Below are positions 1 through 64,000 of a stretch of DNA of 64,000 nucleotides, piece after piece. Position numbers and translations under genes: made by a program. The stretch covers positions 1 through 64,000 of the forward strand of contig ONFF01000016.1 of NCBI GenBank assembly GCA_900317055.1, in the 5' to 3' direction. Each line of letters begins with the position of its first letter. The first letter of the stretch is position 1. This stretch comes from an uncultured Bacteroidales bacterium. GTDB taxonomy: Bacteria; Bacteroidota; Bacteroidia; Bacteroidales; F082. The notes below the pieces were generated by a model, which ran no database searches, was not told the DNA's origin, and was given only the letters and a program-made list of their open reading frames with translations.

Positions 1-11
1 GAAAGCGGGTG

Positions 12-19
12 CAAAAGTA
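12..19 (-). promoter_or_regulatory. -7 promoter box for a gene beyond the left edge
   Basis: On the minus strand this reads TACTTTTG followed by CACCCGC, matching the Bacteroidetes -7 consensus TAnnTTTG. It points left, so the gene it serves would start just outside the window. The stretch from 20 to 350 is AT-rich and I see no convincing coding sequence in it. Confidence 0.45.
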
Positions 20-353
20 CTACCTTTTTCCCATTCCGCAAGCACTTTTTTCAACTATTTTCACTCTTTCTTGTATCTCACTGTGCGTCAAGGAGAAAAA
101 TTTTACATTTTTTTCATTTTTTATAAATTTCAATCTAGGTTTTGAGAAAATTAGATGATTTTGGACGATTTTTTCCGGCTCTTTTGAAGGGATAAAAAGG
201 CATTTCAGGATATACTGAAGAATAAAACTATGACAAAACAACGAGTAAAAATTGGGCACCTTATTAATAATAAGGACGGATAGTATCCTACATGTTGACA
301 CAATTAAATGAAAAAGTGACAACGAATAGTTGCCGAGGAAACATTAGTTTTAC

Positions 354-361
354 TATTTTTG
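354..361 (+). promoter_or_regulatory. -7 promoter box of the small gene at 388
   Basis: TATTTTTG followed by CAAC, 26 nt before the ATG at 388. It is a perfect Bacteroidetes -7 box and supports that start. Confidence 0.55.
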
Positions 362-387
362 CAACATAATCAACGGAAGACTGTCCT

Positions 388-633
388 ATGCCAAACAAGA
401 TAATCAAAGGGAGCCTCAGCGAAATCGTCGAAAAAATGAACCAGAAATATGACGGACTCATTGGCGAGGGGTTCAACCTAGGACTTGACCGACGCATCGT
501 TCCCGTGATGATTGACGGATCGGTGTCGGGATGGAAAATGCAACGCTGTGAAAACAACGAATGGGTGGATATGGACGAGACGCCTTTCGATAGTATGCAG
601 GCGTTGATTGAGCACTATAAGGTTGAGAAATAA
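388..633 (+). CDS. small hypothetical protein, 81 aa
   Basis: I do not recognise this family. It is a short soluble protein with balanced charge, no signal peptide and no cysteine cluster (one Cys, near residue 53). The N-terminal half looks helical (SEIVEKMNQKY) and the middle looks like beta strands (RRIVPVMIDGSVSGWKM). The ATG follows a good -7 box at 354. The stop codon abuts the stop of rimO on the other strand, so the genes converge with no spacer. The opposite-strand reading at 288-557 has no promoter and an unlikely composition, so this strand is preferred. It could be a small regulator or an orphan gene; function unknown. Confidence 0.6.
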   Translation: MPNKIIKGSLSEIVEKMNQKYDGLIGEGFNLGLDRRIVPVMIDGSVSGWKMQRCENNEWVDMDETPFDSMQALIEHYKVEK

Positions 634-1926
634 TTACCCCTCCACCACACCATAGCAGTCAAAATAATCCGCTTGGGTGATTTTGACTTGATAAAAATGG
701 CCGATTTGCAGTTCCCTCTCTGCTGAAATAAGGATTTCATCGTCAACTTCGGGGGAATCGTATTGTGTACGACCAATGTAATAGTCACCTTCAAGACGGT
801 CAATGAGCACTTTCTCGGTCTTGCCCACACGCTGTCCATTAATCTCCAACGAAATATTCTGCTGGATGTCCATGAGCTTGTCGACCCGTTCTTGCTTCAC
901 CTCATCAGGGACGTCATCAGTCATCTCATAGGCCGCCGTACCTTCCTCGGGCGAGAATGCAAACACCCCTGCCCTTTCGAAACGCATGTCCTTGATAAAC
1001 TGGCAAAGCTCCTCGAAATCCTCCTCGGTCTCACCAGGAAAACCGACTATGAAGGTGGTACGGAATGCGATGTCAGGCACATGTTTACGCACATTCTCCA
1101 CGAAACCGATGGTCTGTTCTCGGTCCACGCCACGACGCATATCTTTTAATATATGTGTACTAATATGCTGCAATGGCAGGTCGATGTAATGGCAGATCTT
1201 GGGGTTCTCGCGCATTAGGTCGAGCAACTCATCTGGGAAACCGAGCGGATAGCCATAATGCAGGCGGATCCATTCAAAGCCATCGATGTCGCACAGAGCT
1301 TTCACCAGCTCCACAATGTGCGACTTGCCGTCAATGTCGTGGCCATAATAGGTCAGGTCCTGGGCAATGAGGATGAGTTCCTTCACGCCTTGCTTGGCCA
1401 GACCTTTTGCCTCCTCGATGAGGTTGTCCATCGGCACGGAGACATGACCACCTCTTATTAAAGGGATGGCACAAAAGGCACAACGACGGTTGCAACCTTC
1501 GGAAATTTTCAGATAAGCGTAATGCTTCGGGGTGGAAAGCACACGGCGACTGCAATAATCGGGCTGCACATCTTCTTTCAGCAGGTCGGCAGCGATGAGG
1601 TTGACGCTCTCCACGCCATAGAAGGCATCCACCTCGTGGATTTCGGCTTGCAGGTCTCTGCGAAAACGCTGCGAGAGGCATCCCGTGACGTACAGTTTCT
1701 TAATCTTGCCTTGCTTGCGCAGCTCGGCATATTCAAGAATGGTATCGATGGATTCCTCCTGAGCATCACCGATAAAGCCACACGTATTAATAATGACAAC
1801 ATCCGACTTCCTATCGGAGTCGTGACGGATCACATAACGGTGTTCCAGCAAAGCGGCCAGATGCTCCGAGTCAACTTTGTTCTTGGAGCAACCGAGGGTG
1901 ATGATATTCAAGGAGGATTTTCGCAT
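634..1926 (-). CDS. rimO: ribosomal protein S12 methylthiotransferase RimO
   Basis: RimO is a radical SAM enzyme that adds a methylthio group to a conserved aspartate of ribosomal protein S12, using two 4Fe-4S clusters. At 430 aa it has the family length. It opens with the UPF0004 domain (start ITLGCSKNKVDSE, then INTCGFI and TGCLSQRF, giving the three auxiliary-cluster cysteines). The radical SAM CxxxCxxC is in SEGCNRRCAFCAIPL near residue 145. A TRAM-like domain follows at about 365-428. SEHLAALL and CAIPLIRGGHVS favour RimO over MiaB. It is the last gene of the leftward rpmG - DUF4295 - ftsY - rimO series and is separated from ftsY by a 163-bp inverted-repeat element (1943-2105), which would lie in its leader. 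Confidence 0.95.
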   Translation of the reverse strand: MRKSSLNIITLGCSKNKVDSEHLAALLEHRYVIRHDSDRKSDVVIINTCGFIGDAQEESIDTILEYAELRKQGKIKKLYVTGCLSQRFRRDLQAEIHEVDAFYGVESVNLIAADLLKEDVQPDYCSRRVLSTPKHYAYLKISEGCNRRCAFCAIPLIRGGHVSVPMDNLIEEAKGLAKQGVKELILIAQDLTYYGHDIDGKSHIVELVKALCDIDGFEWIRLHYGYPLGFPDELLDLMRENPKICHYIDLPLQHISTHILKDMRRGVDREQTIGFVENVRKHVPDIAFRTTFIVGFPGETEEDFEELCQFIKDMRFERAGVFAFSPEEGTAAYEMTDDVPDEVKQERVDKLMDIQQNISLEINGQRVGKTEKVLIDRLEGDYYIGRTQYDSPEVDDEILISAERELQIGHFYQVKITQADYFDCYGVVEG

Positions 1927-1942
1927 TACACGACTTTTTTTC

Positions 1943-2105
1943 TATCAAGAATTAGAGAAACAGAGAATTGTTTTACTGAAGTCTTGCACCTTCGGTGCAT
2001 TGAATTCTAGAGGTGAAAATCGTTTGCGATTTTCTCTCCAATTCCACGAAAATTCAAAAATGAAGACCCGAAATGGAAAAATCTCAAATTCTCTAATTCT
2101 TGATA
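1943..2105. repeat. MITE-like element with 17-bp perfect terminal inverted repeats
   Basis: TATCAAGAATTAGAGAA at 1943-1959 is the exact reverse complement of 2089-2105. Inside are two smaller hairpins: GCACCTTCGGTGC near 1986-1998, and GAAAATCG TTTG CGATTTTC near 2016-2035. It fills nearly the whole ftsY-rimO gap and has no coding capacity. A non-autonomous mobile element or a long RNA hairpin are both possible. Confidence 0.7.
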
Positions 2106-2111
2106 ATTACA

Positions 2112-3068
2112 CTATTCAAACAAGGAATCCACAAATGCCTTCCGGTCGAAGACCTGCAGATGGTCAATGCCTTCGCCGACACCGATGTACTTGACCGGGA
2201 TCTTGAACTGGTCGGAGATGCCGATGACCACACCGCCTTTGGCAGTACCGTCGAGCTTGGTCAGCGCGAGGGCGTTGACTTCGGTGGCAGCGGTGAACTG
2301 CTTGGCTTGCTCAATGGCATTCTGGCCCGTTGAGGCATCCAACACGAGCAGGATCTCATGCGGTGCATCAGGAACAACCTTCTGCATGACGGTCTTGATC
2401 TTGGTCAGCTCACGCATGAGGTTGACCTTGTTGTGCAGACGGCCAGCGGTGTCAATAATAACCACATCCGCGTCCTGCGCCACGGCTGACTTCACCGTGT
2501 CGAAAGCCACGGAAGCAGGGTCGGCACCCTGACCTTGTTGGACGCAAGGCACACCTACTCTCTCGGCCCAAATCTGCAACTGGCTGACGGCAGCAGCACG
2601 AAAGGTATCGGAAGCACCGAGAACGACCTTCTTGCCCGCCTTCTTGAAGTTGTAAGCCAGCTTGCCAATGGTAGTGGTCTTGCCCACTCCATTCACGCCA
2701 ACTACCATAATGACATACGGTTTCTTGCCAGCAGGAATGTCGAAGGTGGTACCATCGCCCGACTCATTCTCCTGAAGCAACGCTACAATCTCCTCTTTCA
2801 GGATTGAGTTGAGTTCGCTGGTGCCCACGTATTTATCACGCGCAACACGGGCTTGGATGCGGTCGATAATCTTCAAGGTGGTTTCCACACCTACATCTGA
2901 AGTGATGAGGATTTCCTCCAAGTTGTCGAGCACCTCGTCGTCGACGGTCGACTTGCCCATGATGGCTTTGGAGATACGGGAGAAGACACTGGTCTTGGTC
3001 TTTTCAAGCCCTTTGTCGAGGTCTTCCTTTTGTTCTTTTTTACGGGTTAGAAATGAGAATAGGCCCAT
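2112..3068 (-). CDS. ftsY: signal recognition particle receptor FtsY
   Basis: FtsY is the SRP receptor GTPase that docks ribosome-nascent chain-SRP complexes at the inner membrane. At 318 aa it is the short Bacteroidetes form: a brief basic, charged A region (FLTRKKEQKEDLDKG), then the N domain (about 20-100) and the G domain. GTPase motifs are clear: GVNGVGKTTT near residue 124 (G1), DTFRAAA, DTAGRLHN (G3), TKLDGTAKGG (G4) and the closing GVGEGIDHLQVFD. It sits between DUF4295 (upstream) and rimO (downstream), the usual Bacteroidales neighbourhood. A terminator-like hairpin at 3175-3210 lies just upstream, so ftsY may also have its own promoter in the repeat-rich 107-bp gap. Confidence 0.97.
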   Translation of the reverse strand: MGLFSFLTRKKEQKEDLDKGLEKTKTSVFSRISKAIMGKSTVDDEVLDNLEEILITSDVGVETTLKIIDRIQARVARDKYVGTSELNSILKEEIVALLQENESGDGTTFDIPAGKKPYVIMVVGVNGVGKTTTIGKLAYNFKKAGKKVVLGASDTFRAAAVSQLQIWAERVGVPCVQQGQGADPASVAFDTVKSAVAQDADVVIIDTAGRLHNKVNLMRELTKIKTVMQKVVPDAPHEILLVLDASTGQNAIEQAKQFTAATEVNALALTKLDGTAKGGVVIGISDQFKIPVKYIGVGEGIDHLQVFDRKAFVDSLFE

Positions 3069-3083
3069 GATGTTCTATTTTTG

Positions 3084-3121
3084 ACTTCGGGACTTCGAGA
3101 CTTCGGGACTTCGAGACTTTT
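3084..3121. repeat. short tandem repeat upstream of ftsY
   Basis: Two copies of a 16-bp unit, GACTTCGGGACTTCGA, stand in tandem with a partial third copy. A related GC-rich tract (GTAGTCGCGTAGTCTCGCAG) follows at about 3131-3150. The tract lies between the DUF4295 gene and ftsY and is non-coding. Confidence 0.6.
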
Positions 3122-3174
3122 GTTCGTCCCGTAGTCGCGTAGTCTCGCAGTCTCGTGTCCGATTATACAAACAC

Positions 3175-3210
3175 AAAAAAGCTCTCCCATAAGGTTATGG
3201 AAAAGCTCTG
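3175..3210 (-). terminator. intrinsic terminator after rpmG - DUF4295
   Basis: Read leftward, AGAGCTTTTCCATAA pairs imperfectly with TTATGGGAGAGCT and is followed by a run of six T. It lies about 20 nt after the DUF4295 stop, so it can end or attenuate the short ribosomal transcript before ftsY. Confidence 0.6.
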
Positions 3211-3231
3211 TTGTTCTGCGGTTAACGCAAA

Positions 3232-3384
3232 TTATCTCTTAGCAAGGTACTCCTGCACCTTGTCGGCAGGAACGACGATCTCCTCGAAATAGTAGGCACC
3301 GGTCTTCTCAGAACGCTTCATTCTGATGATCTTGCTATAGGTCTTGTCCAAGCTACGAAGGGTAGCAACAGCTTTCTTTGCCAT
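3232..3384 (-). CDS. DUF4295-family small protein, 50 aa
   Basis: This basic 50-aa protein (MAKKAVATLRSLDKTYSKII, then RMKRSEKTGAYYFEEIVVPA and DKVQEYLAKR) matches the Bacteroidetes DUF4295 family as I know it. Members sit next to the L33 gene and are thought to be ribosome-associated, but the function is unproven. The ATG is 9 nt after the rpmG stop, so the two are co-transcribed. It is short but strongly supported by its context and composition. A terminator-like hairpin follows. Confidence 0.88.
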   Translation of the reverse strand: MAKKAVATLRSLDKTYSKIIRMKRSEKTGAYYFEEIVVPADKVQEYLAKR

Positions 3385-3393
3385 AACTCTTAA

Positions 3394-3582
3394 TTATTTA
3401 ATCTCCTTGTGGAGGGTCATCTTTTTCAGAATCGGGTTATACTTCATCAACTCCAGACGATCGGGAGTGTTCTTCTTGTTCTTCATGGTGTAGTATCTCG
3501 AAGTGCCGGGCATGCCGCTAGCCTTGTGCTCAGTGCATTCGAGGATGACTTTCACGCGTGCATCTTTCTGTTTCTTTGACAT
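3394..3582 (-). CDS. rpmG: 50S ribosomal protein L33
   Basis: L33 is a small basic protein of the large ribosomal subunit. At 62 aa it has the Bacteroidetes length, with the family pattern [31 protein letters not shown] and [15 protein letters not shown]. Only one cysteine remains (ECTE), so this is the C-minus, zinc-free type. It is led by a -7 box at 3610-3617. In many Bacteroidales rpmB (L28) lies immediately upstream; here ftcD occupies that place. Confidence 0.97.
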
Positions 3583-3609
3583 AGCTTATCTTCCTTTCAA
3601 ATTTGGCTG

Positions 3610-3617
3610 CAAAAGTA
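3610..3617 (-). promoter_or_regulatory. -7 promoter box of rpmG
   Basis: Minus strand TACTTTTGCAGCC, 27 nt before the rpmG ATG. It matches TAnnTTTG. Confidence 0.6.
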
Positions 3618-3655
3618 CAACTTTTTCAAATACCAGCAACCGATTTTTCAAAATT

Positions 3656-5356
3656 TTATTCTCCTGCGATAACCTTGTTCACAATTTGCAGAATTTCAGC
3701 CTCTTGCACAAGAGCAGCAGCTTCAATCTCGGCAGCTTCCTTCAAGATTTCGGCCTTGAAAGCCTCATCTTTCAGCGAAGAAGCGTTGATTTTGACATTC
3801 AAATGGGCACCCATCACGGCCGAACGAGCGCACAAAGCACCCACACCGGCATCGGTGACAGAGTTCGGATTGCCGGTCTCAGCCATGGCACGGACAACCT
3901 CGAAAGCCTTGAAGGCGACCTTCATCGTGCGGAAAGGCACCTGAGTGGCATACTTAGTGGCCTCTTGGATGGCGGCACTGCGGGCAGCCTTCTCTTCATC
4001 GGTCTTCTTCGGCAGACCAAAGGCATCCATGATCTTATTGAAGGCGTTGGTGTCCTCATCAACGAGTTCAAGCAGCTCGTCCTTGATGGCCTGACCCTTG
4101 ACAGCCCAGTTGGAGAATTCCTCCCAGCGCTCGTCCCAGCCCGGCTTGTGCGACGACAGGTTGGCGACCATCGTGGCCAACGAGGCACCAAGGGCACCCA
4201 TATAGGCCGAGATAGAGCCACCACCAGGAGCGGGACTCTCGCTAGCGGTCTCGTTGGCAAAACCCGTGCAGGTCATGTCGACGAGTTTCTTCTGGTTGTG
4301 GTCTTCGATAAGGTATTCGATGACCTTTTCCTTCGGGTCGAAGGGCTTCAGGTCGTCGAGGCCCATCGACTTGATGGCGATCTTCATGATTTCCTCTTCA
4401 CTCACGCCGAGGCTGCGTTGCTGCTTGGCGAGATAGAACCTGCCAGCGTCCATCAGCACCTTCTTGGGCACGAGGCCGACGATTTCGCAGCCAGTGACAC
4501 GCACGCCACGGGCTGCGGCCTTGGCGCAGACCTCCTCGAAGCAGACGTGGACGGGCGACACGCTGATGTTGGTGATGTTCATCGACACCTGAGCGATGCC
4601 GTAGTCCTCAATGAACCAGCCGATGGCCTTGGTTGCCTTCAGCGTACCCGGAATCATAATCGGTTTGCCATTTTCGTCCTTCATCGGCTTGCCAGTCACC
4701 TTGCCGCCTTCGCGCATCGGGCGACCCTTTTCGCGCACATCGAAAGCGATGGCGTTGGCGCGACGCGTCGAAGTGGTGTTGAGGTTATAGTTGATGGCCA
4801 CGAGGAAGTCGCGGGCACCCACTTGGGTGGCACCCGTGTGGGCAACGTGTTCGTTCCATTCGTTGGGACCGAAATCGGGCTTCCACTGCTCCGTGCCGAG
4901 GCGCGAGGCCAAGGATTCATATTCACCCGTGCGGCAATAAGCGAGGTTGCGGCGTTCCTTGATATAGGCGGCCTCTTCGTAGCAGTAAATCGGGATGTTC
5001 AGTTCGTCGCCGAGGCGTTTGCCCAATTTGTGGGCATACTCGACCACCTCTTCCATCGTGATGTTGCTCACGGGGATGAGGGGGCACACGTCGGTGGCGC
5101 CTTGACGCGGGTGGGCGCCGTGGTGCTGGCTCATGTCGATGAGTTCGGCAGCTTTCTTCACCACGCGGTAGGCGGCTTCCAGCACAGGCTCAGGCTCGCC
5201 CACGAAGGTGATGACGGTGCGGTTGGTGGTCATACCGGGATCCAAGTCCAGCAGTTTGACACCTTCCACTTTCTCGATTTCAGCGGTCACTTGGTCAATG
5301 ATATTCTTGTCGCGGCCTTCGCTGATATTCGGCACGCATTCGATGAGTTGTTTCAT
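3656..5356 (-). CDS. ftcD: bifunctional glutamate formimidoyltransferase / formimidoyl-THF cyclodeaminase
   Basis: This enzyme moves the formimino group of N-formimino-L-glutamate to tetrahydrofolate and then deaminates and cyclises it to methenyl-THF, the last step of one histidine degradation route. At 566 aa it is the fused form. The N-terminal transferase domain spans about 1-300 (start MKQLIECVPNISEGRD, then HHGAHPRQGATDVCPL and VRVTGCEIVGLVPK). The C-terminal cyclodeaminase spans about 355-560 (ESPAPGGGSISAYMGALGAS). A -7 box lies at 5591-5598, giving a ~235-nt leader that contains a palindromic repeat. It shares a pathway with hutI at 11742-12983; no hutH or hutU is in the window. A 622-codon open frame on the opposite strand is a shadow. 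Confidence 0.96.
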   Translation of the reverse strand: MKQLIECVPNISEGRDKNIIDQVTAEIEKVEGVKLLDLDPGMTTNRTVITFVGEPEPVLEAAYRVVKKAAELIDMSQHHGAHPRQGATDVCPLIPVSNITMEEVVEYAHKLGKRLGDELNIPIYCYEEAAYIKERRNLAYCRTGEYESLASRLGTEQWKPDFGPNEWNEHVAHTGATQVGARDFLVAINYNLNTTSTRRANAIAFDVREKGRPMREGGKVTGKPMKDENGKPIMIPGTLKATKAIGWFIEDYGIAQVSMNITNISVSPVHVCFEEVCAKAAARGVRVTGCEIVGLVPKKVLMDAGRFYLAKQQRSLGVSEEEIMKIAIKSMGLDDLKPFDPKEKVIEYLIEDHNQKKLVDMTCTGFANETASESPAPGGGSISAYMGALGASLATMVANLSSHKPGWDERWEEFSNWAVKGQAIKDELLELVDEDTNAFNKIMDAFGLPKKTDEEKAARSAAIQEATKYATQVPFRTMKVAFKAFEVVRAMAETGNPNSVTDAGVGALCARSAVMGAHLNVKINASSLKDEAFKAEILKEAAEIEAAALVQEAEILQIVNKVIAGE

Positions 5357-5448
5357 TATTGTAATGTTTAATTGTTGATCGTTTAATTGTTTAATTGTTT
5401 GTTGAAACGAGACGCTAGACTGGGTAGCTCTACTTTAACGTCTTTAAT

Positions 5449-5545
5449 CCTCATGGCGGAGGAACATCCGCCATCTCCTGCGCGGGAGGGTGTCCCTATC
5501 GCTTAGGAGATTGCGGGTCTGCGCCCGCAATGACGGCAAGAGGTT
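5449..5545. repeat. palindromic intergenic repeat, copy in the ftcD leader
   Basis: Contains CTCATGGCGGAGG..CCGCCATCTCC and GGAGATTGCGGGT..GCCCGCAATGACGG, two dyads separated by about 30 nt. The same two-part layout recurs near 33979-34072, and its first half near 60990-61030. It is non-coding and lies between the ftcD promoter and its start codon. Confidence 0.6.
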
Positions 5546-5590
5546 TGTAGTAGTGATAATAGCACTAATCCCTCAACCATTTCGCGGCGG

Positions 5591-5598
5591 CAAAGGTA
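5591..5598 (-). promoter_or_regulatory. -7 promoter box of ftcD
   Basis: Minus strand TACCTTTGCCGCC, matching TAnnTTTG. It is about 235 nt before the ftcD ATG; the space between holds a palindromic repeat. Confidence 0.5.
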
Positions 5599-5630
5599 CG
5601 GCTTTTTTCGATACGAAATGGAAATAGAAA

Positions 5631-6428
5631 TTATTCTTGTGTGTCCTCTAACTTGAAATGGATCGGGATTTGGAAAGAAACTCTAACAGGTTCACCTTCG
5701 TGCATTCCAGGTTTCCATTTAGGCATGGATTCCACTACACGCATAGCCTCTGCATCGAGTTCACTATCAACACTCCGTAAGTTTCTTACATTGGAAATAC
5801 TACCATCTTTTTCAATAATAAACCCGATAAAGACGCGTCCTTGAATGCCTTTTTCTTTTGCTGCTTGAGGATAATGAATATTTTTGGAAATGAATTCCAC
5901 TATTTTGGCCTCACCCCCAGGAAACTCTGGCATTTGCTCAACAAGCTGATAGACTTCACCACCAATAATGTCTTCATCCTCAATTCCTCCCACAATTTCA
6001 AGTAACTCAAGCTTTTCGCAAGCAGTTTTCTTTTCTTCTGCTTTCATTGTATCAGGCACCGGCGCCATCACATCGCCTTCTAGCAAGACAGGCTCCTCAA
6101 CACTATCATTACTAATCGTATCAGCGGCAACAATAGTATCCCTTGGATGCTCCATCATTCCATTCGGGGTCGGTGCCAACGGGCCACAACCCGCTGCGGT
6201 AATGGCAGTTCCAATGGTCATTCCGGCAAAGATGGCCGCCTTGCCCAAGCGCTGGCGTTTTTCCAGTTCGCGCTCCAAATAGCGAACCTCTGCCTCGCAT
6301 TTCGGGCAAGTGCCGAGGCAGTCGCCTTGGTAGGTACATTCCTCGATGACCAACTTAATGTCGTTCTCTGCCGCAATCTGCTTGCGGATTTCCTTCAGGA
6401 TTTTGCAGGTTTGTTTGCCTTTGGCCAT
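5631..6428 (-). CDS. zinc-ribbon-like N-terminus, membrane anchor and TonB C-terminal domain
   Basis: Residues 1-60 are nearly identical to those of the gene at 7265-8104 and hold a Cys cluster (CTYQGDCLGTCPKCEAEV) that could bind a metal. A hydrophobic stretch follows at about 63-80 (AAIFAGMTIGTAITAAGCGP), probably a membrane anchor. A charged linker leads to a TonB C-terminal-type domain at about 185-262 (YPQAAKEKGIQGRVFIGFII, EKDGSISNVRNL, MPKWKPGMHEGEPV). TonB-C domains in Bacteroidetes carry energy to outer-membrane transporters, but many such soluble or anchored copies have no proven partner. It is the last of three related leftward genes with 10-nt and 1-nt gaps, so an operon is likely. 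Confidence 0.8.
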   Translation of the reverse strand: MAKGKQTCKILKEIRKQIAAENDIKLVIEECTYQGDCLGTCPKCEAEVRYLERELEKRQRLGKAAIFAGMTIGTAITAAGCGPLAPTPNGMMEHPRDTIVAADTISNDSVEEPVLLEGDVMAPVPDTMKAEEKKTACEKLELLEIVGGIEDEDIIGGEVYQLVEQMPEFPGGEAKIVEFISKNIHYPQAAKEKGIQGRVFIGFIIEKDGSISNVRNLRSVDSELDAEAMRVVESMPKWKPGMHEGEPVRVSFQIPIHFKLEDTQE

Positions 6429-6438
6429 AATTACTCTA

Positions 6439-7263
6439 TTATTTGTTTCCTAACTCAAATTTAACCGGGAACATCCACGAAACACGTATCGGTTTGCCCC
6501 CCTGCATGCCTGGTTTCCATTTCGGCATTTTCCTCACTACATCCATCGCTGCCTCATCGCAACCGTAGCCAATCCCTCTCAGCAACTTGATGCTTGACAC
6601 ACTACCATCTTTCTCAACAACAAAACCGACAAAAACCCTGCCTTCAATTCCCGCATCTATCGCTTCTTGAGGATACACAAGATTGGCATTTATGAAAGCG
6701 GACATGGCCTCAAAGCCACCAGGATACTCCGGCATTTTTTCAACGATAAATATCAACTCTTGGCCATCAGGGGATGCAGGTGCTTCCTCAACACTACTCA
6801 CTATTTCTTGTTTGAGCTTTTTGTTTTCGCAATCGAAGCAAAAATGCACAGGGACTATATAGGGATAGCTGATGGCTTTGCCCCGTTGCATGGCGGGCAT
6901 CCACTTGGGCATGTCCTTAAAGACCTCCAGAGCCGCTTCGTCGCAGCCATAGCCCAAGCCCCTAATCAACTTAAAACAATCCAAGCTGCCGTCTTCCATC
7001 ACGACAAACCCGACAAACACTCTTCCCGTGATATCTCCTTCTACCGCAAGTGGAGGATACTTCAAATGATCAGAGATGTAATCCTTTAAGGCTGTCTCTC
7101 CACCTGGGAAACTCGGCATGTACTCTGGGACACCCAAATGGACATGTCCATTCTCAAGCCACCAAAAATCACAATCAATGGTGTCTGTCGTTTGTGCCGA
7201 AGAGCACAAAGCGAAAAGAATCAGTATCATTCCAAATGCGATTTTCTTCATCATTGCGACCAT
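6439..7263 (-). CDS. exported protein with two tandem TonB C-terminal domains
   Basis: A signal peptide (KKIAFGMILILFALCSSAQ) directs export. Two homologous TonB-C modules follow at about 45-145 and 185-270. Each has a lead-in MPSFPGGE or MPEYPGG, then GRVFVGFVV, a glycine-rich turn (RGLGYGCDEAA, RGIGYGCDEAA) and MPKWMPAMQ or MPKWKPGMQ. The duplication is obvious by eye. There is no membrane anchor beyond the signal, so it is probably periplasmic. Several Met codons are possible at the start (MVAMMKK); the first lies 1 nt after the stop of the upstream gene. It could modulate TonB-dependent transport; the role is inferred from the domain only. Confidence 0.78.
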   Translation of the reverse strand: MVAMMKKIAFGMILILFALCSSAQTTDTIDCDFWWLENGHVHLGVPEYMPSFPGGETALKDYISDHLKYPPLAVEGDITGRVFVGFVVMEDGSLDCFKLIRGLGYGCDEAALEVFKDMPKWMPAMQRGKAISYPYIVPVHFCFDCENKKLKQEIVSSVEEAPASPDGQELIFIVEKMPEYPGGFEAMSAFINANLVYPQEAIDAGIEGRVFVGFVVEKDGSVSSIKLLRGIGYGCDEAAMDVVRKMPKWKPGMQGGKPIRVSWMFPVKFELGNK

Positions 7264-7264
7264 T

Positions 7265-8104
7265 TTAATGTGTAATCATCGGAAAATGCAGTTTCTGCAC
7301 GCATTGGCAGGCGAACGGAAACTTCTTTTCCGACTTCATTTCCCAAATAGCAGGCTTCCATTCCATGAACTTGAACAGCGCCGCAACTTGAGCATCCAAT
7401 TGCTCATTGACACCTTTTATTATTTCAATGTGCGACAATTTGCCATTGGGTTCCACCGTGAAGGCCACTTCCATGTCGCCGTAAGCGTTACCATCGGCAT
7501 TCTTGCCCAAGTTTTGGGAGATGAATCCCAAAAGATCCGATTCGCCACCCTCAAATTGTGGGACATAGAAGGTCAATGAATTGTTGATTAATACATTAAC
7601 ATAATCATCAGTATCGACATTTTCTATCCGATCGGGAGATTCCAAATCAAATCCCACCACAGAAAGGTTCCTCATCCCTGAGAAATCAAACATATCCATT
7701 ACCGTTCTATATCTTTTTGGATCAACATGATAGCATGAAGTCATCGGAATCTTACCCATCAGCATCACATCCGACTGCTGAATCTTAGGTACCACATATC
7801 CATCCAATATGTCTACTATACTATCGTTCCGTGAAGGAATCGTATCCGGCGTCTGCGCCAAGACCACTTGGCTTGCGCCCAGCAAACCAACGGAAAGCCC
7901 TACCACAACTGCAGCCTTGCCCAACCGTTGCCGTTTCTCAAGTTCATGCTCCAGATAGCGCACCTCGGCCTCGCATTTCGGGCAGGTGCCGAGGCAGTCG
8001 CCTTGGTAGGTACATTCCTCGATGACCAACTTAATGTCGTTCTCCGCCGCAATCTGCTTGCGGATTTCCTTCAGGATTTTGCAGGTTTGTTTTCCTCTTG
8101 CCAT
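7265..8104 (-). CDS. paralogue with zinc-ribbon-like N-terminus and degenerate TonB-C domain
   Basis: Residues 1-60 duplicate the start of the gene at 5631-6428 (MARGKQTCKILKEIRKQIAA and the CTYQGDCLGTCPKCEAEV cluster). A hydrophobic segment follows at about 64-84 (AAVVVGLSVGLLGASQVVLA), possibly a membrane anchor. The last 100 residues resemble a TonB-C module (GDMEVAFTVEPNGKLSHIEI, FMEWKPAIWEMKSEKKFPF) but are shorter and diverged. It is the first gene of the three-gene leftward operon and has a -7 box at 8131-8138. No function can be assigned beyond the link to TonB-like domains. Confidence 0.75.
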   Translation of the reverse strand: MARGKQTCKILKEIRKQIAAENDIKLVIEECTYQGDCLGTCPKCEAEVRYLEHELEKRQRLGKAAVVVGLSVGLLGASQVVLAQTPDTIPSRNDSIVDILDGYVVPKIQQSDVMLMGKIPMTSCYHVDPKRYRTVMDMFDFSGMRNLSVVGFDLESPDRIENVDTDDYVNVLINNSLTFYVPQFEGGESDLLGFISQNLGKNADGNAYGDMEVAFTVEPNGKLSHIEIIKGVNEQLDAQVAALFKFMEWKPAIWEMKSEKKFPFACQCVQKLHFPMITH

Positions 8105-8130
8105 GATATTAGTTTTTTAGGTTAACGCGG

Positions 8131-8138
8131 CAAAAATA
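8131..8138 (-). promoter_or_regulatory. -7 promoter box of the TonB-C operon
   Basis: Minus strand TATTTTTGCCGCG, 27 nt before the ATG at 8104. It is a perfect TAnnTTTG. Confidence 0.6.
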
Positions 8139-8181
8139 CGAATTATTTTATACAAAACAAGGTTTGAAGTGATTTTTTCCT

Positions 8182-8790
8182 TCACCTTATTATATATTGG
8201 AACTCGTCAATGCTCATCACGCCCATCTTTTCAAGACGTTCTTTGCTTCGCTCAACATTCTCATCAGTGTTGAAGTCGGGGATATGGGGCACTCGCACCA
8301 TGATACGGTTCGGGTCGCCATGCTGCAAGAGCCATTGCAAATTGCTCATCACCAAAGCATTGTCCTTCCCCGTGTAGGCTTTGTAAATCTCAGGATTCAT
8401 GTCCTTGATGTCGACGATATAACCATCCAATACAGCATCAAGCGTTTTCACATTTTCAAACGGCACATTGAGGCTGGTTTCGGCCAAAAGTTGCCATTGC
8501 GAGCCACAAAGCTCACGAAACTCCTTGATGAATTCGACTTGCAACAATGGCTCTCCCCCACCAAAAGTGACGCCTCCATGCGTGGCCAAGAAATACAGCT
8601 GGTCAATTTTCACCTCCTCATAAAGCAACTCGGGTGTGTAGTCTCGGCCTTTGTCCATGTCCCACGAAGCCTTGTTGAGGCAATACTTGCAACGCAAAGG
8701 GCAGCCATTGAACGCCACCAAAGTGGTGACGCCCTCGCCGTCAACGGTCAAGCGGTGACGGCTGATGCCGAAGATTTTTGCGGTGGTCAT
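8182..8790 (-). CDS. radical SAM protein, pyruvate formate-lyase activating enzyme-like
   Basis: The family uses a 4Fe-4S cluster and S-adenosylmethionine to make a radical, often a glycyl radical on a partner enzyme. The cluster motif is CPLRCKYC near residues 30-37 and the SAM-binding GGE motif is FGGGEPLLQ near 98-106. At 202 aa it is shorter than PflA (about 245) and lacks the extra ferredoxin insert of YjjW-type enzymes. FNGCPLRCKYCLNKASWD fits the Bacteroidales 4Fe-4S radical SAM group. No glycyl-radical enzyme is in the window, so the partner is unknown. Its start overlaps the stop of the DUF5723-like gene by 4 nt, implying co-translation. Confidence 0.82.
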   Translation of the reverse strand: MTTAKIFGISRHRLTVDGEGVTTLVAFNGCPLRCKYCLNKASWDMDKGRDYTPELLYEEVKIDQLYFLATHGGVTFGGGEPLLQVEFIKEFRELCGSQWQLLAETSLNVPFENVKTLDAVLDGYIVDIKDMNPEIYKAYTGKDNALVMSNLQWLLQHGDPNRIMVRVPHIPDFNTDENVERSKERLEKMGVMSIDEFQYIIR

Positions 8791-10244
8791 TCCAAATACT
8801 CAGGCATTCCCGACTCATCGATATAACATCTCTCAGGCAAGAAAAGGTTGAAAACGATACCCACCTGGGCATTGAATCGACTAGCATTCATTGGCTTGAA
8901 AAGTCCAAACAAGTTGTTGGTGGTCAGGTAAATATTGCAGGTCTCAATCATGGCTGAGATTCCGAAGCCGATGTTATCGTAGCTATGGGGCATCATCGTG
9001 TAGGTGGCACATACATTGAGGTTGTCGTAGAAGGAACCGCAATATGCCACAGTGAGAGCAGGACGAAAACCGCTACCCAAGAAACAGCCTTGCACTTGGG
9101 CGCTGAAACGGTTTTGGTCATCAAGGTCATAATTACCACGCAACAAGAAATTGGTATTGAGGTCAGTATTGTATTTCTCCAAGGGGGAAAACTCCAATTG
9201 GAAATACTGCCGCAAAGTATCCAAAAACTGTTCACGATACGATTCATCCGAGGAAATCAGCTGTATCTGTTCCCAATCCAGGCCGCTGAAAAGGAAACTT
9301 CCGTTGTCATAGAATTGCCCGACATCGTTCAACTGGCTCGTCATGGTGATGTTGTTCTTTCCCCAATGGATAAAGCCCAAGTCTTGAATGGCAGCCACTA
9401 CGCTAAACTCCTCATCATAATGATATTCGGCAGCCAAGTCGATTCCAAAACCAGGGTTGCGAAACAGCTCGCCCATACTGAAAGGACCATTCCCCATCAG
9501 CTTCCCTGTTTCATCAATGTAAACCGCGTTGGGCATGGCAGCCTTCACAAGGGCATGTTCCTTCAATCGGAGTGCGTAAGTATCAGGATCGGTATAAAGC
9601 TCTGCGTTGAAAACATCAGTCTTCACATCCACCACACCGAAAAGCAACTTGGCCTTGCCGCCCACCGACAGCTGTTCCGTGACATTCATCTGATAACCTA
9701 TCGCCCATTCCTGATAGGCCATCAGGTTGAGGTCCATGTTGACCTTGACGGGATTGTCCTCGCCCACAAAAGCACTATTGCCGTAGCCCAACAATTTGAA
9801 TAGTCCGTCGCTGTATTTCAAGTCGCCTTGCACCTTCACGCCCCAATTAAAAGTCCATAGGTCTTTGTTGAAGCGCTTGTACAAGGTGAACAAATCCCAA
9901 TTGGCTTGGACACCCAAAAAGTTGTTCTCTTTCAAGCTGTTGGCAAACTGTCTAAGATTGACTATCGAGGGACGGTTTTGCGCGTCAAACTCAAAAAGGT
10001 TATCGTAACGCAATGTGGTGTTCTCCACATCAAGGCCGATATTGCCGATGACAAGCGACATCACGCTTTGGTAAGGCAAATCGGTGGCCGGATTGGCATT
10101 CATTTGATACGGGTTGAGCCGCATGAAATCGACGGGCGACACCTGTTGGGCATGACCAGAAGCCAAAACGAAGGTCAAGGCTAATGCGGTCAGGATTCTA
10201 TATGTTTTTTTCTTTGTCACTCTTTTAAAATTCAACAACACCAT
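8787..10244 (-). CDS. outer-membrane beta-barrel protein, DUF5723-like
   Basis: A basic N-terminus and hydrophobic signal (ILTALALTFVLASGHAQ) precede a 450-residue beta-rich protein. It opens with QVSPVDFMRLNPYQMNANPA, typical of Bacteroidetes proteins annotated DUF5723, which resemble FadL/PorV barrels. Alternating strands end in aromatic residues (VQGDLKYSDGLFKL, GGKAKLLFGVV). No specific substrate can be inferred. It overlaps the lipoprotein gene upstream by 20 nt and the radical SAM gene downstream by 4 nt, so the three genes form one leftward unit behind hutI. The DUF assignment is from memory of the family pattern. Confidence 0.72.
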   Translation of the reverse strand: MVLLNFKRVTKKKTYRILTALALTFVLASGHAQQVSPVDFMRLNPYQMNANPATDLPYQSVMSLVIGNIGLDVENTTLRYDNLFEFDAQNRPSIVNLRQFANSLKENNFLGVQANWDLFTLYKRFNKDLWTFNWGVKVQGDLKYSDGLFKLLGYGNSAFVGEDNPVKVNMDLNLMAYQEWAIGYQMNVTEQLSVGGKAKLLFGVVDVKTDVFNAELYTDPDTYALRLKEHALVKAAMPNAVYIDETGKLMGNGPFSMGELFRNPGFGIDLAAEYHYDEEFSVVAAIQDLGFIHWGKNNITMTSQLNDVGQFYDNGSFLFSGLDWEQIQLISSDESYREQFLDTLRQYFQLEFSPLEKYNTDLNTNFLLRGNYDLDDQNRFSAQVQGCFLGSGFRPALTVAYCGSFYDNLNVCATYTMMPHSYDNIGFGISAMIETCNIYLTTNNLFGLFKPMNASRFNAQVGIVFNLFLPERCYIDESGMPEYLE

Positions 10245-11745
10245 TGTATTTCACTCTTGCTTTAATAAACACTCCCAATTGTTGATCTCCTTTTAGACAC
10301 ACATTGTGGGCATCAGTATCGATTTCATAAATCGAAATCAACCCGTTGGAATGATTAAGATATTCCACTATTTCACCCGTCACTTCCAATGTCAATTCGG
10401 TCGTCACAGGTTTTCCGTCATACGACGCGCAAATCAGCTTGTCTTTGGCGACCAAAGTATCCGTAATACGCCCTGCCTCAAAATCATATGTAAAGAACTG
10501 TGCGTTAAAATCCAACGGGACGGTCGAGGTAAAGGTCAATTCCAAGGTCAGCTTTTCAATTTGGTCTGGCGCTTCAAAGTTTAGATTGAGATTGGTTGTG
10601 TCGACAAATCGCACATCATTCATGGCAAATGAGAAAGGAATCTCCGCATCAATCATCACATCGATGACACTGGTGTCGGACACAGAAACCATATTAGACA
10701 TGCCTGAAGGATTCACGATAAAGTTAGAAACGGTATAAACACCCGTCTCATTTGCCGAAATCTTACCGTTTAAACTTCTCTCAAAAACTTGTCCAAAATA
10801 TGACAAAGGGGGTACGCTGACCGAAACTGGTTGTGGGCCAAAAATGGAGTATGGGGCTTCATCACCCACGATGATCCAAGCCGTGTCCAAATCCAACCGA
10901 GCTCCCAAATTGAATGTGTTCCGCTCGTATAGTTTCAACCGTGCACCCTGCACTTGCAACGATCCCGAAGCATTGCCAGGGAACAAGTTCATGGTCGTGT
11001 CAAGGACATTCCTCGACTCGTATGAATCGACAAAACCACTCATCTCCTTGATGGCCAGTTCACTACCTTTCACATCCACCTCAAAAAACAGTTCTTGAGC
11101 CGGCAAACTCTGCAACCTGACATACACATCATAGCCCAATTGAAGGGTATTCGCTGTATCCGTTTCATAGTGCAATCCGTCAAGGTCGAACTGAATGTCA
11201 TTTGAATTTAAGTCGAAATCAAGCTCCAAGTCTCGACCTCCTTCATCTGTGATATCGGAAGAGTGGATCACCAGACGTTGAAGCAAGCCAACATTGGATT
11301 TGACATCAAAATCAAAATGACCGGTTTCCATTTCGGCTTCCACCACATGGATATTGTCTGACTCAAACACAATCGTATGCTCGAAATGGAACATCGTGTC
11401 GAAAGCTTGAGGCAAAATAATTGGGAATGGATTCTCAAAAGAAAAACGCTCGTTATACTCCAAATCCTTAAATCTCAACATGCTATCTCCATCCACCACA
11501 CCAAGGTCCTCAAAATGGAAACCGTAAGTAAGTATTCCGTCTTCCGAACAGGTAATCATACTGTCGATATTGAACTGCTGCATCAATTCCGACACAGTGA
11601 ACGAACCCGAACCGATGGGCAGCAAAATCTCGCCCTCGGCGTTCACACCATGCACATTGTTCACGTCAAAATGATCTTTTTTGCACGAAGCAAAAAGGCA
11701 GGCAAACAGACCTAACAACAACGCTATTCTATGAATTCTCATCAT
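10225..11745 (-). CDS. lipoprotein of unknown function, 506 aa
   Basis: The signal peptide ends in a lipobox (GLFACLFASCKKD), so the protein should be lipidated at the Cys near residue 21. The rest is beta-rich with many Asp and Asn residues, repeated LDFDLNSNDIQFDLDG-type strands and no catalytic motif. It resembles large Bacteroidetes surface lipoproteins annotated as hypothetical. The ATG overlaps the hutI stop by 4 nt, and the next gene (DUF5723-like barrel) overlaps its end by 20 nt, so lipoprotein and barrel may act together at the outer membrane. That link is inference from position. Confidence 0.7.
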   Translation of the reverse strand: MMRIHRIALLLGLFACLFASCKKDHFDVNNVHGVNAEGEILLPIGSGSFTVSELMQQFNIDSMITCSEDGILTYGFHFEDLGVVDGDSMLRFKDLEYNERFSFENPFPIILPQAFDTMFHFEHTIVFESDNIHVVEAEMETGHFDFDVKSNVGLLQRLVIHSSDITDEGGRDLELDFDLNSNDIQFDLDGLHYETDTANTLQLGYDVYVRLQSLPAQELFFEVDVKGSELAIKEMSGFVDSYESRNVLDTTMNLFPGNASGSLQVQGARLKLYERNTFNLGARLDLDTAWIIVGDEAPYSIFGPQPVSVSVPPLSYFGQVFERSLNGKISANETGVYTVSNFIVNPSGMSNMVSVSDTSVIDVMIDAEIPFSFAMNDVRFVDTTNLNLNFEAPDQIEKLTLELTFTSTVPLDFNAQFFTYDFEAGRITDTLVAKDKLICASYDGKPVTTELTLEVTGEIVEYLNHSNGLISIYEIDTDAHNVCLKGDQQLGVFIKARVKYNGVVEF

Positions 11746-12983
11746 ACGAGTTTACCATTCAAAATCATCTTCGCAACCTTGTTAGCGCCATAATAATAAG
11801 GCATAAATTCCAACTGCGTCATCGGTTGGGTGATGATAAGGTTGGCGAGCTTTCCCTTGGTGATGCTTCCCACCTCATCGCTCACGCCCATGGCATAAGC
11901 CGTGTTGAGTGTAGTGGCGTTGAGCGCCTCTTCAGGGGTTAGACGGTAGCGGATGCAAGCCATTGACAAAATGAGTTGCATGTTGCCCGACGGCGAAGTG
12001 CCTGGGTTGAAGTCGGAGGCCATGGCCACTGGCAGACCAGCGTTAATCATCTTGCGCGCCGGTGAGAGCGGCAGGTTGAGGAAGAAAGCGCAGCCCGGCA
12101 ACACGGTCGGCATGGTCTCGGTGTCTTTCAGGCACTCAATCTCGGCGTCACCCATCTGTTCGAGGTGGTCGACGGAGATGGCACCATATTTCACGCCCAC
12201 TTGCACACCGCCCGAGATGGCCATCTCGTTGGCATGGATCTTCGGCCGCATGCCATATTTGATACCCGCCATGAGGATGCGTTCAGTGTCCTCGACAGTG
12301 AAGAATCCCTGGTCACAGAACACATCAATGAAGTCAGCCAAGTCCTCAGCAGCCACGAGCGGAATCATCTCGTTGATTACGAGGTCTACATAATCCTCTT
12401 GGTGGCCACGATATTCCATCGGGATGCCATGCGCACCGAGGAAATTCGACTTGATGGTCAAGGGCGAATTCTCCTTCAGGCGGCGGATGACACGGAGCAG
12501 CTTCAGCTCACTTTCGGTGGTGAGGCCGTAGCCGCTCTTGATTTCGATGGCTCCCGTACCCATACGCATCACCTCGTCGAGGCGCTGCCGGGCCATATCG
12601 TAAAGCTCATCCTCCGATGCCGCTGCCGTCGCCTTGGCCGAGTTGAGGATGCCTCCTCCCCTCTTGGCGATTTCCTCGTAGCTGAGGCCACGGATCTTGT
12701 CCACAAACTCCAGCTCGCGTGAGTTGGCATAGACCAGATGGGTGTGCGAGTCGCAAAAAGCCGGCATCACCACACTGCCTTTCACATCGTAAACACGATG
12801 GTTTTCAGCGAGATACTCACGGCAAGCCTCTGAGTCCATTGGACCGTAGTCGGCGATTTTCTTCCCTTTGATAAACAAGAAAGCGTTCTTGATCCTTCCT
12901 GTTTCGGCCATTTCCTTGCCGCGTTTCAGCAGTCGGCCCTGTTCCTCGACGCCGACCAACTCTTTGATATTGACAATAAGCAT
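11742..12983 (-). CDS. hutI: imidazolonepropionase
   Basis: HutI hydrolyses 4-imidazolone-5-propanoate to N-formimino-L-glutamate in histidine degradation; FtcD (3656-5356) then uses that product. At 413 aa it has the family length. The metal site begins in FCDSHTHLVYAN (HxH), with later ligands in LGAHGIPMEY, KIHANEMA and VDHLEQM, and the final Asp in MASDFNPGTSPSGNM. The ATG at 12983 is chosen although the frame runs open to 13130. It starts the family sequence (MLIVNIKELVGVEE) and lies 18 nt after a -7 box, while the longer version would run through the divergent thioredoxin promoter. It heads a leftward unit with the lipoprotein, DUF5723-like and radical SAM genes. Confidence 0.95.
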   Translation of the reverse strand: MLIVNIKELVGVEEQGRLLKRGKEMAETGRIKNAFLFIKGKKIADYGPMDSEACREYLAENHRVYDVKGSVVMPAFCDSHTHLVYANSRELEFVDKIRGLSYEEIAKRGGGILNSAKATAAASEDELYDMARQRLDEVMRMGTGAIEIKSGYGLTTESELKLLRVIRRLKENSPLTIKSNFLGAHGIPMEYRGHQEDYVDLVINEMIPLVAAEDLADFIDVFCDQGFFTVEDTERILMAGIKYGMRPKIHANEMAISGGVQVGVKYGAISVDHLEQMGDAEIECLKDTETMPTVLPGCAFFLNLPLSPARKMINAGLPVAMASDFNPGTSPSGNMQLILSMACIRYRLTPEEALNATTLNTAYAMGVSDEVGSITKGKLANLIITQPMTQLEFMPYYYGANKVAKMILNGKLV

Positions 12984-13000
12984 GGTAAATGAATTTTTTG

Positions 13001-13008
13001 CAAAAATA
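13001..13008 (-). promoter_or_regulatory. -7 promoter box of hutI
   Basis: Minus strand TATTTTTGC, 17 nt before the ATG at 12983. It sets the hutI start downstream of the longest open frame. Confidence 0.6.
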
Positions 13009-13039
13009 CAGAAAAAAAGGCCATTTGCACGATTTTTGC

Positions 13040-13047
13040 TATTTTTG
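13040..13047 (+). promoter_or_regulatory. -7 promoter box of the thioredoxin operon
   Basis: TATTTTTG followed by CC, 20 nt before the ATG at 13068. It is divergent from the hutI promoter only 31 nt away, so the two could share a regulator. Confidence 0.6.
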
Positions 13048-13067
13048 CCTCGAAAAATCGAAACACA

Positions 13068-13505
13068 ATGAGAAAAATCGTCCTTATCGCCATGGTTATC
13101 CTTGCCACCGCCTGTTCGGCCAACGCGCAAGAGAAAAAAGAAGAATCAAAAGTAAAGCATCTGACTTACAATGAATTCCTGAATAAGGTTTGGAATTTTG
13201 AGAAAAACCCGAACACCTTTAGCTACAAGGGCAAACTGCCCGCTATCGTCGACTTCTATGCGGACTGGTGCGGTCCCTGCCGCCGTGTGGCGCCCATCAT
13301 GGAAAAACTGGCCGAAGAATATGACGGCAAGCTGTTGGTTTACAAAGTCAACACCGACCAAGAGCGGAATTTGTCAGCCGCTTTCAATGTGAAAAGCATC
13401 CCCATGGTGCTCTTCATTCCCATGGAAGGACAGCCGATGATGCAAGTCGGGGCTTTGCCCGAAGAGGGTTACAGAAAGGTCATCGAGGAGCAACTGCTCA
13501 AATGA
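13068..13505 (+). CDS. exported thioredoxin-fold protein
   Basis: A hydrophobic signal (KIVLIAMVILATACSANAQ) with a possible lipobox Cys indicates export, either lipidated or cleaved after NAQ. The thioredoxin fold follows at about 42-140 with the redox motif WCGPC near residues 65-69 and the cis-proline region SIPMVLFIP. At 145 aa it is a single-domain thioredoxin. It probably keeps periplasmic thiols reduced or oxidised; the direction cannot be read from sequence. It is paralogous to the next gene (same HLTYNEFLNKVW / SITYDEFFKKIW lead-in), 15 nt downstream, and shares its transcript. Confidence 0.88.
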   Translation: MRKIVLIAMVILATACSANAQEKKEESKVKHLTYNEFLNKVWNFEKNPNTFSYKGKLPAIVDFYADWCGPCRRVAPIMEKLAEEYDGKLLVYKVNTDQERNLSAAFNVKSIPMVLFIPMEGQPMMQVGALPEEGYRKVIEEQLLK

Positions 13506-13520
13506 TGTCGATTTGAAGCC

Positions 13521-13970
13521 ATGAAGAAAGCCGTCATTTTTTGCATGCTACTCATCTTGGCAAGCGCGACTGCTTGTTTTCATGAAAAGGATTCAAAGAT
13601 CCAATCCATCACTTACGACGAGTTTTTCAAGAAGATTTGGGATGCAGAGAAGCATCCCGATTCTTTTGTCTTCGAGGGGAACACGGCAGTCATCGTTGAT
13701 TTTTATGCCAATTGGTGCGGTCCTTGCCAACAATTGTTCCCCATCTTGGAGAAGTTGGCCAACGAATACGAAGGGGAACTCGTCGTGTACAAAGTCAACA
13801 AAGAGGTTGAGGAAAATCTGGCTTCCGCCTTTAAAGTACAAGGCCTTCCCGCCTTGCTCCTCATACCCAAGAGCGGCCACCCCTTAAGAATGTATAACGG
13901 CCTTCCAAGCGAAGAAAAATTAAGGACAATCATAGAAGAGCAACTGCTCGACATGCCAAAGCAACAGTAA
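13521..13970 (+). CDS. exported thioredoxin-fold protein (second copy)
   Basis: It has a lipoprotein-type signal (FCMLLILASATACFHEKD) and a thioredoxin domain with WCGPC in DFYANWCGPCQQLFPILE. At 149 aa it aligns end to end with the preceding gene, including the C-terminal EEQLL, so a tandem duplication is clear. The strand before the cis-proline reads GLPALLLIPKSG. Its stop TAA shares one base with the ATG of the WbqC-like gene, so translation is likely coupled. Substrate unknown. Confidence 0.87.
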   Translation: MKKAVIFCMLLILASATACFHEKDSKIQSITYDEFFKKIWDAEKHPDSFVFEGNTAVIVDFYANWCGPCQQLFPILEKLANEYEGELVVYKVNKEVEENLASAFKVQGLPALLLIPKSGHPLRMYNGLPSEEKLRTIIEEQLLDMPKQQ

Positions 13971-14572
13971 TGGTTCTTTTCACTACAGCCTACTTTCCCA
14001 GCATCAGCTATGTGGCCCGTTTCCTGAACGAAGACGAGCCCGTCATTGAGATATGGGAGACTTATCACAAGCAGACTTACCGCAACCGCTGCCGCGTGAT
14101 GACGGCCAATGGCGTGGAAAGCCTGAGTGTGCCCGTAGTGAAAGTGAATGGCAACCACACCATGACCAAGGACATGGCCATCAGCCCCATCGAGCCGTGG
14201 CAGCACATCCACAGCCGCTGTTTGGAATCCGCTTACAAGGCTGCACCTTATTTCGACCATTATTATGACTACTTGCGGCCAATTTTTGAAAGCCATTTCG
14301 AGCGCCTCATCGACTTGAATGATGCTGCCTTACAGGCGGTGTTGAAGATGCTGAAAGTGAAGAAAGAAATCGTCCACACGACGGATTATGTCCGCGAGGC
14401 CGAGAACGACCTGCGCGAGTCATTCAGCCCGAAGAGGAACAACGAAAACACTTCTTTTCCAGAGTATTACCAAGTTTTCGGCACCAAGTTCCCTTTTGCG
14501 CCTGATTTGAGCGTTTTGGATTTGATATTTAACGAGGGGCCGGAGGCGGTGGAGTATTTGAGGAAACTTTAA
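13970..14572 (+). CDS. WbqC-like family protein
   Basis: The opening FTTAYFPSISYVARFLNEDE, then YHKQTYRNRCRVMTANGVE and WQHIHSRCLESAYKAAPYFD, matches the WbqC-like family. The family is named after an O-antigen cluster gene; the Bacteroidetes members are of unknown biochemical role. At 200 aa it has the usual length and no signal peptide. It is translationally coupled (TAATG) to the second thioredoxin gene. It converges on hipA, with a long inverted repeat between the two stops. Confidence 0.85.
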   Translation: MVLFTTAYFPSISYVARFLNEDEPVIEIWETYHKQTYRNRCRVMTANGVESLSVPVVKVNGNHTMTKDMAISPIEPWQHIHSRCLESAYKAAPYFDHYYDYLRPIFESHFERLIDLNDAALQAVLKMLKVKKEIVHTTDYVREAENDLRESFSPKRNNENTSFPEYYQVFGTKFPFAPDLSVLDLIFNEGPEAVEYLRKL

Positions 14573-14575
14573 TCC

Positions 14576-14683
14576 CTGGATTGCTTCGTGCCTCGCAATG
14601 ACGCAAAGCGCGTCCGGCGCAAAGCGTTGCAAGTCTTGTTGTCGCTTCTCGTCTTTGCGAGGAGAAACGACGAAGCAATCCAG
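14576..14683. repeat. 108-bp inverted-repeat element between convergent genes
   Basis: CTGGATTGCTTCG at 14576-14588 is the exact reverse complement of 14671-14683. Inner parts also pair (CTCGCAATGACG, CGCAAAG / CTTTGCG). It lies between the WbqC-like and hipA stops. It could act as a bidirectional terminator or be a REP/MITE-like element. Confidence 0.65.
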
Positions 14684-14691
14684 AAAAACAA

Positions 14692-16182
14692 TTAGAACAA
14701 GAATTTTGAGACGAGTTCTTTGAGATACTCATTAGGCAGATTGGCCACTCCTTTGAGGCTAATCTCCTCATGCTCAGCCGTCTTCTTGCGAATAACATAC
14801 TTACGCTCTTTTCCGTCGATAGAGGCAAGAAGATGAAAATTACCTTTGAATTGCTGCTCTATGCGAGCATTTTCAATCCGGTGTCCATCGATCTCAAAGC
14901 AACTGCTTTCAGGCTTTGTAAGAGAAAGTCCCCAAGACGCAAGGTTCCCATTAAGTGTGTTCTCGACTGCCGCAATCCATTGCTCTTTCACGCCATTTCG
15001 CTCGGCAAGCATGCGAAACTCCAAAACGGCTTTGCCTACCTCGTCAATGATGCTCTCCGCTTTACGTATGCCGTTTTCGACAGCCAATGCCATCACATCA
15101 TCAAGGGTGATGCCGTCGTACTTTCCACGAATCATCAAGCAATGTCGTGTTTCGGGAAGGAATCCGCCCGTGTTGAAGATGTAGGTCAAGTCGTAGGCAG
15201 GTGTAAGTTTCCAGCGATCTTGCTCGTCCATAAGGAAGGAGAAGTTCTTGTTGTGGTCATCGGTGTTGTTGGCCAAGATATTGAAGACCATACGACGGAA
15301 AACCTCTTCACTGTCGCGTTCGGAGAGTCGCATTTTCCGACAAACCCAAAGCAAACGCTCGTAACTATCGGCTTCAGGATAGAGTGCAGCCAAGGTCTGC
15401 ATATGGAATTTTTTCTCCCCTTCCCTATCAAAACGCTTAGTGACAAAATGCTTGTCGCCCTCAACATCCATCAACCAACATGGCATCATCCGAATTCCAG
15501 CCTTTTTTGCCATCTCATAGTAGGTCATTTCGAGTTCCGCTGCAGAGCGTTCCTTAATGCCAAATTTTAGGATACAATACTCATACCCACTCAAGCCCCC
15601 AATTTGACCGCTTCGAATCTCGCCAGTCTCACGGTTAATGGCGATGATGGCCTTGGGCTGTCTTCCGCCTGCTGAGGTACCGACCGCCATCAAGGCTTGC
15701 ATAGTGAGCGACTGTTCAGGGGCTATGCGAACACTCTCGCGCTGCGTATAGATTTGCTCAGCCAAGTCAATCAAGGCCTTCAACTTAATGTCTTCCGCGG
15801 GATTGAAGTCGTAGGTTTCAGGGAAAAATTCCAGCGCGCCCATGGCACGTTTCCCAATGAAAGCGAGTTTGTCCAAAGATGTGATTTCGCCTGATTTGAT
15901 GCCTTGTTGCAATCGCCATTGCTCAAACAGGGCATTGCCCCAAGCGTCGGGTAACGAGTCAGCCAGAAACGGCGGCAGTTTCTGATACATCTTCTCCGAA
16001 GCCCCAAATATCGGACGTAAGTTCTGTGGCAGTTTGATGGAGGCATCCAAAGGCGATATGTCAAGTCCTGATTCAATCCATTCTCGGTTATACTCGAAAT
16101 AAGGAAGTCTACGGTGCGGCTCAATACACAACCTCCCAACTTCCCGTCCCCATAGCATTACTTTTAGTATTTTTGTCGTCAT
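14692..16182 (-). CDS. hipA: HipA-family serine/threonine kinase toxin
   Basis: HipA toxins phosphorylate a translation target (GltX in E. coli), leading to dormancy; a partner HipB neutralises them. At 496 aa it is somewhat longer than E. coli HipA (440). Visible motifs are LPDAWGNALFEQW in the N-terminal half, AGGRQPKAIIAI (nucleotide-loop region), the kinase catalytic segment ANNTDDHNKNFSFL, and TPAYDLTYIF with the metal-binding Asp. The last ~90 residues extend past the core. The start overlaps the stop of the upstream XRE gene by 4 nt, the standard hipBA arrangement. The symbol denotes the family; the target is not known. Confidence 0.92.
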   Translation of the reverse strand: MTTKILKVMLWGREVGRLCIEPHRRLPYFEYNREWIESGLDISPLDASIKLPQNLRPIFGASEKMYQKLPPFLADSLPDAWGNALFEQWRLQQGIKSGEITSLDKLAFIGKRAMGALEFFPETYDFNPAEDIKLKALIDLAEQIYTQRESVRIAPEQSLTMQALMAVGTSAGGRQPKAIIAINRETGEIRSGQIGGLSGYEYCILKFGIKERSAAELEMTYYEMAKKAGIRMMPCWLMDVEGDKHFVTKRFDREGEKKFHMQTLAALYPEADSYERLLWVCRKMRLSERDSEEVFRRMVFNILANNTDDHNKNFSFLMDEQDRWKLTPAYDLTYIFNTGGFLPETRHCLMIRGKYDGITLDDVMALAVENGIRKAESIIDEVGKAVLEFRMLAERNGVKEQWIAAVENTLNGNLASWGLSLTKPESSCFEIDGHRIENARIEQQFKGNFHLLASIDGKERKYVIRKKTAEHEEISLKGVANLPNEYLKELVSKFLF

Positions 16183-16526
16183 AGTGTTTTGGTTTTAGGG
16201 GGTTGTTTTGATGAAGCATGTCTGACACGCTGCGCTTTTCTCCCGTCTTCTTTCATCAGATAAGGCGATTCTGGCAATTCGGGCATCAATTCGTCAAGAC
16301 TGTTGATACAGCCGATGGCTTTCAGCAGCAAAAGAAAGGTGCTGAGCGACATATTGGGCACCAACCCATTCTCAAACTTATGGATGGTATTGATGGTCAG
16401 CCCCGACTGCTCCGCCACATCCTTTTGGGTCATGCGAGAACGCATACGATAGTCCTTGAAACGCACCCCGAGGAGTTGCACCAACTCCGGTATTGAATAT
16501 TCGTAATAGTCTGCCATGGTTAGCAT
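16179..16526 (-). CDS. hipB: HipB-like XRE-family antitoxin/repressor
   Basis: A lambda-repressor-type helix-turn-helix covers about residues 15-75 (VRFKDYRMRSRMTQKDVAEQ, SGLTINTIHKFENGLVP). A basic tail (GRKAQRVRHASSKQPPKTK) could thread into HipA or DNA. Such proteins bind HipA and repress the operon. I chose the ATG at 16526 because the longest frame begins with TTG at 16541; ATG at 16517 (MADYYEYS) is an alternative. The -7 box at 16602-16609 precedes it. It overlaps hipA by 4 nt. Confidence 0.88.
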   Translation of the reverse strand: MLTMADYYEYSIPELVQLLGVRFKDYRMRSRMTQKDVAEQSGLTINTIHKFENGLVPNMSLSTFLLLLKAIGCINSLDELMPELPESPYLMKEDGRKAQRVRHASSKQPPKTKTL

Positions 16527-16601
16527 TCTTAAATTATCCAATTGAATGATTTAATACAAAAAATTATATCTTAATTCATTCTATAGTTGTATTTAATTGC
16601 G

Positions 16602-16609
16602 CAAAAATA
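16602..16609 (-). promoter_or_regulatory. -7 promoter box of hipBA
   Basis: Minus strand TATTTTTGCGC, about 75 nt upstream of hipB. An autoregulated operator would be expected around it, but I see no clear palindrome. Confidence 0.5.
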
Positions 16610-16664
16610 CAAATTATTTTTGAAAGACAAACAATTTTTGCATTTTTTTCACACCATTATCGTT

Positions 16665-16791
16665 GGATTCCCTTCGGGAATGGCGAGGATCCGTTGTGTG
16701 TTCCCCGCGGCGGCAAGATACGCCAACAACCCGTGAGGGACCAAAGCCGCCGCATTACAACTTAAACACCAGCTCCATTCCCATAGGGAAT
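16665..16791. repeat. inverted-repeat element, copy A
   Basis: GATTCCCTTCGGGAATGG at 16665-16682 is matched near 16773-16791 by CCATTCCCATAGGGAATC in inverse order. Inner arms GCGGCGGCA and GCCGCCGCA (about 16710 and 16747) also pair. The same architecture recurs at 21049-21171. Non-coding. Confidence 0.7.
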
Positions 16792-16823
16792 CTCTATTTC
16801 ACTTCACCTCAATCTTTCGTTCG

Positions 16824-16907
16824 GTCGGATTTGTAATCCGACCGTATTGAATCAATGGATTTGCAATCCGCATCGTATTGCTTATTAACGGATTGCAAAT
16901 CCGCCTG
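16824..16907. repeat. cluster of three GGATTTGCAATCC-type palindromes
   Basis: GTCGGATTTGTAATCCGAC, TGGATTTGCAATCCGCA and CGGATTGCAAATCCGCC follow each other with about 20-nt spacers, just after the stop of the leftward aspartyl-protease gene. The form is REP-like: a short perfect dyad, repeated. Confidence 0.65.
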
Positions 16908-16918
16908 AACCTATGGTT

Positions 16919-18085
16919 TCACTTCACACGAATCTCAAACCCCGACCAGTCCTTGCTCTCGGTCAACAACTCGTAGTAATGGCAGATGTTCTCCTCGGTG
17001 ATTTTCTCACCATTGACCGAAATGATTTGGTCGCCGACCTTATACTTCTCGTTGCCGTCGATGAGACGGTTCAAAATCTTCAATGTTCCATCGGCAGTAG
17101 AAACACGGTAGGCAGGTGCCTCGAAAGGCTTGACGACATCGGTTGAATGAGGCCTGGCATACATCTTTAGATTTCCGCCCCGAGTCGAGATAATCCAATC
17201 GTATTTCGAAATCGCCCTGAGGCCCATGTTGTTACTTGACACAGATTTCACATATAAGACCTCAGTTTCCTTGTCGGCACCAGCCAGACTGAGACGCTCT
17301 TGATTTGCCCACACAAATGTCTGCTTGTCGGTATACCCTCCAACGGCTTGTCCGTAAGAACCTTCAAAAATGTAATCCTCCTCCCGAGGGCTGTCAATCC
17401 GTTCCTCATCCTGCAGCAAAAAAGCAGCGGCGCCATTGCCTGTGTCAAAGATGCATTCATATTCTACACCGTTGATTCGTGGATAAACCCACAAAACATT
17501 CATCTTATACTCACATTTGATGGGAATAAACTCAGTCGTGTCAATAATTAAGGAATCAGGTAGTTCATACATCAAATTGTTTGTAAAATCAATCTTATAG
17601 CGAATCAAGTTAAGACCTTGGAAACCAATGATATTACGCAGCGACAAAGATGACTCCTTTTGACAAATGGGTGGCTCCGGGCCTAAATTGGCCACACCTA
17701 CTCCATCCGCCACCACCATATCCGTTTTTATTGTCACTGGCAAAGTCGTCACTTTTACCTTTGACTTTTTGTCGGCCCCAGAAATCCTGTGGTTATAAAA
17801 CTTCATCCCTTCAGGTTTGGTGCTTGGGGTGTACATGAGCAGAGCAAACGAATTGACACCTGAATCATACATCACCGTGTCCAAATTACCGTTGATTTCG
17901 GCCTTGAGCAACATTTGGTTTTTCTTGTTGACAACAAAACGGATGGTGTCACACGCCGAGTTGACACTAAAACTTTGAATGTCATTAACGATTTTAGCGG
18001 TGTGAATCAACAGTCCAACCGTTCCGCATGATGTCATGGCCATCACCATCGAAAGCATGACCATATATTTCAGTAATTTATTCAT
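16919..18085 (-). CDS. retropepsin-like aspartyl protease lipoprotein with C-terminal PDZ
   Basis: The signal ends in a lipobox (MVMAMTSCGT). Two aspartyl-protease half-sites appear: DTVMYDSGVNSFALL (DSG) near residue 73 and YECIFDTGNGAAAFLL (DTG) near residue 212, as in single-chain pepsin-like folds of Bacteroidetes. A PDZ domain ends the protein (YKVGDQIISVNGEKITEEN). It is probably an envelope protease. The first half-site has DSG rather than DTG, which still fits the family. The HD phosphohydrolase gene ends 11 nt upstream, so they share a transcript. No substrate can be inferred. Confidence 0.8.
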   Translation of the reverse strand: MNKLLKYMVMLSMVMAMTSCGTVGLLIHTAKIVNDIQSFSVNSACDTIRFVVNKKNQMLLKAEINGNLDTVMYDSGVNSFALLMYTPSTKPEGMKFYNHRISGADKKSKVKVTTLPVTIKTDMVVADGVGVANLGPEPPICQKESSLSLRNIIGFQGLNLIRYKIDFTNNLMYELPDSLIIDTTEFIPIKCEYKMNVLWVYPRINGVEYECIFDTGNGAAAFLLQDEERIDSPREEDYIFEGSYGQAVGGYTDKQTFVWANQERLSLAGADKETEVLYVKSVSSNNMGLRAISKYDWIISTRGGNLKMYARPHSTDVVKPFEAPAYRVSTADGTLKILNRLIDGNEKYKVGDQIISVNGEKITEENICHYYELLTESKDWSGFEIRVK

Positions 18086-18096
18086 AGCTATTCTAC

Positions 18097-20175
18097 TTAC
18101 TTTTCAGGATAGGCTATCCTCACATGATAAATGCTCATCAGCTTCTTTTTCAAAACCTTGCGAGCAGTTTCTATATCGTGCAAAGTAAGGTCAGTGTTAA
18201 GGAACTGTCCCGCCTCCATCTGCTTGTTGATGATGTTGTCGACCAAGTCACTGATTTTCTTCTCGTCGGGGTCCTTCAGGCTGTGCGAGGCGGCCTCAAT
18301 CGAGTCGGCCATCATCAAAACTGCTGTTTCGCGTGAGAACGGGGCCGGACCATGATAGGTAAATGGCGTCGGGTCAATCTCCTCATCGGGATGGGCTTTT
18401 TGTTCATTGATGTAGAAATAGTCGGTGCGACGCGTGCCGTGATGGGTGCGGATGAAGTCGATGATGCGCTCGGGCACATGCGCCTTGTGCGCCATCTCGA
18501 TGCCGTCGGTCACGTGCGAGATGATGATTTCGGCACTTTCAATATTAGAAAGGTCATTATGCGGGCTGTAGGCACCGTGTTGGTTCTCGGTGAAATACAT
18601 CGGGTTCTTGATCTTTCCGATGTCATGATACAAAGCACCCGTACGAGCCAATTGGGTATCGCCGCCAATCTCAAACAAGACTTCCTCACAGAGGTTGGCC
18701 ACTTGGATGGAATGCTGGAAAGTGCCTGGTGCAGTAGCGGCCAACTCGCGCAGCAAAGGTGTGTTGGTATTGCTCAGTTCCATCAACGAGAGCGAGGTGG
18801 TCACACCAAAGATACGCTCAAACATAAGGATGAGCGGTTGCGCCAAAAGGGTGAACAGCGCATTCAGCAGCAGCAAAAGCACCACCGACCAATCGATTTC
18901 GGAAGTTGACAGGAAAGTGAAAGCAAGATATACCAACAGATAGCCCACAAACACGAACAACGCCGCCTGGATAAAACGGTGGTGCGTGCGGGTGTTCGAC
19001 ATACCGAACACCGTGACCACCGTGGCAACCAATTGCATGAAGATGAACTGGAAGGGATTGGGCACCACGAGCGAAATCAGCATCACGGCGAAGACCTGAG
19101 TGGAAAAAGCCAAGCGCAGGTTGAAAAACGAGCCCACCATGATGGCCAAAAGGCAAACAGGCATCATGTAGACCAGCCCCGGTACGAACTTGACCAATAT
19201 GTAGGAAGGGATAACGATCATCAGCATGAGCGTCAGCAGCAAGACAATGTTCTTCAGCTGAGAAAACACCTTCTTATGTAGTTTGTTGCCATACAAACCC
19301 ATCAACATAAAGACCAAAGCTACTAGGAAAATCTGGCTCAGCAACACCCGCAGCGACTCGTCGCTCGACATGGAACGCGAAGTGTATTCGCGCTGCAACG
19401 AATTCAGCTTATTGTAGATATTGTCATCGACCAACTCACCTTCCGAGACGATAGCTTGGTCCTTCTGCACCATACCGTAGGTGAGCGAAACCGCCGCCAC
19501 CGCCTTGTCCACTTCCTTCTTGGTGAGTTCGGCGCTATAAAACACATTTTGGCGCAAAGCTCCGTTCAAAAGTTCGGAGAGCAGCTTTTTATCAATCTGT
19601 TTATCCGCGCTTTCCAACATTTCCGAAACGGCTTCTGTGGCACTATTCATATTATAAAGCTCTCCGTAACGGACACTGCGCATCACCTTGTTGCGAATGA
19701 CATTCACCTCAGAGCTCGACTCCAAATTCGTAGTCGCATTGTCGTAGGCCACCACGCCCTGCTCCTCGATCGAATCGAACACATTGAAGAGGCAATCCAG
19801 GTTGAGGTCACGGTCAAGATGCAAGGAGGGATCCCATCGTGATTCGAAGTTGACAAACAGGAGATTACGCGAGGCGACCATTTCATCGTCGTTGAAGACG
19901 AAAATAGGCTTCACCTTGGCTTTCGCAGCTTCCGTTTCCGCGTTTAGGGTCTCAAAATCCTTGTAAATCGGGAAATCGAAAGGGGCATATAATGTCTCGT
20001 GCTGCCATGGCTTTGAAAGCTGATACTCGTACTTGAACTTCCCCGTGCGCGGCATCTGCCAACATACCAACACGATGGCTATCAAGAACACAAGAACCTT
20101 ACCAATACTATAATAGCTATGCCTAATTCTATTGAAAAAATCCTTTATCTTACTCATAATCAAATGTTTATTCAT
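18097..20175 (-). CDS. 7TM-HD phosphohydrolase, PgpH-like (c-di-AMP phosphodiesterase candidate)
   Basis: The architecture is: one N-terminal membrane helix (VLVFLIAIVLVCW), an extracytoplasmic 7TMR-HDED domain of about 230 residues, a group of about seven membrane helices (about 280-450), then a cytoplasmic HD domain with HDIGKIKNP near residue 525 and LMMADSIEAASHSLKDP. This is the PgpH layout, which hydrolyses cyclic di-AMP in Firmicutes; the activity here is inferred. At about 692 aa the length fits. The longest frame starts with GTG at 20184; I prefer ATG at 20175 (MNKHLIMSK), and ATG at 20157 is also possible. It is co-transcribed with the protease gene downstream. Confidence 0.88.
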   Translation of the reverse strand: MNKHLIMSKIKDFFNRIRHSYYSIGKVLVFLIAIVLVCWQMPRTGKFKYEYQLSKPWQHETLYAPFDFPIYKDFETLNAETEAAKAKVKPIFVFNDDEMVASRNLLFVNFESRWDPSLHLDRDLNLDCLFNVFDSIEEQGVVAYDNATTNLESSSEVNVIRNKVMRSVRYGELYNMNSATEAVSEMLESADKQIDKKLLSELLNGALRQNVFYSAELTKKEVDKAVAAVSLTYGMVQKDQAIVSEGELVDDNIYNKLNSLQREYTSRSMSSDESLRVLLSQIFLVALVFMLMGLYGNKLHKKVFSQLKNIVLLLTLMLMIVIPSYILVKFVPGLVYMMPVCLLAIMVGSFFNLRLAFSTQVFAVMLISLVVPNPFQFIFMQLVATVVTVFGMSNTRTHHRFIQAALFVFVGYLLVYLAFTFLSTSEIDWSVVLLLLLNALFTLLAQPLILMFERIFGVTTSLSLMELSNTNTPLLRELAATAPGTFQHSIQVANLCEEVLFEIGGDTQLARTGALYHDIGKIKNPMYFTENQHGAYSPHNDLSNIESAEIIISHVTDGIEMAHKAHVPERIIDFIRTHHGTRRTDYFYINEQKAHPDEEIDPTPFTYHGPAPFSRETAVLMMADSIEAASHSLKDPDEKKISDLVDNIINKQMEAGQFLNTDLTLHDIETARKVLKKKLMSIYHVRIAYPEK

Positions 20176-20303
20176 CAGCTTCACTGATTAAACCGAGGGC
20201 TAAATTAAGAAAAACTCCAATCATGTGAAAAAAAACGGCGAAAAAAGGCGATTTGCACCGAATAGTTCGCTAATTTAGCGGTCAGAAACAAAACGGCAGA
20301 AAA

Positions 20304-21044
20304 ATGACTTACGGTATTTGCAACTTATCCGCCATAGCCTTGCGCAAGGAAGCTCGACACTCATCGGAGATGGTGAGCCAACTACTTTATAATGAAACCT
20401 ATACGGTTTTGGACAAAACTCAGGAATGGGTACTTGTTCGGAAAGACAACGGCCCTCAAGGCTCAGGGGTCAGCTTTTACGAAGGCTGGATTCAGGCAAA
20501 GCAGTTTTATGAAATCAGCGAAGAGGACTACATTGCCATAAAGGGCAAAAAACTTTACCTTATTAATAAGCCTCTTGCGGTATACAAGGACAAATTCTTG
20601 ACTTTGGGTACGCCTCTCTACGAGCCGCATCCCGATGCCATCGAAATGCCCAAAGAATTTCATCCTGAAATGATGATTGATTATGCCAAACTGCTGCTCG
20701 GCGCACCTTATCTTTGGGGTGGCCGTACCGCGATGGGCATCGACTGTTCGGGCTTGGTGCAGATTTGTGCCCGAATGTCGGGGCTCCTCATACCCCGCGA
20801 TTCATCGCAGCAAGTCAAGGAAGGCGAGTTGGTGTATTTTCTGCAGGAGACGCAGCTTGGCGACCTGGCTTTCTTCGGCGACGAGGACGGTGTCATCACC
20901 CATGTAGGCATCATCATGGGCAACGAGCAAATCATCCACTGCTCGGGGCAGGTCCGCATCGATTACCTAGACCAGACGGGAATATTTAACAAGGAGAGGA
21001 ACGAGCATACGCATCGTTTGCAGGCTATTAAACGACTAGGATGA
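20304..21044 (+). CDS. NlpC/P60-family C40 peptidase with SH3-like domain
   Basis: C40 enzymes cut cell-wall peptides (gamma-D-Glu-meso-diaminopimelate bonds). An SH3b-like domain covers about 1-75 (GICNLSAIALRKEARHSSEM, WVLVRKDN). The NlpC/P60 domain follows at about 120-245: catalytic Cys in GGRTAMGIDCSGLVQ, catalytic His in VITHVGIIM, third residue His in QIIHCSGQVRID. There is no signal peptide at the chosen ATG; many Bacteroidetes homologues (dipeptidyl-peptidase VI type) are also cytoplasmic and process muropeptides. It diverges from the HD phosphohydrolase. A structured repeat follows the stop. Confidence 0.9.
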   Translation: MTYGICNLSAIALRKEARHSSEMVSQLLYNETYTVLDKTQEWVLVRKDNGPQGSGVSFYEGWIQAKQFYEISEEDYIAIKGKKLYLINKPLAVYKDKFLTLGTPLYEPHPDAIEMPKEFHPEMMIDYAKLLLGAPYLWGGRTAMGIDCSGLVQICARMSGLLIPRDSSQQVKEGELVYFLQETQLGDLAFFGDEDGVITHVGIIMGNEQIIHCSGQVRIDYLDQTGIFNKERNEHTHRLQAIKRLG

Positions 21045-21048
21045 TAAG

Positions 21049-21171
21049 ATTCCCTTCGGGAATGGACAATATCGTGTGTGTTTCCTGCGGCGGCATGTGA
21101 AGATAACGATTAGTATGCTTTACTTGCCGCCGCAGGTTAACTAAACAAGCGCCCTCCATTCCCAAAGGGAA
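21049..21171. repeat. inverted-repeat element, copy B
   Basis: It begins GATTCCCTTCGGGAATGG and ends CCATTCCCAAAGGGAATC, with inner arms TGCGGCGGCA and TTGCCGCCGCA. The outer 18 bases are identical to copy A at 16665, and the layout and length match. Here it sits directly after the NlpC/P60 stop. Confidence 0.7.
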
Positions 21172-21228
21172 TCCCACCCACAAAAAGAGAAAAAAAGTTG
21201 CGCTAAAGTTTTTCGCAATGAAATTTAC

Positions 21229-21236
21229 TATATTTG
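21229..21236 (+). promoter_or_regulatory. -7 promoter box of the paired lipoproteins
   Basis: TATATTTG followed by CACC, about 45 nt before the ATG at 21281. Matches TAnnTTTG. Confidence 0.5.
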
Positions 21237-21280
21237 CACCGCGTTTAATGACTATAAAACAACTATAAAATTGCAACAAA

Positions 21281-21814
21281 ATGAAAAAGACACTTTTAAT
21301 TGCATTAACGCTGGCGGCCATCTGCATCCTGCCGTCGTGCAAGAAAGACCCTGCACAAACCAAAGTCGTTTTTGGCGACAGCAAAGGAATAACCGTAACA
21401 TCTTATGAAGGTATTTCGTTAGTAAATCAATACGGCCATAATTCTTGGGGTTACTATGTCGACCTCAACGATGACGGACAACAAGACGTTCAGTTCTATT
21501 CGATGAGTGAAATTATGGAAGGAGGCATCCTCACGGAACTATTTTGCGGAGTAAACACGGCGGTATTGGGCGAGCTTACCAATCAAAAGTTCTCGCTTTT
21601 GGCCAATAACGCCAACGACAGTTTCGGATATGACGACGCTTTCATGTGCACCAATGTCACACTACTTAGAAGCGACAATGAATATTTCCCGATGAATGAA
21701 GCGAAATACATCGGTTTCAAAATCATCGAAAACGACAAAAGCCGTCTCGGCTGGATGAAAGTCATCCTTCATGAAGATGAAGTCGAACTATTGGAAACTG
21801 CTATTCAGAAATAA
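21281..21814 (+). CDS. small lipoprotein of unknown function, 177 aa
   Basis: The lipobox is in AAICILPSCKKD. The mature part opens with TKVVFGDSKGITVTSYEG, holds an acidic calcium-site-like stretch (YVDLNDDGQQDVQF, DxNxDGxxD) and ends ENDKSRLGWMKV with the tail LLETAIQK. The same three features occur in the next gene, so they are tandem paralogues. The family is unknown to me. The DxNxDG loop suggests a calcium-binding surface protein; this is inference. The next gene begins 13 nt after the stop. Confidence 0.75.
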   Translation: MKKTLLIALTLAAICILPSCKKDPAQTKVVFGDSKGITVTSYEGISLVNQYGHNSWGYYVDLNDDGQQDVQFYSMSEIMEGGILTELFCGVNTAVLGELTNQKFSLLANNANDSFGYDDAFMCTNVTLLRSDNEYFPMNEAKYIGFKIIENDKSRLGWMKVILHEDEVELLETAIQK

Positions 21815-21827
21815 AAAATTGGTAAAA

Positions 21828-22634
21828 ATGAAGAAATCATTAGTATTTGTAATGTCATTAGCGGCTATCTGCATCATGTCCTCGTGCAGTAAGTTATCCA
21901 ATTCGAAAACAATAACAATTGGGGACAATAGCGGGATGATGGTAACCACCTACGACAGTACTTTCTTACCATATACCCATACATTCGATGAGGATCTTTA
22001 TTCTGAGCTGTACAGATGCGGAAATGTCATTGATTTGAATGGCGATGGCGTTGAGGATATCCAAATCGAATCACTCACTGGCGCAGAATATGACAACCAT
22101 AATTCTGAACTCTTTTCCAAGACTACTATCATGTCGGTGGAATACAATACTTTATTATCATGTGAATACGTATCATATAACATATACTCACATTGCGATA
22201 CAACCGACATCATTTGGGGAGACACCATTCGCATTTATAAAAATATTATCTACTCATGCGAAAAGACTTCTGAAGATGACTTCTGCCAAGAATTCTCTAG
22301 TTGTCAAGCAATTGCATACAACAAAGGGGATAATATTTCAAAAAATGATATTTCCGCACAATTCCCAATACATAATCCTTGTTTAGAAATTAATTACCAA
22401 CCCACTCATCATTACGATTTTGATCCCTTCCCCATCAATGGCATCATTAATTACTCTACGGTTTATGAAGAATTTGTCTGCTCTAACTTCCCTTTAGATA
22501 CAGAGAATTATATAGGTTTTAAAATCACTGATAACAATGGGGATGAAAAGCTCGGATGGATAAAATTCATACTTATTTCCCAGCCCGACGGCACTCATCG
22601 TCTGAGATTATTGGAAACCGCCATACAGAAATAA
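21828..22634 (+). CDS. lipoprotein, paralogue of the preceding gene, 268 aa
   Basis: The signal and lipobox are SLAAICIMSSCSK. Shared features with the gene before it are ITIGDNSGMMVTTYDS, the DxNxDG loop in VIDLNGDGVEDIQIES, and the end EKLGWIKFI..LLETAIQK. An extra ~90-residue middle part is Cys- and Tyr-rich (CEYVSYNIYSHCD, CEKTSEDDFCQEFSSC) and may form disulfides. I chose ATG 21828 because the longer frame from 21771 would overlap the previous gene and hide the signal peptide. Function unknown. Confidence 0.72.
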   Translation: MKKSLVFVMSLAAICIMSSCSKLSNSKTITIGDNSGMMVTTYDSTFLPYTHTFDEDLYSELYRCGNVIDLNGDGVEDIQIESLTGAEYDNHNSELFSKTTIMSVEYNTLLSCEYVSYNIYSHCDTTDIIWGDTIRIYKNIIYSCEKTSEDDFCQEFSSCQAIAYNKGDNISKNDISAQFPIHNPCLEINYQPTHHYDFDPFPINGIINYSTVYEEFVCSNFPLDTENYIGFKITDNNGDEKLGWIKFILISQPDGTHRLRLLETAIQK

Positions 22635-22680
22635 TAAGAATCTTGAAATTTTAAATCTTCAAATCTTTAAATAACAAATA

Positions 22681-24312
22681 ATGAACAACGCACTTATCAC
22701 ATTTGCGAAGCCGGACAACGAGCCTGTAAAAAGCTACAAGCCAGGCAGTCCGGAGAGAATCGAACTCCAGAAGGAACTCGAAAGACAATCCAACGAAATC
22801 GTTGAAATCCCCGCCATCATCAACGGCCAGGAAGTCCGCACGGGCGACATGGGCGAAGTGGTGATGCCTCACGACCACAAACACGTCATCGCTCGCTACC
22901 ATAAGGTAGGCGAAAAGGAAGTCCGCATGGCCATCGACGCCGCCCAAGCCGCCAAGCACGACTGGGAGAACACGCCTTGGGACGAGCGCGCCGCCATCAT
23001 GGCACGCATCGCCGAGATGCTGGCCACCAAGTACCGCGCCCGCATCAACGCCGCCACCATGCTCGGCCAATCGAAGAACTGCTTCCAAGCCGAGATCGAC
23101 AGCGCCTGCGAGACCATCGACTTCTTCCGCTACAACAACCACTACGCCAGCAAGCTCTACGCCGAGCAGCCCGCTTCGGCCAACGACCAGCTGAACCGTA
23201 CCGAATACCGTCCGCTGGAAGGCTTCGTGTTCGCCATCACGCCTTTCAACTTCACCTCCATCGCCTCCAACCTGAACATGACCCCTGCCTTGATGGGTAA
23301 CACCACCATCTGGAAACCCTCGACGACTGCCCTGCTGTCGAACTACACCGACATGCGCATCTTCATGGAAGCCGGCCTTCCCGCTGGCGTCGTCAACTTC
23401 CTGCCTGGCAAGGGCAGCGTGATCAGCGGCGTGGCCCTGAAGGACAAGAACTTCAACGCCATCCACTTCACCGGCAGCACCGCCACCTTCAAGAGCCTGT
23501 GGAAGACCACCGGCCAGAACCTCGACATGTACAAGGCCTATCCTCGTCTCGTGGGTGAGACCGGCGGCAAGGACTTCATCTTCGTCCACAACAGCGCCGA
23601 CCCGCAAGAGGTGGCCGTGGCCATCGTGCGTGGCGCCTTCGAATACCAAGGCCAGAAGTGCTCCGCTGCCTCGCGTGCCTACATCCCCGTTTCGATGTGG
23701 AACGATGTGAAGAACCGCGTGGGCGATATGATGAGCACCATCAAGATGGGCGATGTGAAAGACTTCACCAACTATGTCAATGCCGTCATCGACGAGGCTT
23801 CGTTCGACAACTGCAAGGGCTACATCGACCGCGCCAAGGCCAGCAAGGATGCTGAGATCGTCTTCGGTGGCAACTGCGACAAGAGCGTCGGTTACTTCGT
23901 GGAGCCTACCGTCATCCTCGCCAAGGTGCCGAACTACGAGAGCATGGTGGAAGAGATCTTCGGACCTATCATCACCATTTATGTCTACGACGACAACAAG
24001 TTCGAAGAGATGCTGGACGTTTGCGACCAGAGCTCGCCTTACGCCCTCACCGGTGCCTTCTTCGGCAACTGCCTGAAGGCCCAGAAGATCGCCAACGACA
24101 AGCTGCGCCACGCAGCCGGTAACTACTACGTGAACGACAAGCCCACGGGAGCCGTCGTCGGCATGCAGCCTTTCGGTGGCGCCCGCGCCAGCGGCACCAA
24201 CGACAAGGCCGGTGGTCTGTGGAACCTCATCCGCTGGACCAGCCCCCGCGCCATCAAGAACACCTTCGTTCCTGCTGCCGCTTACGGGTATCCTTTCTTG
24301 GCAAAAGACTAA
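22681..24312 (+). CDS. pruA: L-glutamate gamma-semialdehyde (1-pyrroline-5-carboxylate) dehydrogenase
   Basis: PruA oxidises glutamate semialdehyde to glutamate with NAD+, the second step of proline breakdown. At 543 aa it is the single-function form without a proline dehydrogenase domain, and no putA-like gene is next to it. Motifs: GNTTIWKPS (cofactor), LVGETGGKDFIFVH (catalytic Glu, near residue 290) and EYQGQKCSAASRAY (catalytic Cys, near 326). Codon use is strongly biased to G/C third positions, unlike the neighbouring lipoproteins, which suggests high expression; the bias creates a 582-codon shadow frame on the other strand. A strong terminator hairpin follows at 24332-24359. Confidence 0.95.
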   Translation: MNNALITFAKPDNEPVKSYKPGSPERIELQKELERQSNEIVEIPAIINGQEVRTGDMGEVVMPHDHKHVIARYHKVGEKEVRMAIDAAQAAKHDWENTPWDERAAIMARIAEMLATKYRARINAATMLGQSKNCFQAEIDSACETIDFFRYNNHYASKLYAEQPASANDQLNRTEYRPLEGFVFAITPFNFTSIASNLNMTPALMGNTTIWKPSTTALLSNYTDMRIFMEAGLPAGVVNFLPGKGSVISGVALKDKNFNAIHFTGSTATFKSLWKTTGQNLDMYKAYPRLVGETGGKDFIFVHNSADPQEVAVAIVRGAFEYQGQKCSAASRAYIPVSMWNDVKNRVGDMMSTIKMGDVKDFTNYVNAVIDEASFDNCKGYIDRAKASKDAEIVFGGNCDKSVGYFVEPTVILAKVPNYESMVEEIFGPIITIYVYDDNKFEEMLDVCDQSSPYALTGAFFGNCLKAQKIANDKLRHAAGNYYVNDKPTGAVVGMQPFGGARASGTNDKAGGLWNLIRWTSPRAIKNTFVPAAAYGYPFLAKD

Positions 24313-24331
24313 AGTAATACAAATCCAATTG

Positions 24332-24359
24332 AAAAAGGTGGGGGAAACTCCACCTTTTT
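24332..24359 (+). terminator. intrinsic terminator after pruA
   Basis: AAAAAGGTGG, loop, CCACCTTTTT: a strong stem followed by T, 19 nt after the pruA stop. It separates pruA from the C25 gene promoter. Confidence 0.85.
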
Positions 24360-24372
24360 CAATTAATATTCC

Positions 24373-24380
24373 TATCTTTG
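24373..24380 (+). promoter_or_regulatory. -7 promoter box of the first C25 peptidase gene
   Basis: TATCTTTG, perfect TAnnTTTG, 21 nt before the ATG at 24402. It overlaps the upstream in-frame ATG at 24378, which rules that start out. Confidence 0.7.
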
Positions 24381-24401
24381 TCGCCTGAAATTGAATCAAC
24401 T

Positions 24402-27400
24402 ATGAAAAAAGTACTCTTCATTCTTCTTGCCTTCATGGCAAGCTTTACACTTCAAGCACAAGAATTCCGCTTCAATAACGAACCGAATGGTTTCAGCATC
24501 AGCAGCAAAAGCAACAACCGACTGACTTTCAGGCATAACCTTGGTACAGTCACCATTGAAAACGCTGACCGCGATGAAGTGAGTGGACAGGTCATCACCC
24601 TTTCGGGAATCTACCTCCCTAATGTGGCGGGTGCTCCCGATTTGCCGAGTAGCAGCACATTCATCGCTATTCCCAATGGGGCGACACCTTCGGTCAAGAT
24701 GGTCTCATCCAAGACCAAGGTCATCAGCAATGTCGACCTCATCCCTGCAGCCGTGCCTCAACTCGATGACAACAACTCCGTTGCGGTTTACGAGAAAGAC
24801 ATGAACATCTATGGGCGCAATGCTTTTTATCCTGAGAAGCCTTTTCAGATTTCGGAGGTCGACACCATACGCGGTGTGCAAATGGTGCAGGTGGGTGTGA
24901 TGCCTTTCCAATACAATCCAGTGACCAAAGAGCTCATCGTTTACAGTGACATAGAGCTGCAACTTGACATAAAAGGCGGTGAAGGCACCTATGGTGACCT
25001 CCGCTACCGCACCCCTGAATGGGACCAAATACTGCAAGACATCATCCTCAACCGTGATGTGCTGCCCGAGGTGGACTATGGCGAACGTCTCCGCAAACAC
25101 TACGAAAACCGTGAGACAGGTTGCGAATACATGATCATTACCCCCGACAATGAAGATTTCATTTCGCTGGCCGACAGCATCAAGCAATTCAGAACCGAAC
25201 AAGGTGTTCCCACAGAGGTCTTCACCGTCTCGCAATGCGGTGGCAACGACCAGACGGCTATCAGGAACTTCATTCGCAACGCCTACAACAACTGGGACAT
25301 GCCTCCTGCGGCCGTACTCCTCTTAGGCGACCACAACACAGATGGCACGCAAGGCATCGTTTCCTACACCATGAACAACCATCCAGGCGGCGACGGCTAC
25401 AACCCCTACATATCCGATCACATCTATTCGGTGATGGGCAACAACCACATGCCTCAAATCATCTTAGGTCGTATCACAGGACGCAACTACGAAGAGATGT
25501 ACCACATGATCAAAAAAGACCTCGACTACGAACGCACACCTCCCACCGACCCCGACTTTTACGACCACCCTATCACTGCCATGGGCTTCCAATTGGAACG
25601 TTGGTTCCAACTCTGCTCTGAGGTGGTGTACGGCTTCTTTGAACGCGAACTCGGCAAACACCCCGTCCGCCTAAATGCCATCTATCAAGGCACACCCGGC
25701 AGCCGCTGGTCGACCTACGAACACACCAACACCGTGCTTAATTATTTCGGCCCTTCAGGTTGTGGCTATATACCACAAACCATGTCGCACCTCACTGATT
25801 GGAGTGCCACAGGCAACTCCGTGAACGAGGCCATCAACAATGGTGCTTTCCTTATCCAACACCGTGACCATGGTGCAGAAGAGGTTTGGGGTGAACCCAG
25901 CTATGGCATCGGCTATATCAAGCGATTGACCAACACCAACCTCACTTATGTCATGTCGAACAACTGCCTCACAGGAAGGTTCAACTATGGCGGAACCAAC
26001 GGTGAAGGCTGCTTCGCCGAGGTGTTCCACCGCCACCAATACGGAGCTTTGGGACTCATTGCCGCCACAGAAGTCTCCTATTCCTTCGTCAACGACATCT
26101 ATGTTTGGGGTGCGTATGATAATATGTGGCCTGATTTTATGCCCACCTACGGCACACAACATGCAACCAACTTTGTCCATCCTGCCTTCGGCAATGCTGC
26201 TGGAAAATTCTTCCTCAAGCAGTCCTCCTGGACCGACAACTATGTCAAAGAAATCACCTATTACCTGTTCCACCAGCACGGCGATGCCTATATGAACCTT
26301 TACACCGAAGTGCCGCAAGAACTCAATGTAACTATGTTACCCGTGCTCCCAGCAGGCAATGACCAATATACAATAAAAGCCGACGAAGGCGCCACCATTT
26401 GCCTGACTGCCAACGGACAAATCATCGGCTTCGACATTGCCACGGGCAACACGCAACAAATCACCGTCTCGCCGCAAGAAGAAGGTACCATCGTAAAACT
26501 CACCATCACTAAACAAGATTGTTTCCGTTACGAGCACCTCATCAAGACGATTTCCTCAGAAGAGCCTTACCTGATTTTCGATGCCATCGAGATCAATGAC
26601 GAGGACGGCAACAGCAACCAAGCTCCCGACTACAATGAAACCTGCAGTTTCGGTATCAGTCTACATAATGTAGGCTTTTCCACTTTGGAAGGCTTCAATG
26701 TTACCCTCTCCTGCAACCATCCTTCCGTTGAAATCACGCAAAACACATTCGCCTACAATAGCATGAACGCCGACGAGACACAAATGCAAAACAACGCGTT
26801 CACCGTACACTTTGGCGACGAACTGAACGATCAGGAAAAGGTGAAGTTTTACCTAAGGATGGAAAATGCCACCTACACATTCAACGACAGTTTGATGCTT
26901 ACCATAAAGGCTCCAAAACTGAAATATGTTGGACTCCGTATCACCAATTTGGATGGCACCGAAACGGATCGTCTAACGAAAGGTCAATCCTCCTATTTAA
27001 CCTTTGACCTTGAAAACCAAGGAGGTAGCAAATCGATGGAAATCAGCAACAAGTTCAGACTTTTGGCTCCTTTCCTCCATGTCGACGAGAACAGAATTAC
27101 CATTCCGGCCATCGAAGCAGGAGCCTCGGGACAAGTCACTTTCCTTGCCCATACTGACGAAAACGCTGTTGACGGCATCATTAACTACCAGTTGCAAGCC
27201 GAAAGCGGATTCCACACCTATCTGTTGGACAGCCATGTCGACCTAGGCTATGTCTCAGAAGACTTTGAAAACGAGTCTTTAAGCCAAGATATGCAGTGGA
27301 ACTTAGGCTCAAGCAGCAAAAAATGGACTATCGTTGAAGACGCCTCCGCCATGGGCGGCCATTGCCTGCGTTCGCCAAACATCACTGACAAGGCCTCCGC

Positions 27401-28490
27401 AAACCTTAACATCGGCTACAAAGCCGATGCCGATGGTATGTTCTCATTCTATCACAAGACTTCAACCGAAGAAAACGACATGCTCATCCTAACCATAAAC
27501 GGCAAGGAAGTCGCTTCATGGAGTGGCATAGGCGAATGGGAGCGTTCAGAATTTGAGTTGCACGAAGGAACCAATGTCATACGCTTTTCCTTTAAGAAAG
27601 ACGAAAATGGCAGTGCAGGAGAAGACGCCGTCATGATTGACCATTTATGCTTCCCACCCTTCGCTAAAATGGTACTCTATGCCGGCGATGACACAGAGGC
27701 CTGTCCCAACGGCACATTCACTCCCGAAGGGTACATCTACAACCACACGGATTTCACCTGGTCTACCAATGGCGACGGTACTTTCGACGATGCCACTTTG
27801 GAACATCCGACCTATACCTTTGGCGAAACCGATAAGGAGAATGGTCAAGTAGAACTCACCCTCACCGGTACTTCAGCATACGATGAAAGCCAGCAGAGCA
27901 GCACGGTATCCGTGAGCCTGCTGCCCAATTTGGACCCGAGCTTTAGTCCCGCAACACCTTCCGGCGCAACTGAGGTTGACCTAAGACTGGTCAGCCAAAG
28001 CGAATATCTTGGAGAAGAAAGCAACGATGTCGTTTACACCTGGAGCCTTGAACCTTCGACTGCGGGCACCATCACCGGAGACGGTCGCCGTGCCAAAGTG
28101 GAATGGGACAATGGCTATCAAGGGCAAGCTAGCATCAGCTACCGCTTTGAGAACCCATGCGGCTCCACTGCGGTTTCGGAACCCATACTCGTCAGAGTGT
28201 TCAACTCGACAGGAATTGGTGAACAGGGAATAGCAACCATTGATGTGTATCCCAATCCTGCGAAAGACATGATTCACATCAGGACCTATCAAGACGGCGA
28301 AGTTTCGCTGCGTGTCATAGATTTGACAGGAAAAGTAGTATATGAAAACGGCCCTTCGACAAGCTCAGGGGCCGCTGGTATGGGGACCGTAACTATTGCG
28401 ACTTCCAAGTTCGGAGGTAGAGGCATCTACACGCTCCAAGTCATCCAAAACGATAATGTGAAGAATGTACGACTCGTCGTTATGCCTTGA
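24402..28490 (+). CDS. C25 (gingipain-like) cysteine peptidase with T9SS sorting domain
   Basis: C25 peptidases are secreted cysteine proteases; gingipains of Porphyromonas are the model. This protein has 1362 residues: signal peptide (KVLFILLAFMASFTLQAQ), a propeptide-like region of about 230 residues, the peptidase domain with IITPDNEDFISLADSIKQFR and PPAAVLLLGDHN, catalytic His490 in QHRDHGAEEVW and Cys522 in VMSNNCLTGRF. Immunoglobulin-like and jelly-roll-like modules follow, then a T9SS type A sorting domain (IDVYPNPAKDMIHI to the end). A Pro-Ser-Thr-rich insert (GPSTSSGAAG, about 1317-1326) interrupts the sorting domain and is encoded by a palindromic repeat at 28350-28373. The ATG at 24402 is set by the -7 box. 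The next gene is a full-length paralogue. Confidence 0.9.
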   Translation: MKKVLFILLAFMASFTLQAQEFRFNNEPNGFSISSKSNNRLTFRHNLGTVTIENADRDEVSGQVITLSGIYLPNVAGAPDLPSSSTFIAIPNGATPSVKMVSSKTKVISNVDLIPAAVPQLDDNNSVAVYEKDMNIYGRNAFYPEKPFQISEVDTIRGVQMVQVGVMPFQYNPVTKELIVYSDIELQLDIKGGEGTYGDLRYRTPEWDQILQDIILNRDVLPEVDYGERLRKHYENRETGCEYMIITPDNEDFISLADSIKQFRTEQGVPTEVFTVSQCGGNDQTAIRNFIRNAYNNWDMPPAAVLLLGDHNTDGTQGIVSYTMNNHPGGDGYNPYISDHIYSVMGNNHMPQIILGRITGRNYEEMYHMIKKDLDYERTPPTDPDFYDHPITAMGFQLERWFQLCSEVVYGFFERELGKHPVRLNAIYQGTPGSRWSTYEHTNTVLNYFGPSGCGYIPQTMSHLTDWSATGNSVNEAINNGAFLIQHRDHGAEEVWGEPSYGIGYIKRLTNTNLTYVMSNNCLTGRFNYGGTNGEGCFAEVFHRHQYGALGLIAATEVSYSFVNDIYVWGAYDNMWPDFMPTYGTQHATNFVHPAFGNAAGKFFLKQSSWTDNYVKEITYYLFHQHGDAYMNLYTEVPQELNVTMLPVLPAGNDQYTIKADEGATICLTANGQIIGFDIATGNTQQITVSPQEEGTIVKLTITKQDCFRYEHLIKTISSEEPYLIFDAIEINDEDGNSNQAPDYNETCSFGISLHNVGFSTLEGFNVTLSCNHPSVEITQNTFAYNSMNADETQMQNNAFTVHFGDELNDQEKVKFYLRMENATYTFNDSLMLTIKAPKLKYVGLRITNLDGTETDRLTKGQSSYLTFDLENQGGSKSMEISNKFRLLAPFLHVDENRITIPAIEAGASGQVTFLAHTDENAVDGIINYQLQAESGFHTYLLDSHVDLGYVSEDFENESLSQDMQWNLGSSSKKWTIVEDASAMGGHCLRSPNITDKASANLNIGYKADADGMFSFYHKTSTEENDMLILTINGKEVASWSGIGEWERSEFELHEGTNVIRFSFKKDENGSAGEDAVMIDHLCFPPFAKMVLYAGDDTEACPNGTFTPEGYIYNHTDFTWSTNGDGTFDDATLEHPTYTFGETDKENGQVELTLTGTSAYDESQQSSTVSVSLLPNLDPSFSPATPSGATEVDLRLVSQSEYLGEESNDVVYTWSLEPSTAGTITGDGRRAKVEWDNGYQGQASISYRFENPCGSTAVSEPILVRVFNSTGIGEQGIATIDVYPNPAKDMIHIRTYQDGEVSLRVIDLTGKVVYENGPSTSSGAAGMGTVTIATSKFGGRGIYTLQVIQNDNVKNVRLVVMP
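28350..28373. repeat. short palindromic repeat inside the coding region of a sorting domain
   Basis: GGCCCTTCGACAAGCTCAGG followed by GGCC. The core CCCTTCGACAAGCTCAGGG is a short repeat I recall from intergenic DNA of many bacteria. Here it is in frame and codes for the GPSTSSGA segment, which is absent from the paralogue. Confidence 0.5.
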
Positions 28491-28515
28491 TAGTTGAACA
28501 AAAGACCACAAAAAG

Positions 28516-28549
28516 AAAAATGCGTCAAAAAAAATGGCGCATTTTTTTT
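28516..28549 (+). terminator. intrinsic terminator after the first C25 gene
   Basis: AAAAATGCG, loop of about 12 nt, CGCATTTTTTTT. It lies about 25 nt after the stop and about 20 nt before the next promoter box, so the two C25 genes are probably separate units. Confidence 0.75.
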
Positions 28550-28569
28550 GTTTATTTCATTTTAATCTA

Positions 28570-28577
28570 TATTTTTG
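28570..28577 (+). promoter_or_regulatory. -7 promoter box of the second C25 peptidase gene
   Basis: TATTTTTG followed by CCG, 25 nt before ATG 28603. It lies inside the longer open frame that starts at 28534, so the shorter start is used. Confidence 0.7.
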
Positions 28578-28602
28578 CCGCATTAAACAAACTTTTTCAG
28601 CC

Positions 28603-31600
28603 ATGAAACGCATTTTTACCCTCCTTACCATCATTGTTTCTTTCCACCTTTTGAGCGCTCAAGAGACCTATCGTTTCCGTACCGACATGCCACAAGGTCC
28701 CAACATCGAAAGCAGTACAGCCTTTGGACTTTCGCTGCATTACATCCTCAATGAAATCACTGTTGCGGATTATAACCATGGTGATGACAAAGGACAGGAA
28801 ATCCTCATGAAAGGCAGTTTTGGCTCATTCGCCGAAGGCTTGCCCAACCTTCCTTTTGAGAACCACTACATCGCCGTCCCACATGGCGCGAAGGTCAGCG
28901 TCAAAGTTAAGGAAAACGGTTGCCAGACCTTGAACGGCATAGACCTATTGCCTGCTGCAGAAGTCATTTTGAACAATGCTGCGGAACAGCCCAAGTTGCG
29001 CAAGGACATGAGCGTCTTCGGCAAGGATGCCAACTTCCCATCCGAAAATGTGACCATCGCTCAGGCTACTCAAATCCGAGGCTTGGATGTTGTAATGCTC
29101 AACATCACACCCTTCCGCTACAACCCTGTTAGGAAAACTTTGGAAGTGATTTACGACATGGACATCGAAATCAGCTTTGAAGGCGGCAATGGTCTATTTG
29201 GTGATGTACGATACCTCAATCCCGCTTGGGACGGCATCCTCCGCGACTTGGTCATCAATAGCAACATATTGCCCAAGGCGCATTATTACGAGCGTCTCAA
29301 CGAAGCTATCCAAAATCGGGAAGAAGGATGCGAGTACCTCATCATCACGATTGACGACTCGGCCTTTATGGCTTGGGCCGACACTTTAAAGCAATTTCGC
29401 ACGAAGCAAGGCATCCTCACCAAAGTTGCCACCACCGCCGATTGCGGTAGCAACGAACCCGAGGACATTCGCAACTATATTCTCAACGCTTATGAAAGTT
29501 GGTCCATCCCGCCAGCGGCTGTTTTGCTGTTTGGCGGAAACCATGTCACCAACGCAGAATTCGGCCTCAAACCTTACCTCCTCACCAGCCCACCCAGTTA
29601 TAATACCTATACTTATCCTACGGACAATCCCTTTGCCGACATGAATGGCGACAGCATCCCCGACTTGGCTATCAGCCGTATGACCGTCTTAAATGCCGAT
29701 GACTGTCAATTGCAAGTGGAAAAACTGATTGACTACGAACTTAACCCACCCACAGATTCACATTATTACGATCATCCTGTCATCAATTCAGGCTACCAAG
29801 ACACCAAGTGGTTCGCCATTACTGCACAAGTCACCAACAACTTCCTCCGCGACAAGTTGGGGAAACATCCCGCCAACATCTATATGAAATACTATTATGA
29901 AGACGGCGACCCCACACCACCCGACTCCATCTGGTCTGTTGCCCCCAACACAGATGCCGTACTGGATTATTTCGGACAAAACGGGGCGCAATACATTCTT
30001 TCGTCAATTGGATACCTCAACGATTGGATTGACATGCGAAACAAATTGCCCTTCCAAAATGCCGTCAACGAAGGGGGATTCTTGACATTCTATAGAGACC
30101 ATTCCAACCCTGACTGGTGGGGTTGTTCAGACATCCGGCCTGTCGACATCGCATCATATATCAACGAAAGCCCTACTTTTCTTTTTTCTATCGGCTGCTC
30201 AACCAACAACTATTGGGATGACTGGTCGTATACTGGCTGCATAGCCGATAGGTTCCTCCATGCGGAGACTGGCGCCATTGGTAGTCTTGGAGCCAACACC
30301 GTCACCTATTCCCATTACAACGACATTACCACCTGGGGCATGTTCGACTACCTTTGGCCCGATTACATGCCCACACTAGGCAGCCAGACCGAGCCTGATT
30401 TCCCATATCCCTCCTATTCGCTCGTTGCAGGCAAACTATTTCTCCGCCAACAAACCTTCTTACCCTACACAACCGACACAGTGAAAGTGGAAAAAACGCT
30501 CAACCTGTTCTCCTATTTGGGCGAGACTTATCTCAGCCTATACACGGAGATGCCGCAACCTTTGGCCATTGATGCCCCTGTCTTCCACACCAACGACCAA
30601 TGGCAATACACCTTTACAGCAGAAGAAGGCACTACCATTTGTCTGTCGAACAACAACGGAATCATCGCTGTTGTTCGTGCCACAGGAGAAACGCAAAGTC
30701 TCATGCTTCCTCAAATGGAAGTTGGAGAACAGTTCACCCTTACCGCTACCAAGAAAAACCGATTCCGCTATGAGAAAACCATCACCATCATTTCATCGGA
30801 ACATTCATTTGTCTATGCAAAAGCTATCGCTCTCAACGACCAAGACGGCAATGGACAACTTGATTACGGGGAATCCGCCAGCTTCGACCTCCTTTTGCAA
30901 AATGCGGGTCTCATCGCCTCGCAAGGTGCCACCATACAACTTCTTTGCGACTCGCCTTATGTCCAGATCCTGCAAAGTATCACTACCTATCCTACCATCG
31001 AATCCAATGCAGAATATAGCCTGCACAACACCTTCCAAATTAGGCTGACGCACGATGTGCCCGACCAAACCCATTTGCGCTTCCAAATCCACTTTGATGA
31101 AGGCGAAAACACGCACACTGACGCGTTGACAATAGAAGCCAATGCTCCTGTCCTATATATTGAACCTGAGTATAGACCAATGACTGCCGAAGGCGAGCCC
31201 TCAACGCATATCGCCACTGAAGGCAAGTCGAAAATTGCCATCACCGTAGTCAACAAAGGTCATTCGGCTGCAAGCTTGCTTCTGGTCAGTTTGGACATCA
31301 AAGCCCCATTTGTAGAAATTGAATTTCCGCAGAAGCAACTTGAAAGTTTGGCGCCCAACGAATCTCACAACTTCACTTTTGAACTCAACACAAACCCGAA
31401 CGACATCACTGGTGCATGGTTGCAGTCGCACTTTAACATTCAACACTTGGAGCACAATGTCTGGCTTGACACCATCGTGCAATATGGCGGTATCTTTGAA
31501 AGCTTTGAAACCGACACTTTGAACCAAGCCTACAGCTGGCCACCAGGTCCCAACGGATTTTGGTCATATCATGATAACGCCTATGAAGGGCAACGCTGTC

Positions 31601-32688
31601 TTAGATTCACTCTTGAAGATCACTATGGGCAATTATATACAGTCACTGCAAGAGCACCCTATCAAGTCAATCATGATTGTAAAACCTCTTTTCGTTACAA
31701 AACCGACCGCTCCGATTTTTTCAGTGTTTCTATCAACGGCAAAACCAACTATTTAACAGCCAGCGATACATGGGCTTACATGGAGACCTTAGCCACTGTC
31801 AAGCACCAAAGAGTCGTTTGGAGATTGGATTTGACAAACTCTGAACCGATAGGCGACACGCTCATTGCCTATATTGACGATATCTGCTTCCCACCGCCAC
31901 ACACAACCATCGCATTTGCTGGAAGCGAGTTACTTTCATGCGGTGAAAACCCAGTGGAACTTAGTAAAGCTTATGCATACGACTGCAATTCCATTCTATG
32001 GGTCACCGACGGCGACGGCCATTTTGACTGCGACACCGTGGCCACCCCATTCTATACGCCCGGAAGCCAAGACATGGAAAATGGAAGCGTCACATTAACC
32101 CTTAAGGCATACGGCAACGACACCATCATCAGCACGACTGCAATCCACTTCATGGAGGAAATCAATTTAGGAGAAATCGTTGGCGACAGTGTGGTGAACA
32201 AATACGAGCACCCCATCAGCCATTATCGCGTGGACAACCCAGAGGGCTTGAACCTTATTTGGGAGCTCGACCCCGCTAACGCCGGCTATATTTACGGCTT
32301 TGGTGATGCCGTTGACATCCTTTGGGACCAGAGCCAAGGCGACATTGAGGCCAATCTTCATGTTTTTACCAACTACGATTGCACCGCACTCGACAAGCAC
32401 ATCAGCCTTATCGGGTATTCCACTCCCGAATGGCATGAAACAAGCTTCGAGCTCTTCCCCAACCCCACCGACGGGAAAGTCAACCTTGTCGTTGGCGAAA
32501 CTTTGCAAGGCAAGGCAATCATTGAAGTTTATAACCTTTTGGGCGAGCAAATGATAGCTAAAAAGGTCAGCCATTTGCAGAAAGGTGAGACCTATACTCT
32601 TGACTTGAGCCATCTCGTTTCAGGGCTGTATATCATTAAAATGAGCACCGAAAACGGGAGCTGTTCAAAGAAAGTGAGCGTCAGGTGA
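28603..32688 (+). CDS. C25 (gingipain-like) cysteine peptidase with T9SS sorting domain (paralogue)
   Basis: This 1361-residue protein is built like the preceding one: signal peptide (RIFTLLTIIVSFHLLSAQ), propeptide-like region, peptidase domain (LIITIDDSAFMAWADTLKQF, PPAAVLLFGGNH), putative catalytic His500 in FYRDHSNPDWWG and Cys532 in FSIGCSTNNYWDD. The His-Cys distance is 32 residues in both proteins. Middle beta-sandwich modules follow, then a sorting domain (FELFPNPTDGKVNL to KKVSVR). The residue after His is Ser rather than Gly and the surroundings differ, so specificity probably differs. It has its own promoter and a terminator upstream. Likely secreted by T9SS and held at the cell surface. 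Confidence 0.87.
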   Translation: MKRIFTLLTIIVSFHLLSAQETYRFRTDMPQGPNIESSTAFGLSLHYILNEITVADYNHGDDKGQEILMKGSFGSFAEGLPNLPFENHYIAVPHGAKVSVKVKENGCQTLNGIDLLPAAEVILNNAAEQPKLRKDMSVFGKDANFPSENVTIAQATQIRGLDVVMLNITPFRYNPVRKTLEVIYDMDIEISFEGGNGLFGDVRYLNPAWDGILRDLVINSNILPKAHYYERLNEAIQNREEGCEYLIITIDDSAFMAWADTLKQFRTKQGILTKVATTADCGSNEPEDIRNYILNAYESWSIPPAAVLLFGGNHVTNAEFGLKPYLLTSPPSYNTYTYPTDNPFADMNGDSIPDLAISRMTVLNADDCQLQVEKLIDYELNPPTDSHYYDHPVINSGYQDTKWFAITAQVTNNFLRDKLGKHPANIYMKYYYEDGDPTPPDSIWSVAPNTDAVLDYFGQNGAQYILSSIGYLNDWIDMRNKLPFQNAVNEGGFLTFYRDHSNPDWWGCSDIRPVDIASYINESPTFLFSIGCSTNNYWDDWSYTGCIADRFLHAETGAIGSLGANTVTYSHYNDITTWGMFDYLWPDYMPTLGSQTEPDFPYPSYSLVAGKLFLRQQTFLPYTTDTVKVEKTLNLFSYLGETYLSLYTEMPQPLAIDAPVFHTNDQWQYTFTAEEGTTICLSNNNGIIAVVRATGETQSLMLPQMEVGEQFTLTATKKNRFRYEKTITIISSEHSFVYAKAIALNDQDGNGQLDYGESASFDLLLQNAGLIASQGATIQLLCDSPYVQILQSITTYPTIESNAEYSLHNTFQIRLTHDVPDQTHLRFQIHFDEGENTHTDALTIEANAPVLYIEPEYRPMTAEGEPSTHIATEGKSKIAITVVNKGHSAASLLLVSLDIKAPFVEIEFPQKQLESLAPNESHNFTFELNTNPNDITGAWLQSHFNIQHLEHNVWLDTIVQYGGIFESFETDTLNQAYSWPPGPNGFWSYHDNAYEGQRCLRFTLEDHYGQLYTVTARAPYQVNHDCKTSFRYKTDRSDFFSVSINGKTNYLTASDTWAYMETLATVKHQRVVWRLDLTNSEPIGDTLIAYIDDICFPPPHTTIAFAGSELLSCGENPVELSKAYAYDCNSILWVTDGDGHFDCDTVATPFYTPGSQDMENGSVTLTLKAYGNDTIISTTAIHFMEEINLGEIVGDSVVNKYEHPISHYRVDNPEGLNLIWELDPANAGYIYGFGDAVDILWDQSQGDIEANLHVFTNYDCTALDKHISLIGYSTPEWHETSFELFPNPTDGKVNLVVGETLQGKAIIEVYNLLGEQMIAKKVSHLQKGETYTLDLSHLVSGLYIIKMSTENGSCSKKVSVR

Positions 32689-32709
32689 CAATTATTGGAA
32701 AGTAATTTC

Positions 32710-32717
32710 TATTTTTG
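32710..32717 (+). promoter_or_regulatory. -7 promoter box upstream of fba
   Basis: TATTTTTG followed by CAG, 153 nt before the fba ATG. A 101-nt hairpin element lies in between. Confidence 0.5.
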
Positions 32718-32730
32718 CAGAAAATAACTA

Positions 32731-32831
32731 TGGCCGATAACCTATGGCCTATGGCTCGCTACACCCAAAGATAATGTTTTCTCGCCTTGGGAGAAGCGAG
32801 TCATAGGCTTTAGGCCATAAGCCATCGGCCA
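32731..32831. repeat. long inverted-repeat (hairpin) element in the fba leader
   Basis: TGGCCGAT and, in the inner arm, ATGGCTCGCT at the left pair with AGCGAGTCAT and ATCGGCCA at the right. The middle parts (CCTATGGCCTATGG / TAGGCCATAAGCC) pair with mismatches. It lies between the -7 box at 32710 and the fba ATG, so it would be transcribed as a strong 5' leader hairpin. Confidence 0.65.
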
Positions 32832-32870
32832 AACAATTAAACGATTCAACAATCAACAATTCAACAAAAT

Positions 32871-33878
32871 ATGATCAGCTACAAAGAATTAGGGCTCGTG
32901 AACACCCGTAAAATGTTCGCCAAGGCTGTGGACGGCGGCTATGCCATCCCCGCTTTCAACTTCAACAATATGGAACAGATGCAGGCCATCATCATGGCTG
33001 CCGTCGAGACCAAGTCGCCCGTCATCCTGCAAGTGTCGAAAGGCGCCCGTAACTACGCCAACCAGACCCTGCTGCGCTACATGGCCCAAGGTGCCGTGGA
33101 ATACGCCAAGGAACTCGGCTGCGCCCATCCTGAAATCGTGCTTCACCTCGACCACGGCGACAGCTTCGAGCTATGCAAGTCGTGCATCGACATGGGCTTC
33201 TCGTCGGTGATGATCGACGGCTCTGCCCTGCCCTACGATGAGAATGTGGCCCTTACCCGCAAGGTCGTCGACTACGCCCATCAGTATGATGTGACCGTGG
33301 AAGGCGAACTCGGCGTGTTGGCCGGCGTGGAAGACGAAGTTGCTGCCGAAGAGAGCCACTACACCAAGCCCGAAGAGGTCATCGACTTCGTAACCAAGAC
33401 TGGTGTTGACTCGTTGGCCATCAGCATCGGCACCTCGCATGGCGCCTATAAATTTACGCCCGAGCAGTGCACCGTTGACCCCGCCACGGGTCGCCTCGTG
33501 CCGCCTCCGTTGGCCTTCGATGTGCTCGAAGCCATTGAGAAGAAACTGCCCGGCTTCCCCATCGTGCTGCACGGCTCTTCGTCGGTGCCGCAAGACGAGG
33601 TGGACACCATTAATAAATATGGTGGTGCGCTGAAGGCCGCCGTGGGCATCCCCGAGGAGCAACTGCGCAAGGCCGCCAAGAGCGCCGTCTGCAAGATCAA
33701 CATCGACAGTGACAGCCGCTTGGCCATGACTGCCGCCATCCGCAAGACCTTCGCCGAGAAACCTGCCGAGTTCGACCCGCGCAAGTACCTCGGCCCCGCC
33801 CGCGACAGCATGAAGAAACTCTATGAACACAAGATCATCAATGTCTTGGGCTCAAATGACAAATTAGAACAAGCATAA
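32871..33878 (+). CDS. fba: class II fructose-bisphosphate aldolase
   Basis: The enzyme splits fructose-1,6-bisphosphate into dihydroxyacetone phosphate and glyceraldehyde-3-phosphate using zinc. At 335 aa it fits the class. Motifs: GYAIPAFNFNNMEQMQA at the N-terminus, the catalytic Asp and zinc His in LHLDHGDSFELC, a second signature GELGVLAGVEDEV, and LHGSSSVPQDEV with the phosphate-binding Ser. Codon use is highly biased to G/C-ending codons, a sign of strong expression. The 153-nt leader includes a long hairpin. A terminator follows at 33901-33940. Confidence 0.96.
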   Translation: MISYKELGLVNTRKMFAKAVDGGYAIPAFNFNNMEQMQAIIMAAVETKSPVILQVSKGARNYANQTLLRYMAQGAVEYAKELGCAHPEIVLHLDHGDSFELCKSCIDMGFSSVMIDGSALPYDENVALTRKVVDYAHQYDVTVEGELGVLAGVEDEVAAEESHYTKPEEVIDFVTKTGVDSLAISIGTSHGAYKFTPEQCTVDPATGRLVPPPLAFDVLEAIEKKLPGFPIVLHGSSSVPQDEVDTINKYGGALKAAVGIPEEQLRKAAKSAVCKINIDSDSRLAMTAAIRKTFAEKPAEFDPRKYLGPARDSMKKLYEHKIINVLGSNDKLEQA

Positions 33879-33900
33879 AGCAACATTTTTAAGCTTGATG

Positions 33901-33940
33901 AAAAAAGTATCGCAAAAAGCACTATTTTTGCGATACTTTT
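33901..33940 (+). terminator. fba terminator overlapping a promoter-like box
   Basis: AAAAGTATCGCAAAAA and TTTTTGCGATACTTTT form an almost perfect 16-bp stem. The loop and right arm contain TATTTTTG (33923-33930), a perfect -7 box that could start the purB transcript, so the site may do both jobs. Confidence 0.75.
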
Positions 33941-33978
33941 GTTTATTAATCCAAGAGGACAAACACCTGCCTTTTGCC

Positions 33979-34072
33979 GTCATAGCGGGCTCGAACTGCT
34001 ATCTCCCAAGCGAGAAGTTGTCATCTCCGAGCTCGGGAGATTGCGGATGTTCCTCCGCAATGACGGTGTGGC
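33979..34072. repeat. palindromic intergenic repeat in the purB leader
   Basis: GTCATAGCGGGC..GCTATCTCCC followed by GGGAGATTGCGGAT..TCCGCAATGACGG. It is the same two-part element as in the ftcD leader (5449-5545). Non-coding; the small open frame across it has no family likeness. Confidence 0.6.
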
Positions 34073-34121
34073 GTTGGAATAGTCCTTCGTGGTGTATATT
34101 TCAGAATCAAACTATATAAAA

Positions 34122-35468
34122 ATGAACCTCAATCCTTTAACCGCCATATCGCCCGTCGATGGGCGTTACCGTTCCAAGACCGTTGAGTTGGACGACTTTT
34201 TCAGTGAATTTGCCCTCATCCGCTATCGCGTGATGGTCGAAGTGGAGTATTACATCGCCTTGTGCGAACTGCCCTTGCCGCAACTTGAAAAGTTCAACGG
34301 CGACTACGACGACCTCCGCGCCATCTATGAGGAATTCCAAACAGAAGACGCTTTGGAAATCAAAGAGATAGAAAAAGAGACCAACCACGATGTGAAGGCC
34401 GTGGAATACTTCCTGAAACGCCGCTTCGACGAACTCGGCCTGACCGAATTCAAGGAGTTCCTGCACTTTGGCCTCACCTCGCAGGACATCAACAACACCG
34501 CCGTGCCGCTCTCGATGATGGAGGCGCACAAACTCGTGGTGAAGCCCGCCTTGGAAGATCTCGTCGACAAGCTGAAAGGCATGGCCGAGGAATGGCGCGA
34601 CATCCCGATGTTGGCCAAGACCCACGGTCAGCCCGCCAGCCCGACGCATCTGGGCAAGGAAATCTACGTCTTCGTGGAGCGACTCAACGACCAGCTGAAG
34701 ATGCTCAACAGCGTGCCCTTCACGGCCAAGTTCGGCGGTGCCACGGGCAACATGAACGCCCACAAGGTGGCCTACCCCGACATCGACTGGCCCGCCTTTG
34801 CGAAAAAGTTCGTGGAGAAGAGCCTGAAACTCAAGCGCCAGCAGACCACCACACAAATCGAGCATTACGACTACATGGCCGCCTACTTCGATGCCCTGCG
34901 CCGCGTCAACACCATCCTGATCGACCTCTCGCGCGACATCTGGCTCTATGTCTCGATGGAATACTTCAAGCAGAAGATCAAGGCGGGCGAAGTCGGCTCG
35001 TCAGCGATGCCCCACAAGGTGAACCCCATCGACTTCGAGAACGCCGAAGGCAACCTCGGCATGGCCAATGCCATCCTCACCTTCTTGAGCACCAAGCTGC
35101 CCATCAGCCGCCTGCAGCGCGACCTCACCGACTCCACCGTCACCCGCAACATCGGCGTGCCGATTGCCCATACTTTGATTGCACTCAAGTCGCTGATGAA
35201 GGGTTTGGACAAACTCTTGCTCAATGAAGACAAAATCCGCCAAGACCTGCAACAGAACTACGCCGTGGTGGCCGAAGCCATCCAGACCATCCTCCGCCGC
35301 GAGCAGGTGGAAGGTGCTTACGAACTGCTGAAAGGCCTCACCCGCACGAACAAGCATATTGACAAGGCCGCTATCGATGAGTTCATCAAGGGTTTGCCAG
35401 TGAGCGAGAAGATCAAAGCGGAATTGGCGGCCATCACGCCGGAAAATTACACGGGATACTCATTCTGA
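34122..35468 (+). CDS. purB: adenylosuccinate lyase
   Basis: PurB acts twice in purine synthesis: it removes fumarate from SAICAR and from adenylosuccinate. At 448 aa it has the length of the E. coli-type enzyme. The start MNLNPLTAISPVDGRY is typical. Catalytic regions: FGLTSQDINNTAVPL, AKTHGQPASPTHLGKE and the fumarase-superfamily signature GSSAMPHKVNPIDFENAEGN. I chose ATG 34122; the upstream frame from 34089 adds non-family residues. The repeat-bearing leader runs from the fba terminator. The next gene starts 14 nt after the stop. Confidence 0.96.
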   Translation: MNLNPLTAISPVDGRYRSKTVELDDFFSEFALIRYRVMVEVEYYIALCELPLPQLEKFNGDYDDLRAIYEEFQTEDALEIKEIEKETNHDVKAVEYFLKRRFDELGLTEFKEFLHFGLTSQDINNTAVPLSMMEAHKLVVKPALEDLVDKLKGMAEEWRDIPMLAKTHGQPASPTHLGKEIYVFVERLNDQLKMLNSVPFTAKFGGATGNMNAHKVAYPDIDWPAFAKKFVEKSLKLKRQQTTTQIEHYDYMAAYFDALRRVNTILIDLSRDIWLYVSMEYFKQKIKAGEVGSSAMPHKVNPIDFENAEGNLGMANAILTFLSTKLPISRLQRDLTDSTVTRNIGVPIAHTLIALKSLMKGLDKLLLNEDKIRQDLQQNYAVVAEAIQTILRREQVEGAYELLKGLTRTNKHIDKAAIDEFIKGLPVSEKIKAELAAITPENYTGYSF

Positions 35469-35482
35469 ACAATACTGTTAAT

Positions 35483-36193
35483 ATGAAAAAGATAGTCGCC
35501 GTTCTCATTTTACTATTAGGATTTATTGCCTCCTATGGACAGGAAGCGGATTCTACTATCACTATTATCCCTGATTCCACATACGAAGTCCATACTGATT
35601 TCATACATATCATCTATTATATAGTAAGCGACTCTACATCAGAATATTATTATCCGAAATTAGAAAACAAGGTCAAGAACAACAAAGTCAAAATGACTGC
35701 TGAAGAATGCTATTACTTGTATTATGGACGATTATTTAAGCCAGGACAAAAAGCGCTACCTATTCTTGCATCAAAAGAAAGGATGGATTTTGAAAGAGCC
35801 ATAGCCACAGAGAATAAAAAAGCCATCATCAACATAGGCATTCCTCTTTTGGAAAGCAATCCTGTAGACTTGACCGTATTGATGCATGTAGGCATATGCC
35901 TAAAAGAAAGAAACGACAAAAGATTTGAAGAGTATGCTTGGCTGTATATGAAACTACTTGAGGCTATTTTTTCCATAGGCAACGGCCAGACTCCAGAGAC
36001 CGCATTTAAAGTAATCGACATCGAAGACGAACACATCCTAAAAGGTGCGCTCGGCTTTATAGGAGGAACAGAAAGCTTATATGCCCGTGAAGACCTTCCC
36101 GGTAGAATCTTCACCGTTTGGAATAGAAACGGACAGAAATTATATTTTGAGGAGTTATGTTTTGAAGACAAAAACGGCCTACAATTAAAATGA
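35483..36193 (+). CDS. exported protein of unknown function, DUF4919-like
   Basis: A clear signal peptide (KIVAVLILLLGFIASYGQ) is followed by a 215-residue, mostly helical protein. YYLYYGRLFKPGQ and ALLESNP-like segments (INIGIPLLESNPVDLTVLMH) resemble Bacteroidetes proteins annotated DUF4919; that name is from memory and moderately sure. There are no catalytic motifs. Third-codon positions are more AT-rich than in purB. It is placed tightly between purB (14 nt) and the ABC exporter (4-nt overlap), so it should be co-transcribed. Probably periplasmic; role unknown. Confidence 0.65.
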   Translation: MKKIVAVLILLLGFIASYGQEADSTITIIPDSTYEVHTDFIHIIYYIVSDSTSEYYYPKLENKVKNNKVKMTAEECYYLYYGRLFKPGQKALPILASKERMDFERAIATENKKAIINIGIPLLESNPVDLTVLMHVGICLKERNDKRFEEYAWLYMKLLEAIFSIGNGQTPETAFKVIDIEDEHILKGALGFIGGTESLYAREDLPGRIFTVWNRNGQKLYFEELCFEDKNGLQLK

Positions 36194-38043
36194 CAAAACC
36201 CAGATTTATGAAGAAGCAGCCCAAGACTTTCTCCCGCGTCCTCACCTACGTCAAGCCCTACTGGGGCAGCATCGTCTTGAATTTGGTCTTCAACCTGATG
36301 ACCATTTTCTTCTCGTTGTTCTCCTTTGCCTTGGTCGGGCCGTTCCTCACCTTATTATTCAAGGAAGGTGCGGTGGAAGTCATGGCCAAGCCCGAGTTCT
36401 CTTTCACCTCCGACTACCTGATGGGCTACCTCAACTGGTTCATGAGCAGCCTTATTGCTAGTGGAGGCAAATACCACGCGCTGGTGTTCATGTGTCTGTT
36501 GCTGCTTGCAGCCTTCTTCTTCCGCAACCTCGGTAGATTCTTCGCCTGCTACTTCATGGCCAATGTGCGCGTGGGGGCAGTCCACGACCTGCGCCGCGAT
36601 GTCTACAACAAAATTCTCATCCTGCCTCTCTCCTTCTACCACAGCCGCCAAAAAGGCGATACATTGGCGCGTATCACCACCGATGTTCAGGAAGTTGAAG
36701 TCTCGATTTTGAACTACTTGGAGATGCTCATCAAGGATCCGCTGACCATCCTGTTCTTCTTCCTCTTCATGGTGACTTTAAGCCCAAAATTGACCCTTTT
36801 CGTGCTGATTGTCTTGCCATTGGCAGGTCTGATTATCGGCAAGGTTGGTAAAATGCTGAAGAAGGAATCGAAAGAAGGGCAGACTAAACTAGCAGGCATC
36901 ATCTCCACCGTGGAGGAAACCATTTCCGGTTTGCGAATCATCAAGGCTTTCAACGCCATACGCTATTCCAGCGACAAGTTCGAGGAACAAAACAGCGAAT
37001 ACACCAAGGTGCTGCGTGGCATCCACCGCAAGCGCGACATGAGTTCGCCGATGAGTGAGTTCCTTTCGTCGGCAGTGGTCATCCTTGTGCTATGGTTTGG
37101 CGGCAAACTCATCCTCGGAGGCGGCAACCACATCGACGCGGGCAGTTTCATTAGCTACATCGTTGTTTTCTCGCAAATCATCTCCCCTGCCAAGTCGTTC
37201 TCGCAAGGCTACTACAACGTGCAGAAAGGCATCGCCTCGGCGGAGAGAATCTTTGAGATTCTCGATGCCGAAGAGGTCATCACCGAGAAAGAGAACGCCA
37301 TTGAAATCAAAGACTTCAAAGACAGCATTGAATATAAGGATGTGCATTTCAGCTATGGCAAGGACGAGGTCTTGAAGGGTATCGACTTGAAGATTCCAAA
37401 GGGGAAATTCGTCGCCCTCGTCGGCGAAAGTGGTGGCGGCAAGTCGACTATGGCCGATCTCCTGCCGCGCTTCTACGATGTGGGTAGCGGCTGCGTTTGC
37501 ATCGACGGTCACGACATCCGCGACTACAAGATCGGTGACCTGCGCGGCCTGATGGGCGTGGTGTCGCAGGAGACCATCCTCTTTAACGACACCGTGTTCA
37601 ACAACATCGCCTTTGGCATGAAGAATGTTTCGAAAGAGCAGGTCATCGAAGCGGCCAAGGTTGCCAATGCGCATGAGTTCATCATGGAACTGGAACACGG
37701 ATACGACACCCGCATCGGTGACCGTGGCATGAACCTTTCTGGTGGCCAGCGCCAACGCTTGAGCATTGCCCGTGCCGTGCTGAAGAACCCGCCCATCCTC
37801 ATCTTGGACGAAGCCACTTCCTCGTTAGACACCGAGAGCGAAAGATTGGTGCAAGATGCCTTGTCGAAGGTGATGAGCCAGCGCACCTCCATCGTCATTG
37901 CCCACCGCCTGTCGACCATCCAATACGCCGACGAAATCGTGGTGTTGCAAAAAGGCCAGATCATTGAGCGCGGCAAGCACGACGATCTCATCGCCCTTGG
38001 CGGCGTCTACAAGAAACTCACGGACTTGCAATCCATCGGATAA
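36190..38043 (+). CDS. MsbA-like ABC transporter, fused permease-ATPase
   Basis: At 617 aa with an N-terminal six-helix membrane domain (about 20-340) and a C-terminal ATPase (about 365-610), this is a half-transporter that works as a homodimer, like MsbA, which flips lipid A. ATPase motifs: Walker A GESGGGKSTMADLL, Q-loop VVSQETILFND, signature LSGGQRQRLSIARA, Walker B ILILDEATSSLD and switch His in VIAHRLSTIQ. The start overlaps the stop of the DUF4919-like gene by 4 nt; ATG 36208 (MKKQPKTF) is an alternative. The substrate (lipid, drug or peptide) cannot be read from sequence. A small gene follows after 3 nt. Confidence 0.9.
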   Translation: MTKPRFMKKQPKTFSRVLTYVKPYWGSIVLNLVFNLMTIFFSLFSFALVGPFLTLLFKEGAVEVMAKPEFSFTSDYLMGYLNWFMSSLIASGGKYHALVFMCLLLLAAFFFRNLGRFFACYFMANVRVGAVHDLRRDVYNKILILPLSFYHSRQKGDTLARITTDVQEVEVSILNYLEMLIKDPLTILFFFLFMVTLSPKLTLFVLIVLPLAGLIIGKVGKMLKKESKEGQTKLAGIISTVEETISGLRIIKAFNAIRYSSDKFEEQNSEYTKVLRGIHRKRDMSSPMSEFLSSAVVILVLWFGGKLILGGGNHIDAGSFISYIVVFSQIISPAKSFSQGYYNVQKGIASAERIFEILDAEEVITEKENAIEIKDFKDSIEYKDVHFSYGKDEVLKGIDLKIPKGKFVALVGESGGGKSTMADLLPRFYDVGSGCVCIDGHDIRDYKIGDLRGLMGVVSQETILFNDTVFNNIAFGMKNVSKEQVIEAAKVANAHEFIMELEHGYDTRIGDRGMNLSGGQRQRLSIARAVLKNPPILILDEATSSLDTESERLVQDALSKVMSQRTSIVIAHRLSTIQYADEIVVLQKGQIIERGKHDDLIALGGVYKKLTDLQSIG

Positions 38044-38046
38044 GCC

Positions 38047-38304
38047 ATGAAAAAGCATTTCACCTTTTCCACCGGCGAGCACATCGAGGCCGACCTTGAG
38101 GACTTGCAACGCCTCTTGCGCGACAACCAGCAGTATTACGAAAACTATCAGGATGTCCTCGGCTCACTCGAAGACGACGACTATGTGGCGCGCGGCAACG
38201 GCTTCTGTGACCGCAAATACAGCGACGATTTCATCGAGGGACAATTAGAGAAATATGCGCAGCGAGTGAAGGAAATCGAGAGATGGATTGCTGAGTGGAA
38301 ATAA
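38047..38304 (+). CDS. small acidic hypothetical protein, 85 aa
   Basis: I do not recognise it. It is soluble, acidic and probably helical throughout (ADLEDLQRLLRDNQQYYENY, QLEKYAQRVKEIERWIAEW), perhaps a coiled coil. It starts 3 nt after the ABC transporter stop, so it belongs to that transcript. Two Fic-operator-like palindromes begin just after its stop. Function unknown. Confidence 0.65.
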   Translation: MKKHFTFSTGEHIEADLEDLQRLLRDNQQYYENYQDVLGSLEDDDYVARGNGFCDRKYSDDFIEGQLEKYAQRVKEIERWIAEWK

Positions 38305-38316
38305 TTCTTTAGAAAC

Positions 38317-38332
38317 TTGCCGATAACGGCAA
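38317..38332. promoter_or_regulatory. operator-like palindrome 1 upstream of the HTH-Fic gene
   Basis: TTGCCGATAACGGCAA, arms TTGCCG / CGGCAA with a 4-nt spacer. It recurs at 38360 and, as a half-site, at 38412. Confidence 0.7.
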
Positions 38333-38359
38333 AAAAAATCGAGTGTTATTTGCTTATAC

Positions 38360-38375
38360 TTGCCGCTATCGGCAA
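38360..38375. promoter_or_regulatory. operator-like palindrome 2, abutting the Fic promoter
   Basis: TTGCCGCTATCGGCAA, same arms as site 1. It ends 7 nt before the -7 box, where a bound protein would block RNA polymerase. Confidence 0.75.
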
Positions 38376-38382
38376 AAATTGC

Positions 38383-38390
38383 TATCTTTG
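38383..38390 (+). promoter_or_regulatory. -7 promoter box of the HTH-Fic gene
   Basis: TATCTTTG followed by CAGCGG, 31 nt before ATG 38422. Flanked on both sides by the TTGCCG sites. Confidence 0.7.
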
Positions 38391-38411
38391 CAGCGGATTT
38401 GAGAACAAAAC

Positions 38412-38420
38412 TTGCCGATA
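38412..38420 (+). promoter_or_regulatory. operator half-site next to the Fic start codon
   Basis: TTGCCGATA, identical to the left half of site 1, ends one base before the ATG at 38422. Confidence 0.5.
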
Positions 38421-38421
38421 G

Positions 38422-39303
38422 ATGGAATACATTTCAGTCAGTCAGTTTGCCGAAAAATACGGCATCAGCGAGCGCACAGCTCGTAATTATTGCGCTACGG
38501 GTAAAATAGCAGGCGCGTTCCTCACTGGGAAAACATGGAATATCCCTGCCGATGCCGACTTGCCCCGACGAAGCAAAAAGAAAGTGTCGCCCTTGCTTGC
38601 AGCTCTGCGTGAACAGAAGGAAATGCGGATGAAAGGAGGCATCTATCATCGCATACAAATCGACCTGACCTACAATTCTAATCATATTGAGGGTAGTCGC
38701 CTGACCAAAGAACAGACACGCTACATTTTCGAGACCAACACCTTGGGCATCACCTCGGAAAACACGCGCATCGACGATATCCTGGAGACCGTCAACCATT
38801 TTCGTTGCATCGACTATGTCATCGACCACGCCACCGACAAGATCACAGAAACACACATCAAACAACTACATCTGATACTGAAAACCAACACTTCCGACAG
38901 CCATAAGCCATGGTTTGCCGTTGGTGACTACAAACGTTTGGCCAATGCCGTAGGAGAAGAAGAAACCGCTCAACCCGAAGAAGTGCACAAAAAGATGAAG
39001 GCCCTGCTTGCCACTTACCACGCCATTCAGAAAATCCAGTTTGACGATATTTTGGATTTCCACGTGCGGTTTGAGCGAATCCATCCCTTCCAAGACGGCA
39101 ACGGACGTGTTGGTAGACTAATAATGTTTTGGCAATGCTTGCAGTCGAATACCGTGCCGTTCATCATCACTTATGATTTACGCTTGTTCTATTACCGTGG
39201 CATTCAAAAATGGGGCAACATCAACGGCTATTTGCGTGACACTTGCCTCACCGCGCAAGACAACTTCAAAGGTGTATTAGATTATTACAGAATTAGTTAT
39301 TAA
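38422..39303 (+). CDS. Fic-family AMPylase with N-terminal HTH and inhibitory motif
   Basis: Fic enzymes usually transfer AMP onto target hydroxyls. Residues 1-55 look like a MerR/excisionase-type winged helix (YISVSQFAEKYGISERTARN, WNIPADADLPRR). The inhibitory (S/T)xxxE(G/N) motif is S86-N-H-I-E-G91, marking a class II Fic that blocks its own ATP site. The Fic core at 221-232 reads HPFQDGNGRVGR with the catalytic His221. The gene has its own promoter ringed by TTGCCG palindromes, which the protein's own HTH may bind. No separate antitoxin is next to it. It converges on the GH20 gene with a 16-nt gap. Target unknown. Confidence 0.92.
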   Translation: MEYISVSQFAEKYGISERTARNYCATGKIAGAFLTGKTWNIPADADLPRRSKKKVSPLLAALREQKEMRMKGGIYHRIQIDLTYNSNHIEGSRLTKEQTRYIFETNTLGITSENTRIDDILETVNHFRCIDYVIDHATDKITETHIKQLHLILKTNTSDSHKPWFAVGDYKRLANAVGEEETAQPEEVHKKMKALLATYHAIQKIQFDDILDFHVRFERIHPFQDGNGRVGRLIMFWQCLQSNTVPFIITYDLRLFYYRGIQKWGNINGYLRDTCLTAQDNFKGVLDYYRISY

Positions 39304-39319
39304 AAGAGTAATAACAAGG

Positions 39320-41134
39320 TTATCTTTTCTTAAAAACATAGCCCTTTTGTTTCCAAACCGGCATCTCTCGGCTAACGATGATGCTATAGAAACGGTTGAA
39401 TGCGGTTTCAAAAGTTTCGAGATGCCCACCATTCCACCCCCTTTCGGCCACGCCAAGTGCTTTGGGAAGCATTTGGTAAGTGACATCTTCAAAACTCCTC
39501 AACTGTGACGACCAAAGCTGCGCCTGCACGCCGATGATGTCGCCTTTGTAATCATTGGGATTCAAAGAGAAAGTCTTGCGCTCGTCGACATAACCTGCCC
39601 ATGACAGACCGATTTCTTCGGGAGCATCGCTATAGGCCAAATCCAGATAAGTGTAGGCCGCTGGAGAAAGCACCACGGGAAAGCCTTCGATGCCTTCGGT
39701 GTTCCATACATTGATGAAATAGAGCGAGTTTTTGAGTCTCTCTTGAGTTTCATGTTCCAACCCTTTGGCGATGTCTTCCCAGCCTGCTAGGCGGATACCA
39801 CGTGCTTCGGCAAGGTCGAGCATGCCATTGATGAAGGTTTCCTTCATTTCGTGGCGGTCATGGCCCGACCAAGCGCCATCGGGCACCTCGTCGCCACCGA
39901 TATGGATGGCAGGAAGCGGCACGCCTGCTTCCTTATGCAAACGGATGACCTCGTCGAAGACAGCACCGTAAAACTTGTAAACACTCGGCAGATAGACGCT
40001 CAACACGTTATCGGTGAAGTCCTGTGCCGACCAGTAACGCGAAGTGTCGGCAGGGTCCTGCAGGCGGAAACTGCTATCGCCCGTGCGCCGCTCGTAGGCC
40101 TGCATCGCCTTGATGGAAGCCCGAGAATGGCCCGGTGTGTCAAACTCGGGAATCACCCTGATGCGGCGGTCCCAAGCATAGCGGAGGATGCGCTTGTATT
40201 CCTCGGTAGTATAGAATGTCACATTCCCTATTTGGCCATTAGCCGTGGGTTTCAAGGCAGAGGTTTCCTGCAAATTCCAATCAGGCAGCGCATGGTGGGC
40301 GCCAAAATCGGTCAGTTCCGGAAAATCCTTGATTTCCAGACACCAAGATTCGTCATCGGCAATATGGAAATGCAGTGTGTTGAGTTTCCATGAAGCCATC
40401 AAATCGATGATTTCGAGCACCTCATCTACCGTGCGGAAGTCGCGCACCACATCAAGCATAAAACCACGGTAAGCGTAATCAGGCCAGTCCTCAATGGTCA
40501 TAGGCGGCAAGGGGCGCGGCAACTTGGAGAGGGTGGTTTGGGCATAGAAAGCGCCGTCTGCATCGTAGGATTCCACTTGAGGTTCACCTTCCTCTCCTAT
40601 CGTGATTCGGTACCAACCCTCGGGACGTGATGGAAGAATATCTACCCTTTCCATAGGCTCAATACCGTATATCACCGCACTAACTTGAGGGATGATGTCG
40701 GCTGGCTTAAGCTCATAATTACTGGCAAAGCAACCTTCATCTTTTTCGGCTTGGGGATGCTCCAGAAAATGATATCGCACTTCCATCGGGGTATCGTGTC
40801 TCCCCTTCTGCTGCAGGACAAAGACCTCGGGTGCCCAGGAACGCCTTGGCAACGGGCGACCGTAATACTTCAAGGTCACCGTTCCGCTTTCAGGAATGTC
40901 GATATACCACGAGGTTCCCTGATAATGGTTCATCGTGGGTCCCTCCATGGAGGTCTTGCCGTCGAAAAGCTCTTGGAACCACACGCGCGAGCCTTCGGGT
41001 ACATCATGCAGCACGAGTGTATGCAAGGCACGACCGTCGGGCTCTGCTGAACCTTCGCTCCAGTCAGCTGACGGCACACGGCCACAAGCGACTGCCAATA
41101 GTAAAAACAATATGAACGATGCCGTTTTTCGCAT
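39320..41134 (-). CDS. beta-N-acetylhexosaminidase, glycoside hydrolase family 20
   Basis: GH20 enzymes remove terminal N-acetylglucosamine or N-acetylgalactosamine by substrate-assisted catalysis. This protein has a lipoprotein signal (SFILFLLLAVACGRVPS), an N-terminal GH20b-type domain to about 190, then the (beta/alpha)8 barrel: YRGFMLDVVRDFR, LHFHIADDESWCLEI, EFDTPGHSRASIKA and the catalytic Asp-Glu pair in IHIGGDEVPDGAW near residue 412. I chose ATG 41134 (604 aa); the longest frame starts with TTG at 41146. It lies 8 nt after psuG and shares its transcript with psuG and psuK. Likely surface or periplasmic, acting on host or wall glycans. Confidence 0.92.
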   Translation of the reverse strand: MRKTASFILFLLLAVACGRVPSADWSEGSAEPDGRALHTLVLHDVPEGSRVWFQELFDGKTSMEGPTMNHYQGTSWYIDIPESGTVTLKYYGRPLPRRSWAPEVFVLQQKGRHDTPMEVRYHFLEHPQAEKDEGCFASNYELKPADIIPQVSAVIYGIEPMERVDILPSRPEGWYRITIGEEGEPQVESYDADGAFYAQTTLSKLPRPLPPMTIEDWPDYAYRGFMLDVVRDFRTVDEVLEIIDLMASWKLNTLHFHIADDESWCLEIKDFPELTDFGAHHALPDWNLQETSALKPTANGQIGNVTFYTTEEYKRILRYAWDRRIRVIPEFDTPGHSRASIKAMQAYERRTGDSSFRLQDPADTSRYWSAQDFTDNVLSVYLPSVYKFYGAVFDEVIRLHKEAGVPLPAIHIGGDEVPDGAWSGHDRHEMKETFINGMLDLAEARGIRLAGWEDIAKGLEHETQERLKNSLYFINVWNTEGIEGFPVVLSPAAYTYLDLAYSDAPEEIGLSWAGYVDERKTFSLNPNDYKGDIIGVQAQLWSSQLRSFEDVTYQMLPKALGVAERGWNGGHLETFETAFNRFYSIIVSREMPVWKQKGYVFKKR

Positions 41135-41142
41135 AATATGCG

Positions 41143-42054
41143 TCAAAAAACCATTTCCTTAGCCACCTGCGCCGCCAAGCTGGCGTTGTTCAGCACCAAT
41201 TGGATGTTGGAAGCAAGGCTATCGCCACCCGTAAGGTCTTTGATGCGTGCCAATAAATAAGGCGTTGTCTCTTTGCCGTGGATGCCCAACCTCTTTGCAT
41301 CTGCAACGGCCTCGTCGATGGCGGCGTTGATGCGGTCGGCATCCATGGAATACTCCTCTGGGATGGGGTTGGTGACCAACATGCCACCGCCGAGTCCCAT
41401 CACCTGCTTGGCGATGAAGGCCTTGGCCACCTCCTCGGGAGTGTCGAGGCGATAATCCACCTTGAAGCCACTCTTGCGGGTGTAGAAAGCGGGCAGTTCT
41501 TCCGTGCCATAGCCGATCACTGGCACGCCCTTGGTCTCAAGATACTCAAGGGTTAGCCCCAGGTCGAGAATCGACTTGGCACCGGCACAGATGACCATAA
41601 CGGGAGTGCGAGCCAGCTCCTCCAGGTCGGCGGAGATGTCCATGGTGATCTCTGCACCACGGTGCACGCCGCCCACACCACCTGTGGCGAATACACGGAT
41701 ACCTGCCAATGCGGCAATGATCATCGTCGTGGCCACCGTGGTGGCACCATCTTGTCCGCGTGCTACGAGCACAGGCAGGTCACGGCGCGAGGTTTTGGTG
41801 ACAGCAGTGCCTTTTTTGCCCAGATATTCAATCTCCGATGGGGTCAAGCCTGCCTTCAGGCGACCTCCGATGACGGCGATGGTGGCAGGCACAGCCCCTT
41901 CATCGCGGATGGTCTGCTCCACCCGCAACGCCGTCTCCACATTCTGTGGGTAAGGCATACCATGGGATATGATAGTCGATTCGAGAGCCACAACGGGCTT
42001 CCCGTTTTGCAATGCTTCAGCCACTTCGGGCGAGAGATCAAGGTATTTGTTCAT
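41143..42054 (-). CDS. psuG: pseudouridine-5'-phosphate glycosidase
   Basis: PsuG splits the C-C bond of pseudouridine 5'-phosphate to uracil and ribose 5-phosphate. At 303 aa it has the family length and signature order: VVALESTIISHGMPYPQNVE, VPATIAVIGGRLKAGL, TVATTMIIAALAGIRVFATG, GGVHRGAEITMDISADL, VICAGAKSILDLG and NPIPEEYSMD. The start overlaps the stop of the PfkB kinase gene by 4 nt, the usual psuK-psuG pairing. It is unusual to see a GH20 gene in the same transcript. Confidence 0.95.
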   Translation of the reverse strand: MNKYLDLSPEVAEALQNGKPVVALESTIISHGMPYPQNVETALRVEQTIRDEGAVPATIAVIGGRLKAGLTPSEIEYLGKKGTAVTKTSRRDLPVLVARGQDGATTVATTMIIAALAGIRVFATGGVGGVHRGAEITMDISADLEELARTPVMVICAGAKSILDLGLTLEYLETKGVPVIGYGTEELPAFYTRKSGFKVDYRLDTPEEVAKAFIAKQVMGLGGGMLVTNPIPEEYSMDADRINAAIDEAVADAKRLGIHGKETTPYLLARIKDLTGGDSLASNIQLVLNNASLAAQVAKEMVF

Positions 42055-42890
42055 GGTTGTTGTTGATTTACGGTATCAGGACTTTCAATGTTATGTTTTG
42101 CACAGAGCAGGCCGATGTGCGCGGCTTCTTCGATGGTAGCTTCGGGACCAGCATGGATGATGCCTGCCATAAGTGCGTCGCCGGCGCCTGTGGCATTCAC
42201 CACATGGCAAGGCAGAGCAGGAAAATGTTGTTTAGTATCGTCTTCAACGACCTCCAAACCATCCGCTCCAAGGCTGACAAATCGCCTATCGACACATTGC
42301 AAGTCGGCAAGGATGGAGTGTTCAATCCGATTGCATTTGAGTGTGAAGAAACGCTTTTTGACCGACATCGCCACGGCCTCTTTGATTATGGCGGCCTTGG
42401 CCCCCGAAACGGCATCCACATAGAGCGGCTTGTCGGTATGGTCGATGAGATAGGCCAAAGTCTCCACGGGGATGTTGGCATCGGCCACGAAGGCATCGAC
42501 ATCGCCCAACTGTTCCATTTTGGGGGCCAGCCATTCGGGAGTGATGCCATCGGCAGCAGCCATATCCGCCACGCCACCGACCATCTCGCCGTTGCAGTCG
42601 TTGATGCTCAAGAAACAAGAGCGTGCACCTGGGACGGCATAGTCGCAGAGGCTGATGTCGATGTGGGCTTTACGGCAACTTTCAGCGGTGAAACGACCAA
42701 ACTCATCGCCGCCGAACAAGGTCAGAAAGACGACCTCATCGCCCAACAGTGCAAGGTTATGGGCGATGTTGCGCCCTACCCCACCCGCCATCAGGCGCAC
42801 CGTGCCGGGGTTGGAGTCGCCAGGCACAAAGGCACTAAAGCTCGTGGCGATGATGTCGGCATTCGCTCCGCCGATTACACAGATTCTCAT
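42051..42890 (-). CDS. psuK: PfkB-family carbohydrate kinase, probable pseudouridine kinase
   Basis: PsuK phosphorylates pseudouridine at the 5' position. At 279 aa it is a compact ribokinase-fold protein with the start MRICVIGGANADIIATSF, the PfkB glycine pair in RLMAGGVGRNIAHNLALLGD, and the catalytic NATGAGDALMAGI with the base Asp. The assignment to pseudouridine rests on the tight coupling to psuG; fold alone would allow other nucleoside or sugar substrates. A -7 box is at 42927-42934. Upstream lies the first copy of the accessory-island element, pointing the other way. Confidence 0.88.
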   Translation of the reverse strand: MRICVIGGANADIIATSFSAFVPGDSNPGTVRLMAGGVGRNIAHNLALLGDEVVFLTLFGGDEFGRFTAESCRKAHIDISLCDYAVPGARSCFLSINDCNGEMVGGVADMAAADGITPEWLAPKMEQLGDVDAFVADANIPVETLAYLIDHTDKPLYVDAVSGAKAAIIKEAVAMSVKKRFFTLKCNRIEHSILADLQCVDRRFVSLGADGLEVVEDDTKQHFPALPCHVVNATGAGDALMAGIIHAGPEATIEEAAHIGLLCAKHNIESPDTVNQQQP

Positions 42891-42926
42891 AGCGTAGTGT
42901 TTTTATTACAGCTGTTGTTGTTGGGG

Positions 42927-42934
42927 CAAAGATA
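42927..42934 (-). promoter_or_regulatory. -7 promoter box of psuK-psuG-GH20
   Basis: Minus strand TATCTTTGCCCC, 36 nt before the psuK ATG. Confidence 0.6.
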
Positions 42935-42975
42935 CGAAAAAGTATAGATTCCACAAATATTTGGGGATGATCTAT

Positions 42976-43021
42976 AAGCTTGTGCCGTGATTCGGCACAG
43001 GCTTTTGTTTCCTTTGCAGCG
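42976..43021 (+). promoter_or_regulatory. island element, copy 1
   Basis: Stem GCTTGTGCC / GGCACAGGC, then TTTTGTTTCCTTTGCAGCG. It stands upstream of the PLD-like gene. The gene to its left (psuK) runs the other way, so this copy has no rightward transcript to terminate. That argues for a promoter, operator or mobile role rather than a plain terminator. Confidence 0.75.
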
Positions 43022-43063
43022 TGAAAACTGCAATTGCAACCTCCACATTCAGGGAACTTATGC

Positions 43064-43071
43064 TATTTTTG
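43064..43071 (+). promoter_or_regulatory. second -7 box before the PLD-like gene
   Basis: TATTTTTG followed by CATT, 22 nt before ATG 43094. It lies downstream of island element copy 1, so this gene has two candidate promoters. Confidence 0.55.
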
Positions 43072-43093
43072 CATTATTAAACAAACAACAACC

Positions 43094-43609
43094 ATGTTGA
43101 AACTCATCACTGATTCTGCCCATTACACCGAGGTCCTTGCCCGAGTCCCCAAGGTCAAGCGCAGCCTCTGGATTGGCACTGCCGACATCAAAGACTTGTA
43201 CGTCAAGGTCAGCACGCAAACGAAGCCCTTCCTTGCAGTATTGGCGCAGCTCATCAAAAAAGGTGTGGAAGTGCGGCTCATCCATGCCAAGGAGCCGGGT
43301 CCCGCGTTTCGTGAGGACTTCGACAAATACCCCGCCTTGTTTGAAGGCTTGGAGCGAGTGCTTTGTCCAAGGGTGCATTTCAAGATCTTGGTCTTCGATG
43401 GCCAAGTGGCCTATATTGGCAGCGCCAACCTTACTGGCGCAGGCATTGGAATGAAAGGCGATGGTACGCGCAACTTCGAGGCCGGCATCCTCACCGACAA
43501 TCCCGAGCTGGTTGAGCAGGCCATGAACCAATTTGATGAGGTTTGGATTGGGAAGCACTGCAAGGCATGTAAACGGAAAGATTTTTGTGGGGATCCAATA
43601 GCACTTTAA
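43094..43609 (+). CDS. single-domain phospholipase D-like (HKD) nuclease-type protein
   Basis: The PLD superfamily includes Nuc and BfiI-type DNases as well as lipases. The HKD motif is complete: HFKILVFDGQVAYIGSANLT (HxK, x4, D, x6, GSxN) at about residues 99-118, followed by the usual FEAG. At 171 aa there is one HKD, so a dimer would form the site, as in Nuc. The C-terminus has four Cys (CKACKRKDFC with an upstream GKH) that may bind zinc. The chosen ATG follows the -7 box at 43064; the longer frame from 43034 would include the promoter. The ATPase gene begins 2 nt later. Confidence 0.82.
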   Translation: MLKLITDSAHYTEVLARVPKVKRSLWIGTADIKDLYVKVSTQTKPFLAVLAQLIKKGVEVRLIHAKEPGPAFREDFDKYPALFEGLERVLCPRVHFKILVFDGQVAYIGSANLTGAGIGMKGDGTRNFEAGILTDNPELVEQAMNQFDEVWIGKHCKACKRKDFCGDPIAL

Positions 43610-43611
43610 TC

Positions 43612-44343
43612 ATGAGCAACATCTATCTCGCTGAAATTGTCAATCTTCATGAGCCTGGCCCAAGCGATGGCTATCCGTTTAATATCCCTGCCATTAAGAG
43701 TTTGAGGTCATTAAGCTTTACCACCGATGTGACCTATTTCATTGGGGAAAACGGTAGTGGCAAGTCAACCTTGTTAGAGGCCATCGCCATCAAAATGGGG
43801 ATGAATGCCGAGGGCGGTGGACGGAATTTCAATTTCAGCACCAATGCGACCCATTCAAACTTGGAGGAAGAACTGAAATGTGTAAGGACTCCTTATCGCC
43901 TTTACGATAATTTCTTCTATAGGGCTGAAAGTTTCTACAATGCCGTTACCTATCTTGAGAGCCTCAAAGGTTGGGGAAACCCATTTTTTGCATACGGCGG
44001 CGAAAGCCTTCACCATTGTAGTCATGGCGAAGGAATGGTTCGCTTGATTGAAAATCGATTGGAATGTGGCTTCTATGTATTTGACGAACCCGAAGCCGCT
44101 TTGTCGTATCAAAACCAATTGAGGTTCTTATTGTGGATGCACCGGGCCGTGAAATCGGGCAGTCAACTGATTGTCAGCACCCACTCGCCGGTCCTTCTCG
44201 CTTATCCAGGAGCGGCGATTTATCATCTGAATGCCGAAGGCATTACCAAGACATCCTTCGAGGATAGCTATATCTATAACGACATGCGGTCGTTTGTCAA
44301 CAATGTATCTTTAGTTCAAAAAGAGCTCGGCCTTTTGGATTGA
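43612..44343 (+). CDS. AAA/ABC-type ATPase, RecF/OLD-like
   Basis: This 243-aa ATPase has Walker A GENGSGKSTLLEAI, a signature-like GGESLHHCSHGE, Walker B FYVFDEPEAALS and the D-loop/His segment LIVSTHSPVLLAYPGA. The layout matches small stand-alone AAA_21/AAA_23-like ATPases related to OLD and RecF proteins, found in housekeeping and anti-phage modules alike. It has no TOPRIM or nuclease domain; the PLD protein 2 nt upstream could provide one. The two genes form the first cassette of the island. Confidence 0.85.
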   Translation: MSNIYLAEIVNLHEPGPSDGYPFNIPAIKSLRSLSFTTDVTYFIGENGSGKSTLLEAIAIKMGMNAEGGGRNFNFSTNATHSNLEEELKCVRTPYRLYDNFFYRAESFYNAVTYLESLKGWGNPFFAYGGESLHHCSHGEGMVRLIENRLECGFYVFDEPEAALSYQNQLRFLLWMHRAVKSGSQLIVSTHSPVLLAYPGAAIYHLNAEGITKTSFEDSYIYNDMRSFVNNVSLVQKELGLLD

Positions 44344-44363
44344 AAAAAAACTAGTGCTCTATT

Positions 44364-44407
44364 AGCCTGTGCTTCAATTCGGCACAGGCTTTTGTTTTCT
44401 TTGCGGC
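44364..44407 (+). promoter_or_regulatory. island element, copy 2
   Basis: AGCCTGTGCTTCAATTCGG followed by CACAGGC, then TTTTGTTTTCTTTGCGGC. It ends 27 nt before the ATG at 44435 and starts 20 nt after the ATPase stop. Confidence 0.8.
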
Positions 44408-44434
44408 ATCGTTTAACCCATAAAACTAACAAAC

Positions 44435-44656
44435 ATGAGCAAAGTATTCAAAGTATGGCCCAAGCGGGTCAAAAGAGTGAACGGCACGGTGCTTACACCC
44501 GAAATGGTCATCATTGTGACCATCCCCATGCATGTTTCCAATCCCTTCAGCAATGGAGCCAAGGAAATCAAGGAAACTTACATGCGCATCTACCAGTTCG
44601 ACTACCAGAAAGCCAACTGCTATCAGTCAGATTTCAATTATATGGCGTTAGATTAG
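44435..44656 (+). CDS. small hypothetical protein, 73 aa
   Basis: I do not recognise it. It is basic at the start (MSKVFKVWPKRVKRVNG), has a beta-like middle (MVIIVTIPMHVSNPF) and a Tyr-rich end (TYMRIYQFDYQKANCYQ). There is no signal peptide. It directly follows island element copy 2, which supports the ATG, and its base use resembles the PLD cassette more than the AT-rich genes after it. The competing frame at 44392-44676 runs through the promoter element and is rejected. It could be an accessory or antidote protein; that is speculation. Confidence 0.6.
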   Translation: MSKVFKVWPKRVKRVNGTVLTPEMVIIVTIPMHVSNPFSNGAKEIKETYMRIYQFDYQKANCYQSDFNYMALD

Positions 44657-44724
44657 ACAATAAGAAACACCTCTAAAGAAATCATCTATTTGTACAAGAT
44701 TTTTAGTTGGGTAGAAAAAAAACA

Positions 44725-44732
44725 TACTTTTG
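44725..44732 (+). promoter_or_regulatory. -7 promoter box of the DUF262 pair
   Basis: TACTTTTG followed by TAATC, 28 nt before ATG 44761. This is the one multi-gene cassette of the island with an internal promoter distinct from the shared element. Confidence 0.55.
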
Positions 44733-44760
44733 TAATCGTTTATTGATAATACCAAATACA

Positions 44761-46479
44761 ATGGCATGGATTGATCAGAATTTAGAGAATTTCATAAGAA
44801 ATACTTTTCCAGAGCGTAAGGTATCTGCCCGCCATGAGTATCGCACATGGCAGTCAAGCAGATACCTTTATGTTACAACAATCTTAAAAGATGATGAAGA
44901 ACTGCATTACGAATATATATGCGATGCCGTTGAACTTCATTTAGAAGGAAAATATCAAAGTGCAGATTATAAGTATTTTGCAAAAGAATTAAGATTCCAA
45001 ACATCTCGAAACCCAAAATTAACTTGGTTGGGGTGGCAGGGTAGGAATCAGTGCAGATGCAGAATAAACGCTCCTACACAAAGCCGGGACGAACTTGTTT
45101 GTGCGTTTAAAGAAATAATGAGCATTTTTGACCCCATTATTGATAAAATAAGCCATCGAACTACGGTAAATCCAAATGTTGAGCCTTATAAAGGTGAAAC
45201 GGTTTTTCGTGAAGAGGGGCTCGATGATGATGAAGTATGTTTGGCAACGTGTTCCTTAGGAAAATTGTTTGGAAACAATCTTGTTATTCCTAACTATCAA
45301 AGGAATTATTGCTGGGAAGACAAACAGGTTAAAGCATTATGGGAAAGCCTAAAAGAAATTCCACAAAGAGGGGAATATCATCTGGGTACAATAATTCTAC
45401 AAAAAGATAAGAGCGGCAATTATTCTGTGATTGACGGACAACAAAGATTGGTAACATTGACGCTAATTGTTAGAGAATTGAATTACAAAGGACCGTTGCC
45501 GTTGTTGTCACAAAAATTTCTATCTGAAAACTCAAAAAAACACATTGCGAATAGTAGATGGTTGATAAAACATCTAACAGCAAGAGCTTATGATGAATCC
45601 CTATGTAGCAGAATAATAAACCAGCTAATCTTCACGGTGCTTATTTTGAAAGAGAGCCGTTTGGATTTGGCATATACGTTTTTTTCAAATGAAAATTCTA
45701 AGGGTGTCCCTTTATCTGACTATGATCTCTTAAAAGCGCACCATTTACGCTATATTTTTATTGAAAAACAAGCAGAGCACTTAGCTGGAAGATGGAATGA
45801 ATTGATAGAACACGAATATCCTTCATTAAACAGCACACTCGCTACACATTTGTATAGATTAAGAAAATGGATGAGGAAAAAGAGCTTTAATCCTGAAGAG
45901 CGTTATTGTGTAAAAGAAGAGTTCTCTTCAGCTATTATTCTTCCTGAAATTCCTCCTTTTGGAGAAAGATTTAACTTTTACGAGAAAATACAAGGCGGCT
46001 CTCATTTTTTCGCATATGCAGAGCATTTTGTAAATAAGTTCAAGTTGTACTCAGAGACACGTCAAGTCAAAACTTTAAGAAATCATCTCAAATGGGAATC
46101 ACATTGGAAATATGCAGATATTATTGAAACACTACTCTTCGGCTATTATCTGAAATTTGGCGAACAGTATTTGACAGAAGCTCTTTTCTGCATATCTGGA
46201 TTAATAGCACAGCATAGATACGAAGCCAGTCACGCCCTGGCTTATAAGATAAGAGAATATGCTAAAGACTCTGAAATAATAATGATGATTGATCAAGCTT
46301 CTTCTCCCACTTTCTTCTTAGCCGAATGTGTTACTTCCATTAAAAAGAACGGAAGAGACGTTGATGAGCAAGGAATTGCAATGAGATTCTATCAGCATTT
46401 ACAAGACATGTTCTCTGAACTTTATAATGACTTTACAGATTCAACCATTATTGATAAGTACAACAATGAATACGTATAG
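44761..46479 (+). CDS. DUF262 (GmrS-like) protein with novel N-terminal domain
   Basis: DUF262 is a ParB-like nucleotide-using domain of type IV restriction enzymes such as GmrSD and of SspE and BrxU. Here it starts at about residue 160: VIPNYQRNYCWEDKQVKALW, then the nucleotide motif YSVIDGQQRLVTLTLI. The first ~150 residues (FIRNTFPERKVSARHEYRTW, LTWLGWQGRNQCRCRI) form a separate domain that I cannot name. I see no DUF1524 HNH motif at the C-terminus of this 572-aa protein. Base composition is clearly more AT-rich than the core genes. It overlaps the next DUF262 gene by 14 nt, so the two act together. Confidence 0.85.
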   Translation: MAWIDQNLENFIRNTFPERKVSARHEYRTWQSSRYLYVTTILKDDEELHYEYICDAVELHLEGKYQSADYKYFAKELRFQTSRNPKLTWLGWQGRNQCRCRINAPTQSRDELVCAFKEIMSIFDPIIDKISHRTTVNPNVEPYKGETVFREEGLDDDEVCLATCSLGKLFGNNLVIPNYQRNYCWEDKQVKALWESLKEIPQRGEYHLGTIILQKDKSGNYSVIDGQQRLVTLTLIVRELNYKGPLPLLSQKFLSENSKKHIANSRWLIKHLTARAYDESLCSRIINQLIFTVLILKESRLDLAYTFFSNENSKGVPLSDYDLLKAHHLRYIFIEKQAEHLAGRWNELIEHEYPSLNSTLATHLYRLRKWMRKKSFNPEERYCVKEEFSSAIILPEIPPFGERFNFYEKIQGGSHFFAYAEHFVNKFKLYSETRQVKTLRNHLKWESHWKYADIIETLLFGYYLKFGEQYLTEALFCISGLIAQHRYEASHALAYKIREYAKDSEIIMMIDQASSPTFFLAECVTSIKKNGRDVDEQGIAMRFYQHLQDMFSELYNDFTDSTIIDKYNNEYV

Positions 46480-48229
46480 ATATACACCAAAAAAGGTTGT
46501 AGAAGAAAACCTATATTTTTCCATCCCTCTTTATCAACGTTTGTTTTCATGGGGAGAGGAACAAATCAAGGGCTTGCTGTATGACTTAAAGAATCATTTT
46601 GATCCGTCTAATGACGATGGCACGCCATATTATTTGGGTATGTTATCTTGTATAAAATCAAATGACCGCTATGATTTAATTGACGGTCAGCAGCGATTTA
46701 CGGTTATGACCATTTTTGCAATAATCTTTCGAGATTATTATAAAGAATGGGATGGTTTTTTAGATGAAGGGAAAAGGCTAAAATTCATTTCTAGAACCAA
46801 AGATAACGAGTATCTTGCTGCTGTAATAAACGGGCAAACCGAAGTCTTTGATGCAAACAGAAGAATGGATGAAGGCAAGAAATCAATAGCAGATTTCATG
46901 ATTTCGCAATTCTCAACAGGAGAATTGCGAACAACCTTTGCAAAGAATGTTTTCAATAGAATGTCTTTTTTCTTTTCAGAGTTGCCATCTTCATACGTTA
47001 CCAATCCTTCATCGTTAAACAAATACTTTGAGGCAATGAATGCTGGCGGAAAAGGATTGGAACAACATGAAATTTTAAAAGTCAGGTTATTACAAGGTGA
47101 GGAAAACAAAGAACATCTTACACGAATTTGGAATGCAGTATGTGAACTTAATCGCCCGGTAATAAAAAGAAACGATGTAGATACAGAAGAAGATTACCGT
47201 TCAAAGTATAAACAAGCAATTAGTTTGTGCAGAAACAACAGATTTGAAGAAGCATTTGATTTATGTGAGGATTCTTATGATTCTGAAGATAATAATGAAA
47301 TAGGGAGCATTGGAGCCAAACAATATGATTTTAAACAGTCCTTAGTTGAAACAGGGGAACGGTGTTTAATCTCTTTCCCCGATTTTCTAATGATGGTTAT
47401 AGATTTACACCAAAACTTATCGGGATCATACTCATTTTATAGGAAAGAACTACTAAACATTTATGACTCACATCCAATTGACAACAAGCAAGACTTTTAT
47501 GATCAATTGCTTTTCTATCGATTGCTTCTTGATTATTACATTGTTTTTAAAGAAGGCGATGAGTCGGCTAATAAGTATGATTTGATTTTCAAAGCAGGTA
47601 CCTCGGCTGAAGCGTTGAAACAATACCAATCAATGCTGTATGTTTCCCAAACACCATTTTATAATTGGCTGAAGCCCACGCTTGAGAAACTGCACAATAA
47701 GCCTGCTCAAGATACAAATCAATTGTTGAAATGGATCAAACATATTGACAATTCATTACATGCTCTCCCTAAAGATATCGATGAAATGACTTATGATAAG
47801 GGTATAGATAGGTACTGGTTCTGGCGATTGGATTATTACTTATGGGAGCATAATAAGGATTATTTCACGGAAGAAGAGGAAAGACAGATTGTAGATGAAT
47901 ATGTTTTTAGAGCAAATCGTTCAATAGAACATCTTCATCCACGAAATCAGGAACACAATGATGAGTGGAATATTGAAGACATACATTCCTTTGGAAATCT
48001 AGCCATGATTTCTCAAAGCTTCAATTCACAACAAAGCGATGACCCTGTTACAGTAAAATTCGCAAGAATTATGGACCAGGCTAATAATCACGCACTTCAG
48101 AGTATTAAAATGTACAGAATGTATCTTGATGCTCAAAAGTCACCATCAGGTTGGAAAGTTGATGTAAAAAATAGCCATCAAGCGAAGATGTATGATTTAT
48201 TGGTTAAGTCATACATGATTGAAGAATAA
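46466..48229 (+). CDS. DUF262 - DUF1524 protein, GmrSD-like
   Basis: At 587 aa it has the full GmrSD layout in one chain. DUF262 at the N-terminus shows FSIPLYQRLFSWGEEQIKGL and RYDLIDGQQRFTVMTIFAII. A helical linker follows, then a DUF1524-type HNH region near 480-540 with SIEHLHPRNQEHNDEW and HSFGNLAMISQSFNSQQ. GmrSD cuts modified phage DNA with NTP use. The start overlaps the preceding DUF262 gene by 14 nt; the longer frame from 46427 overlaps still more and adds non-family residues. A perfect hairpin follows at 48258-48285. AT-rich, suggesting transfer. Confidence 0.87.
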   Translation: MNTYRYTPKKVVEENLYFSIPLYQRLFSWGEEQIKGLLYDLKNHFDPSNDDGTPYYLGMLSCIKSNDRYDLIDGQQRFTVMTIFAIIFRDYYKEWDGFLDEGKRLKFISRTKDNEYLAAVINGQTEVFDANRRMDEGKKSIADFMISQFSTGELRTTFAKNVFNRMSFFFSELPSSYVTNPSSLNKYFEAMNAGGKGLEQHEILKVRLLQGEENKEHLTRIWNAVCELNRPVIKRNDVDTEEDYRSKYKQAISLCRNNRFEEAFDLCEDSYDSEDNNEIGSIGAKQYDFKQSLVETGERCLISFPDFLMMVIDLHQNLSGSYSFYRKELLNIYDSHPIDNKQDFYDQLLFYRLLLDYYIVFKEGDESANKYDLIFKAGTSAEALKQYQSMLYVSQTPFYNWLKPTLEKLHNKPAQDTNQLLKWIKHIDNSLHALPKDIDEMTYDKGIDRYWFWRLDYYLWEHNKDYFTEEEERQIVDEYVFRANRSIEHLHPRNQEHNDEWNIEDIHSFGNLAMISQSFNSQQSDDPVTVKFARIMDQANNHALQSIKMYRMYLDAQKSPSGWKVDVKNSHQAKMYDLLVKSYMIEE

Positions 48230-48257
48230 TAGCTTTGTTGCAATGAAAATCCACTAA

Positions 48258-48285
48258 GTTGTATTTTTAGTGTGAAAAATACAAC
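48258..48285. terminator. perfect 11-bp hairpin after the DUF262 pair
   Basis: GTTGTATTTTT, loop of 6, AAAAATACAAC. It is 29 nt after the stop. AT-rich and without a T tail, so either a weak terminator or a protein site. Island element copy 3 follows 8 nt later. Confidence 0.55.
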
Positions 48286-48293
48286 AGCCAGAA

Positions 48294-48338
48294 AGCCTGT
48301 GCCTAAATTCAGCACAGGCTTTTGTTTTCTTTGCAGCG
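48294..48338 (+). promoter_or_regulatory. island element, copy 3
   Basis: AGCCTGTGCCTAAATTCAG followed by CACAGGC, then TTTTGTTTTCTTTGCAGCG. It is 57 nt before ATG 48396. The 3' half is identical to copies 2 and 4 over most bases. Confidence 0.8.
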
Positions 48339-48395
48339 AAAAACGGGCGAATTGACAAATATGACAAACCACAAACATCATTAAATCAATAAAAT

Positions 48396-49067
48396 ATGGA
48401 AAACAACAGATATGCAAACATCGATAAAGGCTCAATTGTCGAAGAAGGCGTCTTCGTAAGATTTCCCGAACTCGTTCCTGCTTCTTTAGACAATTATTGG
48501 AACAGCAAGAAGCATAAAAAGCTGTTGATAGTTGGGGAAAGCAACTACTTTGAGGATGATGTCGACAGCGTGTTTAAGGACCCAAAAGCGTGGTATTCGG
48601 GAGCGGACAAACATCATTTGATACCAGAAGGAAAGAAGAAAGATGTAAGCAACTACAAAGGATATAAGACTTTTGATAGGTTGTGTAAATCCATGAATGA
48701 AGTGTTGAACGAAACACTTTGTGAGCATGTCTATGAGGAGGCCATGTTCTATAATTATTTTCTGCGTCCAGCTACGGTGAGAAAAAACAATAGATCATTC
48801 AAAAAAGACTGCACCCAATTAGACCGTGATGTGGCAGGTAGCGCATTATGTGGAATTATCGACCTTGACCGTCCTGATGTAGTTATATTCGTCAGTAAAT
48901 ATGCACACTCAGAATTCAGGAAGTACATGGAATCGAACGGATTGTCATATAATATCCCGATTGATTTCGTCAATCATCCTGCACATCCTGCCTCATGGCA
49001 TCACAGAAACGGAAACGGGAAACAGAAGTTCGAAAGACTCTTGAGGGAACACTGGATAGCCAAATAA
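48396..49067 (+). CDS. uracil-DNA-glycosylase-fold-like protein, 223 aa
   Basis: The strand-loop KLLIVGESNYFED near residues 42-54 and the closing FVNHPAHPASWHHRNGNGKQ near 190-209 resemble the GES/HP(S/A) motifs of UDG-superfamily proteins, where the first binds the water or base and the second contacts DNA. The typical catalytic GQDPYH is absent, so enzymatic activity is uncertain. VVIFVSKYAHSEFRKYM looks like the central beta strand and helix. I name only the fold likeness; the family is otherwise unknown to me. It heads the third cassette under island element copy 3. A role in sensing odd bases or nucleotides in defence is speculation. Confidence 0.6.
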   Translation: MENNRYANIDKGSIVEEGVFVRFPELVPASLDNYWNSKKHKKLLIVGESNYFEDDVDSVFKDPKAWYSGADKHHLIPEGKKKDVSNYKGYKTFDRLCKSMNEVLNETLCEHVYEEAMFYNYFLRPATVRKNNRSFKKDCTQLDRDVAGSALCGIIDLDRPDVVIFVSKYAHSEFRKYMESNGLSYNIPIDFVNHPAHPASWHHRNGNGKQKFERLLREHWIAK

Positions 49068-49106
49068 TTACATTTTTTCAATCCCTGTTTGTTTCATAGA
49101 AATGTT

Positions 49107-49114
49107 TACCTTTG
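49107..49114 (+). promoter_or_regulatory. -7 promoter box before the mini zinc-ribbon gene
   Basis: TACCTTTG followed by CTGC, 56 nt before ATG 49171. Confidence 0.45.
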
Positions 49115-49170
49115 CTGCAAATATCATCTTGGCATTGTGCCTACAAGTGCAAAACCCAACCTGGCCGCCC

Positions 49171-49281
49171 ATGAAAAACTACCAATGCAAGAAATGTGGC
49201 ATACTGTTGTATACCTCAAAATTGCCCAATGCATTTGACTGCCCTTCGGGAGGGTATCATCAGTGGAATAAGATGAATTGA
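49171..49281 (+). CDS. mini zinc-ribbon protein, 36 aa
   Basis: A tiny open frame reads MKNYQCKKCGILLYTSKLPN and then AFDCPSGGYHQWNKMN. CxxC near residues 6-9, CP at 24-25 and His at 30 could bind one zinc. I have seen similar 35-40-residue proteins with a CxxCG..CPxGGxHxW pattern in Bacteroidetes. It lies 3 nt before the PD-(D/E)XK nuclease gene and behind a -7 box, so it may be co-expressed with the nuclease. No function can be stated. Confidence 0.6.
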   Translation: MKNYQCKKCGILLYTSKLPNAFDCPSGGYHQWNKMN

Positions 49282-49284
49282 AGT

Positions 49285-50490
49285 ATGGGTACAAAAACTA
49301 TCTCTATGGAAAGTATGGATAAGAACAAATTATCTGCTTGGTTGAAGTTCGCAAGTGGGTTTTCAAAAGCAAAGCAAGAGGAGCAAGTAAAACTACCTTT
49401 TCACATGAACTTGATAGACCAGTTACACATCAATGAAAATGCACATAGTAGAATAATGATGTGTCTGTTATCCTATAAGAATGAAGAAGGAAAATATGTT
49501 TTTTTGACTTCTTTAATAGACCTAATTAAAAAGGAAAAGCAAAAGGAAGATTACGAAAATATAAGTGTTGTATCGCCAAGAATCAGCCAAGAAAAAGAAC
49601 GCATTGATTTATGGATCATGGATAAGGATTATGCCATTATTTTTGAGAACAAAATCTATAATGCAGCTGATCAAGAAGCACAATTGAGTCGTTACATTGT
49701 GAAAACCATTAATCATGGATATAACGAGCACCACATTTATATCGTTTATCTTTCGCAATACCCTAAAGAGCCAGAGCAGCAATCGTGGGGCGAATATAAA
49801 GATAGTTTTCGTTCAAGATATGTAAATTTGTCCTTTTGCTATGACATTTTACCATGGCTAAAAGACAAAGTGTTGTCAAATATCAACCACAAAGAACTAT
49901 TTCTTCAGACAGCTATCATTCAATATATTGATTATCTCGAAGGATTATTCAAAATTAGAAACATAGACAAACCAATGAACATGGAATTAAACAAACTAAT
50001 TGAACAACATTTTAAGTTGTCGGATGAAAGTGCGAAAGACAAAATACGGATTATCCAAAAGCCAGCACAAGAAATTGATGACCTCTCTTCTCAAATGAAG
50101 GCTCTATTGGAAAGTTATCGCCAAAACATATACGAAACATGGAAAAAGAAAACAAAGGAAAATTACTCTGGATTGAATCCTAATAAAAAAAGTGAGGCTG
50201 CTGCTGGATGGCCAATAACAGATGTAACATTTAATGACATAGATGGGAAAACAGCTGTCGTTTATATCGGTTGTGATGGGACTCAGTTTTATAGTGGTTT
50301 CTACTTTGACTTTAATCAGTCCGATGAAGATAGAAAACTTCAAGGACCAACAGTAGAGAAGCTTAAGAAGCATCTGTCGCAAACCAATGACATAAAACAA
50401 ATGTTTGAAAGTTTTGATAACGACCAATTTGATGAAGTATATCAGCATTTCGAAGAAACTATTGCCATTGTCAAAGATAATGACAATTAG
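49285..50490 (+). CDS. PD-(D/E)XK nuclease-superfamily protein
   Basis: The N-terminal half has the family layout of PD-(D/E)XK nuclease-like proteins. NENAHSRIMMCLLSYK is a recognisable lead-in, followed by RIDLWIMDKDYAIIFENKIY with the Asp and the ExK (E-N-K) of the active site, and DQEAQLSRYIVKTI. At 401 aa, the C-terminal half (from about 230) is helical with an unknown role. Such proteins often occur in defence islands. ATG 49285 is chosen; ATG 49315 (MDKNKLSAWL) is possible. AT-rich codons match the DUF262 genes. Island element copy 4 begins 32 nt after the stop. Confidence 0.8.
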   Translation: MGTKTISMESMDKNKLSAWLKFASGFSKAKQEEQVKLPFHMNLIDQLHINENAHSRIMMCLLSYKNEEGKYVFLTSLIDLIKKEKQKEDYENISVVSPRISQEKERIDLWIMDKDYAIIFENKIYNAADQEAQLSRYIVKTINHGYNEHHIYIVYLSQYPKEPEQQSWGEYKDSFRSRYVNLSFCYDILPWLKDKVLSNINHKELFLQTAIIQYIDYLEGLFKIRNIDKPMNMELNKLIEQHFKLSDESAKDKIRIIQKPAQEIDDLSSQMKALLESYRQNIYETWKKKTKENYSGLNPNKKSEAAAGWPITDVTFNDIDGKTAVVYIGCDGTQFYSGFYFDFNQSDEDRKLQGPTVEKLKKHLSQTNDIKQMFESFDNDQFDEVYQHFEETIAIVKDNDN

Positions 50491-50522
50491 GTTTTTTAGC
50501 TAACTATACTCACATTTCCCCA

Positions 50523-50566
50523 AGCCTGTGCTTTAATTCGGCACAGGCTTTCTTTTTCTTTGCAGC
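50523..50566 (+). promoter_or_regulatory. island element, copy 4
   Basis: AGCCTGTGCTTTAATTCGG followed by CACAGGC, then TTTCTTTTTCTTTGCAGCG. It ends 18 nt before ATG 50585. The 12-nt middle differs from copy 2 by one base. Confidence 0.8.
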
Positions 50567-50584
50567 GTTAAATCGTAAAACACT

Positions 50585-51253
50585 ATGACCATACAAGAAA
50601 TTTACAACTCACAGCCCGTCAGGAAGGTGGAGTACATGATTCTCGACTGTCAGCGACAGAGCGAGAAAGGCATGTGGGGCATGGAAACAGGAAGAGTAGC
50701 CATCCAAAACCTTTTGAGCATCAGGAAAACCATCTTGAACGAAATGTTCGTGATGGAAGACTATTATTTGCAACTGCTCAATGACTTCAACGAGGCCATG
50801 AAGCAACAGATGATAGAGATGCGCAAACGCACTATAGCGCTTTATGAGTCGGTGGCCAAAGCAGGATTGCCAGGAACCATCGAAGTGGAAGGCAAATGCT
50901 ATTTCGGCTACGACTATCCTTCGTTGCATCCCATTCAAGACGAACGCGCCAAACGGATGTGGGACATGCTAAATGGAACAATCGATGACTTTATCCCCTT
51001 GTACAGTGACGGATTCGGGCAATTCCGAATTGACACCTATCATTCCCCCGTCCCAACAATAGAATCCGAACATCAAATGCTCTATTTGAGTGAAGAAACG
51101 GACAATTGGAACGAGGGTTTAGACGAAAAACTGACAAAAGACATGCATCTTATATTCGCATTCCACGACCTTTTCGAGCACATGGAATTCGCCATTTTTG
51201 ACCTCCTTTGGGTGCGCGACTTTAATATCGAACTGAATGTTGAAATCTCATAA
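50585..51253 (+). CDS. hypothetical protein, first gene of the mini-FtsZ cassette
   Basis: I do not recognise this 222-aa protein. It is helical and acidic, with a likely coiled-coil part (ETGRVAIQNLLSIRKTILNE, then DYYLQLLNDFNEAMKQQMIE) and a C-terminal half rich in aromatic residues (MHLIFAFHDLFEHMEFAIFD). There is no signal peptide or catalytic motif. It follows island element copy 4 by 18 nt and precedes the FtsZ-like gene by 12 nt, so the two are very probably made together. It may be a structural partner of the GTPase; that is inference from position. Confidence 0.65.
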   Translation: MTIQEIYNSQPVRKVEYMILDCQRQSEKGMWGMETGRVAIQNLLSIRKTILNEMFVMEDYYLQLLNDFNEAMKQQMIEMRKRTIALYESVAKAGLPGTIEVEGKCYFGYDYPSLHPIQDERAKRMWDMLNGTIDDFIPLYSDGFGQFRIDTYHSPVPTIESEHQMLYLSEETDNWNEGLDEKLTKDMHLIFAFHDLFEHMEFAIFDLLWVRDFNIELNVEIS

Positions 51254-51265
51254 CAACGCAATACT

Positions 51266-51928
51266 ATGAACAAAAAAGCAACCTCAACGGCAAAGTCAAC
51301 CGTTAAAGTAATCGGCATTGGCTGTGGCGGCAACAATATCGTCAACCATATAAGCCAAAGCAATTTGGAAGGTTTCTCCTTTGTGGCCTGCGACATGGAT
51401 GCCAAGGTTCTTGAGAAATCAGTAGCCGCCACGACCCTACAACTCGGCACAGACGGACTTGGAAGCGGCAATAGCCCCGAAAAAGCACGCATCGCAGCTA
51501 AAGAAAACACAGATGCAATAAAGAAACTATTCGACGACAAACCTTCAATGGCCTTTGTTGTCACCTGTCTTGGAGGTGGATGCGGCACGGGGGCTGCTCC
51601 CGTAATCGCCCGTGAGTCAAAAAAGATGGGCATCACGACCGTTGTCCTTGCCACCTTGCCATTCGAATTGGAAGGCGAACGCAGATTCTCGCAAGCCTCG
51701 GAAGGAATTCAAAACTTGGCAAGAAACGCGGATGCCCTCTTTCTTCTCAACAACCAGTACATCAAAGAACAATACTGCGACTTGCCCATAAACCAAGCCT
51801 TCGCAAAGGCCGATGACCTGTTGGCGGAAGTAGCAAAATGCCTAATCCGTTCCATGACAGAGCCACAACAAGCAACAAAGAGAATCTCAAGAATAAAGGA
51901 GTTTTTCAAAAGACTGAAATGCAAATAA
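51266..51928 (+). CDS. shortened FtsZ/tubulin-like GTPase, 220 aa
   Basis: The FtsZ GTP-binding fold is clear: VIGIGCGGNNIVNHI at about 15-29 (FtsZ has GVGGGGxNAVNxM), then the tubulin signature as LGGGCGTGAAPVIAR at residues 102-116 (GGGTGTG in FtsZ, with T changed to C here), LPFELEGERRFSQASEGI and a degenerate LFLLNNQYI. The protein stops at 220 residues, before the T7 synergy loop (NxDFxD) and the C-terminal domain that FtsZ needs for GTP hydrolysis between subunits; the tail is basic (ISRIKEFFKRLKCK). So it probably binds GTP but cannot form normal FtsZ filaments. Neighbours are two unknown genes. It may act as a sensor or interfere with FtsZ; inference. Confidence 0.85.
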   Translation: MNKKATSTAKSTVKVIGIGCGGNNIVNHISQSNLEGFSFVACDMDAKVLEKSVAATTLQLGTDGLGSGNSPEKARIAAKENTDAIKKLFDDKPSMAFVVTCLGGGCGTGAAPVIARESKKMGITTVVLATLPFELEGERRFSQASEGIQNLARNADALFLLNNQYIKEQYCDLPINQAFAKADDLLAEVAKCLIRSMTEPQQATKRISRIKEFFKRLKCK

Positions 51929-52359
51929 AAGCGATGGCATCGAAATCATTCAACACGGCAACTATCGCCCGCCTGCTCAATCACGAGGACGAGCAAGGCA
52001 TGGGGCGCGTCTTCATGTATGCTTTCCTTAACGAAGTGGTACGCCAAAAACGACCATTCCCGTTCGATTGTGAATCCGCCCAAGTAAGCCCTAACTTGAT
52101 GATTGTTGACAGCCAAGGTAGAAGCATCGCCGTTGAACATAGGCGCAATCGGCTTAGTTTAACCCTCAACGACCAACGAAGTGAAACTTCCGCATTCATC
52201 GAATACAAAGGTGAAGCCTATCGCCGAGTCCTTCTTGATTGGCTTACAACCTGCATCCGATACACTTCGCTGCAACCTGAACTTCGCAAAGAACTAACAA
52301 GATATGCCCAATCCATTCAAAGAAGAATTTGGTTTACAAAAGTTTTGCCTGTGCATTAA
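51919..52359 (+). CDS. hypothetical protein after the mini-FtsZ gene
   Basis: I do not recognise this protein of about 146 aa. It contains KSFNTATIARLLNHEDEQGM and FPFDCESAQVSPNLMIVDSQ and ends in a basic helical part (RYAQSIQRRIWFTKVLPVH). ATG 51919 overlaps the GTPase stop; ATG 51934 (MASKSFNT) is equally plausible, and the 51838 start of the longest frame lies deep in the GTPase gene. Its last four codons lie within the stem of island element copy 5, so the element and the gene end have fused. Third member of the cassette. Confidence 0.6.
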   Translation: MQIKAMASKSFNTATIARLLNHEDEQGMGRVFMYAFLNEVVRQKRPFPFDCESAQVSPNLMIVDSQGRSIAVEHRRNRLSLTLNDQRSETSAFIEYKGEAYRRVLLDWLTTCIRYTSLQPELRKELTRYAQSIQRRIWFTKVLPVH

Positions 52360-52390
52360 TTCGGCACAATCTTTTTGTTATCTTTGCAGC
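52347..52390 (+). promoter_or_regulatory. island element, copy 5
   Basis: GCCTGTGCATTAATTCGG followed by CACAATC, then TTTTTGTTATCTTTGCAGC. The right arm is partly degraded, while the -7 box is a perfect TATCTTTG (52379-52386). It ends 14 nt before the RhuM ATG and overlaps the 3' end of the preceding gene. Confidence 0.75.
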
Positions 52391-52404
52391 ATAAAACTAG
52401 CCCC

Positions 52405-53396
52405 ATGGAAAACCAAATCGTCATATACCAAACCGACAACGGCCAAACTGCCATCGATGTAAGGCTGGAAAATGAAACCATATGGTTGACTCAGGCTCAA
52501 ATGGCTGAGCTGTTTCAGAAAGACAGAACTGTTATCGGGCGTCATATTCGCAATGTTTTCAAAGAAGGAGAATTGGACGAAAAAGTGGTATGTGCAAAAT
52601 TTGCACATACCACTCGTCATGGTGCTATTGAAGACTTAATGCAAACTCAGGAAGTGGTTCTTTACAACCTCGATGTCATCATCTCCGTAGGCTATCGTGT
52701 GAAAAGCCAACGCGGTGTGCAATTCCGCCAATGGGCCAATAAAGTGCTGAAAGACTATCTGCTGAAAGGCTACGCCGTGAATGAGAAGATTCGCCGAAAC
52801 CAAATCGGGGAACTAAGGCAATTGGTGCAAATGGTGGGTCGGACACTGCAAAATCAGCCCTTGCTGAAAAACGAAGAGAACCAAGCCTTGTTTGACATTG
52901 TAGTCGATTACACCTACGCCCTCGACACGCTTGACGATTACGATTATCAACGGTTAGGAGTAAAAGAAACCACGCAAGAGGAGAAGTTTCAGGCGACATA
53001 CGATAACGCCATTCAAGCCATAGCGGCATTACGCGAGAAGTTCGGAGGCAGTTCGCTGTTCGGCAATGAAAAAGACGACTCTTTCAAAAGCAGTATTGGT
53101 CAAATCTATCAGACTTTTGGCGGTGAAGACCTATATCCGAGCGTGGAAGAGAAAGCGGCTATGCTGCTGTATCTCGTCACCAAAACCATTCGTTCAGCGA
53201 CGGTAACAAACGCATTGCCGCAACGCTGTTCCTGTGGTTCCTCAACAACAACGGCATCCTCTACCGCGAGGACGGCAGCAAACGCATAGCCGACAACACC
53301 TTGGTAGCACTGACCTTGATGATTGCCGAGAGCAAACCCGAGGAGAAGGATGTAATGGTGAAAGTGGTGGTGAACCTTATCAATCAGAAAAACTAA
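52405..53396 (+). pseudogene. RhuM-family protein with C-terminal Doc/Fic domain, frameshifted
   Basis: The N-terminal ~260 residues match the RhuM (virulence RhuM) family: YQTDNGQTAIDVRLENETIW, LTQAQMAELFQKDRTVIGRH, VVCAKFAHTTRHG and YNLDVIISVGYRVKSQRGVQ. After the A-run at 53182-53185 the frame is lost: the first frame ends at 53289 with a low-complexity Ser/Thr/Ala tail. Reading one base back restores NHSFSDGNKRIAATLFLW, a Doc-type HxFxDGNxR motif, and continues to a stop at 53394-53396, 5 nt before the WYL gene. So one A is missing from a homopolymer. This may be a true null, phase variation, ribosomal slippage or a sequencing error. Intact length would be about 330 aa. Confidence 0.85.
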
Positions 53397-53401
53397 AAAC
53401 C

Positions 53402-54310
53402 ATGTCCAAAAACCAAATCAACAAATACGTCTGGCTCGTAAAGACGCTCTACCATGCCAAGAAAATCACTCTAAAGGAAATCAACCGCCGGTGGCTCGAT
53501 ACTGATTTGAGCGAGGGCCTGGAGATTCCACGCCGCACGTTCCACACCTGGAAGAACGCGGTGGAAGATATGTTCGGCCTCGTCATCATGTGCGACAAGA
53601 GCGACGGCGACCGCTATTACATCGAGAACCGCGAGGTGCTTGAGGACGATGGCCTGCAACGCTGGCTGCTCAGCACCATGTCGGTCAACAACACGCTGTT
53701 GGAAAACAAGTCGCTCAGCGACCGTATCCTTTTGGAAAGCATCCCATCGGGTCAGGACTTCCTTGCCTCAGTCATGGAAGCCATGAAGAAAAACCGTTTG
53801 CTTGAAATCACCTATAAAGGCTTTTGGAGCGAAAGCGAGCACACCTTCCCCGTGGCGCCCTATTGCGTGAAGCTGTTCCGGCAGCGGTGGTACATGGTGG
53901 GCAACAGCGTCTACGAAGACAAGATCCGCATCTATTCCCTAGATCGCGTACTGAAAGCCCAATTATCGGAGAAGACCTTCAAATACCCCAAGAAATTCAA
54001 CCCAGAGAACTACTTCAAAGGCTGTTTCGGGATCATTCGCGATGAGGAATGTCCCATCGAGACCGTGAAGCTGAAAGTGAGCGCCGACCAAGCCAACTAC
54101 CTGCGTTCCTTGCCGTTGCATCCTTCACAAAAGGAGCTGGTGCATACAGGCGAATACAGCATCTTCTCCATCGAGGTGCGCCCCACCTTCGACTTCCAGC
54201 AAGAACTCCTTTGGAACGGCGACGCGCTTGAGGTAATGGAACCACTTTGGCTGCGTAAAGAGATGGCTGGCATGGTCAAACGGATGTGGGACAATTACAA
54301 CAAGAAATGA
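53402..54310 (+). CDS. WYL-domain transcriptional regulator
   Basis: WYL proteins sense ligands (often nucleic acid-related) and regulate genes; BrxR and CapW are examples that control anti-phage operons through inverted repeats. This 302-aa protein has an N-terminal winged-helix-like part (KKITLKEINRRWLDTDLSEG, IPRRTFHTWKNAVEDMFG) and a WYL-type domain at about 135-215 (LLEITYKGFWSESEHTFPVA, PYCVKLFRQRWYMVGNS, IRIYSLDRVLKA). A C-terminal WCX-like part follows. The ATG 53402 follows the RhuM end by 5 nt; the longer frame from 53234 is inside the frameshifted gene. It overlaps the exonuclease gene by 4 nt. It is the only obvious DNA-binding regulator of the island apart from RhuM. Confidence 0.85.
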   Translation: MSKNQINKYVWLVKTLYHAKKITLKEINRRWLDTDLSEGLEIPRRTFHTWKNAVEDMFGLVIMCDKSDGDRYYIENREVLEDDGLQRWLLSTMSVNNTLLENKSLSDRILLESIPSGQDFLASVMEAMKKNRLLEITYKGFWSESEHTFPVAPYCVKLFRQRWYMVGNSVYEDKIRIYSLDRVLKAQLSEKTFKYPKKFNPENYFKGCFGIIRDEECPIETVKLKVSADQANYLRSLPLHPSQKELVHTGEYSIFSIEVRPTFDFQQELLWNGDALEVMEPLWLRKEMAGMVKRMWDNYNKK

Positions 54311-54801
54311 ACTCCTTCGCCGCTATAGACTTCGAGACCGCCAACAACGAGCGCACCAGTGTGTGCAGCGTCGGCGTGGTGATCGTGAAAGAGGGTGAGT
54401 TTGTGGACTCGTTCTATTCGCTTATTCAGCCTGAGCCGAATTATTACCTTTATTGGAATACAATGGTTCACGGTATTACCAAGGAGGACACCGAGGACGC
54501 CCCCGTGTTCCCGTATGTTTGGAAGCAAATTGAGCCGCTCATCGAAGGCTTGCCTCTCGTGGCGCACAATAGTCCTTTCGATGAAGGTTGCCTAAAGGCC
54601 GTGATGCGCTGCTACCAGATGGATTACCCCGACTATCAGTTCTACTGCACCTGTCGCGCCTCGCGCAAACACTTCGGGAAGTTGCTACCCAACCACCAGC
54701 TGCACACCGTGGCGGCAGCCTGCGGCTTCGATTTAATCAACCACCATAACGCCTTGGCCGATGCCGAGGCATGCGCTTGGATTGCACGGGAGATTTTGTA
54801 A
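54307..54801 (+). CDS. DEDDh 3'-5' exonuclease, DnaQ-like
   Basis: These enzymes remove nucleotides from 3' ends using two metal ions. The 164-aa protein has all acidic motifs: Exo I FAAIDFETANNERTSVCSVG (DxE), Exo II LVAHNSPFDEGCLKAV, and Exo III HNALADAEACAWI with the His and Asp of the DEDDh type. HTVAAACGFDL fits the bacterial exonuclease domain found in PolC/DinG-like proteins. It stands alone without a polymerase or helicase domain. ATG 54307 overlaps the WYL stop (ATGA), so the two are co-translated. A role in repair or RNA trimming is equally possible. Confidence 0.9.
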   Translation: MNSFAAIDFETANNERTSVCSVGVVIVKEGEFVDSFYSLIQPEPNYYLYWNTMVHGITKEDTEDAPVFPYVWKQIEPLIEGLPLVAHNSPFDEGCLKAVMRCYQMDYPDYQFYCTCRASRKHFGKLLPNHQLHTVAAACGFDLINHHNALADAEACAWIAREIL

Positions 54802-54805
54802 TTCC

Positions 54806-54950
54806 ATTCGGAATTTATTGTAGTTTTGCAGAAAATTCCGAATAGAAACGGTCATCAAATCGAAATTTATTGTAATTTTACAGAAAAATCGGAATAAAAT
54901 TGGTTTCAATTCGGAATTTATTGTAATTTTGCAGAAAATTCCGAATAAAA
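54806..54950. repeat. three tandem promoter-like repeats before the AAA ATPase gene
   Basis: A unit of about 43 bp occurs at 54806, 54858 and 54909. Copies 1 and 3 have ATTCGGAATTT, then TATTGTA(A/G)TTTTGCAG, then AAATTCCGAAT: a perfect 11-bp dyad around a TAnnTTTG-type box. Copy 2 is degraded (ATCGAAATTT, TAATTTTA). The last copy ends at the ATG 54951. Confidence 0.75.
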
Positions 54951-56216
54951 ATGGAACCAACTTATATCAAGCGCGAGACTTACCTCCAAAAACTCATCGA
55001 CCGAATGGACAATGGCGAAGTGAAAATCGTCACTGGTCCAAGGCGATGCGGAAAGTCGTGGCTCCTCAAGCGCATCTTCAAGGATTATCTGGTATACAAT
55101 GGTGTAGCCGAAGAAAGCATCATCATCGTTTCCTTCGACATGGATGACGAAGAAGAAATGTATGGCGACCTCACCGAGCGTGGCGCCTTGAAAGAGTTCC
55201 TTTACAGCCGCATCACTTCTCCAAAAACCAATTATTATGTCATTCTAGACGAAGTGCAAGAGGTGGAGGGTTTTGAAAAGATTGTCAACGGGCTGAATGC
55301 CAAGGACAATGTGGATGTTTACATCACTGGGAGCAATTCACACTTCCTTTCTTCCGACATCCGAACCATCTTCCGCGGTCGCGGTGATGAAGTGCGAGTT
55401 TATCCACTTTCATTCAAGGAGTTTTGCTCAAACAGGACCGAGCCTATTAACGAACTTTGGAAAGAATACTACACCTACGGAGGCATGCCCGGATTGCTCA
55501 ACCACCATACTCCCGAGCAGAAAGTGGCTTACTTGCAACGGCTTTGGAGCAAGACCTACCTTGACGATGTGGTGGAGCGCAATCATGTGAAAAACCGCGA
55601 GGCCCTTTCTGCGCTTGCCGATGCGCTATGTTCCTCCATCGGTTCCTTGACCAATCCCAACCGCATCAGCAATGTGCTGCAAAGTGTTCAAAAGACCAAA
55701 ATCGACCCAGAAACTGTTGGAAACTACATTGATTACCTTGAGGAAACCTTCCTTTTCGAAGGTGCAAAACGTTTTAATATCAAGGGAAACAAATATTTTG
55801 AAAGCATTAAGAAATACTATGCCGTCGATGTAGGACTACGCAATGCCAAACTCAATTTCCGTCAGCAAGAAATCACTCACATCATGGAAAATATCATATA
55901 TAATGAATTGAGGATGAAAGGTTTCAGCGTAGATGTGGGATTGGTGGAAAGTCGCGAAATGCGTGAAGGCAAGATGGCCTACATACAATATGAAATCGAC
56001 TTCATCGCACAAAACGGGATGGACAAGTACTATATCCAATCCGCCTTCAAGATGGACGATGCCGAAAAGCAAGAAAATGAAATCCGCTCGCTGCAAAAAG
56101 TGGACGACAGTTTCAAAAAAATCGTCATCACTGGAGACGACATCGCCACTTATACCGATACAAAAGGTATAGTTTTTATGGGATTATTTCAGTTTTTAAA
56201 GGGAGAATTATTATGA
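54951..56216 (+). CDS. AAA ATPase with DUF4143-like C-terminus
   Basis: Proteins of this type (AAA_14 plus DUF4143) are common in Bacteroidetes with unknown targets. Walker A is VTGPRRCGKSWLLKRI near residue 30, Walker B YYVILDEVQEVEGFEK near residue 101, sensor-like ITGSNSHFLSSD, and IRTIFRGRGDEVRVYPLSF. The DUF4143-like part (about 220-420) contains NYIDYLEETFLFEGAKRFNI and a PD-(D/E)XK-like remnant (ENIIYNELRMKGFSVDVGLV, YEIDFIAQ). At 421 aa it has the family length. It follows a triple promoter repeat and overlaps the carbonic anhydrase ATG by 4 nt. Function unknown. Confidence 0.88.
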   Translation: MEPTYIKRETYLQKLIDRMDNGEVKIVTGPRRCGKSWLLKRIFKDYLVYNGVAEESIIIVSFDMDDEEEMYGDLTERGALKEFLYSRITSPKTNYYVILDEVQEVEGFEKIVNGLNAKDNVDVYITGSNSHFLSSDIRTIFRGRGDEVRVYPLSFKEFCSNRTEPINELWKEYYTYGGMPGLLNHHTPEQKVAYLQRLWSKTYLDDVVERNHVKNREALSALADALCSSIGSLTNPNRISNVLQSVQKTKIDPETVGNYIDYLEETFLFEGAKRFNIKGNKYFESIKKYYAVDVGLRNAKLNFRQQEITHIMENIIYNELRMKGFSVDVGLVESREMREGKMAYIQYEIDFIAQNGMDKYYIQSAFKMDDAEKQENEIRSLQKVDDSFKKIVITGDDIATYTDTKGIVFMGLFQFLKGELL

Positions 56217-56755
56217 ACGCAAAACAAGCCTTAGACTTACTCAAAGCCGGCAATGCCCGTTTCGTCTCGGGTGCATTGACACCAAAAGACAACTATGCAA
56301 CACTGCGGGAACAACTCAGCGCCGGTCAGCATCCCTTCGCCGTGGTGCTTTGCTGCTCCGACAGCCGCGTGGCACCCGAGATTATCTTCGACCAAAAGCT
56401 TGGCGACCTCTTTGTCATCCGTAACGCGGGCAACATAGTGGATGAGGAAGTGCTGGGTTCCATAGAATATGCCGTCGAGCATTTGGAAACACCTTTAGTG
56501 GTCGTCATGGGACACTCAGCTTGTGGTGCCGTCACTGCAACCTGCCAAGGCGGTGACTTGCCCGGCCATATCATTGATTTAGCCAAACGCATCAAGCCTT
56601 CCATCAACACGAGCTGCTGCATCAATGACAATGCCCGTAGTCATGCAAGAAGAATGGCTCAAATGATTGAAGACGATGAAATCGTCCATCATGTTGGTGC
56701 CAAAGTCATTGCGGCTTTCTACGATATTCAAAGCGGAAAAGTGGAATGGCTGTAA
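56213..56755 (+). CDS. beta-class carbonic anhydrase
   Basis: The enzyme interconverts CO2 and bicarbonate with zinc. The beta-class motif is complete: CCSDSRVAPE with zinc ligand Cys48 and the Asp-Arg dyad (D50, R52), then MGHSACGAV with the zinc His and Cys near 101-104. At 180 aa it has no signal peptide and should be cytoplasmic. The start overlaps the stop of the AAA ATPase gene by 4 nt, an unusual pairing, so their expression is coupled. The next gene has its own -7 box at 56768. Confidence 0.94.
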   Translation: MNAKQALDLLKAGNARFVSGALTPKDNYATLREQLSAGQHPFAVVLCCSDSRVAPEIIFDQKLGDLFVIRNAGNIVDEEVLGSIEYAVEHLETPLVVVMGHSACGAVTATCQGGDLPGHIIDLAKRIKPSINTSCCINDNARSHARRMAQMIEDDEIVHHVGAKVIAAFYDIQSGKVEWL

Positions 56756-56767
56756 CGAGGTTTTCCT

Positions 56768-56775
56768 TATTTTTG
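56768..56775 (+). promoter_or_regulatory. -7 promoter box of the amidohydrolase gene
   Basis: TATTTTTG followed by CCGC, 25 nt before ATG 56801. Confidence 0.6.
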
Positions 56776-56800
56776 CCGCCCAATCCAGAAACAACTAAAC

Positions 56801-58429
56801 ATGAAAACACATACAAAACACATAACTATAGCGTTCATCGCTACAATCCTGACCTTTATGACTGCCTGCAACCAAAAAACACCCGTCGACCTTATCGTCC
56901 ACAATGCCAACATCTACACCGTAGACAACGACTTCTCGAAAGCCCAAGCCTTTGCCGTGAAAGACGGTAAGTTTGTCGCCGTCGGCGATGAAGAAACCAT
57001 CATGCGCCAATACATGGCCACGGAAACCATCGACGCACAGGGCGATGCCGTTTATCCCGGCTTCATGGATGGACACAGCCACTTCACGGGCTACGGCGAG
57101 AACCTTGTCCGCTGGGCCGACCTGAAAGGTTGCCGTTCCTACGATGAAGTCATCGAACGCCTCAAAGTACACGACAGCCTCTACCCTGCCGAATGGCTCT
57201 TGGGTCGCGGCTGGGACCAAAACCTCTGGGAAGTGGCCGAGTTCCCCGACAACGAAAAGCTTGCAGAGGCCTTCCCCAACAAGATAGTCCTGTTGACTCG
57301 CGTGGATGGACATGCCGTGTTGGTCTCCAAGGAGGTTCTTGCATTAGCCAACATTGATGCCAACACAAAGATGGATGGCGGTATGGCCATCGTCAAAAAA
57401 GGTCGTTGCACAGGTGTGCTATTGGACAACCTCGCCGATGCCGCCAAGGCCTTGGTGCCCAAGATGGAAACCGCGCAGAGCATCCAAGCCCTGCTCAAGG
57501 CACAAGAGGACTGCATGGCGGTCGGCCTCACCAGTGTCACCGATGCAGGACAGGACATCGCCACCATCGAACTTATCGACAGCCTGCAACAGACTGGACA
57601 ACTCAAGATGCATGTCAACGCCATGGTCAACCCCGACGACGAGACAATGGACCACTTCATGCGTCAAGGTGTCATCGACAAGGAAAGGCTCACCGTCCGC
57701 AGCGTGAAGATCTATGCCGACGGTGCCTTGGGTTCACGCGGCGCGAAACTACTTGAACCTTACTCCGACGACCCGACCAACGACGGTTTGATTTTGGAAA
57801 GTGACGAGTTCTACCGTCATGTCTGCCAGAAAGCCTACAACGCCGGCTACCAAGTGTGTTGCCATGCCATCGGCGACGGCGGCGTGCACCATATTTTGGA
57901 CATCTTTTCGGAATACCTAAAAGGCAAAAATGATTTACGCTGGCGCATCGAGCACTCTCAAACGGTTGCTGACGCGGACTTCCAACGCTTTGGTGAATTC
58001 TCTGTCATCCCTTCCATTCAAACCACCCACTGCACCTCCGACATGGACTGGGCCGACGAGCGTCTCGGCGAGCGCATCAAAAACGCATACGCTTACCAAC
58101 AGTTACTACGACAAAACGGCTGGGTCATCAACGGCACCGACTTCCCCATCGAGGACATCAGCCCCATTTATACCTTCTATGCCGCTGTGGCCCGTAAGCA
58201 CTTGGACGGCACGCCTGCCGAGGGTTTCCAAATGGAGAACGCTCTCACCCGCGAACAAGCCTTGCGTTCCATCACCATCTGGGTGGCCAAAGGCTGCTTC
58301 CTTGAAGGTCGTAAAGGCAGCATCGAAGTCGGCAAAGACGCTGATTTCGTGATTCTTGATAGAGACCTTATGACCGTGGCTGAAAGCGAAATCCCCATGG
58401 CTAAAGTGAAGATGTGCCATATCCACTAA
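56801..58429 (+). CDS. amidohydrolase-family lipoprotein, YtcJ-like
   Basis: This 542-aa metal-dependent hydrolase starts with a lipobox signal (FIATILTFMTACNQK). The amidohydrolase fold follows: VDLIVHNANIYTVDNDFSKA, VYPGFMDGHSHFTGYGENLV (HxH metal site), DGALGSRGAKLLEPYSD (with the metal Lys position unlike urease), CHAIGDGGVHHIL and RIEHSQTVADADFQRFGEFS, ending NGTDFPIEDISP and GSIEVGKDADFVILDRD. The order matches YtcJ-type exo-amidohydrolases whose substrates are mostly unknown. Export and lipidation place it in the envelope. It is followed after 16 nt by the uvrA-like gene. Confidence 0.88.
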   Translation: MKTHTKHITIAFIATILTFMTACNQKTPVDLIVHNANIYTVDNDFSKAQAFAVKDGKFVAVGDEETIMRQYMATETIDAQGDAVYPGFMDGHSHFTGYGENLVRWADLKGCRSYDEVIERLKVHDSLYPAEWLLGRGWDQNLWEVAEFPDNEKLAEAFPNKIVLLTRVDGHAVLVSKEVLALANIDANTKMDGGMAIVKKGRCTGVLLDNLADAAKALVPKMETAQSIQALLKAQEDCMAVGLTSVTDAGQDIATIELIDSLQQTGQLKMHVNAMVNPDDETMDHFMRQGVIDKERLTVRSVKIYADGALGSRGAKLLEPYSDDPTNDGLILESDEFYRHVCQKAYNAGYQVCCHAIGDGGVHHILDIFSEYLKGKNDLRWRIEHSQTVADADFQRFGEFSVIPSIQTTHCTSDMDWADERLGERIKNAYAYQQLLRQNGWVINGTDFPIEDISPIYTFYAAVARKHLDGTPAEGFQMENALTREQALRSITIWVAKGCFLEGRKGSIEVGKDADFVILDRDLMTVAESEIPMAKVKMCHIH

Positions 58430-58445
58430 CCCAATCTAAAACCTT

Positions 58446-60710
58446 ATGGAAAACCCTGCCGAATTCGACTATATCCTCATCAAAGACGCGACCGAGAACA
58501 ACCTGAAACACGTCACCGTCAAGATTCCGAAACGGCAAATCACCGTGGTGACGGGCGTGTCGGGGTCGGGAAAGTCATCGTTGGTGCTGGATACCATCGC
58601 AGCCAAGTCGCGACGGGAGTTGAATGACACTTTTCCATCGTTTACGCAACAATATTTGCCCAAATATGGCCGTCCGCATGTCGGCGACATCGAGAATCTA
58701 CCCATCGCCATCGTTATTGAGCAAAGGAAGCCCACCTCCAATTCCCGTTCCACAGTAGGCACCTACACGGACATTTACGCCCTATTGCGCCTATTGTTCT
58801 CGCGCATCGGGCAACCTTTCGTGGGTTATTCCGACGCGTTTTCGTTCAACCATCCTTCGGGCAGTTGTCCGCGTTGTGCAGGATTGGGCGAAATCCGCGA
58901 GCTGGACATCCACAAGCTCGTCGACTTCGACAAGTCGCTCAACGACGAGGACACCATCCACTACATCGCCTTCGGCAAAGGTGGCTGGCGCTGGATCCGC
59001 TATGCCCACAGCGGCCTTTTCGACCTCGACAAGAAAATCAAAGACTACTCACCTGAGGAACTCGATTTGTTCCTCAACTCTCCACAAATCAAGCTGAAGA
59101 ACCCGCCGTCGAACTGGCCGAAGAGTGCCAAATATGAAGGCCTTATCCCCCGCATGTACCGCAGCATCATCAACTCGGAGGAAGGTCTGCTCCATGCCGC
59201 CGTGCTTAACCCCATGCTGACGATGGGCACTTGTCCCAACTGCGGCGGTACCCGCCTTAACGAGAAGATACGCTCCTGCAAAATCAAGGGCATCAACATC
59301 GCGGAAGTGACCTCCATGAGCATCGCCGACTGCCGTCAATGGATGGAGACCATCGACAATCCCCTTGCCAAGGACATCAAGCACGCCACCATAGAAAGGC
59401 TTGCCGCTTTGGAAGAAATCGGTCTTGGCTACCTCACCCTCGACCGCGCCATCGGCACGCTCTCGGGTGGCGAGGCGCAACGCTGCAAGATCGCCAAATA
59501 CATCAACTCACCCCTTTCCGACGTGATGTATATCCTCGACGAGCCCAGTGTGGGCCTGCATAACCACGACATCCTGCTCATGCAGAAGTCGGTGCAGAAG
59601 CTGAAAAACCATGGCAACACCGTCATTCTCGTCGAGCACCACAAAGACATGATCAAAATCGCCGACCACATCATCGATATGGGTCCTGGAGCAGGCATGA
59701 AAGGCGGTGAAATCGTATTCGATGGGAGCTTCGAAGAGTTGCTTCACAGCCAAACTCTCACGGGTACTTCACTCAGCGCAACAAGTTCTATCAAGGAACA
59801 AGTTCGTCAACCCAAGTCGTTTTTCCACCTTGAAAACGCCACCTTGCATAACATCAATAACCTAACCGTGGATTTACCCTTGGGCGTAATGTGCGGCATC
59901 GCAGGCGTAGCTGGTTCGGGCAAGAGTTCGCTGATGGATTGTTTCCGCAGGGCCTATCCGCAACCCGAGAACATCGTCTACATCAGCCAAAAGAACATCG
60001 GCATCAGCCTGCGTTCCACCCCTGCCACCTACCTCGAAGTGGCCGATGACATCCGCAAACTCTTTGCCAAAGTGAACAAGACCAAAGCCGACTTGTTCTC
60101 TTTCAACGGTAAGGGCGGCTGTCCCGTCTGCCAAGGCAAGGGCGTCATCGTGAGCGACATGGCTTTCATGGACGCCATCGAGACCACTTGCGAGGCTTGT
60201 GGCGGATTGCGTTACAGCAACGAGGTATTAACTTATAAGGTGCAAGGCATGAACATCGCCGAGGTGATGGACATGACGGCCAACAAAGCCTCAGAGATGT
60301 TTGCAGGCACCGTCATCGCTGAGAAGCTGGAGCCTTTGCGCAAGGTCGGGTTGGGTTATTTGCATCTCAACCAGTCGCTTTCGACCTTATCTGGCGGCGA
60401 GTTGCAGCGCATCAAGCTAGCCTCGTATCTCCGCGACGCGGGCAAGATTTTCATCATGGACGAGCCTTCCGACGGCCTCCACCTCAACGACATCAAACGC
60501 ATCCTCGACCTCTTCGACACGATGGTTGAAGCGGGCAACACCATCTTCCTTATCGAGCACAACATGGAGATGCTTAAACAGTGCGACTACTTGATAGAAC
60601 TCGGTCCCGGCGGTGGTGCCATGGGCGGCAAGGTCATTTTCACGGGCACACCCAAACAAATGTTGGATTGTAAAGAGTCCGTCACTGCACCTTATATGAC
60701 GGCTCTTTAA
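58446..60710 (+). CDS. short UvrA-like excinuclease ABC subunit A homologue
   Basis: UvrA proteins are DNA-damage-recognising ABC ATPases. This one has 754 aa against about 940 for UvrA, and matches the UvrA2/DrrC-like class, which lacks the UvrB-binding domain and is often linked with drug tolerance. Motifs: first Walker A TGVSGSGKSSLVLDT, zinc pairs in CPRCAGLGE and CPNCGGTRL, first signature LSGGEAQRCKIAKY, Walker B VMYILDEPSVGLH. In the second half: AGVAGSGKSSLMDC, CPVCQGKG and CEACGGLR, LSGGELQRIKLASY and IFIMDEPSDGLH. It starts 16 nt after the amidohydrolase stop. Confidence 0.9.
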   Translation: MENPAEFDYILIKDATENNLKHVTVKIPKRQITVVTGVSGSGKSSLVLDTIAAKSRRELNDTFPSFTQQYLPKYGRPHVGDIENLPIAIVIEQRKPTSNSRSTVGTYTDIYALLRLLFSRIGQPFVGYSDAFSFNHPSGSCPRCAGLGEIRELDIHKLVDFDKSLNDEDTIHYIAFGKGGWRWIRYAHSGLFDLDKKIKDYSPEELDLFLNSPQIKLKNPPSNWPKSAKYEGLIPRMYRSIINSEEGLLHAAVLNPMLTMGTCPNCGGTRLNEKIRSCKIKGINIAEVTSMSIADCRQWMETIDNPLAKDIKHATIERLAALEEIGLGYLTLDRAIGTLSGGEAQRCKIAKYINSPLSDVMYILDEPSVGLHNHDILLMQKSVQKLKNHGNTVILVEHHKDMIKIADHIIDMGPGAGMKGGEIVFDGSFEELLHSQTLTGTSLSATSSIKEQVRQPKSFFHLENATLHNINNLTVDLPLGVMCGIAGVAGSGKSSLMDCFRRAYPQPENIVYISQKNIGISLRSTPATYLEVADDIRKLFAKVNKTKADLFSFNGKGGCPVCQGKGVIVSDMAFMDAIETTCEACGGLRYSNEVLTYKVQGMNIAEVMDMTANKASEMFAGTVIAEKLEPLRKVGLGYLHLNQSLSTLSGGELQRIKLASYLRDAGKIFIMDEPSDGLHLNDIKRILDLFDTMVEAGNTIFLIEHNMEMLKQCDYLIELGPGGGAMGGKVIFTGTPKQMLDCKESVTAPYMTAL

Positions 60711-60715
60711 GCCAT

Positions 60716-61215
60716 AGATCCCATTCCATCGCACAACCCCATGCAGGGATGACATGGCTTAAAGAACCTGCATTATCATAGCCAGACCTTCTATGTCATT
60801 CCTGCAGAGGTAGTGCGCGAGCGTGGAATCTATAGAAGGTCGGTTCAAGAAGTATAAGCCTTATTTGAACGGCCTCACCAAGCATTGATCCCATGCCTTT
60901 GCCCACGTGCCCCCACTGGGATGACATGCCTGTTGAGGCCTGCAGTGGTAATAGAAAATACAGCATAAAACGACTATTCTTCACCCCAACCCCTCATAGC
61001 GGACGGCCACGATCCGCTATCCCTGACACGAAACGACTACAAGAAAAAAACGCTATTTAGAGTGTCTCCCAACAGCGTGAGGAATGGCGGATGCCTCTCC
61101 GCCATGAGGGCAAGAAGAACGGTAGTAGTCCGTTGAAGGGTGGGATTGGAATGACATGCTTTCTGAAACCTGCAGAAGCCCAACATGACATGACTTAAAG
61201 AGACTGTTAAGGTCT
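60716..61215. repeat. repeat-filled intergenic region (about 560 bp without a gene)
   Basis: No convincing gene lies between 60711 and 61312. At least four degenerate copies of a unit like GATCCCAT..GGGATGACATG..CCTGCA occur near 60717, 60887, 61144 and 61182, and one inverted copy near 60783-60835. Two copies of the TCATAGCGG..CCGCTATCCC dyad (60992-61025, and inverted, 61081-61111) are interspersed. The small open frames on either strand are repeat products. Confidence 0.6.
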
Positions 61216-61268
61216 GCAATAGCAACTTTTTTTCTCCAAAACAGGAACCATAGTATTCCAAAAAAGTG

Positions 61269-61276
61269 TATTTTTG
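61269..61276 (+). promoter_or_regulatory. -7 promoter box of the T9SS-cargo pair
   Basis: TATTTTTG followed by CATC, 36 nt before ATG 61313. It overlaps the longer in-frame start at 61274 and so rules that out. Confidence 0.6.
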
Positions 61277-61312
61277 CATCTTTCAACATTTTGCAAACTT
61301 ATTTCTTTACCA

Positions 61313-61807
61313 ATGAAAAGCATTTTCAAACGCGGATTGCTGCTTTTGGCCTTCTTATTAGGACTGGTCTTTCACCTTGCAGCACAATCCACCCAAATGA
61401 CCATCCATTTGAACGATGGTACCGAACGCACCTATTTTATGAACGAAAGCGATCGTGTCTATTTTGAAGACAATGAGACACTTGTCGTCGAGATTGCCGT
61501 CTATGGCAAAGATGTCCGTTCAGACCGTTTTAACCTTGCCGATATCCGCAAAATCACATGCCAGGAAACGGAAGGTGTTTCGGAAACAACAAACGCATCT
61601 GTATTCCTCTCCCCCAACCCTACTCATGATGCTTTTATGCTCCATAACCTCAATGGCAAACAATCTGTCAACATCTATGCCTTAGATGGACGATTGGTAA
61701 AATCGGCAGAAGTATCTGAAAACCAACTCATCGACATCTCCGATCTTCCTATTGGGCTATATTTGGTCAAAACCGAGTCGCAAACCCTTAAAATGATCAA
61801 GCTATGA
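61313..61807 (+). CDS. small T9SS-sorted exported protein
   Basis: The 164-aa protein has a signal peptide (RGLLLLAFLLGLVFHLAAQ), a small N-terminal beta domain (MTIHLNDGTERTYFMNESDR, DRFNLADIRKITC) and a T9SS type A sorting domain (VFLSPNPTHDAFML, VNIYALDGRLVKSAEV, DLPIGLYLVK). Mature cargo of only ~60 residues is unusual. The N-terminal domain resembles the beginning of the next protein, whose ATG overlaps this stop by 4 nt. Possibly the two form one secreted complex, or this protein carries an anchor for the other. Confidence 0.8.
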   Translation: MKSIFKRGLLLLAFLLGLVFHLAAQSTQMTIHLNDGTERTYFMNESDRVYFEDNETLVVEIAVYGKDVRSDRFNLADIRKITCQETEGVSETTNASVFLSPNPTHDAFMLHNLNGKQSVNIYALDGRLVKSAEVSENQLIDISDLPIGLYLVKTESQTLKMIKL

Positions 61808-64000
61808 GAAAGACCTTATTTATTATGGCCTTCCTGCTTGGTTGTATAGGCCTTAATGCGCAGAATTATCATATCAATCTGCATAACAATGGTTCGGTTT
61901 TGTACGACAACGATGTAATCGACATCCATGATATTCATTTCGAAGGCAGTCAACCCGCCCAAATGATCCTCCAAGCCGGCTGCGGCATCTCCACTTTCCC
62001 CCTCAACGCCTTCGACAGCCTCACCTTTGTGAGGCAGGAAGAACCGCCTGTGGGCGACACGGTTTACATCACTTACAACGGTTCTAACGTGAATGTCATC
62101 AATCCATTTGCCGGCAACGGTGTGACCGTCACCACCGATAATGCTGACGTCACGGTGAATTCCTACAAATCCAACATAAAATATTTAGTTAGCGGCACAT
62201 CCTCCAATGGTTCACTAAACATCACCAGCGGTCACTCTTACCGCTTGATTCTCAAAAATTTGGATTTAACAAGCAATACTACAGCAGCCATTTATTCCAC
62301 TACAGGAGTAACTGTATTGTTGACACTTATTGGACACTCCTCACTGGCCGACAGCCCCTATAGTACCCTCAAAGGAGCACTCACTACAAGCACACTTTTG
62401 GTGGACGGTGATGGCACTCTTGAAGTAACCGGCAACGCCAAACACGGCATCTCAGTGGAAGGTGGTAATTTGAGGGTCGACTCGGGCACCATCCGCATCC
62501 TTGAAACCGACAGCGACGGCATTCATTGCGACATCAACTTGATTTGGAACGATGGTACACTCGACATCGTGTCGGCAGGTTCCGATGGCTTGGACATTTC
62601 AGGCAACGTCACCATCAACGACGGCGTTCTAACCATCAACACGACGGCAGAAAGCCAAAGATGTATTAAGGTAACTAACGCCTTCAACATGACTGGAGGT
62701 TCGCTTAATTGCAACCTCACTGGCAATGACTGCAAGGGCATCAAAGGCGATGCAGACATCATTATCAGCGGCGGCACAATAGATGTGCAAGTTTCTGGCA
62801 CAGGCTCACATGGCATCTCATCCGACACCGATGTCAGCATTGGTGACAATGCCGACATCACCATTGTTTCCTCTTCCGAGGACGGCAAATGCATTAAGAG
62901 CGACGGCACTATCCACATCAACGGAGGCTCTTTAGATCTCACCCATTCAGGAGACATCTCGAAGGGAATCACGGCCACGGGGGATATCACTATTACAGAC
63001 GGCAGCATCGGCATTACTGCCTCGGGAAGCACGGTTCTGGAAAATGTTAACGGACAAAATGTGCCTGCCTACTGCACCGCCATCAAGAGTAATGCTGACA
63101 TCAACATTTCAGACGGCACTTTCCACATCACCCTGCCCACCACCAATCATGGCGGCAAGGCCATCAGTGCCGATGGCAACCTGACTATCAGCGGCGGTGA
63201 CTTCACCATCACCACCCAAGGCAACGGTGCTTCCTACACCGTCAGCGGTAGTACAAAGGATGCCTATACCTCATCGTGTCTGAAATGCGACGGAAACATG
63301 CAAATTCTGGCCGGCAATCTCACCCTCAGCAGCTCTGGCACTGGCGGCAAAGGCATCAATGTCGGTGGTACTTTGATCATTGGACAGGAGGGTGCCAACA
63401 ATGATGACCTCAATCTTAATGTCACCACCAGCGGCGAGCGTATCACCGTTACGAGCGGTGGCGGTGGTCCATGGGGCGGCGGCGACTATGCCAACCCCAA
63501 AGGCGTCAAGGCTCAAGGCAACCTGACCATCAACAGCGGCAACATCACCGTACACTGCACCCAGACGCAAAACGAAGGCGGTGAGTGCATCGAAAGCAAG
63601 GCCACGCTGACCATCAACGGTGGCAACATCGAGGCTTATTCCGTGAAAGACGACGCTGTGAATGCGGCCCAAAACCTCACTATCAACGGAGGCATCTACT
63701 ACGCCCACAGTGATGCCAACGATGGCACCGACTCGAACGGCACAATGGTCATTAACGGTGGACTCAATATCTCCAACGGTGCCCGCCAACCTGAGGAAGG
63801 TTTTGACTGCGACAACAATCAGTTCAGAATTACAGGCAGCACCTCAATTGGTACAGGAGGCGGCACCAGTAATCCCACACAAAATGTCTGCACCCAGCCT
63901 TCGCTGAAAATCAATACGCAAGCTGGTTATGCCATTCAAATCCTCAAATCGGACGGCACGGTCATCTGTACCTATCAATGCCCTCAGTTTACTGGTGGTG
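61804..64000 (+). CDS. large carbohydrate-binding/beta-helix-type exported protein, cut by the right edge
   Basis: The frame is open from ATG 61804 to the window end (at least 732 residues). A signal peptide (LFIMAFLLGCIGLNAQ) precedes a domain like that of the preceding gene (NYHINLHNNGSVLYDNDVID) and then more than 20 imperfect ~20-residue repeats of the type LTINGGNIEAYS, ITISGGDFTITT, IHINGGSLDLTH. This is the pattern of Bacteroidetes carbohydrate-binding (DUF4353-like) proteins with a right-handed beta-helix look. Gly, Asn, Ser and Thr dominate. Part of the protein, and any sorting domain, lies beyond the edge. Probably an adhesin or glycan-binding surface protein. Confidence 0.8.
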   Translation, partial: MRKTLFIMAFLLGCIGLNAQNYHINLHNNGSVLYDNDVIDIHDIHFEGSQPAQMILQAGCGISTFPLNAFDSLTFVRQEEPPVGDTVYITYNGSNVNVINPFAGNGVTVTTDNADVTVNSYKSNIKYLVSGTSSNGSLNITSGHSYRLILKNLDLTSNTTAAIYSTTGVTVLLTLIGHSSLADSPYSTLKGALTTSTLLVDGDGTLEVTGNAKHGISVEGGNLRVDSGTIRILETDSDGIHCDINLIWNDGTLDIVSAGSDGLDISGNVTINDGVLTINTTAESQRCIKVTNAFNMTGGSLNCNLTGNDCKGIKGDADIIISGGTIDVQVSGTGSHGISSDTDVSIGDNADITIVSSSEDGKCIKSDGTIHINGGSLDLTHSGDISKGITATGDITITDGSIGITASGSTVLENVNGQNVPAYCTAIKSNADINISDGTFHITLPTTNHGGKAISADGNLTISGGDFTITTQGNGASYTVSGSTKDAYTSSCLKCDGNMQILAGNLTLSSSGTGGKGINVGGTLIIGQEGANNDDLNLNVTTSGERITVTSGGGGPWGGGDYANPKGVKAQGNLTINSGNITVHCTQTQNEGGECIESKATLTINGGNIEAYSVKDDAVNAAQNLTINGGIYYAHSDANDGTDSNGTMVINGGLNISNGARQPEEGFDCDNNQFRITGSTSIGTGGGTSNPTQNVCTQPSLKINTQAGYAIQILKSDGTVICTYQCPQFTGG

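Follow-up and report, generated by a model that had tools for sequence, protein, structure and literature searches.

The array and its five cassettes

The window analyzed here, a stretch of 64,000 nucleotides from an uncultured Bacteroidales bacterium, contains five copies of an element of about 45 bp, all on the + strand and each composed of a palindrome, a T-rich spacer, and a CTTTGC(A/G)GC box. As claimed in a preliminary description of this DNA, the five same-strand copies are present, at positions accurate to 2 bp or less, and every copy stands in front of a new cassette, each heading a separate co-directional gene set. Copy 1 (42976–43020; palindrome 42978–43002, then TTTTGTTTCCTTTGCAGC) has one stem mismatch, and its left flank resembles those in loci L037 and L042. 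It was also correctly noted that copy 1 follows a gene of opposite direction, an ORF at 42051–42890 on the − strand; by eye, this ORF gives the impression of a sugar kinase-like gene. Cassette 1 (43094–44343, +) encodes a PLD-like protein (43094–43609; PF13091/PF00614) and an AAA ATPase (43612–44343; AAA_15/AAA_21), with DrmC-like and mad3/AriA/GajA-like matches in PADLOC, and its family recurs in loci L128 and L141. Copy 2 (44363–44407; palindrome 44365–44389) heads cassette 2 (44435–48229, +), which consists of a small DUF6140 protein (44435–44656) and a GmrSD-type pair (44764–46479 and 46469–48229) with matches to PF19637, PF03235, and PF07510 in Pfam and HEC-06/Orf5/SspE in PADLOC. The pair had been described as DUF262; the pair itself stands, and the assignment is corrected by Pfam to GmrSD_N, and the second protein contains GmrSD_C.

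Copy 3 (48293–48337; palindrome 48295–48319) is followed by cassette 3 (48396–50490, +), in which a protein at 48396–49067 and a small ORF precede a PD-(D/E)XK nuclease-like protein (49285–50490; PDDEXK_4, PF14281; PADLOC PDC-S26); this cassette family (C02) occurs at 11 loci. The first protein had been called UDG-like by eye, a label that we do not retain: it is without a Pfam match, and a UDG match was seen only in the same-type cassette of another genome, below the cut-off. Cassette 4 (50585–52359, +; family C01, 12 loci) lies behind copy 4 (50522–50566; palindrome 50524–50548) and encodes a 222 aa protein (50585–51253), a short FtsZ-like GTPase (51266–51928; PF00091, and TIGR00065 positions 12–212 of 353, under the TIGR cut-off), and a weak PDDEXK_4 protein (approximately 51919–52359; PF14281 match under the cut-off) whose stop codon falls within the loop of copy 5. 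Copy 5 (52345–52390; palindrome 52347–52371) is the variant GCCTGTGC-N9-GCACAATC, in which the −7 box, TATCTTTGC, is clear. It heads the RhuM-WYL genes: a RhuM-family protein (52405–53289, +; 294 aa against a cluster median of 322 aa; PADLOC PDC-S23), the identity of which was confirmed by PF13310; a WYL-WCX transcription regulator (53402–54310, +), which we propose as the reader of the element; and, directly after it, a DnaQ-like 3'-5' exonuclease (54307–54801, +; PF00929). The cargo types scanned were GmrSD, PLD, AAA, PD-(D/E)XK, Nmad, and FtsZ-like, and much of this cargo resembles anti-phage defence; PADLOC gave no match for the FtsZ-like protein, its 222-aa neighbor, or the Nmad2 and Nmad3 proteins.

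Distribution and layout of the element

When the 3.5 Mb source genome was searched for the element with up to 2 mismatches, it was found at five places only, all in the array (copy 3 was additionally matched in reverse reading), and a reversed-pattern control gave 0 matches. A perfect 8-bp stem is present in 3 copies, versus 0 in 100 dinucleotide shuffles. The element thus does not lie before many housekeeping genes, a finding that would have refuted the preliminary description, and a dispersed housekeeping promoter is ruled out. A phage-borne repeat was also considered, and 0 element stretches were present in a viral contig collection. An Rfam scan returned no match at the gathering score; Thr_leader at 48229–48328 (E 0.05) was below threshold.

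The host genus is found largely in ruminant guts, and the element is present in 41 of its 99 genomes, although G012 and G028 have a single 2-mismatch match only. A profile of 48 columns yielded 155 matches on 51 contigs of 36 genomes and 0 in reversed sequence; two of these matches result from reading a palindromic copy on the opposite strand, and the others lie on one strand per contig. At least two elements, in a single orientation, are carried by 41 of the 51 contigs, with a maximum of eleven per contig. The search in the source and related genomes that had been suggested earlier thus shows an element confined to the array at home and recurrent arrays in the genus. Cassettes range from 0.3 to 6.4 kb, the median distance from the TTTGC box to the first ORF start is 30 bp, and in 125 closed cassettes the array strand carries 227 of the 234 ORFs that are 120 aa or longer.

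The profile is gap-free, so the spacing within the element is fixed. If the G of TTTG is placed at −7, as we take the Bacteroidales promoter consensus to be, the palindrome is centered at −33; with this fixed spacing, the earlier proposal that the stem covers the −33 region as an operator would is supported. A sigma-70 promoter scan, with a model that is uninformative for this phylum, found 23 sites versus 25.9 in shuffles. Conservation is concentrated in the stem and the right side, and the TTTGC box is conserved as strongly as the stem.

These observations bear on whether the element could instead end transcription of the upstream cassette as an intrinsic terminator, with copies kept alike by chance or gene conversion and with separate downstream promoters. 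The RNA hairpins of copies 1–4 are strong (−16.1 to −20.4 kcal/mol) and have a T-rich tail, and copies 1, 2, and 4 were listed as terminator-like; however, a GC stem with a T-run, which copies 1–4 would provide, is not found in copy 5, where the hairpin (−5.6 kcal/mol, z +0.6) is no better than shuffles. In copy 5 the outer bases of the right arm are gone (GCACAATC) but the half-sites are retained, as in other RhuM-type copies, and this combination was counted for the operator reading. Moreover, copy 1 is preceded by the opposite-strand gene, the sequence itself is conserved beyond base pairing, the TTTGC box included, and in the ACCTATGC..GCACATAT palindrome type there is no T-run after the palindrome. 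We regard a terminator as very improbable.

A WYL regulator co-occurs and covaries with the palindrome

The WYL regulator has PF13280 at 120–187 and a C-terminal WCX domain (PF25583) at 220–295, both over the cut-off. A Pfam scan gave no HTH match in the N-terminus, which is modelled as helices 3–19, 24–32, and 44–58 and strands 62–65 and 71–74 (block pLDDT 61–91; whole-model mean pLDDT 62). The best Foldseek matches of this low-confidence model were DriD, PafBC, BrxR, and CapW, at a TM of about 0.3, with DriD entries ranked first. With phmmer, DriD accounted for four of the five best matches (E 0.0004–0.0017), and the BrxR entries from the Foldseek list were not among the 13 matches at E up to 1. 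In a family-wide search, identity outside the genus was about 28–30% among the matches listed.

A close WYL ortholog, defined by an identity of 70% or more across a minimum of 200 aa, occurs in 34 of the 41 element genomes versus 4 of the 58 others (hand count; Fisher 2.8e-15). It is missing from G012, G021, G028, G041, G049, G056, and G087; in G056, a WYL of 55–56% identity lies beside GCCTGTGC-type elements, a misfit to a strict rule of one regulator for one stem. The element or a relative of it was found upstream of WYL at 40 of 50 loci, and for 8 of the 10 loci where it was not found, the sequence covered was 1.5 kb or less. Diverged WYLs (50–60%) have another palindrome in the same layout upstream at 19 of 20 loci; the likeness of its core is by design, because the scan required a TGTGC-like core. 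A relative of the DnaQ-like exonuclease lies downstream on the same strand at 17 of these 20 loci. Each of the nine genomes of that type has one or two copies of the stem ACATGTGC..GCACATGT, the best of which precedes WYL; no copy was found in G000, G052, G072, or G080. A further candidate stem, GGTATGCC..GGCATACC, sought in G047, G048, G033, and G080, was rejected: G047 and G048 have one perfect copy each, and the rest were at control level. Across the 40 of 50 loci, stem distance correlated with WYL distance in a Mantel test (r=0.69, reached by 0 of 5000 permutations), and it should be noted that this test and the co-occurrence overstate independence because the species are related.

A palindrome of its own, AACTCTGCC-N7-GGCAGAGTT, accompanies a WYL paralog (36–38% identity). 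By hand count, 14 of the 22 places of this palindrome are within about 3 kb upstream of the paralog (12 of 13 at up to 1 mismatch). The total of 22 places in 18 genomes is below that of the reversed-pattern control (34 matches in 21 genomes), and position near WYL is the sole support that speaks for this palindrome. From the observed co-occurrence and covariation we infer that the WYL protein reads the palindrome, a supported conclusion at the level of sequence comparison. Another factor, such as RhuM or a global regulator, could be the reader, and RhuM does lie behind the variant element in many arrays; however, in several arrays and at diverged loci, WYL comes directly after the element with no RhuM between them, and some WYL paralogs have palindromes of their own, which makes another reader improbable.

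Cassettes are exchanged at the element

Recurring cassettes adjoin differing neighbors at several chromosomal loci. At 177 junctions, pairs with a common downstream side lose similarity at the left edge of the element (−1), and pairs with a common upstream side have dropped to background by about +44. More than one upstream partner was seen for 21 of the 23 downstream clusters. This reciprocal loss of similarity, together with the changing upstream partners, indicates that cassettes are exchanged at the element, and the earlier suggestion of exchangeable cassettes is supported. A sharp crossover point inside the element was rejected as a reading: the signals from high-identity pairs (50 and 165) were mixed over the interval from about +8 to +41, and for that reason no crossover point is claimed. 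In cross-species comparisons, cassette genes had only a slightly higher median identity than flank genes (88% vs 86%), with 190 of 489 gene pairs more than 5 points above.

Exchange at this position, the single orientation, the recurrence of cassettes at multiple loci, and conservation of the stem and right side would all suit an element that is mainly a recombination site, in an integron-like or rAID-like array where a trans-acting site-specific recombinase moves cassettes at the hairpin. Against this, a PF00589 scan of the source genome gave 6 matches, none on the array contig, and a check of 14 array genomes, with contigs that are often short, found no tyrosine recombinase within 10 kb of an array element; the nearest was at about 12 kb, in G082. 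Relatives of the PF00589 or Y1 proteins of the source genome are absent from 52 array loci, and variable positions within the element track neither side sharply. Furthermore, genomes with a diverged WYL hold one or two elements of their own type and no array was seen in them, so there the element is present without movement of cassettes. A dedicated recombination site is thus an unlikely explanation.

Proposed mechanism and significance

We give a probability of roughly three in four to the reading that the element is a WYL operator-promoter and that the cassettes are plug-in units exchanged at it. A WYL dimer would read the palindrome core TGTGC-N9-GCACA, centered on −33 at a fixed distance from the −7 box, and would control its own gene and every element-bearing cassette, including arrays elsewhere in trans. 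Because of this control, each cassette would be a self-contained plug-in that combines a switch with defence-like genes. Since all units begin with the same 45 bp, the element would be where they are swapped among arrays, among loci, and between species, and the simplest route may be homologous recombination after DNA transfer. A DriD-like activator responding to single-stranded DNA is slightly favored over a BrxR/CapW-like repressor, which is nearly as probable, because the −33 box beneath the palindrome is a poor one and, among relatives with a solved structure, DriD is the closest. More tentatively, and with the odds somewhat against it, infection or damage could provide the single-stranded DNA by which such an activator turns on the whole array, the 45-bp operator-promoter also serving as an acquisition seam; if so, an incoming unit carrying the seam would be under the switch from arrival.

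The mosaic nature of defence islands is established, and how new arrivals are controlled is largely open. In their available text, two reports describe knowledge of defence-system regulation as lacking (PMC12255303, PMC9122601). If every defence unit carries the switch of one regulator, control and exchange share 45 bp, and the control of newly acquired systems becomes testable. From the switch sequence, the regulon could be predicted and more defence cassettes found in related genomes; nature provides regulator-operator pairs that have changed in step; and the proteins without a PADLOC match offer a route to new defence genes.

Comparison with known systems

Integron attC sites have the core boxes RYYYAAC/GTTRRRY, and no such pair was seen in the 48-column consensus. 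An integron was rejected, as the general PF00589 model detected no integrase on the array's own contig or within 10 kb in the 14 genomes. The rAID polyimmunity arrays belong to the same order and are likewise co-oriented with conserved intergenic motifs; in the available text their defining features are short orphan immunity genes and a predicted tyrosine recombinase (PMC12247911). Unlike these, the arrays here, as checked in the 14 genomes, lack a recombinase within 10 kb, and cassettes of the size given above carry restriction-like cargo. Identity with rAID was rejected, since there is no adjacent tyrosine recombinase and no short orphan T6SS immunity gene in the scanned cargo; SUKH had no match among 40 cassette and flank proteins, about 20 of which are without matches or have only weak ones. 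Within the accessible parts of a mainly open literature on WYL and multi-operon defence control and on Bacteroidetes integron-like and rAID arrays, no match to a described system was recognised, and the array appears to be a previously undescribed variant of WYL-controlled defence islands. As expected of WYL defence regulators, a palindrome is found here, at the sequence level, in the promoters proposed to be controlled and in that of the regulator itself, upstream of WYL at the 40 of 50 loci.

Three WYL regulators are the closest parallels, as far as the available portions of their reports describe them. CapW, a CBASS repressor, is a dimeric wHTH-WYL protein that binds a 19–24 bp palindrome in a defence promoter (PMC9122588); the likeness is a WYL regulator with such a palindrome, but the CapW site is over −10 of one operon, whereas the element is over −33 and heads several cassettes. 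BrxR is a WYL regulator within a defence island that binds inverted repeats (11-5-11 bp), and the pEFER island has two R-BOXes for it (PMC9122601). Palindromic sites within a defence island are thus shared; however, pEFER has two sites just downstream of the predicted promoter, whereas here five, and up to eleven per contig, lie on −33 and each heads a separate swappable cassette. DriD, a Caulobacter WYL activator, binds a 20-bp pseudo-palindrome, ATACGAC-N7-GTCGTAT; in several promoters whose −35 box is poor, this site overlaps −35 and keeps a constant distance to −10, and DriD also has a site before its own gene (PMC12340889). A WYL protein, a palindrome over −35/−33, and a site before the regulator's own gene are common to both systems. 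The half-sites differ, and the array regulator is a putative activator; DriD controls DNA-damage genes at a number of promoters, whereas here the element heads an array of exchangeable defence cassettes.

The element is confined to the window array in its own genome

The preliminary description had reported five elements on one strand, and all five were found at their places (42976, 44364, 48294, 50523 and 52347), all on the + strand. A perfect stem is present in three of the five copies, compared with none in 100 shuffles. Searching the own genome (3,525,557 bases, 32 contigs) with at most 2 mismatches returned five places, every one inside the window array, while the reversed pattern gave no match at this tolerance; copy 3 was additionally read in reverse. 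Placement before many housekeeping genes, which would have spoken against co-regulated cassettes, was therefore absent. At positions 52347-52371 the loop of element 5 supplies the TAA stop of the upstream gene, and copy 5 is thus part coding.

Elements form single-orientation arrays across the genus

The element was also sought in related genomes, as had been proposed, and was found in 41 of 99 genomes of the genus (including G012 and G028, each with a single 2-mismatch match only), with neighbouring genes that vary; these genomes represent one per species, many as incomplete assemblies, and the comparisons are therefore between species. The control pattern was matched in none of the listed genomes. 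An exact scan of a species-genome collection gave 55 stretches, 53 of them in Bacteroidales/Bacteroidia assemblies (one labelled just 'bacterium F082', several with titles that name gut sites of goat, yak or roe deer); the remaining single matches, in Thiomargarita and Planctomycetota assemblies, look like chance. No element was found in a viral contig collection.

A 48-column gap-free profile was applied to the window and 60 fetched stretches, chosen among the matches listed for the genus, and yielded 155 matches on 51 contigs of 36 genomes (counts that leave out the G090, G093 and G097 arrays and the lone matches of G012 and G028), and none on reversed sequence. Two matches are a palindromic copy read on the opposite strand (24 bp apart); apart from these, each of the 51 contigs holds a single element orientation. 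At least two elements occur on 41 of the contigs, with a maximum of 11 (G070). In the consensus, A-GCCTGTGC-TTCAATTCG-GCACAGGC-TTTTGTTTTCTTTGCAGCGT, columns 3, 6, 18, 21 and 36 reach a frequency of 1.00, and the TTTGC box equals the stem in conservation. Closed cassettes (n = 125) span 313-6432 bp (median 1788), and 227 of the 234 ORFs >=120 aa long that they contain, called by a simple longest-ORF caller rather than a gene finder, lie on the array strand; the median distance from TTTGC to the first ORF start is 30 bp, and eight cassettes have no + ORF of 60 aa.

Cassettes are exchanged at the element

Clustering of cassette DNA gave 17 recurring families, many near-constant in length, with varying neighbours. 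Across 177 junctions (profile matches plus RhuM-type variant elements, of which copy 5 is one), pairs with related upstream and unrelated downstream sequence held similarity to about +43 and then lost it, and pairs related only downstream were at background level by -1. More than one upstream partner was seen for 21 of 23 multi-member downstream clusters, and more than one downstream partner for 17 of 26 upstream clusters. Arrays occupy several chromosomal sites with different flanks; the window-type site lies between a psuG/psuK-like ORF pair (identified by eye) and the WYL-exonuclease pair. The suggestion of exchangeable cassettes is upheld by this break of similarity at the element and by recurrence beside different neighbours and at different sites.

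Between species, 30 of 1019 cassette gene pairs are at least 97% identical, the clearest case being an Nmad3 gene: the G073 copy is 99% identical to those of G070 and G068, against 69% for the single flank gene in common. Median identity is slightly higher for cassette genes (88%) than for flank genes (86%); of 489 comparable pairs, 190 surpass their flanks by more than 5 points. These data indicate that exchange is real, yet much of the cassette history is vertical or old.

Searches for a tyrosine recombinase were negative, both on the own array contig and, for 14 genomes with arrays, within 10 kb of the array elements (many of these contigs are short); 52 array loci contained no relative of the own-genome PF00589 or Y1 proteins. 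Homologous recombination through the 45 shared bases and shared neighbours could move cassettes, and would be the simplest account of their exchange.

Cassette cargo

Searches of representatives against Pfam and PADLOC named PLD+ATPase, GmrSD-type enzymes (several cassettes), PD-(D/E)XK, RhuM, Nmad2/Nmad3, HAD_SAK_2, IetA-like AAA, FtsK/SspH-like and MoxR-vWA-YgjP cargo, although a family name does not equal proven function. PADLOC matched 12 of 20 proteins at E <=0.001 (the WYL protein among them; two matches weak), and 10 of the 40 proteins given to Pfam had no family at E <=0.01 or, in the window set, sub-threshold families only. The cassette at 50585-52359 (+) encodes a short FtsZ-like GTPase, whose alignment to the FtsZ model (353 positions) is confined to positions 12-212, together with a 222-aa protein of unknown family and a protein with a weak PD-(D/E)XK match. 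Its family has 12 loci, some missing part of the trio; PADLOC matched neither the GTPase nor its 222-aa neighbour, and the trio is a possible candidate for an undescribed defence unit. Small leader ORFs (DUF6140 at 44435-44656, and others) often lie immediately 3' of the element, and the genes following them vary by genome (families F022, F026, F027, F007 and F042); these combinations are a second layer of modularity.

A WYL protein accompanies the element

The last operon of the window array encodes a WYL-WCX protein (53402-54310, +). Of the 41 element genomes, 34 encode a close ortholog (>=70% identity over >=200 aa), versus 4 of the 58 others (hand count; Fisher p 2.8e-15). In each of these four genomes the gene lies close to the end of its contig: G091, G064 and G007 retain no more than about 310 bp ahead of it, and in G038 a more diverged element precedes it. 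The neighbouring RhuM gene (52405-53289) encodes 294 aa, against a cluster median of 322 aa; in the 53230-53420 region its C-terminus is odd by eye, and a WYL-frame ORF begins within the gene; a frameshift is possible. Before the ATPase ORF at 54951, two near-identical stretches around TTCGGAATTTATTGTAGTTTTGCAGAAA (54780-54960) resemble a further promoter repeat.

Twenty fetched loci, all in genomes without a pattern match, carry a WYL protein 50-60% identical. When up to 2 changes were allowed in a TGTGC-N9-GCACA core, 19 of them showed an upstream palindrome, on the strand of the WYL gene, with the layout of the element; this relaxed scan asked for such a core, which is therefore shared in part by construction. 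Stems were ACATGTGC..GCACATGT (nine genomes, with variants), AGGTATGC..GCATACCT (G047, G048), ACCTATGC..GCACATAT (G002, G044, G043, G050) and other types. A scan free of stem sequence (perfect stem of at least 7, then CTTTG; both strands) gave seven matches in the 20 loci, six being such elements, spread over six loci. The ACATGTGC type occupies a single place in seven of its nine genomes, G092 and G096 having a second place elsewhere (3 mismatches); G033 has two 3-mismatch places near the WYL gene, and a genome pattern search found none in G000, G052, G072 and G080. In six of the nine loci of this type, the stretch from the element to the WYL gene contains relatives of cassette genes. Stem distance correlated with WYL distance (r = 0.69; 0 of 5000 permutations as high; based on the 40 loci, out of 50, that have an element), a test that leaves shared ancestry in, and G056 is an exception to strict pairing.

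A WYL paralog (36-38% identity) has its own palindrome, AACTCTGCC-N7-GGCAGAGTT; of its 22 places, 14 are upstream of the paralog at a distance of up to about 3 kb (12 of 13 with <=1 mismatch; hand count). Its count is not above control (22 places in 18 genomes versus 34 in 21 for the reversed pattern), so that position near the paralog alone counts. Some other paralogs have palindromes ahead of TTTGC-type promoters or operons (loci L228, L255, L252, L253, L240, L241; TGTTTCA..TGAAACA, GGTAGAACTATGC.. and AACTCTGCC..); before the remaining paralogs examined, no palindrome was seen ahead of a TTTGC-type box.

Proposed promoter layout and mode of control

Bacteroidetes promoters follow the consensus TAnnTTTG. 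With the G of TTTG set as -7 on this basis, the palindrome in the 48-column profile is centred at -33 with fixed spacing, in agreement with the earlier proposal that it covers the -33 region, and the profile contains no conserved TTTG-like -33 box. RNA folding favours termination at copies 1-4 but not at copy 5, and the element may serve as a terminator in addition to its proposed operator-promoter role.

As a probable operator-promoter, the element resembles the site of DriD, a palindrome reported to overlap a poor -35 at fixed distance; DriD is an activator when single-stranded DNA is bound to it (PMC12340889). Here the palindrome is centred at -33, with no conserved -33 box. Sequence and fold searches placed DriD first among relatives of the WYL protein and PafBC next, followed, in the fold search only (from a weak structure model), by BrxR and CapW, both reported to be repressors (PMC9122601 and PMC9122588, respectively). 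Because of the DriD-like palindrome placement and the rank of DriD in these searches, we lean slightly towards the WYL protein acting as an activator of the cassettes rather than a repressor.
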